From: an uncultured Caldilineaceae bacterium
GTDB taxonomy: Bacteria > Chloroflexota > Anaerolineae > Caldilineales > Caldilineaceae
Direction of reading: 5' to 3'
DNA length: 64,000 bases
Assembly (NCBI GenBank): GCA_951813625.1
Contig: CATOTS010000032.1
Span: forward strand, 1-64,000
The notes below the pieces were generated by a model that did no database searches, was not told the origin of the DNA, and saw nothing but the letters and a program-made list of their open reading frames with translations. Position numbers and translations under genes: made by a program. Numbering within the stretch: position 1 is the stretch's first letter; each line of letters opens with the position of its first letter. This document shows positions 1 to 64,000 of the stretch, one piece after another.

Positions 1-46
1 CAGGTGAGGCCTCCGCCCATTCTCATGATGAACTGGTCGTGTGCGC

Positions 47-553
47 TCATGGGGCTTCATCCCACTTCTCGAGCTGGCCGGGGTGCAGCTGTTGCCAGCA
101 GGGGCGGCAGAGGGGAGAGCGGCCGTTGTTGACGGCGGGCACGGCTTTGCCGCGTTCGAGGCAGCGGTGGCACTGGCCGTCGAGGGCGTCGACCGGATGG
201 CGGCGCTGCAGCCAGTCTGCGGGCAGGCTGTGGAGGAAGGTCTTGCCTGCGCTCGCGGCGTCGGCGGCGGTCGGGTAGGTGACCGGCGACAGGTAGAGCA
301 CGGCGTCCTGGAAGTGGACGAGGAAGCTGTGGCGGCCGTTGTCGCGGCGCACTGTTTTGATTTTGCGGCCCTGGCCGTAGTCGAACTGCTTGGCGTCTCG
401 TTTGGATGCGGGCTGTGTGCTGGCCGTGTCCGGCTCCTTAGGGGCTGGCTCCTTTGTACTGGTTGCCGGCGGCGGCGAAACCGCGGCTGGATCCTTTGTG
501 GCTGGTGCTGGCGGTGGCGAAGCCGCTAGCGTGAACAGGGTGGACTGGGACAT
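47..553 (-). CDS. Hypothetical protein with two Cys-x2-Cys pairs
   Basis: A 168-residue protein not recognised as a named family. Residues 1-55 are low-complexity Pro/Ala/Thr/Lys. A compact basic segment follows (around DYGQGRKIKTVRRDNGRHSF). Near the C terminus, CHRC and CRPC, about 20 residues apart, could bind zinc. The start is well supported by AAGGAG eight bases upstream of ATG. It lies on the same strand as the HNH/DUF3102 genes to the right and probably belongs to the same mobile element. A nucleic-acid-binding role is inference only. Confidence 0.55.
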   Translation of the reverse strand: MSQSTLFTLAASPPPAPATKDPAAVSPPPATSTKEPAPKEPDTASTQPASKRDAKQFDYGQGRKIKTVRRDNGRHSFLVHFQDAVLYLSPVTYPTAADAASAGKTFLHSLPADWLQRRHPVDALDGQCHRCLERGKAVPAVNNGRSPLCRPCWQQLHPGQLEKWDEAP

Positions 554-889
554 GGTTTCTCCTTAACTGCCGAAACTTCCGAAACTCGAAAAGCGAAACT
601 TGAAACTCGAACTGCTGAACTGCAACGGCTCAATCCACGAAGGGACACGAAGGGACACGAAAACTTCAACACCGGAACGGCCGGACCTCGAATAGCGAAA
701 CTCGAACACCAATTGCGGACGCGGCAGTTGACGTTGCTGGCCACCGGCCACCGGCCACTGCAGTTCTTCGTGGATATTCGTGCAGCTTCGTGGAAAAGGG
801 GGTCGACGTTCGAGTTCCGGCCGTCCGCGGGCGCGGATTGTAAGCCGTGTGCTTGTGCGCGGCTGTCGGTGGATATGGAAATGTCGCGG
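554..889. other. Intergenic, no supported gene
   Basis: No reading frame here has a convincing start or codon bias. The stretch holds short iterated words (GAAACTCGAA-like and GGGACACGAAGGGACACGAA around 595-665) and ends at the promoter-like sequence of the next feature. A comparable unit, with GAAACTCGGACTGCAACTGC and CACGAATCTGCACGAATCTCCACGAA words, recurs at about 1310-1370, so it may be a repeated spacer of the element. Confidence 0.4.
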
Positions 890-990
890 GGTATGCTAAG
901 ATGGAACTTGCGCACCGAGAACCTCGACTTCTCGTTGAGCCGGGCCCGAAACTGCTTCCCACAGTGTCGGGTCCTTTCTTTTTTGTCAGG
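890..990 (+). ncRNA. Candidate small RNA unit A (promoter, hairpins, terminator)
   Basis: An extended -10 (TGCTAAGAT, about 894-902) is followed by a short hairpin (CGAGAA/TTCTCG, about 920-940). A second stem pairs CCCGA.ACTG with CAGT.TCGGG (about 945-975) and runs into TTTCTTTTTTG, which is intrinsic-terminator architecture. No open reading frame with a ribosome site lies inside. It points opposite to the flanking minus-strand genes. Similar units occur at 1570-1740 and 3681-3790. The -35 is weak, so this may only be a terminator with a fortuitous -10. Confidence 0.35.
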
Positions 991-1089
991 GGCTTCAGTA
1001 TAGCACAGGGTGCGCGAAAAGGGCAGGGCGGGCCGCGGCCGGCCGCTGTGGTCGATGGACGTTGAGAGCTTCGATTGTGGCGTTTGGAT

Positions 1090-1296
1090 TCAGGCACTGA
1101 GTGTCCATTGGATATGGAGGCGGCAGAAGCGTTCGCCGGTCTTGTGGCGGGTGTGGGTAGCGGGTTCGGCGCAATCGCCCCAGGCGCACGGTTCGTCGTT
1201 GCGTTGGGCGGCGCGGCGCTGGCTTTCTTCGGCGTCGGTGGTGGGCATATCGAAGAGCGGCATCTGCCCGGGCAGCGGTTTAATGTGTTGTGTCAT
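1090..1296 (-). CDS. Small hypothetical protein, zinc-finger-like C-terminal half
   Basis: A 68-residue protein starting MTQHIKPLPGQ. ATG at 1296 is preferred over a longer frame because AGGAG sits six bases upstream. The C-terminal half carries C-x4-C (CAWGDC), an HTRHKTGERFC stretch and RLH, a Cys/His spacing suggesting one metal site. Proteins like this are common in plasmids and phages beside replication or HNH genes. Function unknown. It shares strand and element with the HNH and DUF3102 genes. Confidence 0.5.
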   Translation of the reverse strand: MTQHIKPLPGQMPLFDMPTTDAEESQRRAAQRNDEPCAWGDCAEPATHTRHKTGERFCRLHIQWTLSA

Positions 1297-1569
1297 TGTG
1301 GCTCCTGGAACTTCTGAAACTCGGACTGCAACTGCCTGATCCACGAATCTGCACGAATCTCCACGAAGAACGTCAACTGCAGCTGGAATGTGTTCCGCTG
1401 GTGTTACTGGCGACCGGCCACCGGCTGCTGGCCGCTGGTGTTGAAGTTTTCGTGTAAATTCGTGTCCCTTCGTGGATATGGGTGTCAGATGTTCTGGTTT
1501 TCGAGTTTCAATTTCCGAGTTCCGGCCCTTGTAATCGTTCTGTAATATGCCGGTGGATCGGTCCCGTTT

Positions 1570-1740
1570 TTGGTGCTTTCGGCGGTTGTGCTATAATGCA
1601 GAAGTCCTTATGGCCGGGACGCGGAAGCGCCCTTTTCGTCCGGGCGGGACCGGTTCTCTGGCCGGGTTTCAGGGTGGAACTGGACATCATGCGGGGCCGG
1701 GTTCGGCGAAAACCCGGCCTCGTGCTTTTTACCCCTTGCC
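1570..1740 (+). ncRNA. Candidate small RNA unit B
   Basis: TTGGTG (1570-1575), a 16-base spacer and a perfect TATAAT (1592-1597) make a good sigma-70 promoter. About 100 bases on, GGCCGGGTT pairs with AACCCGGCC (about 1697-1723) and is followed by TCGTGCTTTTT, a typical intrinsic terminator. Between them lie further GC-rich stems and no ribosome-site/start combination. The predicted transcript is about 130 nucleotides, antisense in direction to the neighbouring genes. It could be a regulatory or antisense RNA of the mobile element. Confidence 0.45.
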
Positions 1741-1791
1741 TCGCGATCTTCCTCAACGTTGAGTTGACAGCTACCCTGCTGCTTTACGCGA

Positions 1792-1823
1792 CAACGCCGG
1801 CTACGATCTCGTAGCCGGCGTTG
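1792..1823. repeat. Perfect 15-bp inverted repeat with 2-base loop
   Basis: CAACGCCGGCTACGA, then TC, then its exact reverse complement. It lies between the terminator of the preceding RNA candidate and the 3' end of the DUF3102-like gene. There is no T-run on either side, so it is not a standard terminator. It could be a protein-binding palindrome or a cruciform site. Confidence 0.6.
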
Positions 1824-1999
1824 AGTGCTGCGCTTGCATATTGGTGGTGATGGGTATACAGTCGAAAGAAGTCACGAGTGATCCTCGTGGCCTAGCAGGG
1901 GCTGGGGGGATGGTTCTCGCCGACCCCCGGTTCCTGCATTTGATTAGGGTACGCCGACGATCGTACCATAATTGGTAGAACGAACAAAAGTTGACAAAT

Positions 2000-2962
2000 T
2001 CACATATTGCCGTCGGACAGCTTGTCGGCGGCGGGGTTGTCAGGGCGCTGCTCCGGGTTTGGGGCGGCGTTTTTGTTTTCTGCGGCATCGTCGACGTCAA
2101 CGAAGCAGGAGAGGCCGAGGCGGAAGGCGGTGTGGCTGCCGGGCAGGAGGAGTCGCGGCGTGCGCAGGCGCAGCTGTATGCGGCGCTGCGGTTCGGCGTG
2201 TGCGTCCGCCGGCGCGGGCAGGGCTTTCTCCTGCGGCGGCGGCGAGGTGCGCGGGGCCGGGAACGGCGGCTGTCTTTGGAAGGGCGGGAGGCCTGAACCC
2301 GGACTGGTTAACTGGCGGAACTCGGAACGGCCTGAACTCGGACTGCGCGTGCCGGGCGAAGGTGTCGGCGTTTCCGGCGCGGTGGGTTGCTCCCGGGCCA
2401 GGGGGGCCTGTGGCTGCGCTGGCGGTTGATCGCGGGCCTCTGGCGGCTGTGGCAGCTCGTCGACGGCCCCTGGCTGCGCTGGCTGCGGTTCCTGCAGCTC
2501 TGGCGGCTCGTCGTGTGCCTGGGCGGCCTGCAGCTGTTCCTGCGGCGCTGTGGGCGGCTCCTGGGCCTGTGGCGGCTCGTCGAGGGCCTGGGCGGCTTCT
2601 GGCTCATCCAGCAGCTTCGGCTGCGCCGGCGGCTGGTCCTGCGGCTCGGTGTTCGGGTTGCGGGTCTCGATTTCCGGGTTGCGGCTTTTCGCCGTCAGCG
2701 CGGCGGACACACTGGAAAATGTCCCAACTTGGGACATTTCGGGGTACTTTTTGCGCAGGCTGATGAAGCGGTGGGCGGTGGATTTGGTGATGCCGCGCTC
2801 TTCGAGGCCTGAGCGCCAGCCGCCGTGCGGGAGCTGTTCTCTGATGCGCATGAGCGCGTCGCCGGCGAGCCAGGCCTCCTCGACGGTGCGGCGGGCGTAT
2901 TGCTGGAAGGCCTGCAGGTGTTCTTCGGCCTCCTGCCAGAGGGCGATCAGTTGTTCGGCCAT
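2000..2962 (-). CDS. DUF3102-like DNA-binding protein with long Pro/Gln/Glu tail
   Basis: 320 residues. The first ~75 carry the DUF3102 pattern: helical start, ARRTVEEAWLAGDALMRIRE, LPHGGW, ERGITKSTAHRFISLRKKYPE. These proteins are typically encoded by plasmids and integrative elements and are thought to bind DNA through a helix-turn-helix. From about residue 105 the chain is a disordered Pro/Gln/Glu-rich tail of degenerate PPAQP/DEPP-type repeats, much longer than the family core. The start lies four bases after the HNH stop codon, so the genes are co-transcribed. A decayed paralogue lies at 3702-4538. Confidence 0.7.
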   Translation of the reverse strand: MAEQLIALWQEAEEHLQAFQQYARRTVEEAWLAGDALMRIREQLPHGGWRSGLEERGITKSTAHRFISLRKKYPEMSQVGTFSSVSAALTAKSRNPEIETRNPNTEPQDQPPAQPKLLDEPEAAQALDEPPQAQEPPTAPQEQLQAAQAHDEPPELQEPQPAQPGAVDELPQPPEARDQPPAQPQAPLAREQPTAPETPTPSPGTRSPSSGRSEFRQLTSPGSGLPPFQRQPPFPAPRTSPPPQEKALPAPADAHAEPQRRIQLRLRTPRLLLPGSHTAFRLGLSCFVDVDDAAENKNAAPNPEQRPDNPAADKLSDGNM

Positions 2963-2966
2963 CGGG

Positions 2967-3278
2967 TCACTCCACGAGGCGCAGCTGTCCGGCGTCGCGG
3001 TAGGCGTTGTGTTTGCGGTTGGCGGCGCGGTTCTTGCTGTCGTTGCGGTTGTGGCAGATGCGGCAGAGCGCGGCCAGGTTGTCGTCGGCGTTGTTGGTCG
3101 GGTCGTGGTCGAGATGGGCGGTGGACAGGTACTCGACCTTGCCGGTTTCGGGGTGCGGTTTGCCGTGCTGCGCGCCGCAGCGTTCGCAGCGGCCGCCGGC
3201 GCGCTGGAAGCGGATGCGGTCGGAGATCTCGGGCCAGTTTTCGGGGTAGAGGGCTTTCAGCTCGGGGCGGATCGGCAT
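2967..3278 (-). CDS. HNH endonuclease-like protein
   Basis: 103 residues. CERCGAQHGKP is a first zinc knuckle, LSTAHLDHDPTNNADDNLAAL supplies the HNH catalytic His/Asp/Asn, and CRICHNRND is the second knuckle with the terminal His. This is the compact phage/element HNH fold that cuts DNA with a divalent metal. It sits directly upstream of the DUF3102-like gene and 3 bases after the likely end of the preceding small gene. ATG at 3278 is preceded by GAGAGA. Family is clear; biological target unknown. Confidence 0.75.
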   Translation of the reverse strand: MPIRPELKALYPENWPEISDRIRFQRAGGRCERCGAQHGKPHPETGKVEYLSTAHLDHDPTNNADDNLAALCRICHNRNDSKNRAANRKHNAYRDAGQLRLVE

Positions 3279-3281
3279 CGG

Positions 3282-3612
3282 CTATTCTCTCTCGTTCAGT
3301 CGGGGCCTGCCGGCCGCGGGCCGGCCGCTGCGGCAACCGCTTGCGGACCTCGTATGGAATGCCGGGCCCGATCGGGGCGTTCTCGTAGATCTCGTACGCG
3401 GCGTCCGGTTGGACCGGGGTGTCGAGCAGCCAGGTGAGCGGCTCGCTGGTTTTGCGGTGGCGGCTGTAGGCAAGCCAGGCGAGAAGGTCGTTGTGTTGCC
3501 TGTGTTTGAGCTTGTCGCGGATGCAGGTCCAGTCCGCGACCGAGCACGTTTCGACCGTTTCGAGCAGGTGGTCGACGCGTTTGTCGTCGAGGTACTGTCG
3601 GGGGCGGTCCAT
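3282..3612 (-). CDS. Small hypothetical protein, probably frameshifted near its 3' end
   Basis: From ATG at 3612 (MDRPRQYLDDKRVDHLLE) about 85-100 residues look like real, mostly helical protein (VADWTCIRDKLKHRQHNDLLAWLAYSRH... split here for length). That frame then runs on through the HNH gene to 2947 without a stop. Switching frame around 3300-3350 gives a stop at 3282, three bases before HNH, the spacing expected in this operon. A one-base indel in the GC-rich stretch is therefore likely, either a true lesion or an assembly error. No function recognised. Confidence 0.45.
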
Positions 3613-3680
3613 AGGTTGTGTTGGGGGGGCTGAGGCGGGCGCGCGCAGACGTGGGCGCGGGCCCGCGGCGCGGTTTTCGT

Positions 3681-3790
3681 TTGTCTGAGTTTTGGGGTGT
3701 GCTAAAATGCGATGGATGCATGAGCCATTCCCTCGTGCATTGCCCGGGGCGGGGGTATCCTCCCCAAACCGGGCACACTTTTTTCCTCTC
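3681..3790 (+). ncRNA. Candidate small RNA unit C
   Basis: TTGTCT (3681-3686), 16 bases, TAAAAT (3703-3708) form a promoter. Transcription would begin near 3715. Only about 30 bases later TGCCCGG pairs with CCGGGCA, with an inner GGGG/CCCC stem, and CACTTTTTTCC follows (to about 3786): a clear intrinsic terminator. The transcript would be about 70 nucleotides with no plausible reading frame. It overlaps the 3' end of the DUF3102-like pseudogene on the other strand. Confidence 0.45.
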
Positions 3791-4538
3791 GGAAGTAGTT
3801 TACCATTTGCTGGAAACAGCCGCAAAAAGGGGTATTTCGGCTCGTCTCGGCAACTGCGCCAGGGTCGTTTTTCAACAGGCCGATGTTCACGTGACACGAC
3901 AGCCGCCGCATCATGTAGAGGCCCGCCGACACTAGGTCATCGCTTTTGAACGAACCCACTAGGAAGCGAATCTTGCCTTTCACGTTTTCGCTGAATTCCT
4001 GCAGTTCCTCGGCATTCATGTAGATGTCGGGCCAATGTGGATGGCTCGCCCCGCTCCCAATCCCACAGATCATCGCAACTGATCACGCAGTTCGGGTTGA
4101 TCTGCTGTTTTGCCGGAGCTGCGCGCCCTTCCTCTTGTCCACCAGAGCAGCCTGCACGATTTCAGGATACTTGCGCCGCAACCGCATCATTCGTTTTGCC
4201 ACATGACCAGATATGCCCCGTTCCTGCAGGGGAGGTGTCCATGCGCCATGCGGCAGTTGTTCTTTGATGCGCAGAAGAGCAGCGTCAGCCAGCCACGCTT
4301 CCTCGACCGTCCGCCGGGCCGGGCGCTCAAATTCCCGTAAGTGTTACTTCGCTTCCTGCCAGAGACTCACTGTTATGGCGTCCACGTCTTGCACCCCACG
4401 CCTAACGCCTTTTTTCACCGGGGGACGTCCCTCTTGCGTATCCTCGGGCCGTTCTTCACAATGAGTAGGATCATTCAGGACCACAGTCACTTTTGGCGTG
4501 CCATTGGAGTTAGGCTCCACTAAAATCATCGGGTCCAA
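3702..4538 (-). pseudogene. Decayed second copy of the DUF3102-like gene
   Basis: Read from ATG 4538, the frame gives SLWQEAK, a TAA stop (4344-4346), then HLREFERPARRTVEEAWL, LRIKEQLPHGAW, LQERGISGHVAKRMM and LRRKYPEI. This matches ALWQEAEEHLQAFQ...ARRTVEEAWL...LPHGGW...KKYPEM of the intact gene at 2000-2962 codon for codon across the stop. A second stop is at 4083-4085; another frame (NPNCVISCDDLWDWERGEP) looks more protein-like there, so frameshifts exist too. From MNAEELQEFSENVKGKIRF (4019) the first frame looks coding again. Base composition is lower in GC than the intact copy. Confidence 0.7.
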
Positions 4539-4628
4539 ACTCTCTTCCCTCGCCTCTCTAAGCCATTCTTCGACAATCTTTCGTCGATTAGATGGAACCC
4601 CTCTAAGTTCATCCGTTCAGTACCTCCT

Positions 4629-5321
4629 CTAAACAGATCCATTATTATGCTCATCATCCGCCACGCCGTCGGGCAGATCTAACATGACGCCCACATTGGC
4701 GAACGCCTCGTAGACGAAGTGAATTGCGTCCATCTCCTGCTGGCATATGCCCTCCCCCAGAACCTCTTCGAGATTCTGCCGGGAAAGTCCCCTTTTCTGC
4801 CCTGTATATGTCAGAAGAGAACGAATCCTCGCGAGGGGATTGATGGACCTAGGCCCAAGAGCTGGACCGCGAACAAAGGTGTGTCGTGGAGCAATATAGC
4901 CGGCACGTGGATCAACAGTTTCATGGTCAGCAAGCGGCAGCAACACGCTGCCGGCAACGGATAGCGCATTGCGCTGGAAGAAGCTGAAGGCAGCAGGACC
5001 AGTAGCCGGCTGCCCGGCGTATACGCGAGAAGCACGTCTCCTAGCTGAACAGTAGCATGCGTCATGCTCGGAGCGCGCCGTATGCGGCCTCCAGCGTCCA
5101 TGCAGGCCTGCTACTTTCTCTCGATCAACCCTTCCCTTTTCCACCAGTCTCTTTAGCCTCGCATTGTCGGATTCGAGCACGCTGTGTTCTCCGATACCGC
5201 ATCCGCCAGGGCACTCATTGGCCTTGGCGCTTCGCTGTTCCCTTCCCTGCTTTTGTGGTAGGATGGGTTCACCACAGCGATTCAAAAATGTTAGCTCAGA
5301 GGAAACCATGACTAAGAGCAA
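4629..5321 (-). CDS. Unrecognised open frame, doubtful
   Basis: A 230-codon frame between the pseudogene and the secreted nuclease gene. Only the C-terminal third has natural-looking composition (QNLEEVLGEGICQQEMDAIH, FANVGVMLDLPDGVADDE). The rest is rich in Arg/Ala/Ser and resembles noncoding translation. A competing frame on the same strand (4811-5101) is hydrophobic but equally unassigned. It may be another decayed gene of the left-hand element. No function is proposed. Confidence 0.25.
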   Translation of the reverse strand: MLLVMVSSELTFLNRCGEPILPQKQGREQRSAKANECPGGCGIGEHSVLESDNARLKRLVEKGRVDREKVAGLHGRWRPHTARSEHDACYCSARRRASRVYAGQPATGPAAFSFFQRNALSVAGSVLLPLADHETVDPRAGYIAPRHTFVRGPALGPRSINPLARIRSLLTYTGQKRGLSRQNLEEVLGEGICQQEMDAIHFVYEAFANVGVMLDLPDGVADDEHNNGSV

Positions 5322-5415
5322 GCGGGCGCATTGCGCCCCCTTGCTGGGCTAACAGGTTCGTGGAATCGCTGTGGTGGCGTCCATTGCTCTGTTTCCATCA
5401 AGGGGGCACCGCCAC

Positions 5416-6573
5416 ATGAAGGGCATCATTGCCGTCCTCACATTGGCGTTGGTTCTGCAGACCGCCTTCATTTTGTCCCGGTCGCCGGGCTCTACCCAGG
5501 AGCCCACGGGCAGCCAACTCCCGACAGAATACAAAGCGCTGACAACGGAGGTAGAACGTCTCTCCACGGATGTGGCGGAGCTGAAAGCGCGCGTCTCGGC
5601 GCTGGAAGCGGGGATTGCAACGCCGACACCTACGCCCGTTTCTGTTCCGCACTGTGTCGTCAACCGCGAGAGGGTCAATGTACGGGAAGGGCCTGGGGTT
5701 GCTTTTGCAGTTGTAGGCACGGTATCCCGAGGGGAAGGATTCGATATTCGAGGAAGTAACGCAGCGGGGGACTGGTACCGGTTCTGCTGTGTGGGCGGGA
5801 GGGGCGGTTGGATCTATGCGCCGCTTCTGCTCTGCACAAATGATGAACTGATTCTCGTTGCGAAGAACATTCCGACTCGGCCCACCGACACCCCTACACC
5901 CACCAACACTCCCGCACCAACAAACACTCTCACGCCTACAGACACGCCGACCCCGAATTGGCCCAGGATTGCCCCTAAAAACCGTTGCTCCCCATATAAC
6001 CAGAGCGACTACTCGTATCCGCAGAGTGTGGAGTCGCAGATCGTCAGGCAGATGGGGGGACGCATCTACAGTCCATATACAGGACAGTGCTTTTCGAGCA
6101 CCGGCGAAACCGAAATTGAACACATTGTGGCGCGCAGTGAGGCGCATGATAGTGGGCTTTGCGCCGCAAGTATGGCAACCAGGCAGGCTTTTGCGAGGGA
6201 CATTCTTAACCTTACTCTGGCTAGCCCATCAGTAAATAGACAGAAATGGGGGAAAGACGCGGCGGAATGGCTGCCTACCATGAACCGCTGTTGGTTTGTA
6301 AGTCAGGTGGTGGCGGTGAAGCGGAAATATGGACTGTCAATGGACCCCGCGGAGGCACAAAGAGTGCAATCGATTTTGAACGGTTGCAGCAGCACGGATA
6401 TGCAGTTTACCGAATGCCCCACCCCGTCTTCATCGTCTATCTCTCCCCCGCCACCTTGTCCAAGAAACTGTACAGAGGCACACGCAATGGGTATGAGCAA
6501 TATGGGGATAGGGCACAGGTGTTACAAGCCCAAGCTCGACGGGGACGGAGATGGTATTGCCTGTGAGTCGTAG
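5416..6573 (+). CDS. Secreted SH3b - HNH nuclease - Excalibur protein
   Basis: 385 residues from ATG 5416, chosen over an upstream frame start because MKGIIAVLTLALVLQTAFIL is a clean signal peptide/anchor. In order: a short coiled coil (EVERLSTDVAELKARVSALE); a bacterial SH3_3 domain (VNVREGPGVAFAVVGTVSRG, WIYAP); a Thr/Pro linker (TDTPTPTNTPAPTNTLTP); an HNH nuclease of the DUF1524/GmrSD-like secreted type (ETEIEHIVARSEAHDSGLC, then ILNLTLASPSVNRQKWGKDA and EWLP); and a C-terminal Excalibur calcium-binding motif (DGDGDGIACES). It probably acts outside the cell as a wall-associated nuclease. A 14-codon frame with its own GAGGAAACC site (5308-5352) could be a leader peptide. Confidence 0.8.
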   Translation: MKGIIAVLTLALVLQTAFILSRSPGSTQEPTGSQLPTEYKALTTEVERLSTDVAELKARVSALEAGIATPTPTPVSVPHCVVNRERVNVREGPGVAFAVVGTVSRGEGFDIRGSNAAGDWYRFCCVGGRGGWIYAPLLLCTNDELILVAKNIPTRPTDTPTPTNTPAPTNTLTPTDTPTPNWPRIAPKNRCSPYNQSDYSYPQSVESQIVRQMGGRIYSPYTGQCFSSTGETEIEHIVARSEAHDSGLCAASMATRQAFARDILNLTLASPSVNRQKWGKDAAEWLPTMNRCWFVSQVVAVKRKYGLSMDPAEAQRVQSILNGCSSTDMQFTECPTPSSSSISPPPPCPRNCTEAHAMGMSNMGIGHRCYKPKLDGDGDGIACES

Positions 6574-6735
6574 GCTGACGGGTCTGGCCCTGTTCGCGTA
6601 AGGGGTCCGCCGCCGTGTGTGGTCCCGATTTTCGAACAGCGCACTGCCGCTTTACCGGCGTGGTGAGTTGCTACACCATGCACATAGCTTGCGGTCCAGT
6701 TTGTGGGACTCAATTTATGGCAAGAGGGCAAGATT

Positions 6736-7653
6736 ATGAATAAAGAACTGGGCAGCGCAGTTTTGAGTTTGATTATCCTGTGCGTGGGATTTTTGATTTG
6801 GGTCGTTGCTGGTGGTAAGCAGCCCCAAGAGTTAGTGAGGCAATACTTCCCGTCCACTGTGTCCGGCCCGACTGCCACACCCCGTCCTACTCCAACTCCT
6901 TCTTTCAGTTATTGGTTTAACCAAGGCAGGGACGATCTGCTTGAAGGTCGCTACCGGGTAGCAATTGGTAACTTTGACGAAGCAATCCGCTTGAAGCCCG
7001 ACTCTGCCCCATCCTACAACAGTAGGGGCGTTGCCAAAGGCAGCCTGCATCTAGACAAAGAGGCTATCTTGGACTATAGTCGAGCAATCGAGAAAGACCC
7101 CTCCAACGCTTGCTATTTCGCAAACAGAGGTACAGCCAAGGCGGACCTCAAACAGTTCCCAGAGGCTTTGAAAGATTTAGATTACGCCATCTCATTGCGG
7201 TCACGGTTTGATGAGGCATTCACCAGAAGGGGGTATGTCAAGCTATTGCTCAAAGAGTACAAGAGCGCCATTGAGGACTTTGATCAAGCCATAAGCATGA
7301 GGAATGAACCAGGCACCGGCACCAAGATTGAGCTTTGCCCCGCAGAAGAAGAAATAGAACAAGGGATTTCGCCAACACCTGGCTCTACGCCAACACCAGA
7401 CACCGCACAAACGTCCGGCCAAACCGCAACACCGACCCCCACATTGACACCAAACCCTTGCCCCAGCGCCTGTTTTAGCGACAACGATGCAAGGTTTATC
7501 AAAACGTACCTGTGGCGAGGGCAGGCCCACTATGCCCTGAGAAACTATCCGGCCGCTCTCGCGGATTTAGAGATCGCGCTGGAACTGGCCCACAAGTACG
7601 AAGACACCGAGTCGGCGGAGTCGGCCCAATACCTAATCGATGATATCGAGTAG
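6736..7653 (+). CDS. Membrane-anchored TPR protein
   Basis: 305 residues from ATG 6736 (AGAGGGCAAG upstream). One N-terminal transmembrane helix (AVLSLIILCVGFLIWVVAGG) is followed by a short Thr/Pro linker. Then come about four tetratricopeptide repeats: RYRVAIGNFDEAIRLKPDSA, KEAILDYSRAIEKDPSNA, PEALKDLDYAISLRSRFDEA and YKSAIEDFDQAI. A second Thr/Pro linker (about residues 210-245) precedes one more repeat (YPAALADLEIALELAHKYED). TPRs mediate protein contacts; the partner is unknown. Linker style matches the preceding secreted nuclease, so both are probably native to the host. Confidence 0.8.
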   Translation: MNKELGSAVLSLIILCVGFLIWVVAGGKQPQELVRQYFPSTVSGPTATPRPTPTPSFSYWFNQGRDDLLEGRYRVAIGNFDEAIRLKPDSAPSYNSRGVAKGSLHLDKEAILDYSRAIEKDPSNACYFANRGTAKADLKQFPEALKDLDYAISLRSRFDEAFTRRGYVKLLLKEYKSAIEDFDQAISMRNEPGTGTKIELCPAEEEIEQGISPTPGSTPTPDTAQTSGQTATPTPTLTPNPCPSACFSDNDARFIKTYLWRGQAHYALRNYPAALADLEIALELAHKYEDTESAESAQYLIDDIE

Positions 7654-7904
7654 CTGGCGCGGGTTGCCGATTCTGCTTCTGGACGAAGGGCGGCAGGCCC
7701 AGACAATTGGCGGTGCATGTCCTAGAATCGGAATGTGACTTTGGCCTTTTTCCTTCAACCACGCGCAGTTTTCTCTCTCAATCAGCAAGTTGGTCCCTCC
7801 GGGATTCGTCTTGACAACAGCGGGGGCGCGACCAAAGCGCAGGATACGGTCGCCCGTACGTAGCAAGCGAAAAGCGGTCCTCCAATCGCAGCAGCGCCTC
7901 TCAA

Positions 7905-8189
7905 GACTGCATACAGTGGGTCCGACCCTTCCGTACGCTGCTCCTCCTCGTCTACGCCTTGCAGTTGCTGGTCGGCGCAGTGAATCTGGCTACGCTGGGT
8001 CCGATTCCGTTTCAGATTTTGCATCTCGCACTGGCGGTCGCCGCCTTTTCTTGCTGGTCTGTGGTCGGTTGGGTGACCCTGAGCACCCCCGAATCGCCGC
8101 TGTGGCGCGGTCAGCTCCCCGGCAAACCAAGGAGATCCAGTCTTCATGACAGATACCGTTTCCGGCCTGTCCGCCGCCACCTGGCGTGA
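7905..8189 (+). pseudogene. ctaA: 3' fragment of heme A synthase (COX15/CtaA family)
   Basis: Without a start codon, this frame gives RTLLLLVYALQLLVGAVNLA, LGPIPFQILHLALAVAAF and a final hydrophobic stretch, then a Pro/Arg-rich end. The Q-LLVGAVN...P-Q-LHLALA pattern is the heme-ligand region of the last part of CtaA, which oxidises heme O to heme A in the cytoplasmic membrane. Only about 80 of roughly 300 residues remain. The next gene is the 5' end of ctaB, its usual neighbour, so the order is ancestral and the upstream part was lost. Confidence 0.6.
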
Positions 8190-8427
8190 CTACCTGGGCT
8201 TGACCAAACCCAAAGTCATTTTCCTCTTGCTCTTCACCGCGATCTGCCCCATGTTCGCCGCCGCCCGCGGCCTTCCACCTTGGCTGCCCCTGCTGGGCGT
8301 CGTTCTCGCCGGCGGGTACATGGCCACCGGCGGAGCCAATGTTTTCAATATAGTGCTGGACCGCGACATAGATGGAATGGGTGGGCTGGGCGTTCGCTTG
8401 GGGAGAGCTTTACTTAATTGTGGGTGA
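8146..8427 (+). pseudogene. ctaB: Truncated protoheme IX farnesyltransferase
   Basis: ATG 8146 with AAGGAG 11 bases upstream. Residues 1-78 match the N terminus of CyoE/Cta[21 protein letters not shown], two membrane helices, then [17 protein letters not shown], the Asp-rich prenyl-diphosphate site N-x3-D-x3-D. Right after DIDGM (about 8380), where the family continues with a conserved Arg-Thr segment, homology stops and a short unrelated tail ends at 8427. The family is about 290 residues, so more than two thirds is missing and heme O synthesis from this copy is impossible. Confidence 0.75.
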
Positions 8428-8833
8428 TTGGTGTACAAGCGGCGGCGGAGAGGAGGAAGGGCGCAACAAGCCTTCGCTTCATCGGCTGCAATCAGACGCC
8501 CGGCGTGCACCAACTGCGAGGACGATGATTGATGACTTGCGGCGGCGGGAGCAGTCCAACTAAATTAGAGGAGATGGGCAGCAAGGTTGGGGGCAAGAAA
8601 ACGGGTGGGAGATTGGGTTTTCGTGTTTGACGAGGAGATCGAGCTGTTATACGCTACTTTAGACCGCGCCATCCTATTCCCAGATGGTAGTATCGGGCCG
8701 TGCGATAGCCGCTCCTCGGCTCTATCTGCGTCACCACGAAAACACCACATGAATCCCAGATTACGATTCCTCGCGCTGTCTGCGATCACCGTTCTGGCCC
8801 TGTTTGCCGTATTCCTAGCCGGCCATATGTAGT
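8428..8833. other. Region with no convincing gene
   Basis: The sequence downstream of the ctaB break shows no recognisable continuation of ctaB. One short frame (8749-8832) encodes a 27-residue hydrophobic peptide (RLRFLALSAITVLALFAVFL) but lacks a clear ribosome site. Treat as intergenic or junk left by the rearrangement. Confidence 0.4.
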
Positions 8834-9055
8834 TCACTTCTTGAAACGTAAAAGGACGAAGAGCCAACTTCCGAAAAGAAGTAGCCACAAGGGAACCAGA
8901 AACCAGATAACCAATCTGATACCCTTACAGCTGGCCTCGCTTTTGCACGCGGACAGGTCGATGAGTTCGCCGCTCTCCGAGTAGAAAGTGTAGACTGCGA
9001 GCCAAGCCAGAGCTGCGAGCAACAACACGATAACGAACAGGAACTCTCTGCGCAC
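8834..9055 (-). CDS. Small protein with two membrane helices
   Basis: 73 residues from GTG 9055, with AGGAGGAA immediately upstream. Two hydrophobic helices (FLFVIVLLLAALAWLAVYTF and LVIWFLVPLWLLLFGSWLFV) flank a polar loop with two cysteines (LSACKSEASC). The basic C terminus RFKK suggests a cytoplasmic end. It overlaps the 3' part of the zinc-ribbon frame upstream and is probably translated with it. No function recognised. Confidence 0.5.
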   Translation of the reverse strand: MRREFLFVIVLLLAALAWLAVYTFYSESGELIDLSACKSEASCKGIRLVIWFLVPLWLLLFGSWLFVLLRFKK

Positions 9056-9311
9056 TTCCTCCTACCTTTTCCCAGGTTGGCAAGTTCTGTTCGCAATGCT
9101 GACACCTGATCGGCCGACGCTGATTCCAGATAGAACGGAAAGGACACCGCGTGTTTTCGTGTTGTCTGACCCGGAATGCGGCTGGATGCGCAATCGGCTG
9201 CCCTTCTACAGAACTGCCAACCATGGATCGCTCGCAGTGTTGACAGACGCCCGCCTTTGTCCAGATAGAGTCGGCACAGAACGGGCATTGCTTCCGCAAT
9301 CCACCCTGCAA
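8925..9311 (-). CDS. Small zinc-ribbon-like protein, uncertain extent
   Basis: From a TTG at 9311: QCPFCADSIWTKAGVCQHCE is a Cys4 zinc ribbon, and a second copy follows (RCPFRSIWNQRRPIRCQHCE) in which one cysteine is replaced. The repeat suggests an internal duplication. After NLPTWEKV (about 9065) the frame overlaps the membrane-protein gene and loses natural composition, so the real product probably ends there or is fused by a lost stop. No named family. Confidence 0.35.
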   Translation of the reverse strand: MQGGLRKQCPFCADSIWTKAGVCQHCERSMVGSSVEGQPIAHPAAFRVRQHENTRCPFRSIWNQRRPIRCQHCEQNLPTWEKVGGSAQRVPVRYRVVARSSGLARSLHFLLGERRTHRPVRVQKRGQL

Positions 9312-9384
9312 TTGCGTTGTGCCGGATTCAGTTGGCAGTGCTTGGTTTGGTGATGGTAGCGCATAGCTTAGCGCGGGTTGGGCG

Positions 9385-9450
9385 GCGAGGCAAGTAGCTT
9401 TTAGTTGTAGTAGGCGCGGGTCATCTCTTTGGCGCGGTAGTGGGTGAAGG
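9385..9450. repeat. Degenerate dispersed repeat, copy 1
   Basis: Contains TAGTTGTAGTAGGCGCGGGTCATCTCTTTGGCGCGG (shown over two runs of 20 or less: TAGTTGTAGTAGGCGCGG, then GTCATCTCTTTGGCGCGG). Related copies lie at about 11075-11125 and 17220-17275. On the minus strand each reads as the end of the same short peptide (KEM-x-AYYNA type), so these look like remnants of the 3' end of one repeated gene or element. Each copy ends near a mobile-element or toxin-antitoxin boundary. Confidence 0.4.
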
Positions 9451-9511
9451 CGGCCTCGTCGTGGCGTCGAGGCGGGCGCGCAGGTGGCGGCGCTCCTTGC
9501 GGGCTACGGGA

Positions 9512-9898
9512 CTAGAGTTGGCTCTTCACAAACGCTGCGACTTCCCCGGCTAATCTTACCGCTTCCCAGGCCTCTTCTTCGTCCGGATCTACGAAATCTT
9601 CCATCGGATAACGCACGCCGGCGCCGTACCTGCCCAGGGTCTCGGCCGCTAGTCTCATCTGCCTGAAAGCCGGCTGATGATGCGCGTATTCCTGTGACAG
9701 ATAGAACAGGTCATGGACGGAGTTGAAGCTATGTGACCTGGAGACGAGGAATCCTTTCAGGCAGTTTTCGGCACACTGCTGGGCGTGATAACAGGTTTTT
9801 GGCGGAAATGGATTCGCGGGCAGCATGGCACGCCGGGCCATGTCCAGATCCTGTTCCGCCTTTTCGAACCAGGCCTGCTCAGGAGGGCGCCCGCTCAT
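9512..9898 (-). CDS. HEPN-domain protein of an MNT/HEPN pair
   Basis: 128 residues from ATG 9898 (MSGRPPEQAWFEKAEQDL). It has the helical HEPN core with the family signature CYHAQQCAENCLKGFLVSRS, then the DLFYLSQEYA and GVRYPMEDF segments. HEPN partners of minimal nucleotidyltransferases act as RNase toxins or their structural partners. The start overlaps the end of the nucleotidyltransferase gene by 20 bases, so they are translationally coupled. Full length for the family. Confidence 0.8.
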   Translation of the reverse strand: MSGRPPEQAWFEKAEQDLDMARRAMLPANPFPPKTCYHAQQCAENCLKGFLVSRSHSFNSVHDLFYLSQEYAHHQPAFRQMRLAAETLGRYGAGVRYPMEDFVDPDEEEAWEAVRLAGEVAAFVKSQL

Positions 9899-10214
9899 AC
9901 AGGATTTCCTGCAGTTCGAGAGCCGTGTTGACAAAGGAGTAGGGATTGTCGCGCTGCTTTGCAAGGCGGTCCTGCGTCGTGATGAGGACGTCGACGGGCA
10001 GTATGAACTGTTCGCCTATCGCCCTGCGAATGGGGTTGCCCCGTTTGGGCCAGCCGTCAAGGGATTTGAGGACGACGAGGAGATCGACGTCGCTGTGGGA
10101 GCCGGCGTTGCCGCGGGCGTGGCTGCCGAAGAGGATGATCTGCTCCGGGTCGAACCGTTCGGCGATCAACCGGGCAACGGCCTGAATTGTCGTTCTGTCG
10201 ATTGAGGTTTTCAT
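9879..10214 (-). CDS. MNT-type minimal nucleotidyltransferase
   Basis: 111 residues from ATG 10214 (a GTG lies one codon upstream). IILFGSHARGNAGSHSDVDLLVV carries the G-S-x9-D-x-D active site of the polymerase-beta superfamily (quoted in two parts: IILFGSHARGNAGS and HSDVDLLVV). A third acidic residue is in LPVDVLI. Such MNT proteins AMPylate and silence the HEPN toxin encoded directly downstream. This pair is independent of the MNT/HEPN pair at 60977-61703. Confidence 0.85.
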   Translation of the reverse strand: MKTSIDRTTIQAVARLIAERFDPEQIILFGSHARGNAGSHSDVDLLVVLKSLDGWPKRGNPIRRAIGEQFILPVDVLITTQDRLAKQRDNPYSFVNTALELQEILYERAPS

Positions 10215-10267
10215 CACGTGGACGAGATCTCCCGGTCACGGACTCCTAACCGGATATGTACGAGGAT

Positions 10268-10468
10268 CTACCGTAGCCCAGGAGGCAGTGCAGGCGTTTC
10301 AGCCGGGTTTTCACTTCGAAGTCTTGCCTCTTGGCGAGCCCGCATCCTTTGGTTCCGTTTCTGCCAGAAGGCCAGCTGTTCAGCAGTTGACTTCCCCGCC
10401 AGCTGTTTGAAGATTCGCGCCGCGCCGCGCCGTTTCAGAGTGACGCATTCCGGTTCACGGTTCGTCAT
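10268..10468 (-). CDS. Small basic protein paired with a PIN-domain gene
   Basis: 66 residues, very basic and helical (LKRRGAARIFKQLAGKSTAE, FWQKRNQRMRARQ). It starts inside the last codons of the PIN gene (14-base overlap), so the two form one operon. The position suggests the antitoxin or accessory partner of the PIN toxin, but the sequence matches no antitoxin family I can name, and antitoxins more often precede the toxin. Confidence 0.55.
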   Translation of the reverse strand: MTNREPECVTLKRRGAARIFKQLAGKSTAEQLAFWQKRNQRMRARQEARLRSENPAETPALPPGLR

Positions 10469-10925
10469 GTCGTATCACCTCAAGAGGGGAGTAAATGTCA
10501 ATTTGTGCATAGCCGTTCAGCACATTGACTGCATTGTATTTCGGAATTTTCTCGAAATGAACGATGTCCTTGAAATTCCAGCTAACAATGAGTTCACACG
10601 CTGATACGGTGGCCATGGCCACGTGCAATGCATCTGTAAGCGATCTTTCCGCGACAACGCCCCTTTCGATGTATTGCAGTTGAAGGTCTATCGCTTCCCG
10701 GGTGATCTCCACTTCCCTAGCGGATTCGGTAAAGCTGGCAAAGAAACTTCTAATCTCATCGGGAGCTTGCTCCAGTTCCTCTTCAACGACAGGTGAAATG
10801 ACTAGGACAAATCGCCCTGCGGCAACTTCATCAAAGAATTTTCTGCTCGGCGCGGAAAACTCAGGGTCAAATGCTCCCCCGAAGACGGAAGTGTCAGCGT
10901 ACACTCTTAACTGCCGATTAACCAC
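10455..10925 (-). CDS. PIN-domain RNase, VapC-like toxin
   Basis: 156 residues. Acidic residues of the PIN active site are all in place: VYADTSVFGGAFD (first Asp), ISPVVEEELEQ (Glu), SLTDALHVAMATV (Asp) and a final IVSWNFKDIVH segment where Asn/Asp close the site. PIN proteins cut RNA with magnesium. The family of this length usually pairs with a small downstream protein, as seen here. Confidence 0.75.
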   Translation of the reverse strand: MVNRQLRVYADTSVFGGAFDPEFSAPSRKFFDEVAAGRFVLVISPVVEEELEQAPDEIRSFFASFTESAREVEITREAIDLQLQYIERGVVAERSLTDALHVAMATVSACELIVSWNFKDIVHFEKIPKYNAVNVLNGYAQIDIYSPLEVIRHDEP

Positions 10926-11596
10926 CTATACGGCATCCTCTCACGACCGGTCGAGTTTCGGCGAGCTGCCTGCCATACTATAGCGGTGGCAGGAGTCGAA
11001 AGTCAACCTTTGCGCGTTATGGTCCAGGCGCTATGGCGACAGGGCGGCTGCCCGGACCGCCACAGCGGTCTCGGTGCCGCAGGCGGCGAGGGCGTTGTCG
11101 CAGGCGAGGACCGTGTCTTTGGCGCGGGTTGGTGGCTGAAGGGGCTGTGCGTTCATGTGGTTTTCTGAAAATGGATATGCGTTGCGGCACTGGTCGTAGC
11201 GGCGCTGTGTGTCGGCGCTGAGCGAAATTTTTGGGGAATGGGGGTGTTTGGGGAGACAGGCGCCGGCTTCCGAATTCCTATACAGGGCCGGCGCAGTGTA
11301 CGCAACAAAGGGGCACAAGGGGCGGCGGTAAGCGGCCAAGGTACCGGTGAAGGCGCGGCAATGGCTGCGCCTTCCTCTCTATTGCCAGGATAAGAGTGCA
11401 GCGGTTGGGTGCGGGCCCCGATTGGAGACGCGTAGAATCGGAACGGTCTCTATGCGGCCGCTTATGGACAAGTTGACATATTATTTTGTCGAAATGGCCC
11501 TGAAATACATACAAATGACATTTTGGGGATGTATACTTCAAATTCGAGATCAAGGCATTGAAAGAAATGCCGAGCAAATTGAGCTTGATGGATTGA
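10926..11596. other. Intergenic with repeat copy 2 and a hairpin
   Basis: No supported gene. About 11075-11125 is the second copy of the dispersed repeat (GCGTTGTCGCAGGCGAGGACC, shown in part: GTTGTCGCAGGCGAGGACC, followed by GTGTCTTTGGCGCGGGTTGG). At about 11349-11372 AAGGCGC pairs with GCGCCTT around a ten-base loop, a possible terminator without a T-run. The rest is unassigned and falls in GC towards 11500, consistent with the promoter region of the next genes. Confidence 0.4.
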
Positions 11597-11794
11597 GTGT
11601 GGATAATCGTCGGGCTCCTCTTCATTGCCGTAATTGTGATGCCTGGATGCTGGCCAGCCCTCCGTGCGCCTCGGCGTCAGTCTGGGGAAGCCCCAGAAGA
11701 CCAATCACCCCTCATGCCTGCGGAACGGAGGGCGGCCGGGATTCAACGACAAAGACTTATCATGTCAATCAGCAATTTGAATATTCCCAGATGA
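11597..11794 (+). CDS. Small membrane-anchored peptide upstream of dgkA-like gene
   Basis: 65 codons from GTG 11597. A hydrophobic start (WIIVGLLFIAVIVMPGCW) with a cysteine after the helix could be a lipobox-like or simple anchor sequence. A polar Arg-rich tail follows. Its TGA stop overlaps the ATG of the next gene (ATGA), the usual sign of translational coupling. The ribosome site is weak, so expression is uncertain. Confidence 0.35.
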   Translation: MWIIVGLLFIAVIVMPGCWPALRAPRRQSGEAPEDQSPLMPAERRAAGIQRQRLIMSISNLNIPR

Positions 11795-12138
11795 AGTCAA
11801 CTATGGGAATCTGGCAGGGTATCGGCTTCGCCTTTGCCGGTCTTCGCTATGCCTTTGTCAGCCAACGAAGTATCCGAATCGAAATCGCATTTGCTGGCGT
11901 AGTTGTCATCATCGGATTTGTTCTAGGCATCAGCAATTTGGAGTGGGCTATTGTAGCCATTTCGCTTGTCGTAGGATTAGAATTGATCAACACTGCTGTC
12001 GAAACTGTGGTAGACCTAGCATCCCCAACATTCCATCCACTAGCGAAAGTAGCAAAGGATACAGCCGCCGCAGCTGTCTTCATAGGCGCGTTCGGCAGCT
12101 TAATTGCCGGTCTGATCATCTTTCTTTCCCGATTGTAG
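11791..12138 (+). CDS. dgkA: Diacylglycerol kinase / undecaprenol kinase family protein
   Basis: 115 residues, full length for the prokaryotic DgkA family. It shows GIGFAFAGLRYAFVSQRSIR, RIEIAFAGVVVIIGF, then the catalytic-site segment GLELINTAVETVVDLASP and HPLAKVAKDTAAAAVFIGA (Glu-x6-Glu, Asn, Lys-Asp). Three membrane helices. It phosphorylates a membrane lipid alcohol with ATP; in Gram-positive-like bacteria the substrate is often undecaprenol. The start (ATG 11791) overlaps the preceding small frame. Confidence 0.8.
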   Translation: MKSTMGIWQGIGFAFAGLRYAFVSQRSIRIEIAFAGVVVIIGFVLGISNLEWAIVAISLVVGLELINTAVETVVDLASPTFHPLAKVAKDTAAAAVFIGAFGSLIAGLIIFLSRL

Positions 12139-12166
12139 TTGCCCATAAATCACAACAAGAGGACAC

Positions 12167-12445
12167 ATGCCTCACAACCAAATGTACCTGGACAGATTGA
12201 TGAACTGTGTCCTCATCGCCTACCTCGACAGCGGCGGCGAAATGGACGATCAAGCCCTACTGAACTATGTCCGACCAATCATTACAAGCGAATATAACGT
12301 TGACCGGAAGAACCTTAGACTCCACCTGATTGATGCGAGGAATGGTTTGAGAGCGCGCCGCCTGCTCGAAGAGGTCACTGACAACCCCGGCGCTTGGCGT
12401 CTAACAGCTCTCGGCATGTCCAGAGCGCAGTTCGTGGACTATTGA
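12167..12445 (+). CDS. Small hypothetical, winged-helix-like
   Basis: 92 residues starting 28 bases after the lipid kinase gene (ATG 12167). Mixed helix/strand with a C terminus (RRLLEEVTDNPGAWRLTALG) that resembles the wing of winged-helix proteins. NYVRPIITSEYNVDRKNLRL could be the helical part. No family recognised. It precedes the CD-NTase gene but is separated from it by an IS3-like terminal remnant. Confidence 0.5.
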   Translation: MPHNQMYLDRLMNCVLIAYLDSGGEMDDQALLNYVRPIITSEYNVDRKNLRLHLIDARNGLRARRLLEEVTDNPGAWRLTALGMSRAQFVDY

Positions 12446-12550
12446 TTGTTCTAAAGTGTTTCCCGAGTGGAAGCAAGGATTTTTCCTGACGAGCGTGCGG
12501 GCGAAACGCCCGTGAGTCTTATGTGCGCTCTTGCCGAGAAGTCGGGTTTC

Positions 12551-12606
12551 AAAAGGGATCTACTTTAGTTCCCGTCTTGAGGTCCAGGGACCGGGGCTCA
12601 CCGTAG
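12551..12606 (-). repeat. IS3-like end repeat R1 (inverted orientation)
   Basis: Reverse complement begins GGTGAGCCCCGG, then CTGGACCTC and AAGACGGGAA, resembling the ends at 17113, 18752, 18979, 40820 and 48241. It lies immediately 5' of the CD-NTase gene, so an insertion or excision here probably replaced that gene's upstream region. Confidence 0.5.
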
Positions 12607-12616
12607 ATGGCAGTAG

Positions 12617-13471
12617 ATGGAGACGCGGCCTGTGTCAGACGACATGTTCAACAAGCAGTGCGAACGAAAGCTCGCTCAGTACAAACGCAGAAATACGAAG
12701 GCTGTTACGAGGCGACTCAAACACGTGTGTGACATTCTCAGGCATGAGGATGACCACGTGGCGCAGACCAAGTTTGGCGGCTCCGTCCAGAAGGGCACCT
12801 ACGTGACGGGCCTCAGTGACGTCGACGTTCTCTTAATTGTGAACCAGTCTTCGCTGAAGAATCAATCTCCCTCGAAGGTGTTAGCGTACGTACGGGACAC
12901 TATCAAACGACATCTTTCCAATAATCCCGTGAGCGCGGGCAAGTTGGCAGTAACGGTAAGCTACGCAGACAAGACCGAGATCCAGATTCTGCCCGCCATA
13001 CGTACGAAGGACGGCTTTCGAATCGCCGAACCCGGAAGCAGCAGGTGGAGCAATGTGGCGCATCCCGAGCGTTTCGTCGCGAGGCTCGTCAAAGTCAACA
13101 ACGCAAGGGGCGGCAGGGTCGTACCCACAATCAAGCTTGCCAAGGCCATAGCCGACTGTTTCATCACCCGCCCCGGCAGGAAGATTTCGGGGTATCACAT
13201 GGAGGCCCTGGCAACCAGCGCGTTCAGGGACTATCAAGGCCCACTTGATCCGAAAGCCATGCTCAATCGCCTGTTCAGTTACGCGATGGAGGCGGTGACG
13301 AGGCCGATCCAGGATTCAACGGGGCAGTCAAGGCACGTGGACGGGTACCTCGGCCCAGCAGATTCACGAGCCCGCAAGCGGGTTTCAACGTATTTTGGAC
13401 AGATGCGGGGCAAGGTCAGATCCTGCAGGACGAAGGCGGAGTTCGCCGCGCTTTTTTGCGAAGGGAACTGA
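12617..13471 (+). CDS. CD-NTase-like (SMODS) nucleotidyltransferase, orphan
   Basis: 284 residues. FGGSVQKGTYVTGLSDVDVL (residues 53-71) is the G-S...D-x-D core of cGAS/DncV-like enzymes. TEIQILPAIR (about 120-129) is where OAS-like enzymes have their third carboxylate, here with Gln at the usual Asp position and Glu two residues earlier. IKLAKAIADC and SGYHMEALATSAF fit the helical C-terminal domain. Such enzymes make cyclic (oligo)nucleotide signals in CBASS. No effector, Cap2/Cap3 or other CBASS partner is adjacent. No good ribosome site precedes ATG 12617; ATG 12644 is an alternative. Confidence 0.75.
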   Translation: METRPVSDDMFNKQCERKLAQYKRRNTKAVTRRLKHVCDILRHEDDHVAQTKFGGSVQKGTYVTGLSDVDVLLIVNQSSLKNQSPSKVLAYVRDTIKRHLSNNPVSAGKLAVTVSYADKTEIQILPAIRTKDGFRIAEPGSSRWSNVAHPERFVARLVKVNNARGGRVVPTIKLAKAIADCFITRPGRKISGYHMEALATSAFRDYQGPLDPKAMLNRLFSYAMEAVTRPIQDSTGQSRHVDGYLGPADSRARKRVSTYFGQMRGKVRSCRTKAEFAALFCEGN

Positions 13472-14126
13472 GTCAGGCAATCACTGTTAACAGAAGATTC
13501 TTGCCGCTCTCCGGCAGTCAGGGTCGAAGATGGTATCTCCTTCGGTTTATTTGGGCCCGTCTGATGGAGGTGGGCGGGTTGCGGAGCTCGTGGCTGGTCA
13601 TGCCTGGGAACTCAGCTTGCAGACGCACCTGCTTCTCCCAGGGCGTCAGGGCCCGCATGGTCAGGACGACGGTTTCGGCCTCCTCTTTCTCGGAGCAGCC
13701 GCATAATTTTTCGGGGGCGGGGGGCGCATGACGGCCTTGGACAGTATCGTGCGCGCTGCGTCGCCCTGGCCGTGAATTTTTCGAGCCAATTCCTGACTCC
13801 CCGGAGAACACCGCCCGCGCCGTGCTGGATGCAGAACCGAAGAGACGGAACGAGGGGAAGTTCACGCAGTAAAGGAGAATAGGCGGCGGCAGCTTTCCAG
13901 CCAGCGTCCGATCATCGACAATTGCCGACAATCCGGCCAGCTCCCTGTGCGCGCAAGCGTCAACCCGGTTCCTACCTGTTCAACGTTGATCGAAACTGTC
14001 GCCGAGGAACGGGGAGCGGCTGGATTCGTCTCCATGCCCCCACAGCCCGCACACGGGCGATAAACGGCCTCTAAGGGCCAAACTACCTAAGCGCCTCAAA
14101 AGGGGCGCCAGAAAGGGAGAAAACGG
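13472..14126. other. Gene-free region with a direct repeat
   Basis: No supported gene. A minus-strand frame (13518-13931) has no natural composition over most of its length. About 13932-13967 (CCGGCCAGCTCCCTGTGCGC, then GCAAGCGTCAACC) is repeated at 14887-14921 downstream of the SIMPL gene, followed in both places by a diverged GGAACGG-rich block. The last 90 bases before 14127 should hold the SIMPL promoter; AAAGGGAGAAAACGG just before the ATG is its ribosome site. Confidence 0.45.
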
Positions 14127-14876
14127 ATGAAACGCTTCATTCTTGCTTTGGTTGTGGCGGTGGCGTTCGTCGCGCCACGGGAAACGGCGGTTGCGGCATC
14201 CCCGCCGGAAGAGGGCGCGGGCATTACGGTACTGGGCTACGGCTCGGCATCAGCGCCGCCGGACAGCGTGCGAATCAAACTGATTGTCAGTGAAGAGCCT
14301 ATATACGGACCCGGTGGGCCTGTCTTGAAGTTTGTTCAGATGGCCGATTTGGAGGACGTTCGCGATGTGCTCGTCGAGCTCGGAATCGAATCCGACGCGA
14401 TCGAGATCAACCCCTTCACGCGCGATTACGTCTATGGCCCGGCGTCCAGTGCAGGGGAGCTAACCTTCACCTACACCGATGTCCCCGGCCTCCGCTCTCT
14501 TGTGGAATCCCTGTTGGAAGAAGTGGAGGACAGGAGAGGGCCCAAGGTCAGCGGCGCTCAGTTCGACTTTCGGGTAGACGACTGCAAGGCCCTGGAGACC
14601 GAGGCGATGCGAGCTGCGGTCGCCGATGCTCGCGACCGGGCAGAGCGACTGGCTGCAACGCTTGGGATGACGGCCGGGAATGTCATCTCGATTTCGGAGG
14701 ATGTTGCGTTGTCGGATTCAGACGTTGCAGTCGAAGGATGCATTGCCAAGCACTACACAGGTTCTCCCGGCGGCATCGGTTTGTTCAGTGGTCGCGTCGG
14801 CGGAACCAACAGCGCGGTGAAGGTTGAAATCGGCATCCTGGTGAAGACAACCTTCACCCTTGAGGCGAGCGAGTAG
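14127..14876 (+). CDS. SIMPL-domain (DUF541) secreted protein
   Basis: 249 residues. A signal peptide (KRFILALVVAVAFVAPRETA) ends near Ala-Ala-Ser. ITVLGYGSASAPPDSVRIKL is the typical SIMPL entry strand. The duplicated alpha/beta core contains LEDVRDVLVELGIESDAIEI and DARDRAERLAATLGMTAGNV, the conserved helix-turn before strand VISISE. The protein would act outside the cytoplasmic membrane. Family members are linked to oxidative stress or envelope functions, but the biochemical role is unsettled. It is flanked by a 35-bp direct repeat. Confidence 0.75.
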   Translation: MKRFILALVVAVAFVAPRETAVAASPPEEGAGITVLGYGSASAPPDSVRIKLIVSEEPIYGPGGPVLKFVQMADLEDVRDVLVELGIESDAIEINPFTRDYVYGPASSAGELTFTYTDVPGLRSLVESLLEEVEDRRGPKVSGAQFDFRVDDCKALETEAMRAAVADARDRAERLAATLGMTAGNVISISEDVALSDSDVAVEGCIAKHYTGSPGGIGLFSGRVGGTNSAVKVEIGILVKTTFTLEASE

Positions 14877-15018
14877 AGTTCACTGCCCGGCCAGCCCTCT
14901 GTGCGCGCAAGCGTCAACCACGTTTCAGGTGCACCCTCTGGCAAGAATTCGGTTCCGTGGAACGGAGGACGGCTGGGTCTAGAGCGGGTGACGCGAACTA
15001 TCCAGGCAGGGATATGAG

Positions 15019-15339
15019 ATGACCTTCATTGAAATGGCGGCAAAGCAGACCGGGTCTGTTATCGCCCTGCGATATCTTGTTCAAAGCCTGATCGAGGAGA
15101 TGAGCGAAATTGGGGAGATCCAAAGGGTGGAAGAACGCCTTGCCTACGTCTTCGCAGACATCGACAATTTGCTGGCTGAGGAATACAGCAAGGACGAAGA
15201 GTTCCGTACATTGCTTGCGGATTTCGTTGACGGCGAGGAGACTGATACCCTCGCTATGGTGGAATCAGGATTCAAGGACGCAGTAAAGTCTTCGTCTGAT
15301 TTGGCGGCCCAGTTCAAACCGGACGCGCCTGACAGCTAG
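15019..15339 (+). CDS. Small acidic helical hypothetical protein
   Basis: 106 residues, strongly acidic and all-helical by eye (SLIEEMSEIGEIQRVEERLA, DNLLAEEYSKDEEFRTLLAD). ATG at 15019 follows GGATATGAG. No cysteines, no signal peptide, no recognised family. It stands alone between the SIMPL gene and the IS982 element. Confidence 0.5.
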   Translation: MTFIEMAAKQTGSVIALRYLVQSLIEEMSEIGEIQRVEERLAYVFADIDNLLAEEYSKDEEFRTLLADFVDGEETDTLAMVESGFKDAVKSSSDLAAQFKPDAPDS

Positions 15340-15992
15340 GAAGGATCCCCTCTTGCCACTCCGGGATCTATTGTTCATTCTGGTGAATACGAAGCCGATT
15401 AGTTTGGGGCCGCTATCGACAGCCATATCGTATTCTTGTACATGGCTTGCTAGCTCATGCTGCTGTTCACGGTTTCATAGCAGGCGATGTTCTTTCTGAT
15501 CGGTTGGTCAGTTTGATCGGAACAGGAACTGAAAGGTTTCTAAGAAGCTCACATCATGTACTTGACTACGTCGCAGAGTTAATCGATCTCCACGACTTCG
15601 TCAGAAGATAGATTATCGTGCTGGACATGCATCCGGCCTGTAAAGCCCGCAAGCTGAGGCATCTGCGTGAGATACGTATTCGAGCTTGACCCCTGACATC
15701 TGCCTGTCAGTGTCAAAATCGGTTCCGAGATCAGCTTCACCCGTTACTTTTACCAGCCCTAGCCCATACGCGTCCCCGAGGCGATCTGGATTGATCTACT
15801 TGGACCGTTGTGGCTTGTTAGATATTCCTGTGATGGGAGGGGCGGATTGTGGTGATCATCCAACGGGTAAGGTTTAAGGTATGCGTAGGAAGAGTGATGG
15901 CCCGGATTGGAAGGGTGCCCTTATGATCTTGGCGGCTATTGGGCTGTTTGTTCTTGTGCCTGCGCTGTGTGCCTATTTTGAGGTTCCTTGAT
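15340..15992. other. Gene-free region left of the IS982 element
   Basis: Lower GC than its neighbours, with no frame having start, ribosome site and natural composition together. It may be decayed sequence associated with the insertion. I see no strong inverted repeat or promoter. Confidence 0.4.
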
Positions 15993-17006
15993 TAACCTGA
16001 ATTCGGAGTAAGTGAGCACCTTTACAAGCTGGTAAAATTGAAGTTCTGCAACCGAAATTCTCCAGCAAGGAAAGGTGCTCAGTGATGAGTATACTCAAAC
16101 TGTTCTGTCATGTCGATGACTTCTGTCAGCGGTTGGTTACACAGGAGAATGCCAAACTGTTGGGCGTGACTCGCAAGCCCGGGCCGGCGCCTCGGCTGAG
16201 CTTGCGTGAAGTAATGACGATTTTGATTCACTTCCACCAGGCGCATTATCGCGATTTCAAGGCATACTCTATGCAGCACGTATGTGAGCATATGCGCAGT
16301 GAATTCCCTACTCTGGTCAGTTACACGCGCTTTGTGGCGTTTATGCCGTCAGCCCTGCCAGCAATGTGTCTCTATCTGCGTGGGCGCTTTGGCCAGGCGA
16401 CAGGGGTGGCATTCATCGATTCGACCCCGTTTTCCGTCTGCCACAACCGGCGCATCGGCCGCCACCGAGTCTTTGCCGAGGTGGCCACGCGGGGCAAGAG
16501 CAGTATGGGATGGTTCTATGGCTTCAAGCTCCACCTGATTGTCAATGACCAGGGTGAATTGCTGGCGGTGCAACTCACGCCCGGCAACATAGATGACCGC
16601 AAGCCGGTCCCACAGATGACAAAAAACCTATGGGGCAAGCTGGTCGGCGACCGCGGCTATCTCTCCCAAGCTCTCTTTGAGCAACTCTGCGCACGCGGAC
16701 TGCAATTGATGGCGGCAGACCGCCCGTTGCCGATCACGCCCATCCGCAAAAACATGCAGAATCGACTCGTTGTTCTCGAAGACAAACTGCTCACGCGTAA
16801 GCGCTTCGTCATTGAGACCATCGTTGACCAGCTCAAGAATATCTCACAAATTGAACATACCCGTCACCGGAGCCCAACCAACTTTATCGTCAATCTTATC
16901 GCCGGGCTGATTGCCTACTCTTGGCAACCCAAGAAGCCATCTCTCCATCTCTCTGACAAAGACTCGGCTCCCTTGCCTGCACAAATCTAACTCCGAACTC
17001 GGGTTA
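15993..17006 (+). mobile_element. IS982-family insertion sequence, apparently complete
   Basis: About 1014 bp bounded by imperfect inverted repeats: TAACCTGAATTCGGAGTAAG on the left (15993-16012) and, reverse-complemented, TAACCCGAGTTCGGAGTTAG on the right (16987-17006), with three mismatches in 20. It contains one full-length transposase gene. No clear target duplication is visible at the two edges. Lack of decay in ends and gene suggests a recent arrival. Confidence 0.85.
16085..16990 (+). CDS. IS982-family DDE transposase
   Basis: 301 residues from ATG 16085 (a GTG lies one codon upstream). The DDE triad is readable: first Asp in VAFIDSTPFSVCHNRR; second in LVGDRGYLSQALF; Glu in RFVIETIVDQLKNISQIEHT. 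RGKSSMGWFYGFKLHLIVND is the typical IS982/IS5-superfamily linker between them. Full length with no stops or frameshifts, so the element may be active. It lies wholly between the two inverted repeats. Confidence 0.9.
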   Translation: MSILKLFCHVDDFCQRLVTQENAKLLGVTRKPGPAPRLSLREVMTILIHFHQAHYRDFKAYSMQHVCEHMRSEFPTLVSYTRFVAFMPSALPAMCLYLRGRFGQATGVAFIDSTPFSVCHNRRIGRHRVFAEVATRGKSSMGWFYGFKLHLIVNDQGELLAVQLTPGNIDDRKPVPQMTKNLWGKLVGDRGYLSQALFEQLCARGLQLMAADRPLPITPIRKNMQNRLVVLEDKLLTRKRFVIETIVDQLKNISQIEHTRHRSPTNFIVNLIAGLIAYSWQPKKPSLHLSDKDSAPLPAQI

Positions 17007-17364
17007 GTTAGAAGTCAAGGAAGGCAAGCCTACACACATTCTAACCATTGGGATTAGGTGTTGACCAGTTTACGAAGAGCAGCGAAGTAAGTGCCGTCTG
17101 GCTGGCAAGAGTATGGTGAGCCCCAATTCTTGGACCACCAATCGGGAAAATAAGGGGTGGATCCAGAAAGATGCGGCTGGCTCTGACTTGATGGCCTAGA
17201 CGGCCACCCCCACATCCGTATCGCCGGCGGCGTGGGCGTTGTAGTAGGCGAGGACCATCTCTTTGGTTGCGGTTGTAGCCAGAGGGGGCTAATGGAAATA
17301 AATCGTCACAGAATGTGACGATTTATGTTTTGCTGGGAGTCGCGTCAAGAGGTATTATTGAGGC
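17007..17364. repeat. IS3-like end repeat R2 and dispersed repeat copy 3
   Basis: About 17113-17190 begins GGTGAGCCCCAATTCTTGGA and continues ACCACCAATCGGGAAAATAA, matching the IS3-like ends elsewhere in the window (plus orientation). About 17220-17275 (GCGTTGTAGTAGGCGAGGAC, then CATCTCTTTGGTTGCGG) is the third copy of the dispersed repeat. At about 17297-17325 the words CGTCACAGAATGTGACG form a palindromic hairpin next to ATTTAT, possibly a terminator for the kinase gene. No gene is seen. Confidence 0.5.
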
Positions 17365-18378
17365 TTATTGGAGTTTTCCCATTGCATCAATTCTAGCGTG
17401 CCAAACACCATGATTGCGCAGAACAACATACCCACAATGGATACATTGCACAGCCTTGAATTCGCGCCGGTGCGATGGGCCGAAAACGCTCTCCGCGCCG
17501 GGCAATTCATCAAATCCTTTTCCTCCACACGAGGGGCAGCGAGTGTATGCAAGTTCAAGCGGGGGGAATCCCCGTTCTACTTTGAAACGCACCTCGGCTA
17601 AGAATTCAAGAACGTCCTCAGTTTGTGTGAATCGGTTGGACGGGTCTTTCCGAATTGTTCTTTCAAAGATGCGCCCTAAATGCCAAGTTTCTGTCTTGTC
17701 CGGGAATCTGGCTTGCATCGAATCGTCCTGAAAGACAGATTCTTCTCGACTAAAAGCACGGCGTGAGGTGATTACAGACCAAAGCGTCTTTGATGCAGAA
17801 TAGATGTCAGAATGGACTCCAACGAAGGGCGCTCCACCTGTTTCGCATTCCGGTGCTGTATAGTTGCGCCTTCCCACGTTCTCATCTGTAAGGGTGATAG
17901 TTTCTCCGTTTTCGAAATGGCATATTCCGAAATCAATCAGGCGGATACTACCGTCTTCGAGGAGGAGGATGTTCTCGGGGTTGATATCTCTATGTGTGAT
18001 TTTCGGGTCGTTCTTTTGACATGCGTCGATTGCTGTAATGATTTGCTCGAATAGGTCGAGGCTTAGCAGCACATTGCCGTGAAAAGGGTTGGTGGCTGAT
18101 GAGGTTATGATGCTGTCGAGAGATTGAGCTCCGTGGTGGTATTCCATGACATAATACTGGAATTCATCATGTTCTTCTGAGTGGTCATATATTTGTATGA
18201 TCGAGCAATGATCTAACTTTCGAATGGCTTCAATCTCGCGACAAAACCTCTGACGCGCTTGTAGAGTAGCGGGGTTATTGAGCACCTTTAGGGCATATTC
18301 TCTGCCATCATTTATTTCATTATTGGTAACAAGGTAAACGTGGCCTTGACCGCCACTGCCTAGTACTACAACCGCACT
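17365..18378 (-). pseudogene. Protein kinase gene cut off just before its glycine-rich loop
   Basis: The frame opens at an in-frame TAG (18379-18381) and reads SAVVVLGSGGQGHVYLVTNN and EYALKVL, the glycine loop and the catalytic Lys, without an upstream start codon. The kinase core follows: HRDINPENILL, LIDFGICHF (DFG), YTAPE. The C-terminal tail carries a zinc ribbon (CPSCGGKG...CIHCGY). The first ATG (18285) would skip the glycine loop. The catalytic core is otherwise intact, so loss of the 5' end (translation start and anything upstream) looks recent. Hanks-type Ser/Thr kinase. Confidence 0.7.
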
Positions 18379-18381
18379 CTA

Positions 18382-18751
18382 GCTGGCCGAAGACCGAAAG
18401 TGCAAAAGGAGGCGCAGAAGCGGCTGCATTTGGGCCGTTCATTCAGTTCCGTGGTTGTTCAGAATGCGCTTTCGCACCCTCATTTTCGCCGGAAAAACTA
18501 CAGATTCGTGAATTGCGGTTGTAGTATTAGGCGTGTTTCTGTTAACTGCCAGGGGAGGTCTGGGGGGACTTCCATGGTGCGTTTATCCTGTATGGTAAGG
18601 ACATTGTTGGCGCCGAGCTTATCACGGCACTTACTGGGTCGTCAAAAGTTAGGGTGGAGACGAGCCTCTATGGGATATAGCGGTTCGTATTGGTTTTGGT
18701 GGTCGGTGCGCGGAGATTGTCAGGGCGTTGCCCTAATCGTGGTGAGATGCT
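18382..18751. other. Gene-free region upstream of the truncated kinase
   Basis: No supported gene. The missing 5' end of the kinase is not found here. The stretch lies between the kinase break at 18379 and IS3-like end R3 and is probably foreign sequence joined by a deletion. Confidence 0.4.
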
Positions 18752-19055
18752 TGTGGTGAGCCCCAATGTCTGGACCTCCAATCGAGCAAGATTCTGATCG
18801 GCAACGGACGGTCTGCCGCCTTCGGAGGACGAAGTTCTCTTATGCCGGCGTGCGATGGTCGGGACTTTGATGTGGTCTTTCATGGTTGTGGAAGACGCTG
18901 GGCCCGACTTCCAGCAGCAGCCGTTTCCAGGCCCGTATCATGTTGGCATGAATCGCGTGTTCACTCGATAACTGGCTATGTGGTGAGCCCCAATCGTTAG
19001 ACCACAAAATGGGAAAAACAAGGTGCATTCAGGCGAATGCGGCCGGCTCTGAACT
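18752..19055 (-). mobile_element. IS3-family remnant with two end repeats (R3, R4)
   Basis: R3 (18752-18790, GGTGAGCCCCAATGTCTGGA) and R4 (18979-19055, GGTGAGCCCCAATCGTTAGA) are in the same orientation. Between them the minus strand encodes HAIHANMIRAWKRLLLEVGP, like the OrfA helix-turn-helix/leucine-zipper region of IS3 elements, joined directly to NHERPHQSPDHRTPA, like the end of OrfB. The DDE core is absent. So this is an internally deleted IS3-family copy, and the end repeats scattered through the window are best read as its terminal sequences. Confidence 0.6.
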
Positions 19056-19059
19056 GAGC

Positions 19060-19215
19060 ATGAAGCGCTCTTCCGCCGGCGTGCATCCGGCGGTTATTGC
19101 CGGTCGCGTGCGCCACGAGCGGGGGAACTACCGGCTGCTGTCGCAGCTGGTTGGCAGCGGCAAGGTCAGAAGCCAGTTTGAGGCCGACGCAAGCAGATCG
19201 GAGGAGAGAAAGTGA
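19060..19215 (+). pseudogene. 3' fragment of a HigA/ImmA-like antitoxin gene
   Basis: The short frame reads HPAVIAGRVRHERGNYRLLS and QLVGSGKVRSQF, which resembles the C-terminal end of XRE/ImmA-type proteins. No helix-turn-helix or HEXXH part is present. Its 5' end abuts the IS3-like end R4, so the bulk was removed there. Its stop lies within four bases of the next gene's start. Confidence 0.4.
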
Positions 19216-19481
19216 CAGTTGCGGTCATCGCCGAGCGAGCCGCCGAATTGGAGGCGCTTTGCGTCCGGTTCCATGTTCAACGCCTGGACCTGTTAGGCTC
19301 GGCCGTTGCGGGCGGCCGCCGAAAGGGGGCCAGCGATCTGGACTTCCTGGTAGAGTTCCGGCTCTTGCCCGCGGGGGGCTATGGCGATGCCTATTTCGGG
19401 CTGCTGGAAGGTCTGGCGAGGCTCTTCGGCGGCCCTGTTGACTTGATTGTCGATTCGGCGGCGAAGCGGTCTCGCAGATGA
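19212..19481 (+). pseudogene. MNT-type nucleotidyltransferase, C-terminally altered
   Basis: 89 residues. LDLLGSAVAGGRRKGASDLD and FLVEF carry the Gly-Ser...Asp-x-Asp active site. The third carboxylate is in GPVDLIVDSA. Family members continue some 15-20 residues after this; here the frame ends in AAKRSRR inside a 16-bp sequence (19460-19475) that recurs exactly in the HepT fragment at 20614-20629. The catalytic core is complete, so partial function is possible. Confidence 0.6.
19460..19475 (+). repeat. 16-bp direct repeat, left copy (right copy 20614-20629)
   Basis: GGCGAAGCGGTCTCGC occurs exactly at both positions, once at the broken end of the MNT gene and once inside the HepT fragment, bracketing 1.15 kb with the PIN gene. 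Confidence 0.7.
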
Positions 19482-19648
19482 ACAAGGGTGATCAGAAGTT
19501 GGCCTACTGCTATAGTCAACTATCAACGCATCATTGCCCTGAGCAATTTCCTAATGCACAGATACGGAGTTGTGTACGATGCCATTGTTTGGGACAAAGC
19601 CGTCACTTGCGTCCTACCTCAATCCTTGCAAAATCAGGTGAAGGAAAA

Positions 19649-20518
19649 ATGACATCAGTAACAGTGCGCCTCCAATCAGACTTGGAGGATCTAACCGAAA
19701 GAATAGCCAACTTGATTCGGGAACTCCCAATCGATCGCCGCAATAGGAATGGTAGGGTTATCGTTGTCGGTGCTCCAGACTACAACTGGAGAGGAGCGAC
19801 CTCCGAACAGATGAATGCACAACTTGCAATTAAGCGAGACTATGTAGAGTGGTTCGGCATCTTCAATTCTGTTTTTGCCAATGCTACGGATCATCTCAGT
19901 CGTAGAATCGATAAGGCAGACAAGCGGTTCCGCATGTGGATCGAATTGAAACGGAACTGGTCAATTTCCTATGACAGGGGAGCAAATGAAGAGAAGCTGC
20001 GCGCCGATGCAAAGCTATTCGACGAGATACTTGCTATCCTAGACGCTAGTGGACCGGCTGAGATTATATTGATACCAGATACGAATGCAATTATCGGCGA
20101 ACCTGGCCCGATTCACTATAAGAGCATTGTCAGTGACAACACTTTCGTTTTTCTGTTGTTGCCAACCGTTCTTGCCGAACTTGATGCTCTGAAGATGAAT
20201 CACAGAAATCCTGATTTCAGGAAGAAAGTGAACAAAGTAATCACAAGGATAAAGGGCTGGCGAAAGCAAGGTGGTCAAGGAGGTCTGCTGAAAGGGGTCA
20301 CGGTTGATCGAACCGTCACTGTCAGGACAGTCGCCAGCGGGCCCGATATGGAGCACACCTTATCGTGGCTTGATAAAGATAGTTCTGACGACCGGATTAT
20401 CGCGAGTGTCTTGGAGGTTCAAGCGGATCAGCCAAACGCCCGAGTCGTCCTGGTAACTGGAGATATCAACCTCTTAAACAAGGCAGATGCAGCACGGATA
20501 GAGACCGCGGAGCTGTGA
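19649..20518 (+). CDS. PIN-domain protein with long N-terminal helical region
   Basis: 289 residues from ATG 19649 (AAGGA seven bases upstream; a longer frame to 19478 lacks a site). The C-terminal half is a PIN nuclease with all acidic positions: IPDTNAIIGEP, LLPTVLAELDALK, SSDDRIIASVLEV, LVTGDINLLNKAD. This resembles PhoH-associated/PIN_4-type domains more than VapC. Residues 1-130 are mostly helical with no named domain. It stands alone between fragments of nucleotidyltransferase and HepT genes and has lower GC than they do, so it was probably inserted. Confidence 0.75.
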   Translation: MTSVTVRLQSDLEDLTERIANLIRELPIDRRNRNGRVIVVGAPDYNWRGATSEQMNAQLAIKRDYVEWFGIFNSVFANATDHLSRRIDKADKRFRMWIELKRNWSISYDRGANEEKLRADAKLFDEILAILDASGPAEIILIPDTNAIIGEPGPIHYKSIVSDNTFVFLLLPTVLAELDALKMNHRNPDFRKKVNKVITRIKGWRKQGGQGGLLKGVTVDRTVTVRTVASGPDMEHTLSWLDKDSSDDRIIASVLEVQADQPNARVVLVTGDINLLNKADAARIETAEL

Positions 20519-20520
20519 TT

Positions 20521-20673
20521 TGGCTGGTTTCGGTCCTCGCGGGAAAGTCGTTCGCAGATTATCGGCGGGACGCGATGTTGAGGGTCGCTGTGGAGAGGGA
20601 GTTTACAGTCATTGGCGAAGCGGTCTCGCGGTTTGGGAAGGACAGAACATGCCACTTCATCTGGACCATCTGA
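20521..20673 (+). pseudogene. HepT-like (DUF86) fragment
   Basis: The frame reads VLAGKSFADYRRDAMLRVAV and EREFTVIGEAVSRFGKD, matching the end of DUF86/HepT toxins (Y-RDAM-R-A-EREF--IGEA). There is no start codon and both halves of the family's N terminus are gone. It lies where the partner of the MNT gene at 19212 would be expected, on the far side of the PIN gene. Confidence 0.55.
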
Positions 20674-20987
20674 GAGATTCGATTGAAGCGCTTGATGCCC
20701 TGTTGACGGCAAGCGAAGATGAAGCTCGCATGGGACAGTTAAGCGAGATCGAACGGATGGGCATTCGCGTCGGCGTTGTCAAGCATTTCGAGATAACCTA
20801 CGAGCTTTCCTGGAAGCTGATGGCGCGCTGGCTGAATGCCAACGTTGGCTCCGACACGGCAGATGGCGTAACGAGACGTCAGTTGTTCCGTCTCTCGGCG
20901 GCGCATAAGCTCATTTCCGATGTTGACCAATGGATGCGGTACCACGACGCAAAAAATTTAGGGAACCCATCTATTCGTTTCCGCTGA
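20649..20987 (+). pseudogene. Nucleotidyltransferase substrate-binding protein (HI0074-like), truncated
   Basis: 112 residues from ATG 20649. LDHLRDSIEALDALLTASED, RVGVVKHFEITYELSWKLMA and FRLSAAHKLISDVDQWMRYH follow the four-helix NTase_sub_bind family, which pairs with MNT proteins. After RYHDAKN the family continues with a T-S-H helix. Here the sequence changes to LGNPSIRFR and stops, so the last ~35 residues are lost at the border of the minus-strand defence block. Confidence 0.55.
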
Positions 20988-21003
20988 ACGGGACTCGGAC
21001 GAC

Positions 21004-23310
21004 TTATGACCTCGGAACTCCTTTCTCTTCCAAATAAAGGATGTCACAGCGAATCTCTAGCCGTTTACGTTCTCCGGCTTTAGGTACGAAAATCTCAGCG
21101 ATTTCAGGTGGGATTGGAATGAACGTGCGACTCCTTGTAAGGATAGTCGACGTAACCCTTGGTCCCCTTCCAGACAACGCTTCTACGAGTCCGGGGCAAA
21201 GGATATCGTAGTACAATCCAAAGCGCTTTGAGTGATGTTGAAATACAAAGATGACCTTCCGTCCACTCCAGACTATCTCCGTAGAGTGCGGCTGCAGGAA
21301 GAAATCTCCTTTCTCGCGCTGAACTCGGTCGCTAAGGGAGAGAAAGCAAGTGTATCCGTTTACAGGCACGTCGCTAGTGAGAATGCGTGCATTCGTTTCC
21401 TCCTCCCGACGGTCTATCCCTGGCCTGGGTTCAAAGGAGTCAGAGTCAAGCTCCTCACCATCGTCATCAGCTATCTTTCTGACAACTGACGAAAGAGGGG
21501 CTGTGCCCGAACTACTGACCTCAACAAATGATCGGTCAGTGTCGGTCAGTCTTCTGGTTGCCTCAGCCACCGTAAGCTTTCCAGCATGTAAGTCTTCGAG
21601 AACCTCCTCCAAGTCGGCCCTATCGTCGAGTTCATACTCGAACCACTCTCGGTTGGAATTAAGATGGCGAAGGAAAGCCTCGGCCCCTTCTCGTGTGCTG
21701 CTGGGCACGAGGTTGGCAACTCTCGGGAATACCGTTGATCGAACAAAATCCTTGACGAAAGCACCAAACGAATTGAAGTCATTGGCATAGAGTTCTAGTA
21801 ATGGAAAAATGTTGCTCGAAGCGGGGTCGAAGTAGATGACCACAGGTGTCTGGGTTTCAGTAACAAGAAGTGACAGACCACCGGATATCGACCCGAAACG
21901 TATCTCCACGCCGAGAAAGTAGTCCTCTTCTAGTATTTTGGTCAGCCGAGTTGCAAGTGCCGAATGGGCAAAGCTTAGACTTACCAACGATAACTCCTCT
22001 GTCACCTTGGGGCTGATGTCAACCTCCGTGATTCCCTTCATTCTTAGATAGTGAAGCTCGCAGTTGCGTCTGGGAGCGCGTTGGGAAAGTACTACAAGCG
22101 GTTCGTCCTCGCTGGCATGCGTCTGGATTACAGACTGGTCGCGTCCCCTGTAGTAACGAAGGCCACCCCGTTCGACTATCGATTCAAGTGCTTCAGGTTT
22201 TCCACTGGGGCGAGGTGTCACTTCAAGAGGACCACAAATCAGATATCGCTTTGTGGTGACGATCCATTGGAGGAAGCCATCGTTGGAGAAGGACTCGGCA
22301 TGCTCGGCAGCAATTGGAGAGATCAGGTTATCTAGAGCCGAGATGATTTGTTGCAGTAGTTGATTCGAATGAGTGTCTAGAGATTCGCGGCCTGCCGTAG
22401 GCTGCAGGAAAGGGAGATCAATGACACCGCCCCAGCGATATACAGACTGAACAGCAACCGCAGCGAGGCCGAAGCCTGACCGCAAGGTGCGTACTACGTT
22501 TCGACCCTGTACCAAAACGATTGAACCAGCCCTTCCGCTACCAACTGCGGATCTAACGTTTTCAAGAACGATTCGGAGTTCCCCAGAAGCCATGCCGAAG
22601 AGGTACAAATCACCGGAAAGTATACCGGCTAGTGAGATGTCGTCACGTCGCTTAGACCAACTGTGTCTTTCAGAAGGTAGTGCATCTCTAAGTGTGGCAC
22701 CACTGATCTTGTCGTCGTTGAAGAAAACTGGTACATCCACATACTCGACGAACTCTCGTAGGTATGTACGAGCATCCTGAACAGACAAGGCCTTGTCCGG
22801 AGCGAGTTGTGCTCGGACAATCGTGCCTGATTCGCCAGTTTTCGCGACTGGCGTGACCAAGATTGCTGCAACATCCGTCGACAAATCTGATTTCCGAACC
22901 GACGACAAGGTACGCCCATCAGCGACTGCCGATTCACTCTCAACGGTGAGTTTATCAGCTACTCCGAAGTTCGCCATTGCCCCGATTCCGAATGTGCCTA
23001 CGACACCCGCCGCCCGGGCGGCATCGGTATTCTTACCGCTTTTTCCGGCATACCAGAAGTTGGTTTCGATCTCCTCAGCAGTCATACCAATGCCATTATC
23101 GGAAACTATGATTTGGTCATCGTTGACAATTACGTTGATGGCAGGGTTAAACTTTTGGCCAAGCGATTCCCTCATTCGAATCGCGTCGAAAGCGTTCTGG
23201 GTGTTTTCCCTCAGTAACGCAAGAGGGGATTGGTAGATTTGATTGGCGAGTAACTCGAGAATCCGAGTGAACTCGACTCTAAACGGAATTTTTTTCTCGG
23301 TTGAAGTCAT
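21004..23310 (-). CDS. Hsp90-like (GHKL) ATPase of a two-gene unit
   Basis: 768 residues. The N-terminal GHKL ATPase shows LLRENTQNAFDAI (N box), VSDNGIGMTAEEI (G1) and VGTFGIGAMANFG (G2/lid), the HtpG order. The middle (about residues 200-560) is a long beta/alpha region with GRESLDTHSNQLLQQIISAL, as in Hsp90 middle domains; an acidic linker and a unique C-terminal domain follow. It is longer than bacterial HtpG and lacks the MEEVD-type end. ATG 23310 overlaps the phosphoesterase stop (ATGA), so the two are coupled. Likely a defence ATPase; no established name is known to me. Confidence 0.75.
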   Translation of the reverse strand: MTSTEKKIPFRVEFTRILELLANQIYQSPLALLRENTQNAFDAIRMRESLGQKFNPAINVIVNDDQIIVSDNGIGMTAEEIETNFWYAGKSGKNTDAARAAGVVGTFGIGAMANFGVADKLTVESESAVADGRTLSSVRKSDLSTDVAAILVTPVAKTGESGTIVRAQLAPDKALSVQDARTYLREFVEYVDVPVFFNDDKISGATLRDALPSERHSWSKRRDDISLAGILSGDLYLFGMASGELRIVLENVRSAVGSGRAGSIVLVQGRNVVRTLRSGFGLAAVAVQSVYRWGGVIDLPFLQPTAGRESLDTHSNQLLQQIISALDNLISPIAAEHAESFSNDGFLQWIVTTKRYLICGPLEVTPRPSGKPEALESIVERGGLRYYRGRDQSVIQTHASEDEPLVVLSQRAPRRNCELHYLRMKGITEVDISPKVTEELSLVSLSFAHSALATRLTKILEEDYFLGVEIRFGSISGGLSLLVTETQTPVVIYFDPASSNIFPLLELYANDFNSFGAFVKDFVRSTVFPRVANLVPSSTREGAEAFLRHLNSNREWFEYELDDRADLEEVLEDLHAGKLTVAEATRRLTDTDRSFVEVSSSGTAPLSSVVRKIADDDGEELDSDSFEPRPGIDRREEETNARILTSDVPVNGYTCFLSLSDRVQREKGDFFLQPHSTEIVWSGRKVIFVFQHHSKRFGLYYDILCPGLVEALSGRGPRVTSTILTRSRTFIPIPPEIAEIFVPKAGERKRLEIRCDILYLEEKGVPRS

Positions 23311-24728
23311 ACGATCGCCTTCCTAGCCTCTATGACCCCACACAGTTCTCTATAGAGGGGTTGATCTATTAATGTTGACATTGTGTGAAGCCGCTTTGAG
23401 GCTTCGTCAAAGCGATTGTCGTCGATGAGTAGGGAAATAATCTTGACAGCTTCATCTTGATTCTGAGGTGGATCCAGGAGGTTGAGCAGCTCTTCAATCC
23501 TATCTAGACCTTCCAATGCTTTGATCTCGATGTGACGCCTAACATGCGCGTAAGCAGTAGATGTGGCTGGAAGGAGTTCCAAAGCTCTTTCATGCTGGCC
23601 TTGTCTTGCTGCCGTCATTGCCTCATCAAGTCTGCGCGTTTTAGAAGGTCTTCTAGGGCGAGCCGGCGAATGGGGGAGAGGGAGAGTAATGGATGCGTTA
23701 CCGCCGAAATCATCGCGATATGACTTCGTGAATACGCCAGCGGGAGACATCGCTCGCACATGAATGGTTACGGTCTCATCGTCGGGATTGATCACAATGA
23801 TGTTGAATTGACGACGTTCGCCCATAGGGAGTCCTTTATCTCCTACCGCGAGAGAGCCCGCCCCTACTACAGCCATTGAATTCAGATTCGGCAAGCGTAG
23901 TTCATATGGTGCTGCATCAGCGTAATGGTGATGACCGTGTAGACCTAAACTAAATCCAAAATCGATTAGTCTGTGGACAACACGAGCGTCCATATAGTCA
24001 TGAGAACGTGGCCCGCCTGTAACCCCATGATGCCATACAGATATAGCCGTCGGGGCCTGCGAATCTTGAAGCAGCTTCTGAGACAAATTCAGTGCGTGGG
24101 GATCAATCTCTCCTGCATGGCAGAAGCAGTCATTCCCATGCCACGAGGCGAAGCCTACAACAACAAGACCAAGTGTCGGATATTCAACGTAAACAGTGTC
24201 GCGACCATGAGACAATGGGTCGACGCACAGACCTGTATAAAAGTTTGTTTGAAATTGCCGGAAATGTTCAAAACGCAAATCATACAAGTTGCTATCAGAA
24301 ATCTCGTATGCTTTGCACTCTTTCCAATTCCAACGAGTATGCGAGTTGGCCTCAAATGCTGTGACGCCTATATCGTCAGGACAATTCTTTAATGGGCTCA
24401 TTGCTCGTCGAGATCGGCCCCAGTGTACATCGTGGTTCCCGGGAACAATAATGACCTTAGACTTGTCCGATCCAACAAGATCGTCTGTCAACTGCTGCAA
24501 GAAAGCCGCCACCTCGACGTATTGAGAAGCAATCTCTGAGTCAGAGTTGGGATGGTCGATTGGCGTGCCCTGAACTAGATCACCGCTTACGACGATGAGG
24601 TCAGGATGAGGAATTCCTTCCTGCTCCCAGCGTTTAGCGTCGCTGAAAATCGCAGCGAGGAGTTCATCATTATCAAGCCGCGGTGCTGCAGTCCGATGCA
24701 GGTCTGATATGTGAAGCAATGTAGGCAT
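23307..24728 (-). CDS. Calcineurin-like metallophosphoesterase
   Basis: 473 residues from ATG 24728. All metal-binding motifs are present: LHISDLHR (D-x-H), IVVSGDLVQG (G-D), IIVPGNHDVHWGRS (G-N-H-D), VWHHGVTGG (H) and GLHGHHHYAD (G-H-x-H). After about residue 330 a linker leads into a helical, TPR-like C-terminal part (AMTAARQGQHERALELLPAT). Such domains hydrolyse phosphodiesters, often DNA, RNA or cyclic nucleotides. The ATGA overlap with the GHKL ATPase gene indicates a fixed two-gene system. Confidence 0.8.
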   Translation of the reverse strand: MPTLLHISDLHRTAAPRLDNDELLAAIFSDAKRWEQEGIPHPDLIVVSGDLVQGTPIDHPNSDSEIASQYVEVAAFLQQLTDDLVGSDKSKVIIVPGNHDVHWGRSRRAMSPLKNCPDDIGVTAFEANSHTRWNWKECKAYEISDSNLYDLRFEHFRQFQTNFYTGLCVDPLSHGRDTVYVEYPTLGLVVVGFASWHGNDCFCHAGEIDPHALNLSQKLLQDSQAPTAISVWHHGVTGGPRSHDYMDARVVHRLIDFGFSLGLHGHHHYADAAPYELRLPNLNSMAVVGAGSLAVGDKGLPMGERRQFNIIVINPDDETVTIHVRAMSPAGVFTKSYRDDFGGNASITLPLPHSPARPRRPSKTRRLDEAMTAARQGQHERALELLPATSTAYAHVRRHIEIKALEGLDRIEELLNLLDPPQNQDEAVKIISLLIDDNRFDEASKRLHTMSTLIDQPLYRELCGVIEARKAIV

Positions 24729-25049
24729 ATGATCATCCTGTGAAGCATAACTGCATCCTACGAGGCAGGCTCTCAAGATAAGCTTGACGCGATCGATGTC
24801 GAGGGTCAGGCAGACGACTATGTGTTATCTGCCCTCAAGGAGGCACTCTTTCTCCATTGGTGTTTGGAACCCCACCGATGACGGGGACGTTGGCGTCGTG
24901 CATTGCTCTTGTGAGATTGTAGGTGTTGAGGATAGGGAAGACAAAGCCGCGGCTGGGGCAGAACAGAGTCGTCAACTGTTCGTCGATCAGTCATAGATTG
25001 CCCCATTATGCCATCAGTTGAAGTATCTGTGCCTTGGTCCATTCAGCTA
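24729..25049. other. Gap between methylase and phosphoesterase genes
   Basis: About 320 bases with no supported gene. The genes on both sides are minus-strand. The gap is long enough for a separate promoter for the phosphoesterase/GHKL pair but I see no strong -35/-10 pair. Whether the two halves of the defence block are one transcript is open. Confidence 0.4.
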
Positions 25050-28000
25050 CTATTGGAACGCTTCGGACCATCCCCCGTGTTGTCCAATGAGTTCGTCGAT
25101 CTCGTCCATCAAGCGCTCAGTGCTAGCAAGGATGGCGAGAATCTGTTGGTAGTGTTCGATATCCTCATCGGAAAGAACTCGTCCCTTTCGGTATTTAAGC
25201 CATTTCTCCGCAGGGCGATAGCCCCCAACGGCGAATTCCCAGATTTCAGGCTTAACGCCTTCGAAGTGCTGATCGCGGTTGATGAACACTTGGCCTGGGG
25301 TTCCGTTGTTTGGCGGCGCATACCGCACCCTATTAACGCAGTTGTCTCCCCCCTTAGGAAAGGTTGGGGCGTCATCCACCTTCAGCTCCATCAAGTGCAG
25401 AGACGTTAGACGTTTACCAAGGAGCACAAGAGCGGCAAACAGAGTCTGGTTGCTTGTAAGCGGTACTCGCGGAAAGTCTGACTTTAGGAGATCCGCGTAA
25501 CGGTGGCGGTATTGCGGGCTATACAGCACAGCATAGATGTAGTTGAAAAGGTCGTCAGGCCCAAAGGACTCTTGCAGGTCTCCGGAGCCGTCAGAGATGA
25601 ATTCGATCCCCAGGGAAGAACCAAAGGCTTCAATGAACCCTTTATCGATGTTGGGCTCGCGGGCTAAGCCAAGATGTTTCTGCGGTTCGGGGGGATATGT
25701 GTAGAGGGGAAAGAGATAGGAGCCACCTTTGTTGCTCAGTGTTGTGCGAAAATCGGCGACACTTTTAGTCACAAATGCATGATTGAATATGCCCTCGGCA
25801 ACCTGACGTACTGAAATAAGGGCTTGATTCTCCCCAGCCAGCATGTGGCGCATGACACGCTCACGCCGATGAACTGCCACGTTGCGGTCGAACACGGTTA
25901 CGCGGAGATCGAAAGGACGATAGAGAATTGTCTCAATCCGCTCTCCCCAGGTTCCGTCAGCGAGTTCCCGCTTGGCCCTGTCGTATTGCCATTGGTTCTG
26001 CGAACACAGTCGCCAGATCTGGCGCGCTTCGTTCTCGGATGTCGTGAAGAGCAGACGTTCTACCTTTGACATAGCCTCTTTGCGTGTCCATGAAATGGCG
26101 AATTGGTCATGCGTGGTGACAATACCTGGTGCGGGATCGCCATTCGGCGAAAAGATCCTGGGAAGAGGCCAAGCCGCCTCATATTCTTCGATCAATGCCT
26201 CGTCGCGCGGTACAAATAAATGCTGGGGCGATCTCGGAGATATGCTGGAGCTACTGACAGTAGCCATTTCAACGTAGTTATCCGTTAACCATCCGTATTT
26301 TCCGCCCCCCGGGCCTACCTCGCGTTTGCCCCAAAGATCAGCGTGAAGTACCCGGGCAGGACCGTTGTGGTCAGTCCCCCTCAGGAATAAACCAATAGCT
26401 ACACCCTGCTGGATGTCGAATACATTTTCATCCTTGTCACCGGCAGGCGTCTGTTCCTTCTTCTTTGAGTTGCCGTGTAGATCCAGCAAGTGGATTTCGC
26501 TGAACTCCCGTAGGAGACTGAGACGCATTCCGCGAAATGTGGGGTTGTCCAGGTAGCTATGGTTGGAAATGAAGCCGAGCGTCCCGGTGCCTGTACGTGA
26601 AATCAGCGATTGAGCGAAGCGGATGAACTTTACATAGTCGTCACTGAGCCACTTCGCCTGAGCTGGCTTCTTCAGTTCTGGGAAATCCTTCTTATAGTCA
26701 TCGATCAAATCAGCGATCCATTGCCCCTTGTTGGCGGAGTGTCCTGAGTACGGGGGATTACCAATCACGACCGTAAACCGTTGTTGACCTTTGATCTGAT
26801 TGACCGCCCGTGCCTCGTGTGCAAGCGCTGGAATCGCGAAGTCCATCAACCCAGAGGTGTTTTGGGCTGGCTCCAAGGTGTTGGTGAGGTACACCTGCGC
26901 CCGCTCCTCGCTGCCAAATCGGTAGCCGGTCTCGTAGAGCTTTAGGCCAATCTTGAGGTGTGCAATGGCGTACGGTGCCATCAGAAGCTCATAGCCATGG
27001 AGCCGAGGGAGTAGGTGCTTAGGAACGTATTCGTTCCAAAGTGCTTCCACGTCGTGGTCGCGGCAACCCTGCGCCTTCCACTTGTCGACGAGTGTGTCGT
27101 GGATCAGATCGATGGCTTCAACCAGGAAGGTGCCGGTGCCCGTAGCCGGATCGAGGATTTGGACGAAATCCTGGTCCGGCGAGATCCCATCGGGAACCGA
27201 GAGGCTCTTGTGGCGCTTCGCCATCTCACGCCAACTGGTAACGTCCGCGAGACCATCGTCCAGCCCGAACTTCGTGCGCAGCACTTGGTCCACCGATCGG
27301 ACGATGTATGAAACCACGGGACGCGGTGTGTAGAAGACACCCCGCTCTACCTTCTTCTGCTTGTCGTACTCCGACAGGAAGCTCTCGTAGAAATGGATCA
27401 CCGGATCTTCACGGGGATTCTTGTCACCAAAGTCACGGATTACAGCATCCATGTTGGCGTGATCCAGGAGTTCAACGACCTCGGCAACCCCCAATTCGTC
27501 GAAGTCGATACCAATACTATGTCGCTGACCAGACACCTCCAAGAAGGCTGACATTAGCTCTCGCAGCAGTGGATTAGTGCGCATGTGGCGGGCCAAATCG
27601 CCGGCGGTACCCTGCTGTGGGTCCGTGATGCGCGCCGAGAGCAGGCCGTAGGCGATGGTCTGCGCGACCATGTCGGCAAAGCCGTCGCGGCCAAGACCAT
27701 GCATCAGCGTTTCACTGAACGCCTTCATGAGTAGAGTGATTCGACCACTCTCATTCTCAATATCAAGCGCACCTAGGATACGGGTACGGATCACCTTGGC
27801 CAGCTCCGCGAGACGAACGGAAAGCCGCTGAGCGGTGGTAATGGTTTCTCGGTGCTTCAAGGTGAACGCAGCACGCCACTGCTCGCGCCAAGCGTCGACG
27901 TCCTCCTCGTCAACCGGCCACGCCAGATCCTCTGTGAGTTCACGGGCAACTTGATCCAAGTGCAGCGCTGTGTCCCTGTCATCCCATGTGACTACCTTGA

Positions 28001-28442
28001 GGGTAGGCAGTTTGACGCTGCCGGCCGGCGCTGCGAAGTGCGCGAAACTGATCTGACGAGCATCCCCTTCACCGTAGTTGGAGATGAAAAGCAAGTCTTC
28101 CATATCCCAAGCGGGCCGCTCCGCGTTGTTGGCCGAGGCGCGTTTTTTGAGCGCCACCCGGCCCAGTATGCTGCGCAAGGCCACCACAGGGAGGCGCTTT
28201 GGCTCGAACTTGACAAAGAAAACGCCCCAAGGTTGATTCGCTACCAACGGACGCAGACGTCTGATCTCCTGAATCCTCGCGGCATTAACAGCGTCGATGC
28301 CAAGCTCTTCCGCGCTGTATTCGAAAGTCAACTCCTCGAAGTCATTGCTGACTATGGGCCAGTCCATCTCATCGCGCAGAAACGCGATCAACTGATCGAA
28401 GCGTCTGATAGTGGCGAGTTCAGTTCGAAAATTGGCCGTCAT
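25050..28442 (-). CDS. Type-ISP-like adenine methyltransferase with specificity domain
   Basis: 1130 residues. HFYESFLSEYDKQKKVERGV and FYTPRPVVSYIV precede the SAM motif ILDPATGTGTFLVEAI (about residue 420) and the catalytic VVIGNPPYSG (about 585), the order of gamma-class N6-adenine methylases. The ~250-residue N-terminal part and the C-terminal region (YRPFDLRVTVFDRNVAVHRR, LFPLYTYPP, FNYIYAVLYSPQYRHRYADL) match the type ISP/LlaBIII-like specificity half. The nuclease and helicase of those single-chain enzymes are missing here and are supplied by the upstream gene, with which it overlaps by ATGA. Confidence 0.8.
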   Translation of the reverse strand: MTANFRTELATIRRFDQLIAFLRDEMDWPIVSNDFEELTFEYSAEELGIDAVNAARIQEIRRLRPLVANQPWGVFFVKFEPKRLPVVALRSILGRVALKKRASANNAERPAWDMEDLLFISNYGEGDARQISFAHFAAPAGSVKLPTLKVVTWDDRDTALHLDQVARELTEDLAWPVDEEDVDAWREQWRAAFTLKHRETITTAQRLSVRLAELAKVIRTRILGALDIENESGRITLLMKAFSETLMHGLGRDGFADMVAQTIAYGLLSARITDPQQGTAGDLARHMRTNPLLRELMSAFLEVSGQRHSIGIDFDELGVAEVVELLDHANMDAVIRDFGDKNPREDPVIHFYESFLSEYDKQKKVERGVFYTPRPVVSYIVRSVDQVLRTKFGLDDGLADVTSWREMAKRHKSLSVPDGISPDQDFVQILDPATGTGTFLVEAIDLIHDTLVDKWKAQGCRDHDVEALWNEYVPKHLLPRLHGYELLMAPYAIAHLKIGLKLYETGYRFGSEERAQVYLTNTLEPAQNTSGLMDFAIPALAHEARAVNQIKGQQRFTVVIGNPPYSGHSANKGQWIADLIDDYKKDFPELKKPAQAKWLSDDYVKFIRFAQSLISRTGTGTLGFISNHSYLDNPTFRGMRLSLLREFSEIHLLDLHGNSKKKEQTPAGDKDENVFDIQQGVAIGLFLRGTDHNGPARVLHADLWGKREVGPGGGKYGWLTDNYVEMATVSSSSISPRSPQHLFVPRDEALIEEYEAAWPLPRIFSPNGDPAPGIVTTHDQFAISWTRKEAMSKVERLLFTTSENEARQIWRLCSQNQWQYDRAKRELADGTWGERIETILYRPFDLRVTVFDRNVAVHRRERVMRHMLAGENQALISVRQVAEGIFNHAFVTKSVADFRTTLSNKGGSYLFPLYTYPPEPQKHLGLAREPNIDKGFIEAFGSSLGIEFISDGSGDLQESFGPDDLFNYIYAVLYSPQYRHRYADLLKSDFPRVPLTSNQTLFAALVLLGKRLTSLHLMELKVDDAPTFPKGGDNCVNRVRYAPPNNGTPGQVFINRDQHFEGVKPEIWEFAVGGYRPAEKWLKYRKGRVLSDEDIEHYQQILAILASTERLMDEIDELIGQHGGWSEAFQ

Positions 28443-31400
28443 TCGTTAAGCTCCATCCAGCATTTGAGAGAAGGTTGCACCCCTATGGGGGCATCGACTC
28501 GCTTGAGGTAGGTGTTCTTGATGTGCGTCTCCACTTTGGCACGGATTCCGATGAGCAACTTCTCATCTGTAGTGCAATTGCGAGGCGTCTGGCGGTCGGA
28601 TCGGATGCTTGTGACTATCTCACCCGGTTCTTCGAGAATCACATTACGGTCAAAATCGTAGAGATACCACTTTGTTGACCCTGCCTCGTTGGTAAACTCA
28701 CCGGTTTCCGTGTCGAGGGCCGGAAGCGCGTAGCACAAGAAGACGCCCCGTACGCCGTCTACCACCCGTCTCCGTCCGCTGAAAGTGGAACCGGGCAAAC
28801 TTCTCAGACGGGTATCCAGTTCCGGATCAATCTGTAGCAAGGATTGGTATTCGAGATGCATCTCCTCGATTGCCGTGCGTGTACCCTCGTAGGCGTGGTT
28901 GAAGTCCCTAAGTGCGTCGAAATCATCGTCGGGAGTCAAAAGCTTCTTGCCTTCGATTCCGAGCGTCTTCGAGATGAGAAGGGTTTTCTGGGTTACCCTC
29001 GTATAGAGCGTGAGGATTGCGTTGAGCTCATCGGGAGGTAAGAAATTCCAGTAGCTTACCTTGCCGCGTGAAGTCGCTGCTTGGGGGTGTTGAGCTAGGA
29101 TCCGTTTCTCAATCTCCGGGTTCATTCGACGGTCGACGCGTCCGATACGCTGCATAAGCCGCACTGGGTTCCAGTGGATGTCGTAGTTGATGAGCCGCGA
29201 GGCATCCTGCAGGTTGAGTCCCTCTGAGAGCACGTCCGTGGAGATGAGAACCCTGATCTCCTGTAGGCCGGCATCCTCAAGTTCAGCCGAGGAACTACCG
29301 TTGTAGAAGGGTGAAAAACGCTTGATTACCTGCGCCCGATTGCCTTTAGATGCGCTATCCAATTGACCCACGCCTTCGATTTCGGCCTCGTCGAGTTGGC
29401 GTTTCAGGTACCGAGCCGTGTCCGCGAACTCCGTGAACACGAGGACTTTCTGGCTAGAGAGGTCCTTGGTCTTCAGTAGTCGGACTAGCTTGAGAAGTTT
29501 GTCGTCGTGCCGGGGCTTGAACTTCCGGGATTCGTTGAGAAACTGCACGATCTGGTCGAGATCTAGAAATGACTCGGATATCATCTCTTCGATTTCGTAC
29601 TCGTCTCGGGCAAGCTTTTCTACTGCCTCGATCATCTCCACCGGCACGATGTCCTCTTCCTCGACTTCGTCGTCCTCCTCGTTCCAGAGAGCGAACTGGC
29701 GCTGCATGGTGTAGCCGAGAATCTCTGCGTTTTGCGTTTTCCACCGGCTAAGACGCCCTTTCTCGCTCTCGGTTTCACTGTGAACTTCAATGAAGGCCAG
29801 GAGTTTCTTGAGGAGCCGGTTGCATGATAGCTCGAAGGCCGTTACGGAGCTTTCGAACCGCTTGAGAAAATTCGTCCGAATTAGACCCACAACTTGTTGC
29901 TGTCGATTCTGTTCGAAAGGGTCAATATCTTGGTCTGACCCTTTGTACCAGTAGAGTGGGTAATACATGGGGAGCGTGAAGAGTGGATTCTCCCGCGTGA
30001 AGGCTTTTTCGAACAGGTCTAGTAGGCGTCCGTAAGTCTTGCGTATCGAATATGCGGCTACTTGCGGAGCCTTACGTTCTGGAAATGCCGTAGACTGCCC
30101 GGTCTCGCGTATCTGGCTTTCACGTGCATAGCCACGGCTGCGCTGCACCACGAGTTGACGGAATATTGCGTCGGCGGAGAGGATGTCCTGCGCTTCGGCC
30201 CACTGGTCGGAGACATCTGTCACAGTGTGGCCCACGCGCTGGCGAAAGACCCGCTCCATCTGATTGACGTGAGACCTAAGACTGTTAACGCCTAACGTTC
30301 GGGCGAAGTAAGCTTCGTTCCGACGCGTGAACAGTTCAACCATGTGGCGGAAGTCGCTCAGCCGATTGTTGATCGGTGTCGCCGTAAGCATGAAAACTGT
30401 CTTGGGTCGCACGGCGTGATCTAGGAGATCGTACAGGCGATAGTAGCGAGAAGGCTCCCTCCCGTTGTCATTTCCTCGCCTACCAGGGTTCCTAAAATGG
30501 TGTGCTTCGTCTATGATCACGGCGTCGGCCAACTCGGCTATGCGCTGGAATCGCTCTGGGAAGTCTCCCTTCCTGTGAAGATCGGTGTGGCTGAAGACAG
30601 CCAAGTTGCTGAAGTCGGTTGCCCCACCTCCGATGTGCGGCAGCCACTCTCGCAGGTGGGGTTCCCACACGCCCTCTTTCGTGGCTTTAGGTGCGAACAG
30701 CACGACGCGTTTGCCTTCGTGGAGGATCAGACGCTCGATAAGCATCAAGCCGACGAAGGTCTTGCCGAGCCCCACCCCATCACAGAGAAACGCTCCTCCG
30801 TGCTGCCGAGCAATTTTCATGAGAGCCCAATAGGCTTCTTGTTGGTAACGGTCAAGTTGGTGGAAAATCCTCGACTTGGTTTCGTCCCACTCGGTGGCAG
30901 TCAGTTCATGGCCGCGGAAGAACTCCTGTAGCGCTTTCGCATAAACTTCGAATGGCGAGTAAAGGCGGGTGTGCCGTTCAATCGTCTCAACTAATATGTC
31001 GCTTACTTCTTTGGCCTCATTCCAATGCTCTTCGAACCAATCTTGGAGTTGTGCCACCTCACGAGCGCTTTGAATTTGCACGTTGAGCTCGATGTTCTCT
31101 GTGAGTCCAGGTCTCGTGAAATTGCTGGATCCCACCAATGCCTGCGAACCAACGACTTCGAGTTTGGCATGCGTTATGTAAGTTTTCGCGTGGAACTTGC
31201 CCTTGTCGTACACACGGCATTCGATTTGACCGCTGCGTAGTCCTTCGAGAACTGCCGGTACCCCATGCAAGAAGGGATTGTCTTGCTTGTTAGACTCGAT
31301 GCTCTGATCAAGGGTTTCAACCGACCGGGCGCGTACGGAGTCGAGAAGCGCTTTGCGCGTCCTCTGGTTTGTTTCCGCACCCATAAGGACGCGAATTTTT

Positions 31401-31576
31401 TCCAGTCCTTGCCATTTCCCATCCAAGGCAAGGAGCGCGCCGATTTCGAAAAACCCTGTCGCTACATCGAAGGCCCTTGCAATGTTGGACCATTCTTCCA
31501 GGTAACGTAGCCCTGTCCAGCCAGCTATGCTATTGTCGACGACGAAGAGTTCTCGACCTGTAGGGTCGGTGTTCAT
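28439..31576 (-). CDS. PLD-nuclease / SNF2-type helicase fusion
   Basis: 1045 residues. Residues 1-190 form a phospholipase-D-like nuclease: FHAKTYITHAKLEVVGS followed by SSNFTRPGLTEN (H-x-K...S-N). An SF2 helicase follows: CDGVGLGKTFVGLMLIE (Walker A), VIIDEAHHFRN (DEAH), LTATPINNRLSDF (motif III), TDVLSEGLNLQDA and LMQRIGRVDRR (motifs V-VI). The long insert between the lobes is acidic and helical. The fusion resembles the nuclease-translocase half of a restriction complex. Its ATG is 1 base after the preceding 88-residue gene and its stop overlaps the methylase start. Confidence 0.85.
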   Translation of the reverse strand: MNTDPTGRELFVVDNSIAGWTGLRYLEEWSNIARAFDVATGFFEIGALLALDGKWQGLEKIRVLMGAETNQRTRKALLDSVRARSVETLDQSIESNKQDNPFLHGVPAVLEGLRSGQIECRVYDKGKFHAKTYITHAKLEVVGSQALVGSSNFTRPGLTENIELNVQIQSAREVAQLQDWFEEHWNEAKEVSDILVETIERHTRLYSPFEVYAKALQEFFRGHELTATEWDETKSRIFHQLDRYQQEAYWALMKIARQHGGAFLCDGVGLGKTFVGLMLIERLILHEGKRVVLFAPKATKEGVWEPHLREWLPHIGGGATDFSNLAVFSHTDLHRKGDFPERFQRIAELADAVIIDEAHHFRNPGRRGNDNGREPSRYYRLYDLLDHAVRPKTVFMLTATPINNRLSDFRHMVELFTRRNEAYFARTLGVNSLRSHVNQMERVFRQRVGHTVTDVSDQWAEAQDILSADAIFRQLVVQRSRGYARESQIRETGQSTAFPERKAPQVAAYSIRKTYGRLLDLFEKAFTRENPLFTLPMYYPLYWYKGSDQDIDPFEQNRQQQVVGLIRTNFLKRFESSVTAFELSCNRLLKKLLAFIEVHSETESEKGRLSRWKTQNAEILGYTMQRQFALWNEEDDEVEEEDIVPVEMIEAVEKLARDEYEIEEMISESFLDLDQIVQFLNESRKFKPRHDDKLLKLVRLLKTKDLSSQKVLVFTEFADTARYLKRQLDEAEIEGVGQLDSASKGNRAQVIKRFSPFYNGSSSAELEDAGLQEIRVLISTDVLSEGLNLQDASRLINYDIHWNPVRLMQRIGRVDRRMNPEIEKRILAQHPQAATSRGKVSYWNFLPPDELNAILTLYTRVTQKTLLISKTLGIEGKKLLTPDDDFDALRDFNHAYEGTRTAIEEMHLEYQSLLQIDPELDTRLRSLPGSTFSGRRRVVDGVRGVFLCYALPALDTETGEFTNEAGSTKWYLYDFDRNVILEEPGEIVTSIRSDRQTPRNCTTDEKLLIGIRAKVETHIKNTYLKRVDAPIGVQPSLKCWMELNE

Positions 31577-31843
31577 TCAGTCCTCCCAGTTGGAGCCTGC
31601 TGATTCCGCTCTATCGCTAGTGGGTTGTGATCTGGCCGCCTGGGTCATCGCCTGGATCCAAGAATCAATAAGCTCTCTTTGAAACTGCCACTGACCACAG
31701 ACAATAGAATCAAGGCAGGTTGCCTTAACTGTTGTTGAAGTCTTCGTTCTGAATAACCTCTCGCCTACGAAGGGCGATTCTGAGGGAGGTTGCCGTTCTT
31801 GACCAAGGGACTGACCCTCCACAGGATCGGTGATTTGCTCCAT
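31577..31843 (-). CDS. Small hypothetical protein inside the defence operon
   Basis: 88 residues from ATG 31841-31843, one base after the UvrD-like gene's stop, and ending exactly where the PLD-helicase gene starts. It is polar, with a C-terminal helix (QWQFQRELIDSWIQAMTQAA) and two cysteines. No family is recognised. The perfect fit between its neighbours argues it is a real component, perhaps an adaptor or regulator, rather than spacer. Confidence 0.55.
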   Translation of the reverse strand: MEQITDPVEGQSLGQERQPPSESPFVGERLFRTKTSTTVKATCLDSIVCGQWQFQRELIDSWIQAMTQAARSQPTSDRAESAGSNWED

Positions 31844-31844
31844 T

Positions 31845-34178
31845 TCAGCGCTTGCCGTGCGTTTGGCGCGAAGAGGTCCGGTCTCCGGGTATCCAGTCCC
31901 ACATTTCTGGGGCCTTCTGCTTGGCCCTCTTTTCGGGAGCACAGTCGGCATAACTTTGCCTGTATGTGAAAGGCCTCTCTGCTGCGGTCAGTTGCACTTT
32001 GGCCAGTTCTTTCCTTACATTGTCGGTCAAAAAGTCGGAGTACCGTGCTTTCACGGTACCGACTATCTGGTGATATGCGGCCAGATGCCGGCAGACATGT
32101 GCCAGACGATGCCCTTCCTCATGGCGAACGGCGGGCAACAATTCGTTAGCAATTTTCTCCGTCTGATGCAATTCCATCTCTTCCAGGAAGCGTGATGAGG
32201 TCGCGCCGGTCTCCCCAGATGGAGCTGAGTTCTTATCCGGAGACTTTTTGGCAGATTCGACTTCAGGCGCGCCGATGTACACCCCCTTGCGGGCACGAGT
32301 TATGCCTACGTAAAACAGCCTGCGTTCGTTTTCGATCCACTCGGCCGCTTTGGGTTCGCGTTGGGGTTGCTTCTTATCGTAGGTGGGGTCATCGCTTTCG
32401 GCAAACACCGGCATGAATCCCTCGCGACAGTCAGGAATAAAAACGTAGTCAAACTCCAATCCTTTGGTCCTGTGGATGGTTGTCATCTTTATCCAAAATT
32501 CCTCCGGCCGTCCTTGCGTTGTATCGATGTTGTCAACGTGGGCGATAAAATCTTTCCAGCCGCGGTTTGCGTGCCGGGCGTAGCGTTTCAAAGCCGTTAT
32601 ATTTTGAGTCCGCGCGAGCGAAGGTTCGCCCTGTCCGTAGTAGCTTTCGTAATGCTGCTGGAGTTTGATCTCCCCGTCAATCCACTCCAACAACCTTTGA
32701 GCAGGTACTTGGAGGGCGGTTCGTATCTTTTGACTTATCTCCTCTAAGACGGAGGTCAGGTCCTCCAGATTTTGCTTCTGTTCACCGCGCGCGAATTTGG
32801 TTGAGTCGCGCAAAACCTCGGCTAGCAGATCTCTCAGGGATTTCCCGTTAGCGCGTCCAGCCTGGAGCATGCGAGACAACTCCCTGCGAGCCAAGTAACG
32901 GCTCGGTTTGTTTGCAATGTTGAGGAATCGTTTTTCGACAGCCTCGGTTGGAATCAGATCCAGAGAGTCGGCGACTCGAATGTAGTCCAACAGCGCTTGA
33001 CATTCATTGGCCTCGAGAAAGAAAGACCCTCCACCTATCACCTTGAACGGTATGCGGAGCATCAAGAATTCCGTAGAGAGAGAGTTGAGTTGGGCGAAGG
33101 TGCGGCCAAGTACTCGAATGTCAGCTGGTTTCACGCCATTTTTCTTGACCAAGGCTATGATTTCCTCAGCCAGGTGACGATTGGTGCTGCCCGGCAGCTT
33201 TCCCATAACCGTGATCTGGCTGTCTAAAGTAGGATCATGAGCGAGTAAGCTCTTTTCATTGCGATTTGTGTTGTGCGTGATGACATTGTAACTGGTTTGG
33301 GCGATGCTGTAGCCAAACCGAAAGGAATGGCTAAGACGGTAAGTGACGTGTGGCTTGTTGTTGAAGGTTGTCATGAATTCACGCAGGATGTATTCGCTGC
33401 GCGCCCCCCGCCATTCGTAGATCGTCTGATCATCATCTCCTACAACCATTACGTCAGCGTCGCGAGAGGCAAGAAGCTCGAGGAGGCGCTGTTGGCCTAG
33501 ATTGATGTCCTGATATTCGTCGACAATGAGATAACGCAAGGGCCCTGCGAACTCCGAAAGCGTGTCCGCGTTTGACTCAAGCAGATTGACAGCGAGAGGA
33601 ATGAAATCGTCGAAAGTGACGGCATTCTCTTCAGACCTGCGCTCTTCAAATTCCTGGTATATCGCTACGTGAACATTGGCATTGGGCCCGGAGTAGGCTG
33701 CCCGGTCTGGGGGAATCAGGGCACCTTTCCACAAACTGATGGCGCGCGCGGCATCCTCAAAGTCTATTTCCTCTTCAGACAGATCATGCGCTTTCAACAC
33801 AGTGGAGATGGTTCTCTTAAGGTTCAAATTAGCGAGTTCTCCGTACTCTCCCAGCCATTTTTTATGGGAAGCCAAGTTCGCCACACGATAGGCATAACTG
33901 TGGAACGTGTCGACATGGGGTTGCCTGTTGCGCCTTATCCCCAGCTCGACCAGTTTATCCGTGAACTGATTTCGAGCCAGGTGATTGAACATCAACACGT
34001 GAATCTGGTTTCTTGGCACCCCGCGTTTTTTCATCAGATGCTCAATGCGGAGCGCCATTGTCGTGGTCTTTCCGGAGCCGGCCACAGAGAGTACACGTCC
34101 GTGGTGTCCGTCGGGGTGTTGGATGACTTGCCGCTGCTCATCTGTAAGGGCGATAGAAGTTGGATGCTCTACATTCAT
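31845..34178 (-). CDS. UvrD/Rep-type superfamily 1 DNA helicase
   Basis: 777 residues from ATG 34178 (GGAGA upstream; an ATG eleven codons earlier lacks one). Motifs in order: LTDEQRQVIQ (Q motif), VLSVAGSGKTTTMALRIEHL (Walker A), YLIVDEYQDINLGQQRLLEL (DExQD), VVGDDDQTIYEWRGA (motif III), MTTIHRTKGLEFDYVFIPD (motif V) and ERRLFYVGITRARKG (motif VI). Complete and full length. It opens the minus-strand operon and probably unwinds or translocates on invader DNA together with the downstream PLD-helicase and methylase. Confidence 0.85.
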   Translation of the reverse strand: MNVEHPTSIALTDEQRQVIQHPDGHHGRVLSVAGSGKTTTMALRIEHLMKKRGVPRNQIHVLMFNHLARNQFTDKLVELGIRRNRQPHVDTFHSYAYRVANLASHKKWLGEYGELANLNLKRTISTVLKAHDLSEEEIDFEDAARAISLWKGALIPPDRAAYSGPNANVHVAIYQEFEERRSEENAVTFDDFIPLAVNLLESNADTLSEFAGPLRYLIVDEYQDINLGQQRLLELLASRDADVMVVGDDDQTIYEWRGARSEYILREFMTTFNNKPHVTYRLSHSFRFGYSIAQTSYNVITHNTNRNEKSLLAHDPTLDSQITVMGKLPGSTNRHLAEEIIALVKKNGVKPADIRVLGRTFAQLNSLSTEFLMLRIPFKVIGGGSFFLEANECQALLDYIRVADSLDLIPTEAVEKRFLNIANKPSRYLARRELSRMLQAGRANGKSLRDLLAEVLRDSTKFARGEQKQNLEDLTSVLEEISQKIRTALQVPAQRLLEWIDGEIKLQQHYESYYGQGEPSLARTQNITALKRYARHANRGWKDFIAHVDNIDTTQGRPEEFWIKMTTIHRTKGLEFDYVFIPDCREGFMPVFAESDDPTYDKKQPQREPKAAEWIENERRLFYVGITRARKGVYIGAPEVESAKKSPDKNSAPSGETGATSSRFLEEMELHQTEKIANELLPAVRHEEGHRLAHVCRHLAAYHQIVGTVKARYSDFLTDNVRKELAKVQLTAAERPFTYRQSYADCAPEKRAKQKAPEMWDWIPGDRTSSRQTHGKR

Positions 34179-34454
34179 CTCTACTGTCTCCGTATGGCGG
34201 GACTTAACCATTGGATCACGAACAGAGGGGTGCGGCAGGCTCTAATCGAGGCGCGCACGTCGATCCAGCCCTTATCGAACTGGCAGCCGCGATCAAGGAG
34301 TCCTCAATCGCCATCCGCGCCGCCAAGGGCCAGCCGCCGCCCGCCCGGGACTGAGCTCCAGGACGACCGCTACATGACGGCTTGGCGCTATAATTTCAAC
34401 GGGCCCGGCATACAGAATTAAATGCGTATGCCTTGGGCCTGCCCTCTGGTAGAG

Positions 34455-34484
34455 TTGCCAAAAAAGTCCTGCTCGTAGTATGAT
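34455..34484 (+). promoter_or_regulatory. Promoter in front of the primase module
   Basis: TTGCCA (34455-34460), 18 bases, TATGAT (34479-34484). It faces right, away from the UvrD-like gene, towards two tiny reading frames and the primase-helicase gene. Confidence 0.5.
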
Positions 34485-34491
34485 TTAGGGG

Positions 34492-34607
34492 ATGCCGCAT
34501 TGCGGCCACAACAACACATCGAACAACGATTGCAAAAACTCATCCGGAAACGAGGAGTTGAACCGATGATGGACCCGAAGTTCACGCCCAGGCTTGGCGA
34601 GGGGTAA
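34492..34607 (+). CDS. Two overlapping tiny open frames, possible leader peptides
   Basis: ATG 34492 gives a 25-codon frame (MPHCGHNNTSNNDCKNSSGN, then EELNR) ending in TGA at 34567-34569. A second ATG (34566) overlaps that stop as ATGA, has GAGGAG eight bases upstream and encodes MMDPKFTPRLGEG. Both follow the promoter at 34455-34484 and precede the hairpin block. They could be translated leader peptides controlling the primase gene, or chance frames. Confidence 0.3.
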
Positions 34608-34637
34608 CTCTCCTGCTGAGCACACAATAACCGAATA

Positions 34638-34690
34638 GGGCGCCCGAAAAGGAAAAGCCACTGGTGGGCGCCAGTGGCTTCGGGCGGCGG
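34638..34690 (+). promoter_or_regulatory. Nested inverted repeats before the primase gene
   Basis: An inner perfect stem AAGCCACTGG/CCAGTGGCTT with six-base loop (about 34657-34682) sits inside an outer GCCCGAA/TTCGGGC pairing. It ends about 30 bases before the primase start. There is no T-run, so a regulatory or replication-related structure is more likely than a terminator. Confidence 0.5.
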
Positions 34691-34712
34691 ACATTGACGA
34701 GGTTAAGGACAA

Positions 34713-36764
34713 ATGTCTACCGAGGGACAGTATACCCCAAGTACGCACGGGACGCAAAATACCGCTGCGCACCCGTACTCCAACAACGCACAACTTACAG
34801 CTGAAGATATAGCGGCCCGCGATTCACGCGCTACGCGCTCTGGGCGTGGCTGGCTTATCCCTTGCCCATGCCATGAGGACGACAAGCCGAGCTTGTCGGT
34901 TTACGACACCGACCGCGGCGTGTTCGTTCACTGCTTCGCGGGCTGCGGCTGGAAGAAAGTTCGGGCGGCCCTGGGCCTGGATGAACGTCGCAACGGGCGC
35001 AACAGTGACTGGGCAGAACAATACCGCGTCGCAACATACCAGCATCCAGACGGGCGCGAGCGCCCACGATACAGGCGAGATTATCCGGCTGATTTTTCGG
35101 CCGGCCCCTGCACGTGGAAGAACTGCACGGAAACCAGCCCGCACAAGCATATCTGGGGCAAGCGTGGGCACAGCTCCAAGGGTTGCGAGCTGCTGACCTG
35201 GGGCACCGACGCACCCGACAAGGTGCTTTGCCTGGTCGAAGGTGAGAAGGCTGCGGCGGCACTACTTGCCCACGTCGACGGCCAGGACTTCACGCCCGTT
35301 ACATGGAATGGCGGCGCAAGCGTAAAGGATGCGGTTTTCGACGTTGTGAAGGACCGCAACGTCATTCTGTGGCCTGATGCCGACGAAGCGGGCAAAAAGG
35401 CGATGGCGAACGCGGGCCGGGCAGCGTTGGACGCTGGAGCGGCCAGCCTGCGGCTGGTAGACGTTGCCGACCTACCGGAGAAAGCGGACGCTGCCGACGT
35501 TGACGCTGAAGCGGCGCTGGCGCTGCTGGAAGTTGCGCAGGACTACGAACCGCCCGAACAGAGCGGAAGCGCACGCGGCGTTGGGAGGCCTGCGCGGACG
35601 TTTTCCGTGCAGTGGCGTATGTGGACGGAGAAAGGACACCCGGCCCGGTCGTCGATCGCGAACGCCGGCGTGGCGCTGGCCAGCTTCACGGATTGCGCGT
35701 TCAGCTACGACGCGTTTGCGGACACGGAGCTGCTGAACGGCGAACGAATCGAGGACGCGACGGCGGGCGAACTGTGGCACCGCATGGAGATCGACCTGGA
35801 GTTCGGGCCGACGAAAGATGCGCTGTATGCGGCGATTACGCGGGTCTGCAGGAAAAACAGTTTCCACCCGGTCAAGGACTACCTGAACGGGCTGGAATGG
35901 GACGGCAAACGGCGGCTGAACAAGCTGGCGCATACGTACTTCGGCGCGGACGATACGCCATTGCAGAACGCAATCGCGCGGCTGATCATCTACGGAATGG
36001 TAGCGCGCATCGTGCAGCCAGGCGCAAAGTTCGATTATATGCCGGTGCTGCAGTCTGGCAAGCAAGGGCAGGCAAAGTCGGAAGCGCTCCGCATCCTCGC
36101 CGGCAAGTGGGCGGGCAGCGGCCTATCGCTCGATTCGTTTGACCTGCCAAAGACGCTGATTGAGCGCACGAAAGGAAAGTGGCTGATCGAATGCGCCGAC
36201 CTGGGCGGCTGGCGTGGCTCCGACATTGAGAAAGTGAAGGGGATAATCAGCGACCGGCAAGACAGCGCGCGCATGGCATACGGGCGGCTGAACGTCACGC
36301 GGGAACGGCAGTTCATTATCGTGGGCACCAGCAACCCGCGAGAATTTTTGAAGGACAGCCAAAACCGGCGCTTCCCCGTGCTGGAAGTCAGGCAGCATAT
36401 CGACCTCGACGCACTCCGGCGCGACCGCGACCAGTTGTTAGCCGAGGCCCTGGCGGACGTGGACGCGTTCAAAGACGGGGACGAATACCACGTTCATTTG
36501 CCGCCGGAGTTGTGGGACGAAGCCGAGGCCCACAGCCAACAGTTTCGGAGCATCAGCGCCTTCGAAGAGTGGTTCACAGACTGGATTGCACATCGCGGCA
36601 ATCCGAACAAGCTCACCGGAAAGGACTTGAAGGAAGGAGTGGACGAGGAGTTCCGGCAAGGGGTACACAACGCGGAGAAGGCCCGGGTACTGAATGCGGC
36701 GGGCTATCGGAGGGGCCGCGGATACGTGGACGGAAAGCGGACTTGGATTTGGAAAAAAGACTAG
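34713..36764 (+). CDS. Primase-helicase (CHC2/Toprim/VapE-like ATPase)
   Basis: 683 residues. The N terminus has a CHC2-type zinc finger (CPCHEDDKPS...HCFAGCGW), then a Toprim domain (VLCLVEGEKAAAALL; VILWPDADEAGKKAMANAGR). From about residue 320 it is a VirE/VapE-family ATPase with Walker A VLQSGKQGQAKSEALRILAG, KWLIECADLGGWRGSDIEK (Walker B/sensor region) and IIVGTSNPREFL. This primes and unwinds DNA for replication of a phage, satellite or plasmid. An iteron-like array lies immediately downstream. High GC separates it from the defence block to its left. Confidence 0.85.
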   Translation: MSTEGQYTPSTHGTQNTAAHPYSNNAQLTAEDIAARDSRATRSGRGWLIPCPCHEDDKPSLSVYDTDRGVFVHCFAGCGWKKVRAALGLDERRNGRNSDWAEQYRVATYQHPDGRERPRYRRDYPADFSAGPCTWKNCTETSPHKHIWGKRGHSSKGCELLTWGTDAPDKVLCLVEGEKAAAALLAHVDGQDFTPVTWNGGASVKDAVFDVVKDRNVILWPDADEAGKKAMANAGRAALDAGAASLRLVDVADLPEKADAADVDAEAALALLEVAQDYEPPEQSGSARGVGRPARTFSVQWRMWTEKGHPARSSIANAGVALASFTDCAFSYDAFADTELLNGERIEDATAGELWHRMEIDLEFGPTKDALYAAITRVCRKNSFHPVKDYLNGLEWDGKRRLNKLAHTYFGADDTPLQNAIARLIIYGMVARIVQPGAKFDYMPVLQSGKQGQAKSEALRILAGKWAGSGLSLDSFDLPKTLIERTKGKWLIECADLGGWRGSDIEKVKGIISDRQDSARMAYGRLNVTRERQFIIVGTSNPREFLKDSQNRRFPVLEVRQHIDLDALRRDRDQLLAEALADVDAFKDGDEYHVHLPPELWDEAEAHSQQFRSISAFEEWFTDWIAHRGNPNKLTGKDLKEGVDEEFRQGVHNAEKARVLNAAGYRRGRGYVDGKRTWIWKKD

Positions 36765-36769
36765 ACCGC

Positions 36770-36950
36770 ACGGGATCGAACCGGGGTCGAGACGGGATCG
36801 AGGATCGAATGGGATCGATAATTTCTTATAGAGTTTCAAATAGCGGGTTTTATTTAACTGTGTGGATGTTTCTTTCTGGTAGAGGGATAAAGCACGTTAT
36901 CTGAAGTGCATAAGAAAACGTCGATCCTTCGATCCCTTCGATCCCATTGG
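36770..36950. repeat. Iteron-like GATCGA array, possible replication origin
   Basis: 36771-36820 holds GGGATCGAACC, GGGGTCGAGAC, GGGATCGAGG and ATCGAATGGGATCGAT: four to five copies of a GGGATCGA-type word. After an AT-rich 80-bp segment (36821-36920), 36921-36948 holds the inverse words TCGATCCTTCGATCCCTTCG and ATCCCA. Direct repeats, an AT-rich middle and inverted repeats right after a primase-helicase gene are the layout of a theta or satellite origin. Confidence 0.5.
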
Positions 36951-37208
36951 AGAATGACGATGCACGAGTCAGCGGATTACGAGGGCTGGCCTCGCAAGCT
37001 GGATAGCGGCGAGTAGGTCGTTTCGATATGGGAGGAAGTGCCAGTCGTGCGGCCAGCTGCCGGCGACCTGGCACACGTCAGCACGCGCGGCGGCGCAGAG
37101 TTCCTGGGCAGAGATTGACGTTGAGGCGGAAGAACACTTGCGGCGCGGGGCTATGCTGTTCGTATAGCGTTTGAGCAAATTCGCCCGGTGAGATACGTTG
37201 GGAGGAGC
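36951..37208 (-). other. Possible 3' remnant of an unknown gene
   Basis: On the minus strand about 36969-37130 reads SAQELCAAARADVCQVAGSW and PHDWHFLPYRNDLLAAIQLA with natural composition, ending ARPALVIR at a stop. No start or upstream domain is visible because the frame is lost near 37150, next to the DUF1016 pseudogene. Family not recognised. Confidence 0.3.
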
Positions 37209-37620
37209 GTGGAGAGGAAGACGGTCAAGGCCAGCGAGTATGAGACTCGGTACGAAGTGATTTTTGGCGATGTGTCGGGGATTATCGATGCCGCCAGGGC
37301 GTCGGCGACGCGTGCGGTGAATGCCGCCATGACTACCGCGTATTGGTTGGTTGGGCATCGCATCGTCGAGTTTGAGCAGTCAGGGGAGGAGCGGGCTGCG
37401 TACGGGAGTGCGCTCATCGAGAGATTGGCGGATGACTTGACACAGCGGTTTGGACGCGGTTTCTCGCGTCAGAATCTCCCTACTCCCCCAGGAGGCGATC
37501 AAGGCCCCGTTCGTTCCGGAGTTTCTCGACCTGAAGGATGAATACTCAGAGAGTGAGCTGGAGGAAGCTCTGATCGTTCATCTGGGAAATTTCCTCTTGG
37601 AGATGGGGGGAGCTCACTGA
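37209..37620 (+). pseudogene. DUF1016 (YhcG-like) nuclease gene with internal deletion
   Basis: From GTG 37209 (GGGAGGAGC upstream) the frame reads YEVIFGDVSGIIDAARASAT and RIVEFEQSGEERAAYGSALI, then RFGRGFSRQNL: the DUF1016 N-terminal domain. At about 37480 the frame shifts and jumps to PFVPEFLDLKDEYSESELEE and HLGNFLLEMG, the start of the C-terminal PD-(D/E)XK domain, and stops at 37620. Most of the middle and the nuclease core are gone, so it is inactive. Confidence 0.65.
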
Positions 37621-38107
37621 ACGCCTTGCCTCGCGTCCCCCGAAGGCCTTGGGAGAGAGGTTCTACGGCCTCGCGCGGCAAGGCGCGTGCAGTAAAGCAG
37701 GCAGGCTTTTGCGATGCCAGCCGCTCTGTACGCGCTCCTGTCCGCCGTCCGCACGTTCAGAGCGCGCTGGCTGAATCGGGAGGTATCCCACAGTACCCTT
37801 ATGCGATTTCAGGCGCTCTACGGGCCTTACAGCGGGGAAATTTTGTTCTAATCGGGGTGAGAAGGGGCAAAAGCGTCGGATTCGGGCATTTCGGCTTGGT
37901 CCGGCGCTTTGTCGCGTTGGGGTAGGGGGCAGCTGTTTGCCGTCCGTATTGCAATGGGCAAGTCCTTGACGCGGTCACGCCTGGTATCCACCCAAGGCTT
38001 CGGGGACGCGCGCTGGATGGGGTAGACGATCAGACGGAAGGCCAGGTGTTTCCGATGGAACCGCCCGGCTTTTTGCGTTTATTCCGCAATAGGAATATAG
38101 TACAACC
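37621..38107. other. Gene-free region between DUF1016 and higBA remnants
   Basis: No supported gene. GC-rich filler with no clear promoter until close to 38100, where TATAGT lies near 38097. Probably scar sequence between two decayed defence/toxin loci. Confidence 0.4.
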
Positions 38108-38190
38108 GTGTCCTTGGAGGTCGAGTACATGGACAAGTTTGGGGCGACGAGCATCTGGAGGAGTTACGAGAGGAGGGATTGCTCGAATGA
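38108..38190 (+). pseudogene. higB: higB-like toxin reduced to its two ends
   Basis: GTG 38108 starts VSLEVEYMDKFG, like the N terminus of phage-derived HigB/Gp49-type toxins. Directly after, in another frame, DEHLEELREEGLLE and a TGA match the usual C terminus of the same family. About 80 internal codons, including all catalytic residues, are deleted. The stop overlaps the higA start (AATGA), preserving the operon geometry. Confidence 0.65.
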
Positions 38191-38534
38191 GTGGACGCCA
38201 TTCGTTTCGCGAGCTGACCAAGGGGTTCTCGCCGGCGCGTCGCCGGCGTATCGACGGAGTGAAAAGAGAGTTGCTGGCGGAGATGCCGTTGCACGAGTTG
38301 CGGCGGGCGCGGGCACTGACGCAGCGGGACCTGGCGGAGACGTTGCAGGTGAACCAGCCCGCGGTCTCCAAGCTGGAGCAGCGGGCTGACGTGTACATCT
38401 CCAGCCTTCGTTCCTACATTGAAGCTGTCGGGGGGAAGTTGAAGATCGTCGCCGAGTTTCCTGAAGGCGAAGTGGCGATTACGAACTTTTCCGACGTGGG
38501 AGAGGTTGAGGGCCGGCCTGCAACCGAGGGGTGA
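38187..38534 (+). CDS. higA: HigA-like XRE antitoxin, orphaned
   Basis: 115 residues from ATG 38187. Helix-turn-helix: LHELRRARALTQRDLAETLQ then VNQPAVSKLEQRADVYISSL, followed by RSYIEAVGGKLKIVAEFPEG, the family's C-terminal strands. It binds its own promoter and would neutralise HigB, but the adjacent higB is gutted, so this copy is an orphan. Its last ~20 codons and 3' flank recur at about 48115-48200. Confidence 0.8.
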   Translation: MSGRHSFRELTKGFSPARRRRIDGVKRELLAEMPLHELRRARALTQRDLAETLQVNQPAVSKLEQRADVYISSLRSYIEAVGGKLKIVAEFPEGEVAITNFSDVGEVEGRPATEG

Positions 38535-38729
38535 GCGAGCTGCCGGGCTGCGGGCCGTTCCGGCCGCACAGGGCCGGGATGAGTGGCGTTGTGGGCAGGG
38601 GGATGGCATGTCGCTCCCGCCGGAAGCGTCTGCGTTCGTGGCACAGGGTGGGTCGCCTGGATTGTAGGCTGCGGTTGTCGGTGGACTCTGCAAGTTGGAC
38701 TTTGAACCCAGGAAGAAGGTGTTGCCCCA

Positions 38730-40736
38730 ATGGTGGATGATTTCAAGCAGAACCGGCTCGATTTCGGCGATGCCCACTCTGCTGCGGAGCAGGGCCTGCG
38801 GGTCGTGACGGCCGAGTTCAAAGGGGTCGAGCCGTTCAGCTGGGGCCTATTCGGCGGGTTCGACAGGATGCGTGTTCTGACCTTTTCGGCCAGCGCGCCG
38901 ATGATCGTACGGATGCTGGATAGGCATTCTTTCGACTTCTTCGAGTGCGTCTTCGGCTATGAAGGGGGGCTGCGGCGGGTCGCTGACATCGTAGCGTTCC
39001 AGCAGTTCCTGGTCAACCAGGTGAGGGACTGCGCCCTGCAGTTGGAGGATGAACGCCAGCGGGTCATTTTTGAGAGAATTCAAGCCGGCAAAGCACGTTT
39101 CTACGTTGTGAAGGACAACATCGCCCATGCAAAGCTCTATCTCCTGGAGGCCGGCAGCGGCGAGCGTCGCCGGGTGATCGTGGGATCGGCCAATCTGTCG
39201 GAACGGGCCTTCGGCGGCAAGCAGCCTGAGACGCTGGTCGTCTTCGACAACGATGCCCAGGCGTGGGCGCACTACGCGCGCGAGTACGACGCCGTCAAGG
39301 AGACCGCTTCGGACAGGATCGACATGCCCCTGAACCTGCGCGAGGCTGAGATTGCCTTTACCGATACGCCTGTCATGCAGGACCCGGGGCCGACGGTATT
39401 TCAGGCTCCCCCTGCAGAGGAGTTGACGGTTCCCCAGGTCGTGCATACGGTCGAGGAGCTCGCCGTTCCGATCGACCAGGTTGTATCGCCGCAGGTAACC
39501 CGCGAGAACGGCAGATATGTTGTAACGCCGTCCGTGAAGGCGGAAATCAAGAAGATGCGCTGGCAGAAGGGTCAGCTGCAAAGCGACGAGGCCAAATCGA
39601 CCAATCTGACAATCCATCAAGGGTCCAGGCACGTCTCGCTGTCGGGCGTTCATGTTCCGCTGGAGACAGACAAGGAGGGCCTGAGAAGAAGTTGCAAAGC
39701 CATCGTCGAGTACTTCAACAACTATGAGCAGGGCTTCGTAGGCGATGTGCCGCGACTGCAGCGAGACTATTTCACCTTCATGTCCTGGCTCTACATCTCG
39801 CCGTTCATCTGCGATCTGCGGACACGCGCCGTCGTAGGGGGCGGCAATATTTTCCACTATCCCTTGTTCGCCATCATCTACGGCAAGGCAAACTGCGGCA
39901 AGACAAGTCTGGTGGATACGCTGATCGCCAGCATGTTCGGCCACCCGAGCACCGTACAGAAGGACAGCTTTACGCGCAGGACACTTCGAGGCCTGCAGCA
40001 GAACTACAAACGTTTCCCGGTGGTCTTCGACGATATCACCCGCAGGCGTTTCACCGACCACGGCCTGGACATCGTGAAGGACGAGAACCTGCCTCCTGTT
40101 AAGGAGCACCCGTGTTTCGTGATCTCAATGAACGCCGAGCCCCAATCGTTTCAGGATGAGGTGGTGAAACGCTGCCTCATGGTCTACACCAACACGTCCA
40201 TCCCCACTCACAAGCACTCTTTGGCAGATCGTCTACACGCCAGCGTGGAGGAGATCCGAAACAGGCTGACAACCGACCTGTACCGGCAGTACCTGGGCGC
40301 TGTTATGGACAGGCTGGACAGCACACCGGAGCCGCGCGACATTCTGCAGATGTCGTCCGCGGTCATCTGCAGCATTTTGGATGAGCATGCCGGAGGCCAG
40401 CTGCCTGATTGGTGTCAACCGGTGTCGTGGAATCAGTACGCAGACCGGCGCTACGAGCGTCCTGCGCGGCGACTGGCAGCACTGCTGGCACCAGAGAATT
40501 ATCGCAAAAAGGTGGCTGAAGGCGAACAAGGGTGGACATTGCAGGCTGACACTGTCGTCGTCTGGGAGAAGGCGGACGCCTTTGGACGCACGTCGATAAA
40601 GGGGGAGATTCCCGACTTCCTGTACGATGACACTGCCAGCGTCGGCGATACCTTCGTGCTGTGGCGCGAACAGACAGAGGAGTTCTTGGGGAGGACAATC
40701 GTCCGATCCGGCATCAGATGGCCGTGGACAAGATAA
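38730..40736 (+). CDS. PLD-domain / P-loop ATPase fusion, putative defence protein
   Basis: 668 residues. Residues 1-200 form a phospholipase-D-like domain with a single HKD-type motif: NIAHAKLYLLEAG then VIVGSANLSERAF. A Pro/Val/Glu-rich linker (about 205-280) leads to a P-loop NTPase: FAIIYGKANCGKTSLVDTLI (Walker A), FPVVFDDITRRRF (Walker B), CFVISMNAEPQSF (sensor/motif C). The ATPase looks like superfamily 3/AAA rather than STAND. One HKD implies dimerisation for catalysis. It stands alone between higA and an IS3-like end; a nuclease-type defence effector is inference. Confidence 0.7.
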   Translation: MVDDFKQNRLDFGDAHSAAEQGLRVVTAEFKGVEPFSWGLFGGFDRMRVLTFSASAPMIVRMLDRHSFDFFECVFGYEGGLRRVADIVAFQQFLVNQVRDCALQLEDERQRVIFERIQAGKARFYVVKDNIAHAKLYLLEAGSGERRRVIVGSANLSERAFGGKQPETLVVFDNDAQAWAHYAREYDAVKETASDRIDMPLNLREAEIAFTDTPVMQDPGPTVFQAPPAEELTVPQVVHTVEELAVPIDQVVSPQVTRENGRYVVTPSVKAEIKKMRWQKGQLQSDEAKSTNLTIHQGSRHVSLSGVHVPLETDKEGLRRSCKAIVEYFNNYEQGFVGDVPRLQRDYFTFMSWLYISPFICDLRTRAVVGGGNIFHYPLFAIIYGKANCGKTSLVDTLIASMFGHPSTVQKDSFTRRTLRGLQQNYKRFPVVFDDITRRRFTDHGLDIVKDENLPPVKEHPCFVISMNAEPQSFQDEVVKRCLMVYTNTSIPTHKHSLADRLHASVEEIRNRLTTDLYRQYLGAVMDRLDSTPEPRDILQMSSAVICSILDEHAGGQLPDWCQPVSWNQYADRRYERPARRLAALLAPENYRKKVAEGEQGWTLQADTVVVWEKADAFGRTSIKGEIPDFLYDDTASVGDTFVLWREQTEEFLGRTIVRSGIRWPWTR

Positions 40737-40819
40737 GCAGTTCTCAGGCTAAGTCGTTCTGACACTTCGGATTCTACAACCGTTGGAAACTTGATGAAGA
40801 GGACTTAGCGCTTTGATGG

Positions 40820-40890
40820 CGGCAGACTGCATCCGTTTGGATGCACCTTGTTTTTCCCGTCTTGTGGTTCAAAGATCGGGGCTCACCGTA
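40820..40890 (-). repeat. IS3-like end repeat R5 (inverted orientation)
   Basis: Reverse complement starts GGTGAGCCCCGATCTTTGAA, then CCACAAGACGGGAAAAACAA and GGTGCATCCAAACGGATGC. It matches R4 (18979-19055) through the terminus and the subterminal hairpin GCAT-n-ATGC. R4 and R5 face each other across 21.9 kb that includes the whole helicase/methylase block. Confidence 0.6.
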
Positions 40891-40930
40891 CTCGGGCTAG
40901 TAGTGTGCGGCATTGGGGAAAACAGAGTCT

Positions 40931-43210
40931 CTATGCCCATCGTTGCTTCACATATCCGACGAGATCGGATCCTTCGAGGATACGGGTCGAGTTGTTCACT
41001 CGGGCGAAGAAGACTTTGCCACCCTTGGAGACCTTGGCATAGATCGGTTCGGGTGATGGAGTTACGCGCACGAATGCGACCTGAAGGCCGTTGACAGCCT
41101 CTAGATGAATCTTTGCCATCGTCGAAGCGAGTGGTCCGAGTGAACGCCCGATTGCCGTGGTGAGCGAGTTTACGTAGCGGTCCCCGTCCATGTCCTTTTT
41201 GTCCAGGTCTGGTTGGATCCCAAGGATTTCGCCGTCATCCGCGACACCAATTGCGAGGGTGCCACCATTGGAGTTCAGGAAGCCCGCGACGGTCTTTAGA
41301 ATGGACTCCGTGATGACTCTCTCTGGGATGTCCGGCCTGTAGCTGAAGTACGCAGATGATTTGAACTCGACCCACCCAGTTTCCATCTGAGCTAAGAGAT
41401 CTTCGGCGGACCACTCGGGGAGGCGTGCTGAAAACGGCGGTTCCTCCTCGGGAAGCTGGCCCATGCGAAGTTTGTCGAAGGCCGCTCGAACTACCTTGGC
41501 AATGAGCAGCCGCCGTTGTTGAAGGAAGTCCCGATAGTCCATCTGCTCCCAGCCTTCGGGCAAGGCGTGCCAAAACCGCGCTTGTTTTTGCTGCTGCTGC
41601 GTAAGCTCGTTAAAGAGAGGAGGGAAATACTCGCTGGGTGGGGCGTCGCCGATTTTCGCGTTGTCAGGCCATTCGACGAAGGCGTAATTGGCTATCTGAT
41701 TCCGGTGTCCGGTGCGGTCGATACCGATGCGTGTCAGGTATGCTTTGGGAAACAGATGGTGGCGTTCGACAGCAGATCGAGGAGCGTGGGTCGATGGATC
41801 CAGCAACTCACCCAAATGCAACGGCGAGAACAGGGGGTGGGCATTGAGAAGTACAAGGCTAGCGGAGTACGCGAACACAGTCGGCCCGTAGGCCGATGAC
41901 GTTTCCAGAGAGCTAGGTAGTTGAATGTTCCAAAAGTCTTCCGTAAGAGCCGTGTCGATGATCCCGTTCAAAGTTGCTGTGAAGTCCTCACCTGACTTCG
42001 CCTCTGCAATACGGCGGAGGTCCTGTTCGACCCTGCTCTCGAAGTTCCCTGTGTATCGACCGGTGAGGGATGTCATGAAGAACCATTGAGCGATCGTTTC
42101 GCGAAGGGTCTTGCGGTCGAGATCAAAGTCCCGATGTCCGATCAGGTATATCAGGTAGGAGAACATAAGGTTGTTCTCCGAACTGATCATCGTTCGGCTA
42201 CGGTAGCCAGCCCGGCGCACAGCCTTTAGAAACTCGTGCCAATTGGTCAGTGACAGGGTCTCCGCCTGAGCCTTCTGTAGCGCGGCGAACTGTTTCTCAC
42301 GAATTACAGCCGAGATCTCACCGGTCTCCATGTCTTTGCCGCGGAGAACCTGATAGACGTACCGAAGTCGGCCTCGGCGAAGGGCAAGGCCCGCGACAAC
42401 GCGCAGCATCTGGTCCGCCGACGGGTCGATGAATGGGTTGGCCGGAGATGGGGTCGACTGTGGGATCCTAGCGTCGCGAGCGAATGCTTCCAACTGCTTG
42501 CGGCCCTCCTCCCACCAAACGGACATCAGAGTAAGAATGAAGTCGGCCTGGCTGAGTTGGACCCCCTCGCTATTGATGCGTACGAATACGTCCGCGACCT
42601 GTTCCTCGTCTACATTGGATCCCAGTTCCAAGACTTTGAATGGGTAGAAACGGAGGTTGTAGAGCCGGCTGATCGCCTCCTCAAGATCTTCTCGCTGATG
42701 CTCCGTCAGTTCACCCTTGCTTGCCTCTAGGCGCTTGAGAAACTCTCGTACCTTTTTGATCTGGCTTCCGCCGTCCCACAGAATCGAAATGTCACGTATG
42801 AATTCCGGGTTCTTTGCCACTGCGGCATCGGCAACTTCAAATCTGCCGTCCCGGGGCCGAAACGCGATACGAATCCGTGAGGAGGTGTAGTCGTCGCGGA
42901 GCACTTCTTTTCCCGTGAGTACGGCGTAGAGGCTCGTCAGGCGCTGCTGGCCGTCCACGATCATTAAGCGCGGTGCAGCTTCATGGGCATGCGTGCCGAT
43001 TCGGCGGGCATCTACTTCGACACCAGTTGCCCAAAAGAGCAGATGGCCTACTGGGAAGCCACGGTACATCGAGTCGAATAGGTCTCGGACTTTGGCTGGC
43101 TTCCAGACGAAGGGCCGCTGGATGTCCGGTAGAGCGATCTCGCCTCTGTCGATTTCACCAAGCAGGGTGGACAGGTCGTAGGAACTGTCCTTAAAGACTG
43201 TGATGGCCAT
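40931..43210 (-). CDS. GmrSD-like DUF262/DUF1524 restriction protein fused to an AlbA_2 domain
   Basis: 759 residues from ATG 43210. The N-terminal DUF262 domain: LPDIQRPFVWKPAKVRDLFD, RLMIVDGQQRLTSLYAVLTG (D-G-Q-Q-R, nucleotide-driven), FVRINSEGVQLSQADFILTL. Around residue 495 DUF1524 has the HNH motif VERHHLFPKAYLTRIG. From about residue 600 there is an AlbA_2/Schlafen-type domain: WVEFKSSAYFSYRPDIPERV, GFLNSNGGTLAIGVADDGEI. GmrSD enzymes cut DNA with modified bases; the extra C-terminal domain is unusual for them. It is divergent from the XRE/ImmA genes. Confidence 0.85.
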   Translation of the reverse strand: MAITVFKDSSYDLSTLLGEIDRGEIALPDIQRPFVWKPAKVRDLFDSMYRGFPVGHLLFWATGVEVDARRIGTHAHEAAPRLMIVDGQQRLTSLYAVLTGKEVLRDDYTSSRIRIAFRPRDGRFEVADAAVAKNPEFIRDISILWDGGSQIKKVREFLKRLEASKGELTEHQREDLEEAISRLYNLRFYPFKVLELGSNVDEEQVADVFVRINSEGVQLSQADFILTLMSVWWEEGRKQLEAFARDARIPQSTPSPANPFIDPSADQMLRVVAGLALRRGRLRYVYQVLRGKDMETGEISAVIREKQFAALQKAQAETLSLTNWHEFLKAVRRAGYRSRTMISSENNLMFSYLIYLIGHRDFDLDRKTLRETIAQWFFMTSLTGRYTGNFESRVEQDLRRIAEAKSGEDFTATLNGIIDTALTEDFWNIQLPSSLETSSAYGPTVFAYSASLVLLNAHPLFSPLHLGELLDPSTHAPRSAVERHHLFPKAYLTRIGIDRTGHRNQIANYAFVEWPDNAKIGDAPPSEYFPPLFNELTQQQQKQARFWHALPEGWEQMDYRDFLQQRRLLIAKVVRAAFDKLRMGQLPEEEPPFSARLPEWSAEDLLAQMETGWVEFKSSAYFSYRPDIPERVITESILKTVAGFLNSNGGTLAIGVADDGEILGIQPDLDKKDMDGDRYVNSLTTAIGRSLGPLASTMAKIHLEAVNGLQVAFVRVTPSPEPIYAKVSKGGKVFFARVNNSTRILEGSDLVGYVKQRWA

Positions 43211-43606
43211 GTGGATTCGGGCGATGGTGTCCAGTGTTTGCAACCCAGGGGCGGGGGGGACTCCGCAAGTATACAGGCTGCTTCGGTTGATTACAACTTC
43301 CTTCCCATTAACGCAGTTCTCCTCGCCTCCAGGCGAACACGGGAACTCGCCCTAAAAGTGCCGCAGGAGGGCTTCCTTTCCGACGCTCCGGTCGCTGGTA
43401 GTAATGCAACGATGAAGAAATGTTATGCTCATGTATCCCCTTGCGTTTATCGCTATTAGGTCTACGGCGTTGACACGTCCTAGACTACAGAAAAGCCTAG
43501 TGACGGTAGATCACCGGGGAGCATGTGTGTCTCAACTAGCGTCCTTCGAATTCTTCTTGATTGAATGAAGGCTTAGGCAATCCGAATATCCATTCTCGTC
43601 AACACT

Positions 43607-43635
43607 TTGACAAAATGCAGCTAATAAGCTAAACT
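43607..43635 (+). promoter_or_regulatory. Strong promoter of the XRE/ImmA pair with operator-like words
   Basis: TTGACA (43607-43612), a 17-base spacer and TAAACT (43630-43635). The spacer holds GCTAATAAGCTAA, two direct GCTAA half-sites. The Ubl operon promoter at 44891 shares TTGACAAAAT and GCTAA in the same register. The remainder of 43211-43706 has no gene and must also carry the leftward promoter of the GmrSD-like gene. Confidence 0.65.
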
Positions 43636-43706
43636 GCTGAAAGATATTCTGGCTGAGAGTCCCAGAGGAGAATGAGCGACAGAGAGACAGAGAGGAGAGA
43701 AAAGGT

Positions 43707-44063
43707 ATGCCGGAACGCTTCGGAGATGCCCTTAGAAGAAGCCGGCACGATGCCGGCAAGACTCTCGGGGATGTCGCGAAGCTGTTGGGCGTCTCTGTGG
43801 TTTACGTATCCGATGTGGAGCGCGGGAACCGCAGACCGTTCAACAACGATCGCATCCTCAAAGTCGCGCGGTTTGTCGAGACAGATCCAGCCCCTCTGAT
43901 CACCGCGGCGAATGTCGAGCGAGGTGTCATTGAGTACGACATCTCTAAAGGCAAGCCACTTGCGGCCGCCGTGGTAGGAGACCTCGTCAGTGGCCTTGCC
44001 CGCGGCGGCGTCACCGACGATCAGCTCAAGAAGATCAGGGCAATCTTGGAAGATTCCGATTAG
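43707..44063 (+). CDS. XRE-family regulator, ImmR-like
   Basis: 118 residues, ATG 43707 after AGGAGAGAAAAGGT. Helix-turn-helix near the start: RFGDALRRSRHDAGKTLGDV then AKLLGVSVVYVSDVERGNRR. The C-terminal half (SKGKPLAAAVVGDLVSGLAR) is helical and may mediate dimerisation or contact with the peptidase. It is 13 bases ahead of the ImmA/IrrE gene. In ImmR/ImmA pairs the regulator is cleaved on DNA damage or invasion to release its targets. Here it may control its own promoter and that of the adjacent ubiquitin-like operon. Confidence 0.8.
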   Translation: MPERFGDALRRSRHDAGKTLGDVAKLLGVSVVYVSDVERGNRRPFNNDRILKVARFVETDPAPLITAANVERGVIEYDISKGKPLAAAVVGDLVSGLARGGVTDDQLKKIRAILEDSD

Positions 44064-44076
44064 AAAATCAGTGACG

Positions 44077-44709
44077 ATGCCTAGAAGACTTTCAGGAATC
44101 CGCGCCGACCGCGGCTACAGCTATCGGGGGCTTGAACGCTGCGCCGCAGATGTTCGCGAGCAGCTTAGGCTCCCTCCGACTGTTGCCATCAATGCGATGA
44201 TGCTATTCGATAGACTCGACATCACGGCACAGGACGGGACTGGCCAGGACATTCCCATTCATGGCTATGTGATTGAGCTCGAAGACTTGGAAGGGTTCAC
44301 GAAGTACGATAGAGACCGCCAGATTATCGAGATTCTGGCGTCGGCCCAGACGTACGAATGGTTGGAACAGGATCACCCGCGTAGTCGTTACTTCCTAGCG
44401 CACGAGTTGGGACACTGCCTGCTGCACACGGACCAGCTCGTGCGTCTGGCACAAATGCCGATGGCGCAACGGGCGGGACTCCATCGAAACGGACAGATGG
44501 CTGCACACGAGGTTTATCGCGACACCGAGTGGCAGGCCAACGCGTTTGCCAGCGCTCTTCTTATGCCCGCCAGAGGCCTGCTGGCGCTTGAGAAGAGGCA
44601 TAGGGGCGGGCTCTGTCCGATCAAAATCGCGGCGCACTTCCGCGTATCAGTCGTAGCCGCGAGTTACCGGCTCGATCTATACAACAAACGGAAGCAACAG
44701 CTTTTCTAG
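44077..44709 (+). CDS. ImmA/IrrE-type metallopeptidase
   Basis: 210 residues from ATG 44077. FLAHELGHCLLH (about residue 105) is the HEXXH zinc site, and DTEWQANAFASALLMPARGL provides the downstream Glu and the E-x2-A-N-x-F-A-x2-L-L-M-P signature of the family. The C terminus (AAHFRVSVVAASYRLDLYNK) is the usual small helical domain. It is expected to cleave the XRE repressor encoded immediately upstream. Confidence 0.85.
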   Translation: MPRRLSGIRADRGYSYRGLERCAADVREQLRLPPTVAINAMMLFDRLDITAQDGTGQDIPIHGYVIELEDLEGFTKYDRDRQIIEILASAQTYEWLEQDHPRSRYFLAHELGHCLLHTDQLVRLAQMPMAQRAGLHRNGQMAAHEVYRDTEWQANAFASALLMPARGLLALEKRHRGGLCPIKIAAHFRVSVVAASYRLDLYNKRKQQLF

Positions 44710-44890
44710 GCACGACTGATATGGCGCACTCGATTTCCTATGACGCTGCTACTCTAGGGTTAAAGAGATCTCCAGAGAATTTCAGCTAGGAGGGACCCCC
44801 TTGGAGGCGTTCTGAAACCAACCGCTGGGCTGATTTGCTTACTTTCCACTCCGACTCCTCCTTAGGTTCCTCGTTTACCCGCGCACCAAT

Positions 44891-44919
44891 TTGACAAAAT
44901 TTAGCGTATGTGCTAACAT
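44891..44919 (+). promoter_or_regulatory. Promoter of the ubiquitin-like operon with inverted repeat
   Basis: TTGACA (44891-44896), 17 bases, TAACAT (44914-44919). TTAGCGTATGTGCTAA inside it is an inverted repeat (TTAGC-n6-GCTAA) covering the spacer and the -10. Sequence and register resemble the XRE/ImmA promoter at 43607, which suggests a shared operator. Confidence 0.65.
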
Positions 44920-44965
44920 GTGAATCATGACCGTCGAAGCATGAGATTGCAACAAGGAGCTTGTA

Positions 44966-45433
44966 ATGATTGAGATTTTTCTTCACCAGCGATCCAAGGC
45001 GATAGAGTTCGTCAAGATAGAACCAACCAAGAAGGTCGAGGACTTCGGCACCGAATGTATCGGAGAAGGAGCATTTGTTTGGGTTGAGGGCGTAGATGAG
45101 GCGCTTGATGCCGCGAAAACGCTTGCAGAAGCAGGGGTGTTTGAACGGTGCCACGTTCACGTCTCGTTCTGCAAGAATGTTATGGTCAAAGTTCGTTATG
45201 CCGGTGGTGTCATCGAGGATTCATTCTCGCCGGCCACTACTGGCGGAGCGATCCTGAAGTGGGCTGTGAGCCCCGAAGGCTTCAAGCTGACTGATAGCGA
45301 AAGTGCCAAACATCTGCTCTCGGTCTGCGAGACGGAAACCGAGCTTGACCAAGCGGAGCACATCGGATTTTTTGCGGACGATGATTGCTCAATATGCCTT
45401 GACCTCGTTCCCAAGGAACGATTCGCGGGATAA
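44966..45433 (+). CDS. Ubiquitin-like protein (BilA-like), first gene of conjugation operon
   Basis: 155 residues, ATG 44966 after AAGGAGC. Two beta-grasp-sized segments: residues 1-72 (MIEIFLHQRSKAIEFVKIEP ... VHVSFC) and 72-155 (KNVMVKVRYAGGVIEDSFSP, then GFKLTDSESAKHLLSV). The layout recalls ISG15/BilA proteins with two ubiquitin-like domains. The C terminus is VPKERFAG, with one Gly rather than Gly-Gly. Assignment rests on position before E2-like, JAB and E1-like genes and on size. It would be the modifier attached to target proteins. Confidence 0.65.
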   Translation: MIEIFLHQRSKAIEFVKIEPTKKVEDFGTECIGEGAFVWVEGVDEALDAAKTLAEAGVFERCHVHVSFCKNVMVKVRYAGGVIEDSFSPATTGGAILKWAVSPEGFKLTDSESAKHLLSVCETETELDQAEHIGFFADDDCSICLDLVPKERFAG

Positions 45434-45442
45434 GGGGCAATT

Positions 45443-45919
45443 GTGAACTCAATGTCGCCGGATGAACGGGTGTTTCATGATCATATATCGGGTGCTCGGT
45501 TTCAAAATGGTGTTGAGCGAGGTAGGTGGCGACTCGTCGGCGATATCGAATGGCCCATTGTGCTGCTCGCTGTGTCTGCGGGGTCAAGGGACAACGCCCC
45601 GGAGGAGTTTTTCCTACGCTTTGACCTAACCGGATATCCCGCGTCAGCTCCAACAGCGATGCCATGGAATCCCAAGAGGGGAACCGTGCTGGATGCGGAC
45701 AAAAGACCCAAAGGCGACCGGGTGGGCCACGTGTTTCGTAGCGACTGGGAGGAGGGGAGAGCCCTTTACGCACCCTTTGATCGGGTGGCATTGGATCGTT
45801 ACCACCCTGACTGGCGAAAGCAATATCCTCGCCAAGCGTGGAATGCTGAAAGAGATCTTGCATGGGTCCTACAAACCTTGCATCAGATGCTAAATGACGA
45901 TGATTATACGGGGATTTAG
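45443..45919 (+). CDS. E2/UBC-fold-like protein without any cysteine
   Basis: 158 residues from GTG 45443 (AAGGGGC upstream). FFLRFDLTGYPASAPTAMPW resembles the Y-P-x-x-P-P turn of E2 enzymes, and HVFRSDWEEGRALYAPFDRV, then AERDLAWVLQTLHQMLND, fits the active-site loop and last helix. At the place of the catalytic Cys the sequence is GRALYAPFDR, and the whole protein contains no Cys. It is therefore an E2-like scaffold or non-canonical carrier rather than a thioester-forming E2. Start of the JAB gene overlaps its end by 26 bases. Confidence 0.65.
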   Translation: MNSMSPDERVFHDHISGARFQNGVERGRWRLVGDIEWPIVLLAVSAGSRDNAPEEFFLRFDLTGYPASAPTAMPWNPKRGTVLDADKRPKGDRVGHVFRSDWEEGRALYAPFDRVALDRYHPDWRKQYPRQAWNAERDLAWVLQTLHQMLNDDDYTGI

Positions 45920-46433
45920 ATCGTTTCTTGATTGGTGTCGCTGGCTGTGGCCAAGTCGAGCCTACATCGAAATTGATCTCGAGTTGTGGCTACAGATGAT
46001 TGAGGAACTCGGTCGCAGAAGTCTTGGCGGGCGTCGTGAAACGGGCGTCTTTTTGCTTGCTTCTATCCTAGAGAGCCCACGTCATGTGGTTAAGCCAGTC
46101 TATTTCGATGATCTCGACCCTGAGTGTTTGGTTGGCAACATTCATATTCGCTCCTTCGGTTTCTCAAAACTCTGGGAGCTTTGTGAAGAGGAAAATCTTT
46201 GCGTCATCGCGGACATTCATACGCACCCTGGCTCTTCGGTCGACCAAAGCCTCACAGACCGGGAGAACCCCATGATCGCGCGCGAGGGACATTTCGCACT
46301 CATCGTGCCTTACTTCGGAACACGTTCAGTCCAAGCCCGGGAGGTTGGGGTTCACGAGTATCGTGGAGACCGTGGATGGGCATCATGGTTTGGCCCTAAG
46401 GCGGAACGTGTTCTCCGGATAAGGAGCTATTAA
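45894..46433 (+). CDS. JAB/MPN (JAMM) deubiquitinase-like metallopeptidase
   Basis: 179 residues. The JAMM zinc site is complete: Glu in GRRETGVFLL (about residue 49), ADIHTHPGSSVDQSLTDREN with His109, His111, Ser and Asp122. The ~20-residue N-terminal Trp-rich helix (FRSFLDWCRWLWPSRAYIEI) may be a membrane or protein contact. It would trim the ubiquitin-like precursor or remove it from targets. It overlaps the E2-like gene and its stop shares bases with the E1 start (TAATG). Confidence 0.8.
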   Translation: MTMIIRGFRSFLDWCRWLWPSRAYIEIDLELWLQMIEELGRRSLGGRRETGVFLLASILESPRHVVKPVYFDDLDPECLVGNIHIRSFGFSKLWELCEEENLCVIADIHTHPGSSVDQSLTDRENPMIAREGHFALIVPYFGTRSVQAREVGVHEYRGDRGWASWFGPKAERVLRIRSY

Positions 46434-47851
46434 TGGACATACTCTGTTCTGACCGTCTTCACCGCACGATAAAGCTAGAGCTGGATGAAGGTCGCGCTCG
46501 CAATATTGATGAGGCGCAAGAGATCGCGGCCCGCTACGTTCTCCAAATCGACGTAGGTAGTGGAATTGCCGAAAGTGAGACCCGGCAAGCAATGTTGCTT
46601 ACAACGATCAACGCTGCCCATCGTGCGTTCATTGGCGGGGTGCGAGTTCGGCTTCAAGAAGAAGGACAAATGAGCCTCGGATGGGCAGAGGGGCTGAAGG
46701 TGTCCAAAGCTGTCGAAGCTTACGGGGGCAAGATCGTCGAATCCTTAGAATTCGAACACCCCACACTCGTGATTGGCTATGTGAACGAAAAGCCACCTGG
46801 GGAAATAGTCCTGCATACAACTTGGGAAGGGTGGTCAGGCGGAATCGTTGAGGAGGAGAAAGATCGGCTCGCCGAGTCATTAGAATTCCCTTTGGCGGGC
46901 ATGCTCGCGGCAGCACTTGGCGTTTCCGAGGCATTTCAAAATGTGCGCGGCTATCCCGTAGCAGGCCGACGTTCGGCCGGCCTCTCGCTTTGGGACCCGC
47001 GGTGCGACTGGCGTAGTGAGCCTGCCTACGGTGAGCCATGCCTCTATCTGCCTAATCGGATCTGGTTGGTAGGCCTTGGTCACCTCGGGCAGGCATATGC
47101 GTGGGGACTTGGTTTGATTCCCTACGAAGACCACACAGATGTTGCTCTTGTTCTTCAGGACTACGACATTATTATAAAGGCGAATAGAAGCACTGGGATG
47201 CTTAGCAGTGACTCATCATTTGGCCAGAAGAAATCGCGTGTTATCGCGGCTCGTCTTGAGAGGCTAGGATTCAGAACGACCATTACCGAGCGTCCCTTTA
47301 ACACTGCGACATGCCGTAGCTTTGACGAGCCTGGCGTCGCACTTGTGGGGATCGATGATCCTGCCCCTCGGCGACTTCTAGAGATGGCAGGTTTCGATTT
47401 AGTTGTAGATGCGGGATTGGGGAGTGGCGCACAGAACTACTTAGACATCTTGATTCATTCATTCCCATCAGGCCTTAGCGCGAAGAATGCATGGCCACAA
47501 GAGCCCCCATCGTCAGTAAGCTCGCTTGTTTGTCAGCCTGCGTATTTGGAACTCCAACGACAACTTGGCAGATCGACGGAACTAACCGATGGAGAGATCA
47601 AGTGCGGCATTATTGAAGTGGCTGAAAGATCAGTAGGTGCCGCATTTGTAGGCTGCGTCGCGGCTGCATTTGTGCTTTCGGAAGTTCTCCGTACCCTTGT
47701 CGGAGGCCCGCGATTTGAAGTCGTAGACATTTCCCTTCGCAGTCCTCACAATCCGCAAGTAGCGAGAAATACACGTCAGGGGCCACCGGTTAACCCAGGA
47801 TTTGCAGTTGCTCGTTCTCAGCCTCTCGACGCTCCGACATTCCGCAGGTAA
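46433..47851 (+). CDS. E1/ThiF-like ubiquitin-activating enzyme with extra N-terminal domain
   Basis: 472 residues. Residues 1-200 are an additional domain of unknown fold. From about 205 the Rossmann ATP site reads RIWLVGLGHLGQAYAWGLGL, with QDYDIIIKANRSTGML and FGQKKSRVIAARLERLGFRT as the adenylate-binding D, N-R and K positions. A plausible catalytic Cys lies near residue 391 in GEIKCGIIEVAERSVGAAFV. This enzyme would adenylate the C terminus of the ubiquitin-like protein. Gene order Ubl-E2-JAB-E1 matches Bil-type anti-phage systems. Confidence 0.8.
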   Translation: MDILCSDRLHRTIKLELDEGRARNIDEAQEIAARYVLQIDVGSGIAESETRQAMLLTTINAAHRAFIGGVRVRLQEEGQMSLGWAEGLKVSKAVEAYGGKIVESLEFEHPTLVIGYVNEKPPGEIVLHTTWEGWSGGIVEEEKDRLAESLEFPLAGMLAAALGVSEAFQNVRGYPVAGRRSAGLSLWDPRCDWRSEPAYGEPCLYLPNRIWLVGLGHLGQAYAWGLGLIPYEDHTDVALVLQDYDIIIKANRSTGMLSSDSSFGQKKSRVIAARLERLGFRTTITERPFNTATCRSFDEPGVALVGIDDPAPRRLLEMAGFDLVVDAGLGSGAQNYLDILIHSFPSGLSAKNAWPQEPPSSVSSLVCQPAYLELQRQLGRSTELTDGEIKCGIIEVAERSVGAAFVGCVAAAFVLSEVLRTLVGGPRFEVVDISLRSPHNPQVARNTRQGPPVNPGFAVARSQPLDAPTFRR

Positions 47852-47959
47852 GCTCAGAATACTCCGAAATCGACCAGAAGCGATTATTTTCGTTCTATAC
47901 GGCCTGAAAGTCGTGTGCTTTGAGGAAATGCACCTGTCCTCGTCACTAAGGTGGGCGCA

Positions 47960-48115
47960 GCATGATCATGGCCGACTTGGGACGGTGATGGCGACCTCGA
48001 CATCGTTGTCAACAATTTGGCGGCTCCCGCCCCGATTTTCGAGAACCAGCTTTGTCAGGGAAGCAGCCTGTCGCGTTGACCTGGCTTGGCCAGACTCACA
48101 GAACACAAAGACAGG
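47960..48115 (+). pseudogene. Fragment of an FG-GAP/ASPIC-type repeat protein
   Basis: One frame reads DGDGDLDIVVNNLAAPAPIF then ENQLCQGSSL, a typical VCBS/FG-GAP calcium-loop repeat. The next frame reads RVDLAWPDSQNTKTGG, an ASPIC/UnbV-like continuation, so at least one frameshift separates them. No start or stop belongs to it. It is a scrap of a secreted beta-propeller protein left between the conjugation operon and the higA fragment. Confidence 0.45.
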
Positions 48116-48200
48116 AGGTAGCGATTCCGAATTCTTTCGATGTGGGAGAGGCTGAAGGCCGGCCCGCAATCGATGGGTGAGTGAGCTGCTGGGTTGCGGG
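48115..48200 (+). repeat. Duplicate of the higA 3' end
   Basis: VAIPNSFDVGEAEGRPAIDG and stop (48178-48180), then GTGAGTGAGCTGCTGGGTTG, align with VAITNFSDVGEVEGRPATEG, stop and GTGAGCGAGCTGCCGGGCTG at 38475-38560. No other part of higA is present. The two copies bracket 9.6 kb with the PLD-ATPase, GmrSD-AlbA, XRE/ImmA and ubiquitin-like genes. Confidence 0.65.
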
Positions 48201-48240
48201 TCGCGCTGGCTTAGTTGGAAGAGGTCGAGGCGTTCAGTCG

Positions 48241-48315
48241 GTATGGTTGGCCCCAATCGTTAGACCACGAAATGGGGAAAACAAGGTGCATTTAGGCGAA
48301 TGCGGCCGGCTCTGG
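48241..48315 (+). repeat. IS3-like end repeat R6
   Basis: TTGGCCCCAATCGTTAGACC, then ACGAAATGGGGAAAACAAGG and TGCATTTAGGCGAATGCGG. It matches R4 at 18979 nearly base for base, including the subterminal GCATT-n-AATGC hairpin. It lies just after the higA duplicate. Confidence 0.6.
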
Positions 48316-48472
48316 AGTAGATGTGAGTGAGACCGCTGAGCGGGCCCGGAGTTCTGTAAGCGGACAGCCCTTGTATGGTTGACCTTCGTTCGTCAGAATT
48401 CAGCCGGATTCCGGTACCGTATGAGATGGTAGATTTGTTCCTGCCAAATAGTATCAATGATGAGGTGAGCGA

Positions 48473-48706
48473 ATGGCAGAGTCTGGCGCTGTGGAGCCTG
48501 GTGGAAGCTCAGAAGAGATTCTGGCCAACATTATCGAATCCCTTAGACAAAATGAGGCAACCGACATCTCCTTACTGGAGATAATATCGAAGCACATAGT
48601 TACCTTGTCGCCGGCAGAAGACGCCATTGATGCGGCTGTGAAGGACATCGAAACGGTTGCAAATCAGAGAGGGGAGCAAGTTGACCAAACCATCCGTCAC
48701 GATTGA
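48473..48706 (+). CDS. Small acidic protein paired with an SMC-like ATPase
   Basis: 77 residues, ATG 48473 after GAGGTGA. Helical and acidic (SSEEILANIIESLRQNEATD, DAIDAAVKDIETVANQRGEQ), no cysteines. It overlaps the ATPase start by about 26 bases, so the two are translated together. Small middle genes before SMC-like ATPases are common in defence loci; the role here, perhaps regulator of the ATPase, is inference. Confidence 0.65.
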   Translation: MAESGAVEPGGSSEEILANIIESLRQNEATDISLLEIISKHIVTLSPAEDAIDAAVKDIETVANQRGEQVDQTIRHD

Positions 48707-51140
48707 AAAGATCAAAGTGCAAGGGTTTCGGGCATACCTGCAACCTCAGACCTTCACACTGGCCTCTGGAAAGAGGCCTCTTAGTCTGGCCATTTTTGGC
48801 CCCAATGCAAAAGGCAAGTCGAGCCTGGTGGACTCCTTTGAGTACTATTTTTCTGAGGATGCCACCCTTAAGCGGCTGGGCAATCGGGCTTCTCAGACGA
48901 ATGCCGGTCCTACGGCCATAGCGCATGTGGAAGCTCAAGATGAGGGCATAAATCCCTCGGTTCACTTTTGGTTCAATCGAAATGGGGAAAAGTTCGATGC
49001 AGCGCGACCAGCTGATAATTCGATCCCTGAGGCAGCGAAGCAGATCCGCTCGACTATCAAAATCCCTTTTGTGATCCGAGGCCATGAGCTCAGGAGCTTT
49101 GTCGAACAAATCACTCCGGGAGCACACTATAAAGAGCTGGTAAATTGGTTCGGCCTTGACTTACTTTTGCGAGTCCAGCAAAACCTCCGAACCCTGAGAA
49201 GAAGGGTAAAGGAAAGGTCGGAATCGACCTCGGAAGCAGATGAAAGGTCTCATGACCTGTCACGCGAGACCGGTGGCGAAGTTACAAAGTGGAATGACAA
49301 TGAAGTATGCAAATGGCTGAACAACGAGGTCCTCGCCTGCTTAGACAGTTCCCTCACCTTCACTGAGTTTTCTGAAAAGGATCCCGCTTTCGCCATTCTG
49401 ACCGCCCGTAGGAATGCGGAGCAAGAAAAGTTGGGCTTGGCACCACTGCGAAGGATTTCCCGCTCGTTGGAGGACCTCGCCTTACCCTTGGACGGAACTG
49501 ATGGGGAACCAGCAGGTAAGATTCCAGCGTTCGAGCAGGCGGTGACGCGGCTTAATCAGGCGGTAGTCCATGAAGAGGCTGAACGATCAAGAGCAAGTGA
49601 CGCTGTGTTCAGCCAAGTTTGGGCGGAGGCGAAGCAATTATTTGATAAAGATGAAGTGTTTGACTTTTGTCCAATTTGCGACGCAAATCTGGCGACCGGA
49701 CCTCATGGATCTCACGACGGGGTCCGGAATAACATTGACAAGAAACTCTCCAGTTTGGCTACTTATCGAGAGGCGGAGGAGGAGCTGAAGACTTCAAAGA
49801 AACAGGTGAAACAGGCGATTGACTCCCTGAAGAACAGCATGGAAGCATTGAAACTTGATCTCAATGACGCCGCTTTCGCTTGTGAAGAGGTGGAGAATTA
49901 CTTCCAAGCGTTAGTCCGGTGGAATATCGATGCAGAACCGCCTGCGAGTCAGGATGTGGTTGGAGCATTGTCAAAGGTTTACATCACCATTGCTAACCAG
50001 ATAACGCAAATCGAACTCCAGCAGGGAGAACACACCTACGGCAAAGCTCTCGAAACCGTACACAAGCTACTCAACATCAGCGCTGACTTGCAGAGAATCG
50101 CGCGAACCAAGGCTGAGTTGAAATCACTTCAGGTCGAATTGGACCGTCAGGTATTGGAAATCGACAAATCCATTGTGGCCCACATCCAGAGCCTTATCGG
50201 CAAGCTCGAAAGTGATATTGCATCCATTTACAAGGACATTCAGGGCACTGGCGAGACGTCGTACCCGATTCGGATTGAACTCTCTGGCCAAGATGGGATT
50301 GACCAACAGAAGGCCCAACTGCTGATAGACTTTTCAGTTAACCGGAAAGGTGTCGTCCCGGGTGGCTATCTGAGTGATTCACAGGTGCACACTTTGGCGT
50401 TGGCTCTCCGTCTTGCCGCTATTCGAATGTTTAACTCGGAGGCGCCTATCCTTGTGCTGGATGACGTGGTGACTTCCTACGATGCTGATCATCGCAAGAC
50501 CATCGTAGGCGCACTAGCCAAATATTTCTCCGGGTTTCAAATCGTTTTGGTTACTCATGATGAACAGTTTTTCAACCTGCTAAAGGACCAATTTCCCCCA
50601 GGTAGTTGGGTTTTCAAGCGGATCATGGAGAATCGAGAGGGTTTCGGCCCGGTTTTTCATGACCACCTAACTTCAGACGAGGTCATTCAGGCAAAGTTGG
50701 ACGCGGGTGAAAATGCCGGTGTTGAAATAAGGCAAGCCCAGGAAGAGTGGCTGCTACGAATTTGCCGGGAATTCCGCGCCAAAGTCACCATTCGCCCGAT
50801 AGAGAGGGCATATCAATATGACCGCGGGGAGTTGGCTGATTCGTTGGCTAGCTTCCTAAAAGGGGTCAAAATGAAGATACCCCCAACCACGACTGCCTCC
50901 AACCGTTTCCTTGAGAGTTTGCAGCGTGGCGTGGTGGAGAATCTGTCGAGCCATTTTTCGGACAACCCCAACAAGAGCAGTTCGGTTGGCGATGACCGGG
51001 CCAGATGGGAGGAGTTCAAAGGCTTCCGAGAGTTATTCAAGTGCCCATCTTGTGGCAAACAGCGTTTCAAGCGGCCAGTGGGGCTGGACAAACCAGTGTG
51101 TCACTACTGCCAAACCCAGTTCGCGTTCTCTTTACCTTGA
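48681..51140 (+). CDS. SMC/RecF-like ABC ATPase with zinc hook and terminal zinc ribbon
   Basis: 819 residues from TTG 48681, chosen because GAGGGGAG lies five bases upstream. IKVQGFRAYLQPQTFTLA and LAIFGPNAKGKSSLVDSFEY (Walker A) open the ATPase. Coiled coil flanks a CPICDANLATG zinc-hook-like site (about 335). The second half has YLSDSQVHTLALALRLAAIR (ABC signature), APILVLDDVVTSYDADHRKT (Walker B) and IVLVTHDEQFF (H loop). A helical extension ends in a Cys4 ribbon (CPSCGKQRF...CHYC). Resembles ATPases of Lamassu-, Septu- or ABC-3C-like systems, but no nuclease gene adjoins. Confidence 0.75.
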   Translation: MTKPSVTIEKIKVQGFRAYLQPQTFTLASGKRPLSLAIFGPNAKGKSSLVDSFEYYFSEDATLKRLGNRASQTNAGPTAIAHVEAQDEGINPSVHFWFNRNGEKFDAARPADNSIPEAAKQIRSTIKIPFVIRGHELRSFVEQITPGAHYKELVNWFGLDLLLRVQQNLRTLRRRVKERSESTSEADERSHDLSRETGGEVTKWNDNEVCKWLNNEVLACLDSSLTFTEFSEKDPAFAILTARRNAEQEKLGLAPLRRISRSLEDLALPLDGTDGEPAGKIPAFEQAVTRLNQAVVHEEAERSRASDAVFSQVWAEAKQLFDKDEVFDFCPICDANLATGPHGSHDGVRNNIDKKLSSLATYREAEEELKTSKKQVKQAIDSLKNSMEALKLDLNDAAFACEEVENYFQALVRWNIDAEPPASQDVVGALSKVYITIANQITQIELQQGEHTYGKALETVHKLLNISADLQRIARTKAELKSLQVELDRQVLEIDKSIVAHIQSLIGKLESDIASIYKDIQGTGETSYPIRIELSGQDGIDQQKAQLLIDFSVNRKGVVPGGYLSDSQVHTLALALRLAAIRMFNSEAPILVLDDVVTSYDADHRKTIVGALAKYFSGFQIVLVTHDEQFFNLLKDQFPPGSWVFKRIMENREGFGPVFHDHLTSDEVIQAKLDAGENAGVEIRQAQEEWLLRICREFRAKVTIRPIERAYQYDRGELADSLASFLKGVKMKIPPTTTASNRFLESLQRGVVENLSSHFSDNPNKSSSVGDDRARWEEFKGFRELFKCPSCGKQRFKRPVGLDKPVCHYCQTQFAFSLP

Positions 51141-51413
51141 GGGTCTACACCAAAGTAACATCTGAGGGTTGACAACCCATGACTGGATAGGGTCCCGTTT
51201 GTTGCTATTTGGTCCGATGCTTGCTTGATTGTATTGGTTATGATTTTAGCGGCGGCGGGTTGCGGCCCTGCGAAACGGCTTGGGCGTCGCGCGCCGCCGC
51301 GGCGTTCTTTGCGAGAGCGTCGCTTTTCTTATGCTGCCGGCGCGGTCCGGCCGTGCGCGCCGCGCGCGGCGGCCGCTCGTTCTGCGCCCGGGCTGTGTTT
51401 TCTCATTGCACTG
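51141..51413. other. GC-rich gap, convergent gene ends
   Basis: Lies between the 3' ends of the ATPase gene and the tyrosine recombinase gene. Very GC-rich on the right, with GCGCGCCG-type runs at 51290-51370. No gene, no clean terminator seen. Confidence 0.35.
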
Positions 51414-52436
51414 CTAAGCCAGCCAGCGTGCGGCCTGGCCGGCGTCCTCGTTGCGCGTGTACCGGGCGGGCATGGCGGGCGACTTCCAGCGGCCCTGGCG
51501 CTGCACCGCGGGCAGGGGCGCGCCGGCCCGCACCATGCGCTGCGCCATGCCGACGCGGCCGGAGTGGCCGCTGTAGGGGCCGGCGAGGCCGGCCTGTTGG
51601 CAGGCCTGTTGGATGCGTTTTCCGATCTGCGCCGCGCTCAGACGAAAGATGAGCGCCCTGTTTTCGAACGGTTTGACGTCGGGCCCGGTCGTGCGCGCCG
51701 GCCGCATCAGGCCGAACTCGGGCGCGCCGTCGTCGAGGACCGCCTGCATCGTGCGCAGGTCGCGCAGGTAGGCGGTCGCGAGCGGCGTGATGTAGACCAC
51801 CTGCTCGTCGTGGCCCTTGGAGGGCGCGATGCGCAGGCGGCCGCTGCCGTCGTCCCACTCGGTGAAGTCGGACCATTGCAGCCTGGCGGCCTCTGAGCGG
51901 CGCAGGCCGGCGTCCGAGGCCAGGTGGCAGAGGGCGACGTCGACCTGGGCGCGCAGCTGCAGCTCGAGGCGCTCCTCCCGGCGGCCGAGGCGGCCGCGGC
52001 GCGGTTTGAGCGCGGTCGCCCGGATGCGGGCCAGCTCGCGCTCGCCCAGGGCGGCGGCCTGGCGCGGCGCGGGCGCGTTGCGGCGCAGGCGTTTGAGGCA
52101 GTGTCCGACCATGGGGTCGGCTGCGGTCGGCGGCTGGCCCGCCGCGCGCTGCCAGAAGGTGAGTGCGGCGAGCACGATGGCGAGGCCGTTGATGCGGCCG
52201 GCCGCGGCCTCGGCTTCGAGGAAGTCGCAGAGCAGCTCGGGGGCGGACGCGGCCGCCGCGGCGGGGCCGGCGTGTTGTTCGGTCCAGCGCTGCAGCTTGC
52301 GCAGGGCGCTGCGGTAGCGGCGTCGGGAGGCGGGCGCGAGGGATGCCCAGGCCTCCTGTTCGCGGCGGGATTTATTGTCTGTCTGCACAAGCGCGAGAAT
52401 TGATCTTCCCGCGCCTGTGAGCCGATTCTCAGCCAT
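51414..52436 (-). CDS. Tyrosine recombinase (phage-type integrase)
   Basis: 340 residues from ATG 52436, AGGAGG eight bases upstream. The N-terminal SAM-like/core-binding domain: SLAPASRRRYRSALRKLQRW. Catalytic domain: SDAGLRRSEAARLQWSDF (first Arg), APSKGHDEQVVYI (Lys strand), SGHSGRVGMAQRM (H-x-x-R), QGRWKSPAMPARYTRNEDAG (final His/Trp position and the Tyr). All catalytic positions are present, so it may be active. It marks the edge of an integrated element running to about 55.4 kb or leftward. Confidence 0.85.
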   Translation of the reverse strand: MAENRLTGAGRSILALVQTDNKSRREQEAWASLAPASRRRYRSALRKLQRWTEQHAGPAAAAASAPELLCDFLEAEAAAGRINGLAIVLAALTFWQRAAGQPPTAADPMVGHCLKRLRRNAPAPRQAAALGERELARIRATALKPRRGRLGRREERLELQLRAQVDVALCHLASDAGLRRSEAARLQWSDFTEWDDGSGRLRIAPSKGHDEQVVYITPLATAYLRDLRTMQAVLDDGAPEFGLMRPARTTGPDVKPFENRALIFRLSAAQIGKRIQQACQQAGLAGPYSGHSGRVGMAQRMVRAGAPLPAVQRQGRWKSPAMPARYTRNEDAGQAARWLA

Positions 52437-53358
52437 CCAGGACCTCCTCAACCAGGCCGGCCGGCGCCCTGATCGCGCGCGCCGACCGCCGCTTTGTCCG
52501 ATACCCTATTCTAGCGCGCCGTCGGGAACAGGCGTAAATACAACGCCGCGGAGACAGCGCCGGCCCGGCCCGGGCGCACGCACAGGCGACGGCGGGCGCG
52601 GCGATGGACTGCAGGACGAAATTTGCTGAAGTCGAACTGCGGGAGCGCACGGAGGCCGACGCCGAACACGACCGGCTGCCGGTGCGCGTCTGCGACAGGG
52701 CCGCGGTCGTCCTGCGCTGCGCCCGTGGCGACGGCTGGCTGCGCATGCCGGCGCGGACGGGCGGCGAAGCGAAGCTCCTCTGCACCGATCCCGACCCGAT
52801 GCCCGCGGCCTGCAGCCGCGGCGCGTCCGGGAAAATGTTAGACACGGGCCCGATTTTTTGCGCCCGCAGGTCCCGCTCTTGTAATTCAACCGGTACTGTG
52901 GCGTTTGTAACCTATCGAGGTCCCGGTAAAGGCGGAGGGCCAAACAGCACCGCGGCCGGCAATACCCTGCCCGGACCGGCCGGCCAAGGCCTCCAGGCGT
53001 TGTCGCGCGTGCATATTCACGGCGAGCGTCAGTTTGTACCGGGGGAAGAGCGCCCTGCGGGCAACGGTACAAAACCCAGCCGCCCCCCGTTCCAAGGGCA
53101 TAGCGAGGGTCTATGTGATGCCAGAACCACCCTGGTTGAACGCTTGCGCGCACAGAGAGCTGGCCGGTATTTACATTAAAACATATATGCCAAGAAGTGG
53201 AAAGCAGTGCAGAAAATTTGACAGACCGGCGGAACTTTTCTGTGAACGCAAGGACGCGGTTCCCTTTTTTTGGGCGTTATACGCTTGACCCAGCGGATGC
53301 AGGTTGAAAAATGGCCGGCGGCGTGAAGCCGGCGGCCATTTGCGATCAGGGCGGTCGA
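52437..53358. other. GC-rich region, no secure gene
   Basis: A plus-strand frame from ATG 52604 has GC-rich third positions for about 80 codons (AEVELRERTEADAEHDRLPV, RGDGWLRMPARTGGEAKLL) but no ribosome site, family or clear end; after about 52850 it loses coding character. The minus-strand alternatives look like shadows. Around 53180-53290 the sequence is plain intergenic. An attachment site for the recombinase could lie here but none can be picked out by eye. Confidence 0.3.
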
Positions 53359-53640
53359 CTAGAGATTCGGGGATGGGTTTGCCCTGTCGAAATCCCAGTT
53401 GATCGAAGTGTGGCCCGCGTCCTGGCTGACAACCAGACTTCCGAATTCGCCGCAATCCTCACACTCGAACGCTATCGTCAGACCGCGGCGCTCTCTTGAA
53501 GGGTTGTCCGCCAACGGGCTGGTCGTCTCCCCATTTTTGGTTATTCGAACACCGTCGGTGTCAGCCCCGTATTCCCGGTTCCATACTTCAACCGCGCCCT
53601 GGTGAAGATAGTCGCCGCCACAGATGGGGCACAGCATCAT
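53359..53640 (-). CDS. Small zinc-ribbon protein
   Basis: 93 residues from ATG 53640, with GAGGGAGG immediately upstream (a longer frame to 53727 is not needed). CPICGGDYLHQGAVEVWNRE and AFECEDCGEFGSLVVSQDAG form a split Cys4 ribbon 50 residues apart. Such proteins are common single genes of unknown role in mobile elements. No partner gene on the same strand. Confidence 0.6.
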   Translation of the reverse strand: MMLCPICGGDYLHQGAVEVWNREYGADTDGVRITKNGETTSPLADNPSRERRGLTIAFECEDCGEFGSLVVSQDAGHTSINWDFDRANPSPNL

Positions 53641-53836
53641 GCCTCCCTCATACCTTATTTCGCTTTGATAAACTTCACATTGGTTCGCCAATGGAATTTC
53701 CTCCTTTTTGGCAAAAGCCGGCGCCATCCCCTTGTGTTCCTCTGTTTTCCGTCCAAATGCCTTGTGTGGCGAACCGGTGTTCTGAATTTGCGGCCCTGCG
53801 GCGGCTGTGATAAGATAAACTGGTCGCTAAAAGAAG

Positions 53837-53864
53837 TGCCCCGGCTGCGTGAACAGCCGGGGCA
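53837..53864 (+). terminator. Perfect 11-bp hairpin before the phage-type genes
   Basis: TGCCCCGGCTG, loop CGTGAA, CAGCCGGGGCA. No U-run follows, so it may be an attenuator or RNA-stability element in the leader of the genes starting at 54061 rather than a true terminator. The rest of 53641-54060 has no gene; 53960-54045 is a GGC-rich degenerate repeat tract. Confidence 0.45.
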
Positions 53865-54060
53865 GCCACGCTAACAAGGATAGGGCCTTGAGAGCGCAGC
53901 CAGCGCAGTATATCCCACGACAGCGAAAAGCACACCTCAGCGCCACCCGGCGCCGGTTCAACGCGCGCTCGAAAAGGACTCGGCAGGGCGAGGCGCGGCC
54001 AGGCCTGGCGCGGCAGGGCAGGGGCAGTGCCACAACCAGCAGGCAGAAAAAGGAGGAAGC

Positions 54061-54624
54061 ATGGCAAGAGACCCATACGGCGGGAATTTCAAGCTGGCGC
54101 GCGCGCAGGCCTTCGCCCGTTCGGGCGGGACCTGCCAGCTGTGCGGGAACGCGCAGGCGACCGACGCCCATCACTGGGCGTTTGACGACTACCCGTGCGG
54201 CGAGGATGTAACGGCAGACGACCTCGTGGCCCTGTGCCAACTGTGCCACGAGGTCGCAACGACATTGCGGCGAACCCTTCGAGCAGGCGCCAACCGGTTC
54301 GAGATCGTCCACAACATCACAAGGAGTATAGCATCATGCAGAACCGCTTCAGAATTTCCGGCATCAGCCCCCTCCTCATGCACAACGGGGCAGCCGGGCT
54401 TGACACCCGAAGCGCTGTCAGCCGTGAGATCGCAGCGATCGCGGCCAAACGCGGCGGAAACAGAACGGAGACCGACGAGGAGCGGCTCCATGCACTCGAA
54501 TGCCAACGCTCCCTTTGGCTCGACGCGGGCGGAGCGCCTGCGATCCCGACAGCAGCTGTTAGAGCGGCCATCGAGACCGGGGCCAGGCGGCGGCGGCAAG
54601 GGTCGCAGGTCCGGGGCGGGTTAA
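54061..54624 (+). CDS. HNH-type protein, 3' part overlapping next gene
   Basis: ATG 54061 after AAAAGGAGGAAGC. Residues 1-90 are natural: SGGTCQLCGNAQATDAHHWA, TADDLVALCQLCHEVATTLR, a Cys4 HNH-like fold with the catalytic region around DAHHW. After about residue 95 the frame runs antisense-like through the next gene in another frame, reaching a stop only at 54624. The normal stop near 54335 has probably been lost or the ending is frameshifted. A phage/element nuclease or zinc-binding accessory. Confidence 0.6.
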   Translation: MARDPYGGNFKLARAQAFARSGGTCQLCGNAQATDAHHWAFDDYPCGEDVTADDLVALCQLCHEVATTLRRTLRAGANRFEIVHNITRSIASCRTASEFPASAPSSCTTGQPGLTPEALSAVRSQRSRPNAAETERRPTRSGSMHSNANAPFGSTRAERLRSRQQLLERPSRPGPGGGGKGRRSGAG

Positions 54625-54989
54625 TCGTCCTGGAAACTGTTTTCGAATACGACCGTGAAAGATACGGCGCTACGCTGGAAGAGATCGGCGGCAAGGCCCA
54701 GTACACCGTGCCCGTCGTCGTCAAGGGCAGCAGGATCGCCCGCACCAGGGCGAAGTTCGACCCGCCGTGGCGCTGCACGGTCACCGTGGACGTCGACGAG
54801 GAGCTGATCGACCGGGAGCAGCTGCTGGAGTGGCTCGAGATCGCGGGGCGGCAGGTCGGCCTGGGCGACTGGCGTCCCGAGAAGAGCGGGGAGTTCGGCC
54901 GCTTCAACGTAGAGCTTTTCGAGGAGGTTGCAGAGTGCGGGCATGAGGGAGCGGACGCGGCACAGCCTGACGCGGCATTGCAGGGCTAG
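54336..54989 (+). CDS. Phage-type conserved hypothetical protein
   Basis: 217 residues from ATG 54336, with AAGGAG ten bases upstream. FRISGISPLLMHNGAAGLDT opens the protein; AIPTAAVRAAIETGARRRRQ and a late VGLGDWRPEKSGEFGRFNVE are motifs I associate with a conserved protein of tailed phages and prophages, function unsettled. It follows the HNH gene as in phage early regions. No terminase, portal or tail gene is near, so only a fragment of a prophage or a satellite is present. Confidence 0.6.
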   Translation: MQNRFRISGISPLLMHNGAAGLDTRSAVSREIAAIAAKRGGNRTETDEERLHALECQRSLWLDAGGAPAIPTAAVRAAIETGARRRRQGSQVRGGLIVLETVFEYDRERYGATLEEIGGKAQYTVPVVVKGSRIARTRAKFDPPWRCTVTVDVDEELIDREQLLEWLEIAGRQVGLGDWRPEKSGEFGRFNVELFEEVAECGHEGADAAQPDAALQG

Positions 54990-55093
54990 GCAGGGAAACC
55001 GCGGCCAGGCCAGGCTCGGCCGGGCATGGATTGGCATGGCGGGGCAGCGCGTGGCTCGGCGAGGTGTGGCAAGGCATGGCAAGGCAGGGAAAG
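54985..55093 (+). repeat. Degenerate GGC-rich short repeat tract
   Basis: The words GGCAGGG, GGCCAGGC, GGCATGG, GGCATGGC and AAGGCAGGG recur about every 8-12 bases. A similar tract lies at 53975-54045 upstream of the HNH gene, so the two tracts bracket the phage-type gene pair. They could be a recombination or packaging-type sequence, or simple slippage. Confidence 0.45.
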
Positions 55094-55117
55094 AGAGGGG
55101 CGGATATCCGCCCCTCT
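55094..55117. repeat. Perfect 24-bp palindrome
   Basis: AGAGGGGCGGAT followed by its reverse complement ATCCGCCCCTCT, with no spacer, then TTTA. It may terminate the phage-type operon or be an operator. Confidence 0.55.
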
Positions 55118-55269
55118 TTACAATTGGCGCGCTTTGGGCCGAACAGGCGACTTTTTGGATGTTGGCAGGCCAAGGATTGGACGATGGGCACCCGCGCCTG
55201 CGGCCGCGCGCCGCCGGTCCGGGGGCGATGGGCCGAGCTGCAGGGCGTCCACGCGCGGACGCGCCGCGG

Positions 55270-55419
55270 CTCGCGCTGCGCGCCTGTCTGCAGGAACGGG
55301 CTGCAGACGGCGCGCCGGCGCACGCGATCATGACGCAGGGACGCTGGAAGACGGCGAGGATGGTCGAGGTCTACACCCACGCGGAGGAGGCAGGGCGGGC
55401 GGCGAAGTGGTTGGCGTAG
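55270..55419 (+). pseudogene. C-terminal fragment of a second tyrosine recombinase
   Basis: The frame ends GAPAHAIMTQGRWKTARMVE then VYTHAEEAGRAAKWLA, the region from motif HxxR-follower to the catalytic Tyr, closing with the same A-(K/R)-W-L-A end as the intact recombinase at 51414. No Arg or Lys motif is recognisable upstream, so most of the gene is gone. 55420-55570 is intergenic. Confidence 0.6.
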
Positions 55420-55570
55420 GGATATCCTCTCATGACGCCGACGCCATCAGATGCGGTTGTTTTGGTTTGGTAGACGGTCGTGAGGGTTGTGATTGTTGCT
55501 TCAATAGAGCAGTCATCTCAATTGAAGATAGGTTGGGGGCGCTATGCATATGCGATAGGCGCGCGGCTGC

Positions 55571-56230
55571 TCAAATACGTCCGGCAAAAAGGGCCGCGCA
55601 TCCGACAATCTCAACCGAGACATCTTGAAATCGCTGGTTGAGCGCCTGCTTCAACTCGTCAAGAGCGTCATGCCGGTTCGAGAAGATGCCCTTCTTGTTG
55701 TAGAAATCCATCAGGCGCCTGGCAAACCAGTTGCGAGAGACGCCACCGTGAAGCAAAGTCGAACCAAACAGAACGGCAGAGGGATTCATCAGCGCTTTCA
55801 GATGATCCAATGTGACCGACTTGGATGCAATGTTTCCGGGAAGACAGTGGAGAAGGTAGTTGATCCCTACGGAGTCAAACTTCGCGGCATCGATGACGAG
55901 CGGTTCCAGGGCATTGCGGAGATATGTCTCAGGCGTGTACCGTGCGATTCGCAGGGCGGCGAAGTCCAACGAATTCCAGTTGACATCTGACAAGGCAATA
56001 CGCGGTGTCTGTGAAGGGAAGCGGCACCGATCCAGAAAGTAACCGGTGCCGACGCCGACGTCCAGATGATTTGCTGTGATGTGTTTGTTATAGTGCTCGA
56101 GCAGCCGCTGCGACGGACAGTTCCAGATAAGAGGGTTTGTTGCGCCCAGCACGACGAAGTCATACAAACGCAAGTTGCGCCTGGTATAGACGGCCTGTCC
56201 AGCCCTGACCTGCTCTTCAGAAACATTCAA
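55571..56230 (-). CDS. SAM-dependent methyltransferase (class I)
   Basis: 219 residues from TTG 56230, chosen because AGGAG lies seven bases upstream; longer frames lack a site. Motif I is NHLDVGVGTGYFLDRCRFPS, then IALSDVNWNSLDFA (acidic motif II) and GINYLLHCLPG (motif IV-like). RLYDFVVLGATNPLIWNCPS near the start resembles methyltransferases acting on small molecules or quinones. Substrate unknown. Isolated gene. Confidence 0.75.
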   Translation of the reverse strand: MNVSEEQVRAGQAVYTRRNLRLYDFVVLGATNPLIWNCPSQRLLEHYNKHITANHLDVGVGTGYFLDRCRFPSQTPRIALSDVNWNSLDFAALRIARYTPETYLRNALEPLVIDAAKFDSVGINYLLHCLPGNIASKSVTLDHLKALMNPSAVLFGSTLLHGGVSRNWFARRLMDFYNKKGIFSNRHDALDELKQALNQRFQDVSVEIVGCAALFAGRI

Positions 56231-56633
56231 TGCGTTTCTCCTAGTGTCTGACCGCATTCGGAGAGCGTAACCCACACTAGGCGCGGCATTTGCGGCGTTT
56301 TTGTTCAGGCGGAAGTGACGTTTCGGATGGGAATTATAGCGCAAGGTGATGGAAGGGACCCATATACCGAACCTCACAAACCTCCCTGCTTCTTTCTTCA
56401 ACACTGACGTCGTTCTCCACAACCTTGTTTGGGTCCTCTCAAGCCTCAACAGAAAGAGCGCCGCAGCCTCTGGCAGCACACGCGGCAAAGTCTCCGGCAT
56501 GGCCCGGGCGGCAATGTTTTGGAAACTGTCAACGGCCGGTTGCGGCTGCGGTTGACATATTTCTGCAACATTGCATCGCTATTATGGATGGCAGTGGGTA
56601 GTACGACACACAGTTCACGAAAGGGGATGAAAG
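56231..56633. other. Divergent intergenic region
   Basis: No gene. It carries upstream signals for the methyltransferase (left) and the lipoprotein (right). TTGACA at 56552-56557 is a perfect -35 but the nearest -10-like word (TATTAT, 56580) is 22 bases away. GGGGATGAAAG before 56634 is the lipoprotein ribosome site. Confidence 0.4.
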
Positions 56634-58007
56634 ATGAATTCCAGGGGATCGAAGTTGAGAATGTACCTGACAGGGCTGGTTCTGGCTGCCGTCATTGGCG
56701 CGGGCGTACTGGCCGGATGCAGGGGCGGGCGCGGAGGAAGCCAAGCTTCCGGCGGCGCAACGGCAACGCAGGAGAGCTCTGAGGGGGGAGGCGGTGAAGC
56801 CGGTGGTGAGCATGGCTCCGGCGGCGAGTCGGGTGCGTCGGGCAGTGAAGAGGGCAGCGGCGCGACGCTGGCGCCGGACGAGACCTTCGATGCGGTCCGC
56901 GCCGGTGCGCGGCTGATCTTGCGCTACGACGCTGCGAGCAACTCGTTCACGGGCAGTGTGGAGAACACGACCAGTGGTGTCCTGACCCGGGTGCGGGTCG
57001 AGGTGCATCTTTCGAACGGAACGGAGCTGGGCCCGACGGCGGAGGTCGATCTGGCTGCGGGCGAGGTAGTGGCGATCAACCTGCCTTCGACGGCGGCATC
57101 GTTCACTGGCTGGATAGCCCATGCCGAGGTTGGCAGCGGTGGAGAGTCCGGCAGTGAGTCCGGCGGTGAGTCGGGCGGTGAGATGGGAGAGGCCGCCATG
57201 TCGAGCCCGAGTGTTCCTCTCGGACAGACGTGGAACGGCGTGCTTGGGGGCCTGGCGGTCTCGGCGCGGTACGATGCGGCGACCCAGTCGGTGGAGGCGA
57301 CGGTGCAGAACGGGCTGGCGCGGGTGCTGTGCTATGTGCAGTCCGAGCCCCATCTGAAGCTGGGGACGCAGACTGTCGGCGAGCTTGGCCCGGACGTGCT
57401 GGGGCATCTGAGTCCCGGCCAGGAGGCGACCTCGAGCGTGTCGGTTTCCAGTGAACCGAATCTCGCCGGCGTCTCCTTCGACGGATACGTCGTTCACCTG
57501 GAGGTATTCGACTGCGGCGGCACCGGTCCCGTACCGCACACGGGCGGGGAGGGCGCTGAAGGCAGCGGTGGTGAAGGCGGCGGCGAGTCGGGTGCGTCGG
57601 GCAGTGAAGAGGGCAGCGGCGCGACGCTGGCGCCGGACGAGACCTTCGATGCGGTCCGCGCCGGTGCGCGGCTGATCTTGCGCTACGACGCTGCGAGCAA
57701 CTCGTTCAAGGGCAGTGTGGAGAACACGACCAGTGGCGTCCTGACCCGGGTGCGGGTCGAGGTGCACCTTTCGAACGGGACGGAGCTGGGCCCGACGGCA
57801 CCGGTTGATCTGGCTGCGGGCGAGGTAGTGGCGATCGAGCTGCCCTCGACGGCAGCATCGTTCAGCGGCTGGATAGCCCATGCCGAGGTGGGCGGTGGCG
57901 GCGGCGAGGGAAGCCAGTCGGGCGGTGAGGCCGGTGGTGAGCATGGCGGCAGCGGCGAGGGAAGTGGCGAGCACGGTAGCGGCGGCGAGGGGCAAGGTGG
58001 CGGCTAG
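56634..58007 (+). CDS. Lipoprotein with three repeated FxLYD-like domains
   Basis: 457 residues. A lipobox (VIGAGVLAGC) predicts lipid anchoring at Cys29. Three beta domains of about 95 residues follow, each with a D-ETFDAV-RAGARLILRYDA- type start, an E-HLSNGTELGPT strand and a GWIAHAEV end. Domains 1 (about 56860-57130) and 3 (about 57620-57890) are almost identical; domain 2 is diverged and has two cysteines. Linkers are Gly/Ser/Glu/His-rich. It is followed by the two-component genes and may be a surface or signal-sensing partner; that link is inference. Confidence 0.8.
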   Translation: MNSRGSKLRMYLTGLVLAAVIGAGVLAGCRGGRGGSQASGGATATQESSEGGGGEAGGEHGSGGESGASGSEEGSGATLAPDETFDAVRAGARLILRYDAASNSFTGSVENTTSGVLTRVRVEVHLSNGTELGPTAEVDLAAGEVVAINLPSTAASFTGWIAHAEVGSGGESGSESGGESGGEMGEAAMSSPSVPLGQTWNGVLGGLAVSARYDAATQSVEATVQNGLARVLCYVQSEPHLKLGTQTVGELGPDVLGHLSPGQEATSSVSVSSEPNLAGVSFDGYVVHLEVFDCGGTGPVPHTGGEGAEGSGGEGGGESGASGSEEGSGATLAPDETFDAVRAGARLILRYDAASNSFKGSVENTTSGVLTRVRVEVHLSNGTELGPTAPVDLAAGEVVAIELPSTAASFSGWIAHAEVGGGGGEGSQSGGEAGGEHGGSGEGSGEHGSGGEGQGGG

Positions 58008-58143
58008 AGCCAACCGGATTCGGTCAAAGGGAGATGACGAAACTTGGCTTGAAGTGAGATAATCTCCCTGGACGTAGCCGGAGGATGGACGCGGTGTCTC
58101 GATGAGGCACCGCGTCTTGTGCCAAGTTGCTAAAGAGGTGCTG

Positions 58144-58821
58144 ATGAGCGGCACGGTATTGATCGTCGAAGACGATACGAGGATCGCGAACTGGGTCAAG
58201 GTCTATTTTGAGCGGGCCGGATTCTTCGTTGAGGTGGCATATGACGGTGAATCCGGTCTGGCTCTGGCCCGTGATCTAACCCCGGACTTGATCATCCTTG
58301 ACCTGACGCTTCCGCGTCTCGACGGCGTGGAGCTTTGCAGAATCCTGCGCCGGGAGTCGGAGATTCCGATCATCATGCTGACGGCCCGAGAAGCGCACGC
58401 CGAGCGAGTCATCGGGTTGGACAGCGGCGCCGATGACTATATCGTCAAGCCTTTCGACCCGGAGGAGGTCATTGCGCGCGCCGGCGCGGTGCTTCGCCGC
58501 GTCAAGGGCAGGGTCCAGCAGGTGCTGACGCGCGGCAACATTACGTTGAATGAGACCACCAGGAGCGTGACGGTCAAGGGAGAACCTGTGGACCTGAGTC
58601 GGGCGCAGATTGCGCTGCTTTCGACGTTTATGCGTCATCCCAATCAGGTGCTCAACCGAGAACAGCTGATCGAGCTGACCTTCAGTCAAGAGTTCGATGG
58701 GTTCGACCGCGCCATCGACAGTCAGATCGCTCGCCTGCGAAGGCGGATCAGCCGCGAAGGCAGCCAGCCGATTCAGACTGTGTACGGCGTCGGTTACAAG
58801 CTTGTGGCAGAGGAGGAGTGA
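58144..58821 (+). CDS. OmpR-family response regulator
   Basis: 225 residues from ATG 58144 (AAAGAGGTG upstream). The receiver has VLIVEDDTRIANW (acidic pocket), LIILDLTLPRLDG (phospho-Asp), IIMLTAREAHAER (Thr) and DDYIVKPFDPEE (Lys). A winged-helix effector follows: VDLSRAQIALLSTFMRHPNQ, DSQIARLRRRISREGSQPIQ and TVYGVGYKL. Stop shares a base with the kinase start (TGATG), so the pair is translationally coupled. Confidence 0.9.
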   Translation: MSGTVLIVEDDTRIANWVKVYFERAGFFVEVAYDGESGLALARDLTPDLIILDLTLPRLDGVELCRILRRESEIPIIMLTAREAHAERVIGLDSGADDYIVKPFDPEEVIARAGAVLRRVKGRVQQVLTRGNITLNETTRSVTVKGEPVDLSRAQIALLSTFMRHPNQVLNREQLIELTFSQEFDGFDRAIDSQIARLRRRISREGSQPIQTVYGVGYKLVAEEE

Positions 58822-60227
58822 TGTCGTTGCGCTGGCGGATTATGGGTTCACTCGTTGCTGTCATCTTACTTTCCGTCCTGATCAGCGTCGGTGTGGGCTA
58901 CTATGCGACGCAGCAGCGTCTGGGCGTGTTCGTAGACCGGATTGGCGATGACGAGGCGGTGCAGCTGGCGCGGAATCTGAGCCGGGCGTATAGCGCCGGC
59001 GCCGGCTGGGAGACGGTGGACAGGGCACTGGCCGAGGCAGGATACAGCTACGATGAAGCAGAGCAGAGGGAGCGGTTCGAAGAGGGGGAGGGAGAACATA
59101 TCGAGTCGCTTCACCGCGACCCGGTGCGCGTCGTCATTGTCGCGGCCGATGGAGGTGTGGTCAAGGACAACATGTCAGCGTTGTTGCCCGGGACCACCGC
59201 GCCCGATCTGGGCGGTCATCGGGAGACGGTCATTGATCTGGCTACGGACCGTACCGTGGGTCACGTCTATGTGGACGTAAACCGCGAGCTCCTGTCGACC
59301 GAGTCTGATGGGTTTCTCAACAGGCTCCTGTACATCTCCCTGATTGGCGGAGCGCTGACTGCCGGCGTCGCCATACTGTTGGCCGTATGGCTTTCCAAAC
59401 GGATAACGGCCCCGGTCACTGCTCTCACGAAGGCGACCCAGAAGGTTGCCGAGGGGGGAACGGCGCGGCTTCCGGTTACGGCCGCGGACGAGTTGGGACA
59501 GATGAGCGCAGCCTTCAACCGGATGGCCTCCGCGCTGAAGACGCAGCGCGAGCTGCGCAGGCGGCTGATAAACGATGTCACGCATGAGTTGAATACGCCG
59601 CTTAGCGTCATCCAGCTGGAGGCGACTGGGTTGCGCGACGGACTTCAGACTGCGGCGGGTGCGTCCGGCCAGATCATCCAGGAAGTGGGCAGGCTGCGCG
59701 GTCTGGTAACGGATCTGAACTGGCTTGCGGAGACCGACCATGGGGAACTGAGGCTCACCCCCGAAGCAACTTCCATTCGCGAGCTTCTCACCGCTGAGGT
59801 GCGACGCTGGCAGCCGCAGTCGCGCGCCCGGCAAGTCGAATTGTCGTTGCGGGTTTCAGATGACCTTCCGGAGATGGAGCTCGACCGGATGCGTATGAGC
59901 CAGGCGTTGGGGAACGTCCTGAACAACGCGATTCACTGTGCCGAGGCGGGCGGGCGCGTTGTGGTTAGGGCGGGTCTGGAAAAGAACGAGGGGTTGGCGA
60001 TCTCGATCACCGATGACGGGATTGGCATCGACTCTGCCGACCTTCCCCACGTTTTCGACCGCTTCTACCGGACCGACCAGTCGCGCAGCCGCGGGATCGG
60101 GGGCACAGGTCTGGGACTGGCCATCACCCAAGCGATCGTCGAAGCGCATGGGGGTACGATCAACGCGGCAAGCAGCGGGCCTGGGCAGGGCGCCTCGGTG
60201 ACCATTCGCCTTCCACTGAACAAGTGA
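58821..60227 (+). CDS. Sensor histidine kinase
   Basis: 468 residues from ATG 58821, GAGGAGGAG directly upstream. TM1 is GSLVAVILLSVLISVGVGYY; an extracytoplasmic domain of about 130 residues; TM2 is LLYISLIGGALTAGVAILLA; then HAMP. The dimerisation helix has LINDVTHELNTPLSVIQLEA with His at about 255. The ATPase has ALGNVLNNAIHCAEAG (N box), SITDDGIGIDSADL (G1) and GIGGTGLGLAITQAI (G2). It phosphorylates the regulator encoded just upstream. The signal is unknown. Confidence 0.9.
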   Translation: MSLRWRIMGSLVAVILLSVLISVGVGYYATQQRLGVFVDRIGDDEAVQLARNLSRAYSAGAGWETVDRALAEAGYSYDEAEQRERFEEGEGEHIESLHRDPVRVVIVAADGGVVKDNMSALLPGTTAPDLGGHRETVIDLATDRTVGHVYVDVNRELLSTESDGFLNRLLYISLIGGALTAGVAILLAVWLSKRITAPVTALTKATQKVAEGGTARLPVTAADELGQMSAAFNRMASALKTQRELRRRLINDVTHELNTPLSVIQLEATGLRDGLQTAAGASGQIIQEVGRLRGLVTDLNWLAETDHGELRLTPEATSIRELLTAEVRRWQPQSRARQVELSLRVSDDLPEMELDRMRMSQALGNVLNNAIHCAEAGGRVVVRAGLEKNEGLAISITDDGIGIDSADLPHVFDRFYRTDQSRSRGIGGTGLGLAITQAIVEAHGGTINAASSGPGQGASVTIRLPLNK

Positions 60228-60249
60228 CGCTGTAAACATCCAGAATCTT

Positions 60250-60399
60250 TTACAGCAACACGCCCGCTACCTCCGCATTTTTGGGCAGATCGCCGTTGCG
60301 CAGGTCAGACCATCCCCGTTCGTAGGCGGTATCGATCGACTGGCCGGCAAGATGGCGACGCAGGGGCGCAGGCGTGCCCTGGTCAAACAGAATCCTCAT
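60250..60399 (-). pseudogene. Truncated DUF5615-like toxin
   Basis: MRILFDQGTPAPLRRHLAGQ and SIDTAYERGWSDLRNGDL match the first third of DUF5615 PIN-like proteins (first Asp in ILFDQ). The frame then changes to PKNAEVAGVLL and stops at 49 residues; the family is about 110-120. It overlaps the preceding antitoxin by ATGA. Probably inactivated by a deletion or frameshift. Confidence 0.6.
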
Positions 60400-60623
60400 G
60401 AATGGACAGAATCCGTCAGGACCTTCACTTCGTGATCCAGGGCGGCTTCGACCATCCATCTTTCTACGCCAGGGAACCATGCCAGAAACTGCTCCATGGC
60501 GGCCCCATCGCGGAGATTCTCAAAGTGGGCGGCGACGGGCACGCGCGTGCCGCGAAAGAACCAGGCCCCGCCAACTTTGCCCGGGTGTCTTTCGACAGCT
60601 CTACACGAATTCCAGTCCTTCAT
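60396..60623 (-). CDS. DUF433-family antitoxin
   Basis: 75 residues. HPGKVGGAWFFRGTRVPVAA and HFENLRDGAAMEQFLAWFPG are the DUF433 signature (G-x-P-x-F-x-G-T-R-V-P-V, then helical DNA-binding part). It pairs with the DUF5615 toxin gene downstream, here truncated, leaving an orphan antitoxin. Confidence 0.75.
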   Translation of the reverse strand: MKDWNSCRAVERHPGKVGGAWFFRGTRVPVAAHFENLRDGAAMEQFLAWFPGVERWMVEAALDHEVKVLTDSVHS

Positions 60624-60976
60624 GTCGTCATCTCTCTTGCGCGGGGTCCGCGGTGACGGCGCAGGGCAAACGGCCGATTGCCAGGACGGCAGAAAAGGTG
60701 GCGACGCACGGATCCTTCATCTGCTGACACGGCTGCTTGTCAGGCGCGCAGCCGGACGCGCTGTTCACAGTATAGCTTGAGGGCCCGAAGTTTTTACACC
60801 TGTCCGCCCGGCGCACACAGCGACTTGGGCCCAGCCTGCGAACGGACAGGCCGCGCGCAGACGGCCTTGGGGTATAATGCCCCGATACAGAGTTGACCGC
60901 AGGTCGCCCGCTTGAACCGTGCAGCGGCCAACGCGGCTGTACAGGCAACTTTGCCCGGCCGGGCCGGGGGGACACA
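60624..60976. promoter_or_regulatory. Intergenic with promoter for the MNT/HEPN pair
   Basis: A perfect TATAAT (60873-60878) in GGGGTATAATGCC context faces right, about 100 bases before the nucleotidyltransferase gene. The -35 is weak. No gene is supported in the rest; GC-rich minus-strand frames are shadows. Confidence 0.5.
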
Positions 60977-61294
60977 GTGACCAACCAGGCCGTCGTCGAT
61001 ACCATGGTGGAGCGCATTGCGGCGCGCTTCCAGCCGGCGCGCATCCTTCTCTTCGGCTCGCGCGCACGCGGCACCGACAACCGCTGGAGCGACGTCGACC
61101 TGCTCGTCGTCATGGACGAGGTCGAGGACAAGCGCCGCGCCGCGGTCGAGATTGGGCGGGCCCTGGCCGACCTCAGCGTCAGCAAGGACATCGTGGTGAC
61201 CACACACGAGGAGATCGCCCGCCGCGGCCACGTCGTCGGCAGCGTTCTGCGCGCGGCGCTGCGCGAGGGGAAGGTCGTCTATGAGCGACCCTGA
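60977..61294 (+). CDS. MNT-type minimal nucleotidyltransferase (second pair)
   Basis: 105 residues from GTG 60977. ILLFGSRARGTDNRWSDVDL and LVVMD carry the active site; KDIVVTTHEEI holds the third acidic residue. The C-terminal EGKVVYERP is typical. It overlaps the HEPN gene by 14 bases. It is antitoxin-like: it AMPylates the HEPN partner in characterised systems. Confidence 0.85.
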   Translation: MTNQAVVDTMVERIAARFQPARILLFGSRARGTDNRWSDVDLLVVMDEVEDKRRAAVEIGRALADLSVSKDIVVTTHEEIARRGHVVGSVLRAALREGKVVYERP

Positions 61295-61703
61295 ACTCTT
61301 GGCGCGGGAGGCCAGCCGCTGGCTGCGCTTCGCAGCCGAGGACCTCGACGTCGCGCAGCGTCTGCTGGCGGACCGTTCATCGGCCCCGCGTCACGTCTGC
61401 TGGCACTCACAGCAGGCCGCGGAAAGGGCGTTGAAGGCGGCCCTGGTGTTCGAGGGAGTCGATTTCCCCTTCACCCACGACCTGAACGCACTGCGCACCC
61501 TGCTGCCGGGCAGCTGGCCTGTCCGGGCTGACGATGCGGGTCTGGCTGATTTGACAGGGTGGGCGGTCCAGGCCAGGTATCCCGGCGAGTGGCCGGAGCC
61601 TTCCGCGGCCGATGCGGTGCGCGCGGAGGCGGAGGCCCGCGCGGTGCACGACGCGGTCGCGGCCGAATTCCGGCGTCGCGGTCTGCACATGGACGCGGAA
61701 TGA
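61281..61703 (+). CDS. HEPN-domain protein (second pair)
   Basis: 140 residues. SRWLRFAAEDLDVAQRLLAD, then CWHSQQAAERALKAALVFEG and FPFTHDLNALRTLLPGSWPV are the HEPN core with H-x-Q-Q-A-x-E-x-x-x-K-A. ARYPGEWPEPSAADA is the conserved late loop. Full length. Together with the upstream gene it forms a complete toxin-antitoxin unit, unlike the fragments at 19-21 kb. Confidence 0.85.
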   Translation: MSDPELLAREASRWLRFAAEDLDVAQRLLADRSSAPRHVCWHSQQAAERALKAALVFEGVDFPFTHDLNALRTLLPGSWPVRADDAGLADLTGWAVQARYPGEWPEPSAADAVRAEAEARAVHDAVAAEFRRRGLHMDAE

Positions 61704-62043
61704 CTTTTATTATCAAGGAGGTCGGGGATGCCGTCGCTGCGCCGAGGCATGGAATCATGAAGAACGGGGACGGGCAGGCGTCGGGTATGCCGACCCGCTG
61801 CACCCGAAACGCGACCGACCCGGTGTGCAACGGCCGTATTGTACGGCCAGGCAAGTTGAACGTGCCGCAAGCGTAGCTGTCCACTTTGCCCTATGCTTTC
61901 TGATAGTTCGAGCCCCGGCAACTGAGGCATTACAATAGATCCAGCCCTCATACCGCCGCTGCAAGAAGGCCTCACATCTCCTCGGCGCGGGGTATACTCC
62001 AGGGGCTGAGCCGGCGAAAGGTTCCCGCGCAAACATACCCCAG
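61704..62043. other. Intergenic, promoter of the glycosyltransferase gene
   Basis: No supported gene. TATACT (61993-61998) in GGGGTATACTCC context is a likely -10 about 45 bases before the GTG start at 62044, similar in context to the TATAAT at 60873. The -35 is weak. Confidence 0.4.
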
Positions 62044-64000
62044 GTGTCGAAAAGTTCCCGTTCCGGCAGAATTGAAAGCGTCTCAGTAGAGAAACGCAAT
62101 CGCGCCGGCTGGTTGATTCTGGCCGGGTTGACCGCCGTTGCCGTGGTGATGCGGTTCTATCGTCTCGGTGACCTACCTGCCGGGCTGCACTACGACGAAG
62201 CATTTAATGGCCTGGATGCGCTGTCCCTCTTGGAGACGCCCTTAACCGATTGGCCGGTTTTTTTTGACGAAAATAGCGGACGGGAGCCACTGTTTGTCTG
62301 GCTTTCGAGCATTCCCCATGCTCTTTTCGGTCCCTCCATCTGGACGGCGAGATTCATTTCAGCTCTCAGCAGCGTGCTCCTGGTCTCGGCGCTGGCCTGG
62401 CTGGGTTGGCACGTCGCCCCATGGCTCGGGGTGCGCAACCGCCAGCTGTTCGCGCTCTGGTGCGCCGCTGCTCTCCTGGGACTGTTGTGGAGTCAGGTAT
62501 TTGCCCGCTACGGGATTCGCGCGACTCTCTTTGTTTTGCTGGAGACGGTGCTACTGGCCGCCATGTGGCGGGCCTGGCAGCATGAACCGCCAGCGCGAGG
62601 CGCCTGGACGTTGACCGGGGTCCTGGCCGGGAGCAGCTTCTATTCTTATCTGCCTGCCCGGCTGCTGCCGCTGCTCCTCCTGCTCCTCTTGGGCGCGGCT
62701 TGGCTACACGAACGCCAGCGCCTGCAACGGCATCTGCCGGGCATGCTCTGGGGCGTCGCTGCTACCTTGCTGCTTTCCGCTCCTCTAGGGAGTTACTTCC
62801 TGCAGAATCCCCTGGCTTTTTCGACGCGGATTGGAGAGGTAACCACCGGTGTCGGGCTCAAGGAGATGTTTGTCAATCTGGGGGATGTGCTGGGGATGTT
62901 CCTCGTGTCCGGCGATCATAACCTGGTTTCGAATTTGCCAAACCGCCCTGTGCTGGATCCGTTCCTGGCGCTCCCCTTCCTCATCGGACTGGGCAGGGCA
63001 CTGCGAAGATCATGGAGGTTGGGTCGCCTGTTCCTGCTGGCTGGTCTGGGTGTAATGTTGCTCCCTACTATACTCAGCGACTACGCGCCAAATTTCTTTC
63101 GGGCGATTGGTGCACTACCATTCACGGCCCTGCTCATCGCCTACGGGGCGGAGGGATTCGTCGGTCATGCCGAACTGTTTCGGCGAGGGGGGTTGCGCCG
63201 ACCGGCGGAGGCTCTTGGGTGGGCTACTCTGTGCGGTGCCGTCGCTCTTACCGGTTGGACATATTTCGGGGTCTGGCCTTCATCAGAGGCCATGTTTTAT
63301 GGTTGGTCCGAGGGTTACAGCCATATGGCGCGCCGCCTCAGCAAAGACTATGAGACCCGGGTGTACATCAGCCCGCGCGATCCAACCCATCCGCACGCAG
63401 CCGCTCTTCCCCATCCTTCCGGCGAATACCTGCTTACGGCGGAAGGAATTACGCCCCTATATCATGATGAGCGCTTCTGCCTGCGCGTAGCGTTGGAGAA
63501 TCCGGCGCGCTACTTTTCGCTGACCGGGGAAACCGGCCGCGATCAGCTGCGGCTCGATTCCTACTTTTCCGATTCAGCGCCGCCTCGACCGGTTGTCTTT
63601 GACGATTCAGGCAAACATTGGGCAACCGAGTTCATAAGAGAAAAGGATACGCCTGCAGCCTTTCCGGAGATGCGTCCATTTCGTGTGAAGCTGGCCGACG
63701 GCATCGAGCTGAGCGGTTACAGGCTCTCTCCGCAAGAACTGCAGCCAGAACAGCCTTTGCGTGTGCGTCTGTTCTGGCGCGTGAACCGAACGCCTACACA
63801 GGACTACACGCTGTTCCTTCATCTGCTCCATGTCGATGGAGAAGGTTTTTTCGAACAGCTGGCCGGTTTCGACCATTTACCGGGGAACGGAACCTGCCCC
63901 ATGACCGAATGGCTGCCTGCAGAGATGATTGTCCATGAAGCAGAGTTGAACCTGCCGACGGTCTTGCCTCCCGGCGACCTGTTTGTGGCGGTTGGCTTTT
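62044..64000 (+). CDS. GT-C family membrane glycosyltransferase, 3' end beyond window
   Basis: At least 652 residues from GTG 62044. A hydrophobic start (GWLILAGLTAVAVVMRFYRL) is followed by the PMT/ArnT-like signature loop GDLPAGLHYDEAFNGLDALS, with the catalytic Asp-Glu pair. About ten membrane helices run to near residue 420, then an extracytoplasmic beta-rich domain (GIELSGYRLSPQELQPEQPL, RVRLFWRVNRTPTQDYTLFL). Such enzymes move sugars from polyprenyl phosphates to proteins or lipids outside the membrane. The frame is open at the window end. Confidence 0.8.
   Translation, partial: MSKSSRSGRIESVSVEKRNRAGWLILAGLTAVAVVMRFYRLGDLPAGLHYDEAFNGLDALSLLETPLTDWPVFFDENSGREPLFVWLSSIPHALFGPSIWTARFISALSSVLLVSALAWLGWHVAPWLGVRNRQLFALWCAAALLGLLWSQVFARYGIRATLFVLLETVLLAAMWRAWQHEPPARGAWTLTGVLAGSSFYSYLPARLLPLLLLLLLGAAWLHERQRLQRHLPGMLWGVAATLLLSAPLGSYFLQNPLAFSTRIGEVTTGVGLKEMFVNLGDVLGMFLVSGDHNLVSNLPNRPVLDPFLALPFLIGLGRALRRSWRLGRLFLLAGLGVMLLPTILSDYAPNFFRAIGALPFTALLIAYGAEGFVGHAELFRRGGLRRPAEALGWATLCGAVALTGWTYFGVWPSSEAMFYGWSEGYSHMARRLSKDYETRVYISPRDPTHPHAAALPHPSGEYLLTAEGITPLYHDERFCLRVALENPARYFSLTGETGRDQLRLDSYFSDSAPPRPVVFDDSGKHWATEFIREKDTPAAFPEMRPFRVKLADGIELSGYRLSPQELQPEQPLRVRLFWRVNRTPTQDYTLFLHLLHVDGEGFFEQLAGFDHLPGNGTCPMTEWLPAEMIVHEAELNLPTVLPPGDLFVAVGF

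Follow-up and report, generated by a model that had tools for sequence, protein, structure and literature searches.

The window, a 64,000-nucleotide stretch of a contig from an uncultured Caldilineaceae bacterium, contains two minus-strand ORFs at the positions given in the preliminary description: a calcineurin-like metallophosphoesterase (MPE; 473 aa, 23307..24728), the predicted effector, and an Hsp90-family ATPase with an HATPase_c_3 domain (768 aa, 21004..23310), the predicted sensor and regulator. The two share four bases as an ATGA stop/start overlap (23307..23310). The MPE length is counted from an ATG; the same frame also contains a TTG further upstream (24776). Directly upstream of the pair, and on the same strand as that description had noted, is an operon (25050..31576) composed of a PLD-SNF2 helicase gene (31576..28439) and a Type ISP restriction-methylase gene (28442..25050), and the window is itself a defence island.

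The MPE is placed in PF00149 (Metallophos) both by score (58.3 bits against a gathering cut-off of 21.5; 1.9e-15) and by its full set of metal ligands. Residues D9, H11, D50, N98, H99, D100, H233, H234, H266, and H268 are invariant in all 75 full-length rows, and, judged by sequence, the binuclear metal site is intact. The predicted structure (pLDDT 92.8) has a nucleotide-phosphodiesterase fold, with YydB, Rv0805, SMPDL3A, and GpdQ as its nearest matches. Bacillus subtilis YydB is the nearest solved fold (Z 27.4, rmsd 3.4, 298 residues aligned); the structure entry is a model of YydB together with YydD, the likeness to the pair resting on the YydB fold, and a functional paper on YydB-YydD was not found in the literature searched. 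The helical tail proposed earlier appears in the model as seven helices at residues 363-472, within a C-terminal part (residues 363-473, 23310..23642, minus strand) that the VIA-align fold match leaves outside. It is also variable: mean pairwise identity is 0.20 over residues 326-473 and 0.39 in the core. A possible role is as a docking or regulatory part.

The preliminary description also called the second protein a GHKL ATPase with Hsp90-type motifs, and this agrees with its HATPase_c_3 match (PF13589; 32.9 bits, cut-off 25) and with the conservation of E35, N39, D71, G75, G105, G108, G110, T163, and R308 in 88/88 rows. The N-terminal Bergerat ATP-binding domain (residues 1-210, 22681..23310, minus strand) matches the TRAP1 N-domain profile (1e-18), and its E..N box, DxGxG, G2 loop, and GT motifs align with those of HtpG. 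Residues 211-556 (21643..22680, minus strand) form domains resembling the middle and C-terminal domains of Hsp90, recognized by VIA-align and by the sequence PTAGRE, whose arginine, the invariant R308 (codon 22387-22389, minus strand), aligns with the SRE arginine of HtpG and corresponds to the catalytic arginine of the middle domain. The predicted structure matches Hsp90 in Foldseek (7.7e-23) and, over residues 1-556, in VIA-align (Z 23.9-24.3), with an rmsd of 4.8 over the 315 residues of the N-M part and of 7-11 in longer alignments. The model thus covers the N, middle, and C domains of Hsp90, TRAP1, and HtpG, the alignment reaching into the C-terminal region through which Hsp90 homodimerizes, where model confidence drops (pLDDT under 50 at 549-565). 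Of the “unique C-terminal domains” first described, most are therefore Hsp90 middle and C domains; what stands outside the VIA-align match is the last part, roughly 200 residues beyond 556 (557-768, 21007..21642, minus strand), beta-rich from about residue 630 in the model and conserved at 626-768 (identity 0.43).

Despite this architecture, the protein is distinct from the Hsp90 chaperones (HtpG, TRAP1, Hsp90): these share its ATP-binding motifs, middle-domain arginine, and N-M-C order, but differ from it in the extra C-terminal part, the near-obligate MPE partner, and the sporadic distribution. It scores 69.6 bits with the NCBIfam HtpG model and 102.8 with PRK14083, far below the respective cut-offs of 371 and 455 bits, and its family forms a separate group on the tree (77/94 support). 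Profile scores make the family easy to recognize: a 7-row ATPase profile gives each of the 80 genome loci 641 bits or more and a 3-row profile gives a distant member (L088) 265 bits, while other Hsp90-like proteins reach at most 86 bits with a 75-row profile. A related Hsp90-like protein with PTASRE in place of PTAGRE (L217) has no MPE found beside it; its downstream genes resemble a PIN-type toxin pair.

That the two genes form one functional unit, as was originally proposed, is almost certain. In 79/80 genome loci the gene immediately upstream of the ATPase, on the same strand, is an MPE of this family, one of these (L147) being only a remnant; in the remaining locus (L135) only 81 bases of contig precede the ATPase. 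These loci were found through the ATPase, a route that would pass over any orphan MPE. Of 75 rows, 42 have the ATGA junction, 8 have GTGA or TTGA, and 10 have TAATG/TGATG. MPE and ATPase distance matrices are strongly correlated (r = 0.909 over 68 loci; 0/2000 permutations as high), although such co-variation can also come from joint inheritance without contact. Both the 75 MPE rows and the 88 ATPase rows contain the window gene twice (once as the window, once as L085), and L086 and L130 are a single gene. The pair is single copy in 50/50 carrier genomes; among 400 genomes of the same phylum, the two families occur together in three (G000, G160, G165), and a fourth (G221) has a distant ATPase with another MPE immediately upstream. 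With the motif residues of both proteins invariant across rows, the two genes are not chance reading frames. Single-linkage clustering of 756 neighbours at 82 loci gave no third conserved gene, no family being present in more than 6 loci.

The distribution of the pair is sparse and crosses phyla repeatedly, between distantly related bacteria. A full-length match is absent from 60 relatives, and the pair occurs in about 1% of the 400 same-phylum genomes; the ATPase tree has 28 changes of phylum, where the least possible is 14 and the mean after shuffling 38.3. Carriers include conjugative plasmids of P. aeruginosa and Rhizobium and a Mu-like prophage (L023). A DNA-level match to the Erwinia pair was not found in 5,426 E. 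coli genomes. tRNA genes were present in 6/57 scanned loci, with no consistent integration site, and in L192 the smpB-like gene has no tmRNA gene next to it. Repeats around the pair were not diagnostic, and promoter and terminator scans gave results near chance level.

The genes around the pair point towards defence. Restriction-modification (R-M) genes of five types occur at 20/86 pair loci and 1/38 control regions, and Type I genes at 8/86 and 0/38, counts to be read with the bias towards the case set that comes from building the R-M models from neighbours of the pair. All 20 Type I genes beside the pair are on its strand, ten of them checked with PADLOC. A first comparison (18 control regions, one phylum) gave 143 against 30 PADLOC models; the fairer test, in which the controls were matched regions from the pair's own contigs (125 proteins in each set), gave 72 against 36, an enrichment of about twofold. 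Many pair loci lack a recognized defence neighbour, and no conserved metabolic neighbour was seen among the 756 neighbours at 82 loci. The pair is thus sporadic, mobile, and linked to defence genes, as defence systems are, with an enrichment over matched controls of only about twofold; the gene-neighbourhood check suggested at the outset found R-M genes enriched and no housekeeping context.

The preliminary description knew of no named system with just this pair, and none emerged from PADLOC 2.0.0, NCBIfam 20.0 (June 2026), or the literature searched, which covered few subscription papers; neither protein exceeds the curated cut-off of a defence model. The closest validated systems are DS-8 and DS-9, identified by DefensePredictor, in both of which the MPE catalytic residues are essential (PMC13092281). 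These have an effector with an SMPDL3A-like fold and share with the pair only the phosphoesterase domain. DS-8 also couples it to an NTPase, but as a single protein with a NACHT NTPase and no Hsp90-type ATPase, whereas our MPE is separate; DS-9 is likewise a two-gene unit, but its partner is a HAD phosphatase rather than an Hsp90-like protein. The MPE scores 23.5 bits with the DS-8 model (NF053861; cut-off 790) and 41.9 with that of DS-9 (NF053862; cut-off 420). The figure 6 legend of the same paper lists an HATPase, and section 8 of its text describes no MPE-HATPase pair. Calcineurin phosphodiesterases have been predicted, in a separate study, as effectors in NTPase-regulated conflict systems (PMC7159879).

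GHKL ATPases have been proposed as effector regulators in R-M or defence neighbourhoods in VcSduA (a Shedu with GHKL), MzaB, and the paraMORCs (PMC12137116, PMC8011034); these differ in having a fused or adjacent nuclease where the pair has a phosphoesterase. The MzaB model matches the pair weakly (14 bits), and the Shedu nuclease domain DUF4263 gave no Pfam match at E 0.1 in either protein. Two candidates for the same system were set aside, VcSduA as a Shedu nuclease and GrwAB as GmrSD-like. A eukaryotic counterpart is PP5, a calcineurin-superfamily phosphoesterase with helical repeats that works with Hsp90 (PMC11259706, PMC4655416). The TPR domain of PP5 binds the EEVD tail of Hsp90, whereas the helical part of our MPE is C-terminal and EEVD-like ends were found in 0/75 ATPases; the resemblance is at most an analogy of design.

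The pair is probably a two-gene defence module not listed in the catalogues searched, and a role in defence is quite likely; the candidate defence unit first suggested gains indirect support from sparseness, inter-phylum transfer, plasmid and prophage carriage, R-M linkage, and the surrounding defence island. The version somewhat favoured is a self-contained module against phages or mobile elements in which the Hsp90-family ATPase controls the phosphodiesterase; the particular division of labour, with ATPase as regulator and MPE as effector, is an even call. Gene 1 would supply a binuclear-metal phosphodiesterase with a helical tail, and gene 2 a dedicated ATPase with an extra C-terminal part, predicted from Hsp90 to form an ATP-driven dimeric clamp. 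Before infection, the ATPase would bind the phosphodiesterase, perhaps through the helical tail, and silence it; infection, or interference with a neighbouring restriction system, would alter the ATP-dependent clamp and release or activate the phosphodiesterase, which would then destroy a phosphodiester (a nucleotide, a cyclic nucleotide signal, or a nucleic acid) and so stop phage growth. A mechanism of this kind may amount to abortive infection, as the preliminary description suggested, with a putatively toxic MPE under the control of the ATPase. The ATPase may sometimes act alone, because eight loci have an interrupted MPE frame beside an intact ATPase, assembly errors being possible there.

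Another possibility, though an unlikely one, is that the pair is a dependent accessory of its R-M neighbours, monitoring or assisting a Type I or Type ISP system and firing when this is inhibited, as PrrC does beside EcoprrI. Same-strand Type I genes adjoin the pair in the 8 loci noted above, across several phyla and in some with short gaps: 6 bases to hsdM in L122, and in L141 16 bases after the gene that overlaps hsdR. In the window the pair follows a Type ISP operon. However, the R-M types near the pair vary, and R-M is not required for it, since 66/86 loci have none of the five types searched.

It is quite unlikely that the pair is instead an addiction module, with the MPE as toxin, the ATPase as neutralizing chaperone, and any phage defence secondary. 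Tight coupling and carriage on plasmids and a prophage would fit this, as would the eight interrupted MPE genes, such as might be expected of a costly enzyme; but the ATPase, at 768 aa with full ATPase machinery and conserved catalytic residues, goes beyond the usual antitoxins, and orphan MPEs are outside the reach of an ATPase-based search. A non-defence stress or signalling pair, in which an Hsp90-type chaperone folds a phosphodiesterase controlling a host cyclic nucleotide or phospholipid, is improbable: the MPE fold is near the class III cNMP phosphodiesterase Rv0805 and GpdQ, and general defence enrichment is modest, but the rarity of the pair, its transfer across phyla on mobile elements, and the lack of a conserved metabolic neighbour all weigh against it.

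The self-contained defence module can be taken a step further, more tentatively, to an “immune Hsp90”: an N-M-C clamp devoted to one client, the effector phosphodiesterase, and serving as an ATP-driven anti-phage trigger, in some cases guarding Type I or ISP restriction. Some eukaryotic immune receptors depend on Hsp90; if the idea is correct, the bacterial protein would parallel both these and Hsp90-PP5, by design rather than descent. Hsp90-family ATPases would then be added to the NTPases (NACHT/STAND, AAA, and SMC-type) that regulate immune effectors in bacteria, the MPE would be a further phosphoesterase effector beside DS-8 and DS-9, and the pair would offer a one-client system for asking a basic question: how does the Hsp90 cycle switch an enzyme on or off?

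In the window, the metallophosphoesterase (MPE) gene (24728..23307, reverse strand, 473 aa) and the gene for the GHKL Hsp90-family ATPase (23310..21004, reverse strand, 768 aa) overlap in ATGA, and upstream of them on the same strand are a PLD-SNF2 helicase (31576..28439) and a Type ISP methylase (28442..25050, with a Type_ISP_C score of 255 bits). The positions, the overlap and the helicase/methylase operon are thus all confirmed as the preliminary description had them when it proposed the pair as a coupled, two-gene candidate defence unit.

This coupling recurs in other genomes. When genome contigs were scanned with the ATPase family, 79 of 80 loci (the best 80 of 125) had a same-family MPE, whole or in part, directly upstream on the same strand; in the remaining locus, L135, the contig begins 81 bases upstream of the ATPase. 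Junctions are mostly overlapping, and the distances of the two proteins are correlated (r = 0.909 over 68 loci; reached by 0 of 2000 permutations). Each of 50 carrier genomes has a single copy. Among 400 genomes of the same phylum, its own included, the ATPase family occurs in four (G000, G160, G165 and, distantly, G221) and the MPE family in G000, G160 and G165, with a weak match in G103. No ATPase with another kind of partner was found at these loci, which were located via the ATPase, so that orphan MPEs would be missed. In the distant variant in G221 (L192, 7193-11252, forward strand), a different MPE, 586 aa long, directly precedes an ATPase of about 25% identity, which shows that MPE pairing reaches beyond the core family; the variant lies downstream of a gene that is presumably smpB-like.

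A single-piece match to the MPE profile at more than 300 bits is present in 75 of the 88 rows; of the other 13, five are cut at contig ends, one (L088) carries a different MPE, and seven are split or reduced. With L103, split yet among the 75, this makes eight loci with an interrupted or reduced MPE frame beside an intact ATPase (L103, L104, L125, L126, L127, L131, L147, L166): a costly enzyme could truly have been inactivated in them, or the assemblies could be in error. The Rhizobium sp. 007 MPE is annotated as fragments, yet has an intact frame (L003:12523-13995).

The pair is also mobile. Sixty genomes related to the window's own gave no full-length match, their matches being Hsp90-like proteins at 21-45 bits. 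The rows closest to the window, with 64-68% identity, come from bins of Actinomycetota, Chloroflexota, Gemmatimonadota and Pseudomonadota. On a tree of 75 ATPases, phylum has to change 28 times, more than the minimum of 14 and less often than after shuffling (mean 38.3), indicating clustering by phylum with much crossing; single phylum labels may be wrong, since most loci are metagenome bins. Conjugative plasmids of P. aeruginosa and Rhizobium carry the pair, and in L023 (8502-12340) it lies in a Mu-like prophage between phage genes of opposite strand, its neighbors including a Mu-like transposase, a transposition protein, Gam and terminase.

The MPE matches PF00149 at 58.3 bits (cut-off 21.5), and its AlphaFold2 model (mean pLDDT 92.8, with 63 sequences behind it) superposes best, over residues 1-356, on YydB (Z 27.4, rmsd 3.4, 298 aligned), followed by Rv0805 (Z 22.2), SMPDL3A (21.7) and GpdQ (21.4), several of which are nucleotide or phosphodiester hydrolases. 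D9, H11, D50, N98, H99, D100, H233, H234, H266 and H268 are invariant in all 75 full-length rows. The helical tail proposed earlier is borne out by seven modeled helices (residues 363-472), in a region much more variable than the core (identity 0.20 over residues 326-473, versus 0.39).

The ATPase was described as having Hsp90-type motifs and unique C-terminal domains. The first part stands, with sequence matches to the N-domains of Hsp90, TRAP1 and HtpG; the second applies to about 200 further residues, including a conserved beta-rich part, that distinguish it from HtpG, but not to the first 556, which in the model have the Hsp90/TRAP1/HtpG fold (Foldseek E 7.7e-23; VIA Z ~24). The VIA rmsd is 4.8 for the N-M part and 7-11 for longer alignments, perhaps from a different domain setting in the model. 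In the middle domain PTAGRE aligns with the SRE motif of HtpG, whose arginine is catalytic in Hsp90, placing R308 at that position. Compared with HtpG, the ATPase belongs to a separate, discrete family: its profile gives other Hsp90-like proteins at most 86 bits, and it falls on one side of a branch (support 77/94, with a long-branch warning) in a tree whose 21 Hsp90-like rows came from earlier searches with the family itself rather than from a balanced Hsp90 sample. L217 encodes a further Hsp90-like protein (2989-4965, forward strand), distinct from these ATPases and bearing a PTASRE motif. Two small genes follow it, which we take to code for a PIN-type toxin and for a partner that is DUF433-like; this is possibly another Hsp90-like conflict module.

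Other defense genes in the window, besides the Type ISP system, are a complete BilABCD operon (44966-47851, forward; BilA, BilB, BilC and BilD all matched in PADLOC, lowest E 2.9e-151), immediately preceded by a gene for an M78-family peptidase (43990-44709); a CD-NTase-like SMODS protein (12617-13471, forward; PADLOC Cyclase, 4.6e-92), with no recognized CBASS effector among the neighbors tested; an unusual 770-aa fusion of GmrSD N-terminal (DUF262) and Schlafen AlbA_2 domains (40931-43243, reverse); and an SMC-like ATPase, a Lamassu-like candidate (48657-51140, forward; PADLOC LmuB matches, 1.9e-27).

Across 82 loci (756 ORFs), the most recurrent neighbor families are mainly subunits of Type I restriction-modification (R-M) systems and other DNA methylases; one group of ABC transporters is also among them. 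Neighborhood statistics for the pair bear out the R-M linkage: profiles for five R-M gene types, which are biased in being built from pair neighbors, find a match in 20 of the 86 loci with the pair (1.50 Mb, with L130 present again as L193 and the distant variant as L192) versus one of the 38 control regions (0.76 Mb); the one-sided Fisher test gives p = 0.0025. Type I genes alone occur in 8 of 86 versus 0 of 38 (p = 0.048); all 20 of these genes share the strand of the pair, and the 10 submitted to PADLOC all matched Type I models. General defense-gene enrichment is modest: in a matched comparison at 20 loci (two sets of 125 ORFs, each taken from 207, one set near the pair and the other elsewhere on the same contigs), 72 versus 36 PADLOC models were matched at 1e-30, these being counts of redundant models rather than proteins. 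The enrichment seemed stronger against an earlier control set that was not matched (143 versus 30 models; 120 of 250 eligible neighbors, 120 of 286 control ORFs).

Neither protein reaches the curated cut-off of any defense model in NCBIfam 20.0 or has a strong PADLOC match, and in these two collections the view that no named system consists of just this pair holds; plasmid records label the copies merely “metallophosphoesterase” and “ATP-binding protein.” Beyond the modeled folds, intact sites, coupling, mobility and R-M linkage, which are established, the ATPase may act as a sensor or restraint and the MPE as the effector. This division is suggested by precedents: the MPE-containing systems DS-8 and DS-9 are reported to need MPE activity, as DS-8 does its NTPase domain (PMC13092281); calcineurin phosphodiesterases are described as predicted effectors of NTPase-centered conflict systems (PMC7159879, PMC8195603); and control of the VcSduA (Shedu) nuclease by its GHKL ATPase domain has been proposed (PMC12137116). 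The closest design outside bacteria appears to be PP5 with Hsp90; the EEVD tail that PP5 is described as binding on Hsp90 is absent from all 75 ATPases here, and the likeness is therefore one of analogy. With an NTPase class that our searches did not find in such a role, the pair is what we call a candidate NTPase-regulated effector module.

What the first reader, a model, noticed from the sequence alone, without database searches (positions are those of the whole stretch)
44891..47851. Ubiquitin-like conjugation operon whose E2-like member has no cysteine
Four overlapping genes encode a two-domain ubiquitin-like protein, an E2-like protein, a JAMM protease with all zinc ligands, and a ThiF/E1 with ATP site and candidate catalytic Cys. 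The order matches Bil (ISG15-like) anti-phage systems. The E2-like protein has not one Cys in 158 residues; its active-site loop reads GRALYAPFDR. Either transfer goes directly from E1 to target, another protein supplies the Cys, or this is a distinct subfamily. The modifier ends in a single Gly, which also differs from Gly-Gly proteins.
Basis: partly seen in the sequence, partly recalled or inferred. Interest (0 to 1): 0.85.

Follow-up and report, generated by a model that had tools for sequence, protein, structure and literature searches.

The report
Bil defence operon, cysteine-less E2
This is a complete bacterial ubiquitin-like (Bil) anti-phage operon whose conjugating-enzyme-like protein lacks the cysteine that normally carries the modifier, an absence that recurs in about a third of the related operons examined, which suggests that some of these systems attach the modifier without a working E2.

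Summary
Confirmed: 44966-47851 is a full BilABCD operon; all four PADLOC Bil models match (E 1e-37 to 1e-151). BilB has no cysteine. Its position in the BilB family motif LYxPCDR reads LYAPFDR (Phe112). The fold is UBC/E2-like: a four-sequence AlphaFold model has pTM 0.74, and the best structural matches are E2s, including a solved bacterial E1-E2-Ubl complex.

The missing Cys is neither private to this genome nor a clade marker. Of 24 operons compared (this one included), 15 have the Cys; nine have F, W, L, Y or A. The nine do not form one clade (AU p about 1e-67); the tree needs at least three changes, or six losses if Cys cannot be regained. The closest relative keeps the Cys (55% BilB identity). 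The E1's candidate catalytic Cys391 (aligned with ThiF Cys184) is kept in all 25 copies. BilB remains about as conserved as BilD.

Best reading: a functional Bil operon under a CapH/CapP-type regulator, with BilB a pseudo-E2 and BilD passing BilA on directly. Direct transfer is inferred. Inactive E2-like domains in related operons were described in 2006.

The parts
43707..44063 (+). HTH repressor, CapH-like (118 aa), probable regulator of the operon
   Evidence: Pfam HTH_31 6e-12; PADLOC capH 3e-05
43990..44709 (+). IrrE/M78-type metallopeptidase, CapP-like; open frame from the first start codon, the true start is probably further in
   Evidence: Pfam Peptidase_M78 2.8e-14; PADLOC capP 2.1e-16
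44891..44919 (+). sigma-70-like promoter TTGACA-N17-TAACAT before bilA; this is where the finding's start coordinate falls
   Evidence: read directly from the sequence; function not tested
44966..45433 (+). bilA: modifier of two ubiquitin-like domains, ends ...ERFAG (one C-terminal Gly, no tail)
   Evidence: PADLOC BilA 1.3e-37; BilA family profile matches linear di-ubiquitin in the PDB, E about 1e-5; C-terminal Gly invariant in 20 aligned BilA
45443..45919 (+). bilB: E2/UBC-fold protein (DUF7665) with no cysteine; motif LYAPFDR where most relatives have LYxPCDR
   Evidence: PADLOC BilB 1.6e-51; PF24702 1.3e-42; model pLDDT 73.7, pTM 0.74; E2 structures as best matches
45776..45778 (+). codon of BilB Phe112, at the position of the family's conserved, presumed catalytic cysteine
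   Evidence: alignment of 24 BilB: C in 15, F/W/L/Y/A in 9
45894..46433 (+). bilC: JAMM/JAB protease with Glu49, His109, His111, Ser119, Asp122
   Evidence: PADLOC BilC 6.5e-55; Prok-JAB 0.0014; alignment
46433..47851 (+). bilD: E1-like enzyme, GLGHLG loop and Cys391
   Evidence: PADLOC BilD 2.9e-151; profile matches to ThiF and the NEDD8 E1 in the PDB
47603..47605 (+). codon of BilD Cys391, candidate E1 catalytic cysteine
   Evidence: invariant in 25 of 25 BilD; aligned to ThiF Cys184 / MoeB Cys187 by profile-profile alignment

Best explanation
A functional, probably DNA-damage-inducible Bil (bacterial ISG15-like) anti-phage operon in which BilB is a pseudo-E2. BilD adenylates the C-terminal Gly of BilA and takes it onto Cys391 as a thioester. 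BilB keeps the UBC fold, and in this reading it binds the BilD~BilA complex and/or the target and positions it, but never carries BilA itself. BilA then passes directly from BilD Cys391 to a target amine, by analogy with the Collimonas Bil system perhaps on a phage tail protein. BilC removes or recycles conjugates; this BilA already ends in Gly, so it needs no trimming. CapH/CapP-type genes upstream probably release the operon on DNA damage. Shown by computation: identity of the four genes, absence of the Cys, UBC fold, conservation of the E1 Cys and JAMM ligands, recurrence of the absence. Inferred: thioester on Cys391, direct transfer, scaffold role, induction, phage target.
For: All four Bil models hit strongly. 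The BilB position that is Cys in 15 of 24 operons is F/W/L/Y/A in nine, while BilD Cys391 is invariant in all 25 copies and aligns with ThiF Cys184. The nine Cys-less proteins reject a single clade (AU p 1.4e-67, at least three changes), so absence is tolerated in several lineages. BilB stays as conserved as its partners in Cys-less pairs: window versus L001, both Cys-less, BilB 53%, BilD 43%, BilC 53%, BilA 39%, so it is not decaying. Among Cys-less BilB no Ser, Thr, Lys or other Cys is invariant that could replace the nucleophile; Y109, R114, H121 and several Trp are kept. The model is a UBC fold: Foldseek prob 1.00 to 3we5 and 3fn1, 0.99 to the bacterial E1-E2-Ubl complex 8tyz; VIA-align Z up to 8.8 with a list of E2-fold proteins. 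A Bil system from Collimonas blocks phage by attaching its Ubl to the central tail fibre (as told in PMC11364771). CapH+CapP relieve repression of immune operons when CapP binds ssDNA (as told in PMC13373217).
Against: Direct E1-to-target transfer was not observed and has no structure behind it; the BilD model was poor (pLDDT 41.7). The active-site loop of the BilB model is its least certain part. That the Cys of LYxPCDR is the catalytic one in Cys-containing BilB rests on position and conservation, not on an experiment I could read. The closest relative (L024) has the Cys, so full function without it is not guaranteed for this operon.
Confidence: 0.5

Rival explanations
1. The cysteine of LYxPCDR is not the transfer cysteine in any BilB; BilB is a non-catalytic cofactor throughout the family and the Cys merely drifts.
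For: It is replaced freely by F, W, Y, L and A while the rest of the motif is kept. Neighbouring Y109, R114 and H121 are more conserved than the Cys.
Against: It is present in 14 of the 15 members of one large clade (all but L005), and again in L024. The spacing C-x7-H equals that of Cys138 and His146 in the CEHH motif that PMC11354881 quotes for a bacterial E2 with catalytic Cys138. A Cys in the UBC active-site loop is most simply catalytic.
Confidence: 0.2
2. The operon is decaying or recently disabled: the E2 lost its Cys and the system no longer conjugates.
For: The nearest relative, L024, has the Cys. Decayed Bil operons exist: L022 has only bilD beside an IS66 element, and bilB of L021 is broken into two frames.
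Against: All four frames are open and tightly packed, E1 and JAMM sites are intact, BilB is as conserved as its partners, and eight other operons lack the Cys with intact partners.
Confidence: 0.12
3. Another E2-like protein of the host supplies the transfer cysteine in trans and BilB acts like the non-catalytic partner in the Ubc13-Mms2 pair.
For: Mms2 (1j74), an E2 variant without the Cys, is among the structural matches; the Ubc13-Mms2 pairing is established knowledge.
Against: No second DUF7665 protein and no match to UQ_con or Prok-E2_A, B, D, E in the host assembly. These are weak negatives: the control genomes rang for none of the last five families, and the assembly is about 96% complete.
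Confidence: 0.08
4. BilB still forms an intermediate through another residue, such as Tyr109 or His121.
For: Tyr109 and His121 are invariant in all BilB aligned, with and without the Cys.
Against: They are equally invariant in proteins that have the Cys, so their conservation needs no new role; no E2 is known to me that uses Tyr or His as carrier.
Confidence: 0.06
5. Sequencing or assembly error: the Cys was misread in this genome only.
For: Phe (TTT) is one base from a Cys codon, and the record is a draft assembly in 59 contigs.
Against: Eight independent records, several of them complete plasmids, lack the Cys with different residues, including L and A that are not one base from Cys.
Confidence: 0.04

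Closest known systems
Bil (bacterial ISG15-like) BilABCD anti-phage systems
   Same: Four genes in the same order, all four PADLOC models met; two-domain Ubl with C-terminal Gly, JAMM protease, E1 with conserved Cys.
   Different: E2 lacks the presumed catalytic Cys, as in 8 of the 23 other operons compared. The regulator upstream is of CapH/CapP type, whereas most Cys-containing relatives here have a UvrD-like helicase in that place.
Bacterial E1-E2-Ubl system with solved structures 8TYZ / 8TZ0 (CEHH-type E2 with Cys138, per PMC11354881)
   Same: UBC-fold E2 (Foldseek prob 0.99, VIA Z 8.6); most Cys-containing BilB share the spacing C-x7-H of Cys138 and His146.
   Different: No detectable sequence similarity between that complex and the BilB or BilD profiles; that E2 has the Cys.
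Type 6e polyUbl operons with inactive E2/RWD-like domain (Iyer et al. 2006, PMC1779556)
   Same: Tandem Ubl modifier together with an E2-fold protein without Cys, JAB and E1.
   Different: There the JAB is usually fused to the E1 and the inactive E2 is often fused to the Ubl, with a zinc-finger protein in the operon; here four separate genes in Bil order, within a family where most members have the Cys.
UEV / RWD-type Cys-less E2-fold proteins of eukaryotes (for example Mms2)
   Same: UBC fold without transfer Cys, kept for its binding functions.
   Different: Mms2 works beside a catalytic E2; no such partner was found here.
CapH/CapP DNA-damage regulators of immune operons
   Same: HTH gene plus M78 peptidase gene directly upstream, same strand.
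   Different: PADLOC scores are moderate (capH 3e-05, capP 2e-16); regulation was not tested.

Membership tests
Bil (BilABCD) operon | Four adjacent genes Ubl, E2-fold, JAB, E1 in this order | tested here: met
   PADLOC BilA/B/C/D, E 1e-37 to 1e-151; coordinates
Bil (BilABCD) operon | Modifier with two ubiquitin-like domains and a C-terminal Gly | tested here: met
   Family profile aligns with linear di-ubiquitin; Gly155 invariant
Bil (BilABCD) operon | JAMM metal ligands in BilC | tested here: met
   E49, H109-x-H111, D122 conserved in the alignment
Bil (BilABCD) operon | E1 nucleotide loop and catalytic-position Cys in BilD | tested here: met
   GLGHLG; Cys391 invariant 25 of 25, aligned with ThiF Cys184
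Bil (BilABCD) operon | Protects against phage by conjugating BilA to phage proteins | not testable with these tools
   Needs phage challenge and conjugate detection; reported for Collimonas Bil (PMC11364771)
UBC/E2 fold | alpha1, four-strand meander, active-site loop, C-terminal helices; structural match to E2s | tested here: met
   Model pTM 0.74; Foldseek prob 1.00 to 3we5, VIA Z 8.8
Catalytic E2 enzyme | Active-site cysteine | tested here: not met
   Zero Cys in 158 residues; Phe112 at the family Cys position. It is therefore filed as an E2-fold protein, not as a catalytic E2.
Type 6e polyUbl operons | JAB fused to E1, or inactive E2 fused to the Ubl, with a zinc-finger protein | tested here: not met
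   Four separate genes; no zinc-finger gene between them
CapH/CapP regulator pair | HTH gene followed by an M78 peptidase gene upstream of an immune operon | tested here: met
   cleavage and repression not testable here

The most novel reading that the evidence does not exclude
Within the Bil family, E2 catalysis has been dispensed with several times: the E1 (BilD) acts as the ligase that modifies targets directly, and a pseudo-E2 survives as a substrate or E1 adaptor. That would make some Bil operons two-step E1-to-target conjugation systems built from a former three-step cascade.
Probability: 0.4. Interest if true: 0.75.

Novelty: new variant of a known kind. Interest (0 to 1): 0.5.

Why it matters
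If Cys-less BilB operons conjugate, then E1 enzymes of this family can modify targets without an E2 thioester, which would separate the recognition role of the E2 fold from its carrier role and give natural variants in which to study each. The family offers matched pairs, such as this operon (Phe) and L024 (Cys) at 55% BilB identity, in which the E2 cysteine step can be tested directly. It also cautions that an annotated 'E2' in a Bil hit need not be an active E2.

Tried and rejected
Distinct single subfamily of Cys-less E2s: rejected by the AU test. Single Gly of BilA as an oddity: rejected, it is the family norm. Another conserved nucleophile in Cys-less BilB, or a Cys elsewhere in the operon special to Cys-less members: none found. 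Association of Cys absence with a CapH/CapP or HTH-M78 regulator: 7 of 9 Cys-less against 1 of 15 Cys-containing operons (Fisher p 0.0007), but only two or three independent pairs exist on the tree and the sign test gives p = 1, so it may be shared ancestry. The BilD residue that best separates the two sets (Asp326 here, Glu in most Cys-containing operons) looks like a clade marker: on reading the alignment, the two exceptions are L005 and L024. BilD structure prediction failed (pLDDT 41.7) and was not used. Sequence search of BilB against the PDB gave nothing. Viral-contig scans gave only two related operons, both Cys-containing; phage records none. The primary Bil papers (Hor 2024, Chambers 2024, Gong 2025) are not in the held library, so whether the Cys-less variant has been remarked on there could not be checked. 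From memory only: Paraburkholderia caffeinilytica CF1, whose plasmid operon (L012) has Tyr at the Cys position, was among the Bil systems first cloned; this was not verified.

Full report
What is there. The four frames are real and intact. PADLOC names them BilA (1.3e-37), BilB (1.6e-51), BilC (6.5e-55) and BilD (2.9e-151); Pfam sees DUF7665 for BilB (1.3e-42) and weak Prok-JAB and ThiF matches for BilC and BilD. The finding's start, 44891, is the -35 box of a promoter (TTGACA-N17-TAACAT); bilA starts at 44966. A and B do not overlap, B/C and C/D do.

Parts. A profile of 20 BilA proteins aligns over both repeats with linear di-ubiquitin in the PDB (E about 1e-5 for two-domain chains), so the modifier is two ubiquitin-like domains. 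Its last residue is one Gly in every relative, sometimes followed by a short tail; this BilA has no tail. BilC keeps Glu49, His109-x-His111, Ser119 and Asp122. BilD keeps the GLGHLG loop. Its Cys391 is invariant in 25 of 25 homologues and falls on ThiF Cys184 and MoeB Cys187 in a profile-profile alignment; the 2006 survey notes that ThiS becomes covalently linked to a conserved ThiF cysteine (PMC1779556).

BilB. An AlphaFold model from four sequences (pLDDT 73.7, pTM 0.74) is a UBC fold. Foldseek's first hits are E2 enzymes and the bacterial E1-E2-Ubl complex 8TYZ/8TZ0 (prob 0.99-1.00 for the best three, although E-values are only about 0.01). VIA-align gives Z up to 8.8, and its 50 listed rows are E2-fold proteins. 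The active-site loop (residues 91-105 and nearby) is the weakest part, so Phe112 is placed by the sequence alignment, not by the model.

The missing cysteine. Homologues were collected from plasmids, genomes and viral contigs. The motif LYxPCDR has Cys in 15 of 24 BilB; the rest have F (window), W (L001, L017, L018, L023), Y (L012, L014), L (L005) and A (L013). The flanking Tyr, Arg and His are invariant in both sets. Zero Cys in 158 residues is by itself not rare (9-24% expectation); the aligned position is what matters. PMC11354881 quotes a catalytic Cys138 with His146 for a bacterial E2 with a solved structure; the same C-x7-H spacing is seen in most Cys-containing BilB. That is the argument that this Cys is the transfer cysteine, and it is an inference.

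Evolution. A maximum-likelihood tree of all four proteins, with the active-site column left out, needs at least three changes of Cys state and rejects one Cys-less clade (lnL difference 197, AU p 1.4e-67). If Cys is ancestral and cannot be regained, six losses are needed. The window groups with L024 (same phylum, Cys present) and L001 (Acidimicrobiia, Trp). BilB stays as conserved as its partners in Cys-less pairs: window and L001 are 53% identical in BilB, 43% in BilD. So BilB without the Cys is under selection.

Context. Upstream lie an HTH gene and an M78 peptidase gene on the same strand, of CapH/CapP type, a pair that de-represses immune operons when CapP meets ssDNA (PMC13373217). HTH-M78 regulators stand beside 7 of 9 Cys-less operons and 1 of 15 Cys-containing ones, but this association is not independent of ancestry. 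The window is a defence island: type IIG restriction, PLD/SNF2 helicase, UvrD-like helicase, GmrSD-Schlafen fusion, SMC-like ATPase, integrase. The host has no other DUF7665 protein and no other E2-family match was found, with weak controls. Its 16S is at most about 74% identical to the best long plasmid-borne matches, so the host lineage was not named.

Mechanism. Most likely BilD loads BilA on Cys391 and hands it directly to the target, with BilB as an E2-fold adaptor. Shown: genes, sites, fold, recurrence. Inferred: every transfer step. The main alternative is that the Cys was never the carrier in this family. Inactive E2-like domains in polyUbl operons were already described in 2006 (PMC1779556), so the idea of a pseudo-E2 is not new; its repeated appearance inside the Bil family is, as far as the held papers show, not described, but the primary Bil papers could not be read.

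Noticed in passing
window 40931-43243 (-): GmrSD_N (DUF262) domain fused to a C-terminal Schlafen AlbA_2 domain in one 770-aa protein.
   Followed up: no
window 48657-51140 (+): RecF/SMC-like AAA ATPase of 827 aa, LmuB-like in PADLOC (1.9e-27), with two CxxC pairs at the C-terminus, directly downstream of the Bil operon.
   Followed up: no
window 25050-34211 (-): Type IIG-like restriction-methylation enzyme, PLD/SNF2 helicase and UvrD-like helicase in a row.
   Followed up: no
window 21004-24776 (-): HSP90-like ATPase-domain protein next to a calcineurin-like phosphoesterase, both with weak PADLOC hits.
   Followed up: no
L004, L006-L011, L015, L019, L028; also L005, L023: A UvrD-like helicase gene stands directly upstream of bilA in 10 of 15 Cys-containing Bil operons and in two Cys-less ones; it may be an unrecognised fifth component.
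   Followed up: partly
L001:1514-2170, L018:1517-2032, L027:1552-2061: Next to the fused HTH-M78 regulator near Bil operons lies a protein of about 170-220 aa, PIN-like by the look of its N-terminus in two of them, without a Pfam match.
   Followed up: partly
L022:4031-5320: Burkholderia cepacia plasmid carries a bilD gene without detectable bilA, bilB or bilC near an IS66 element: a remnant.
   Followed up: partly
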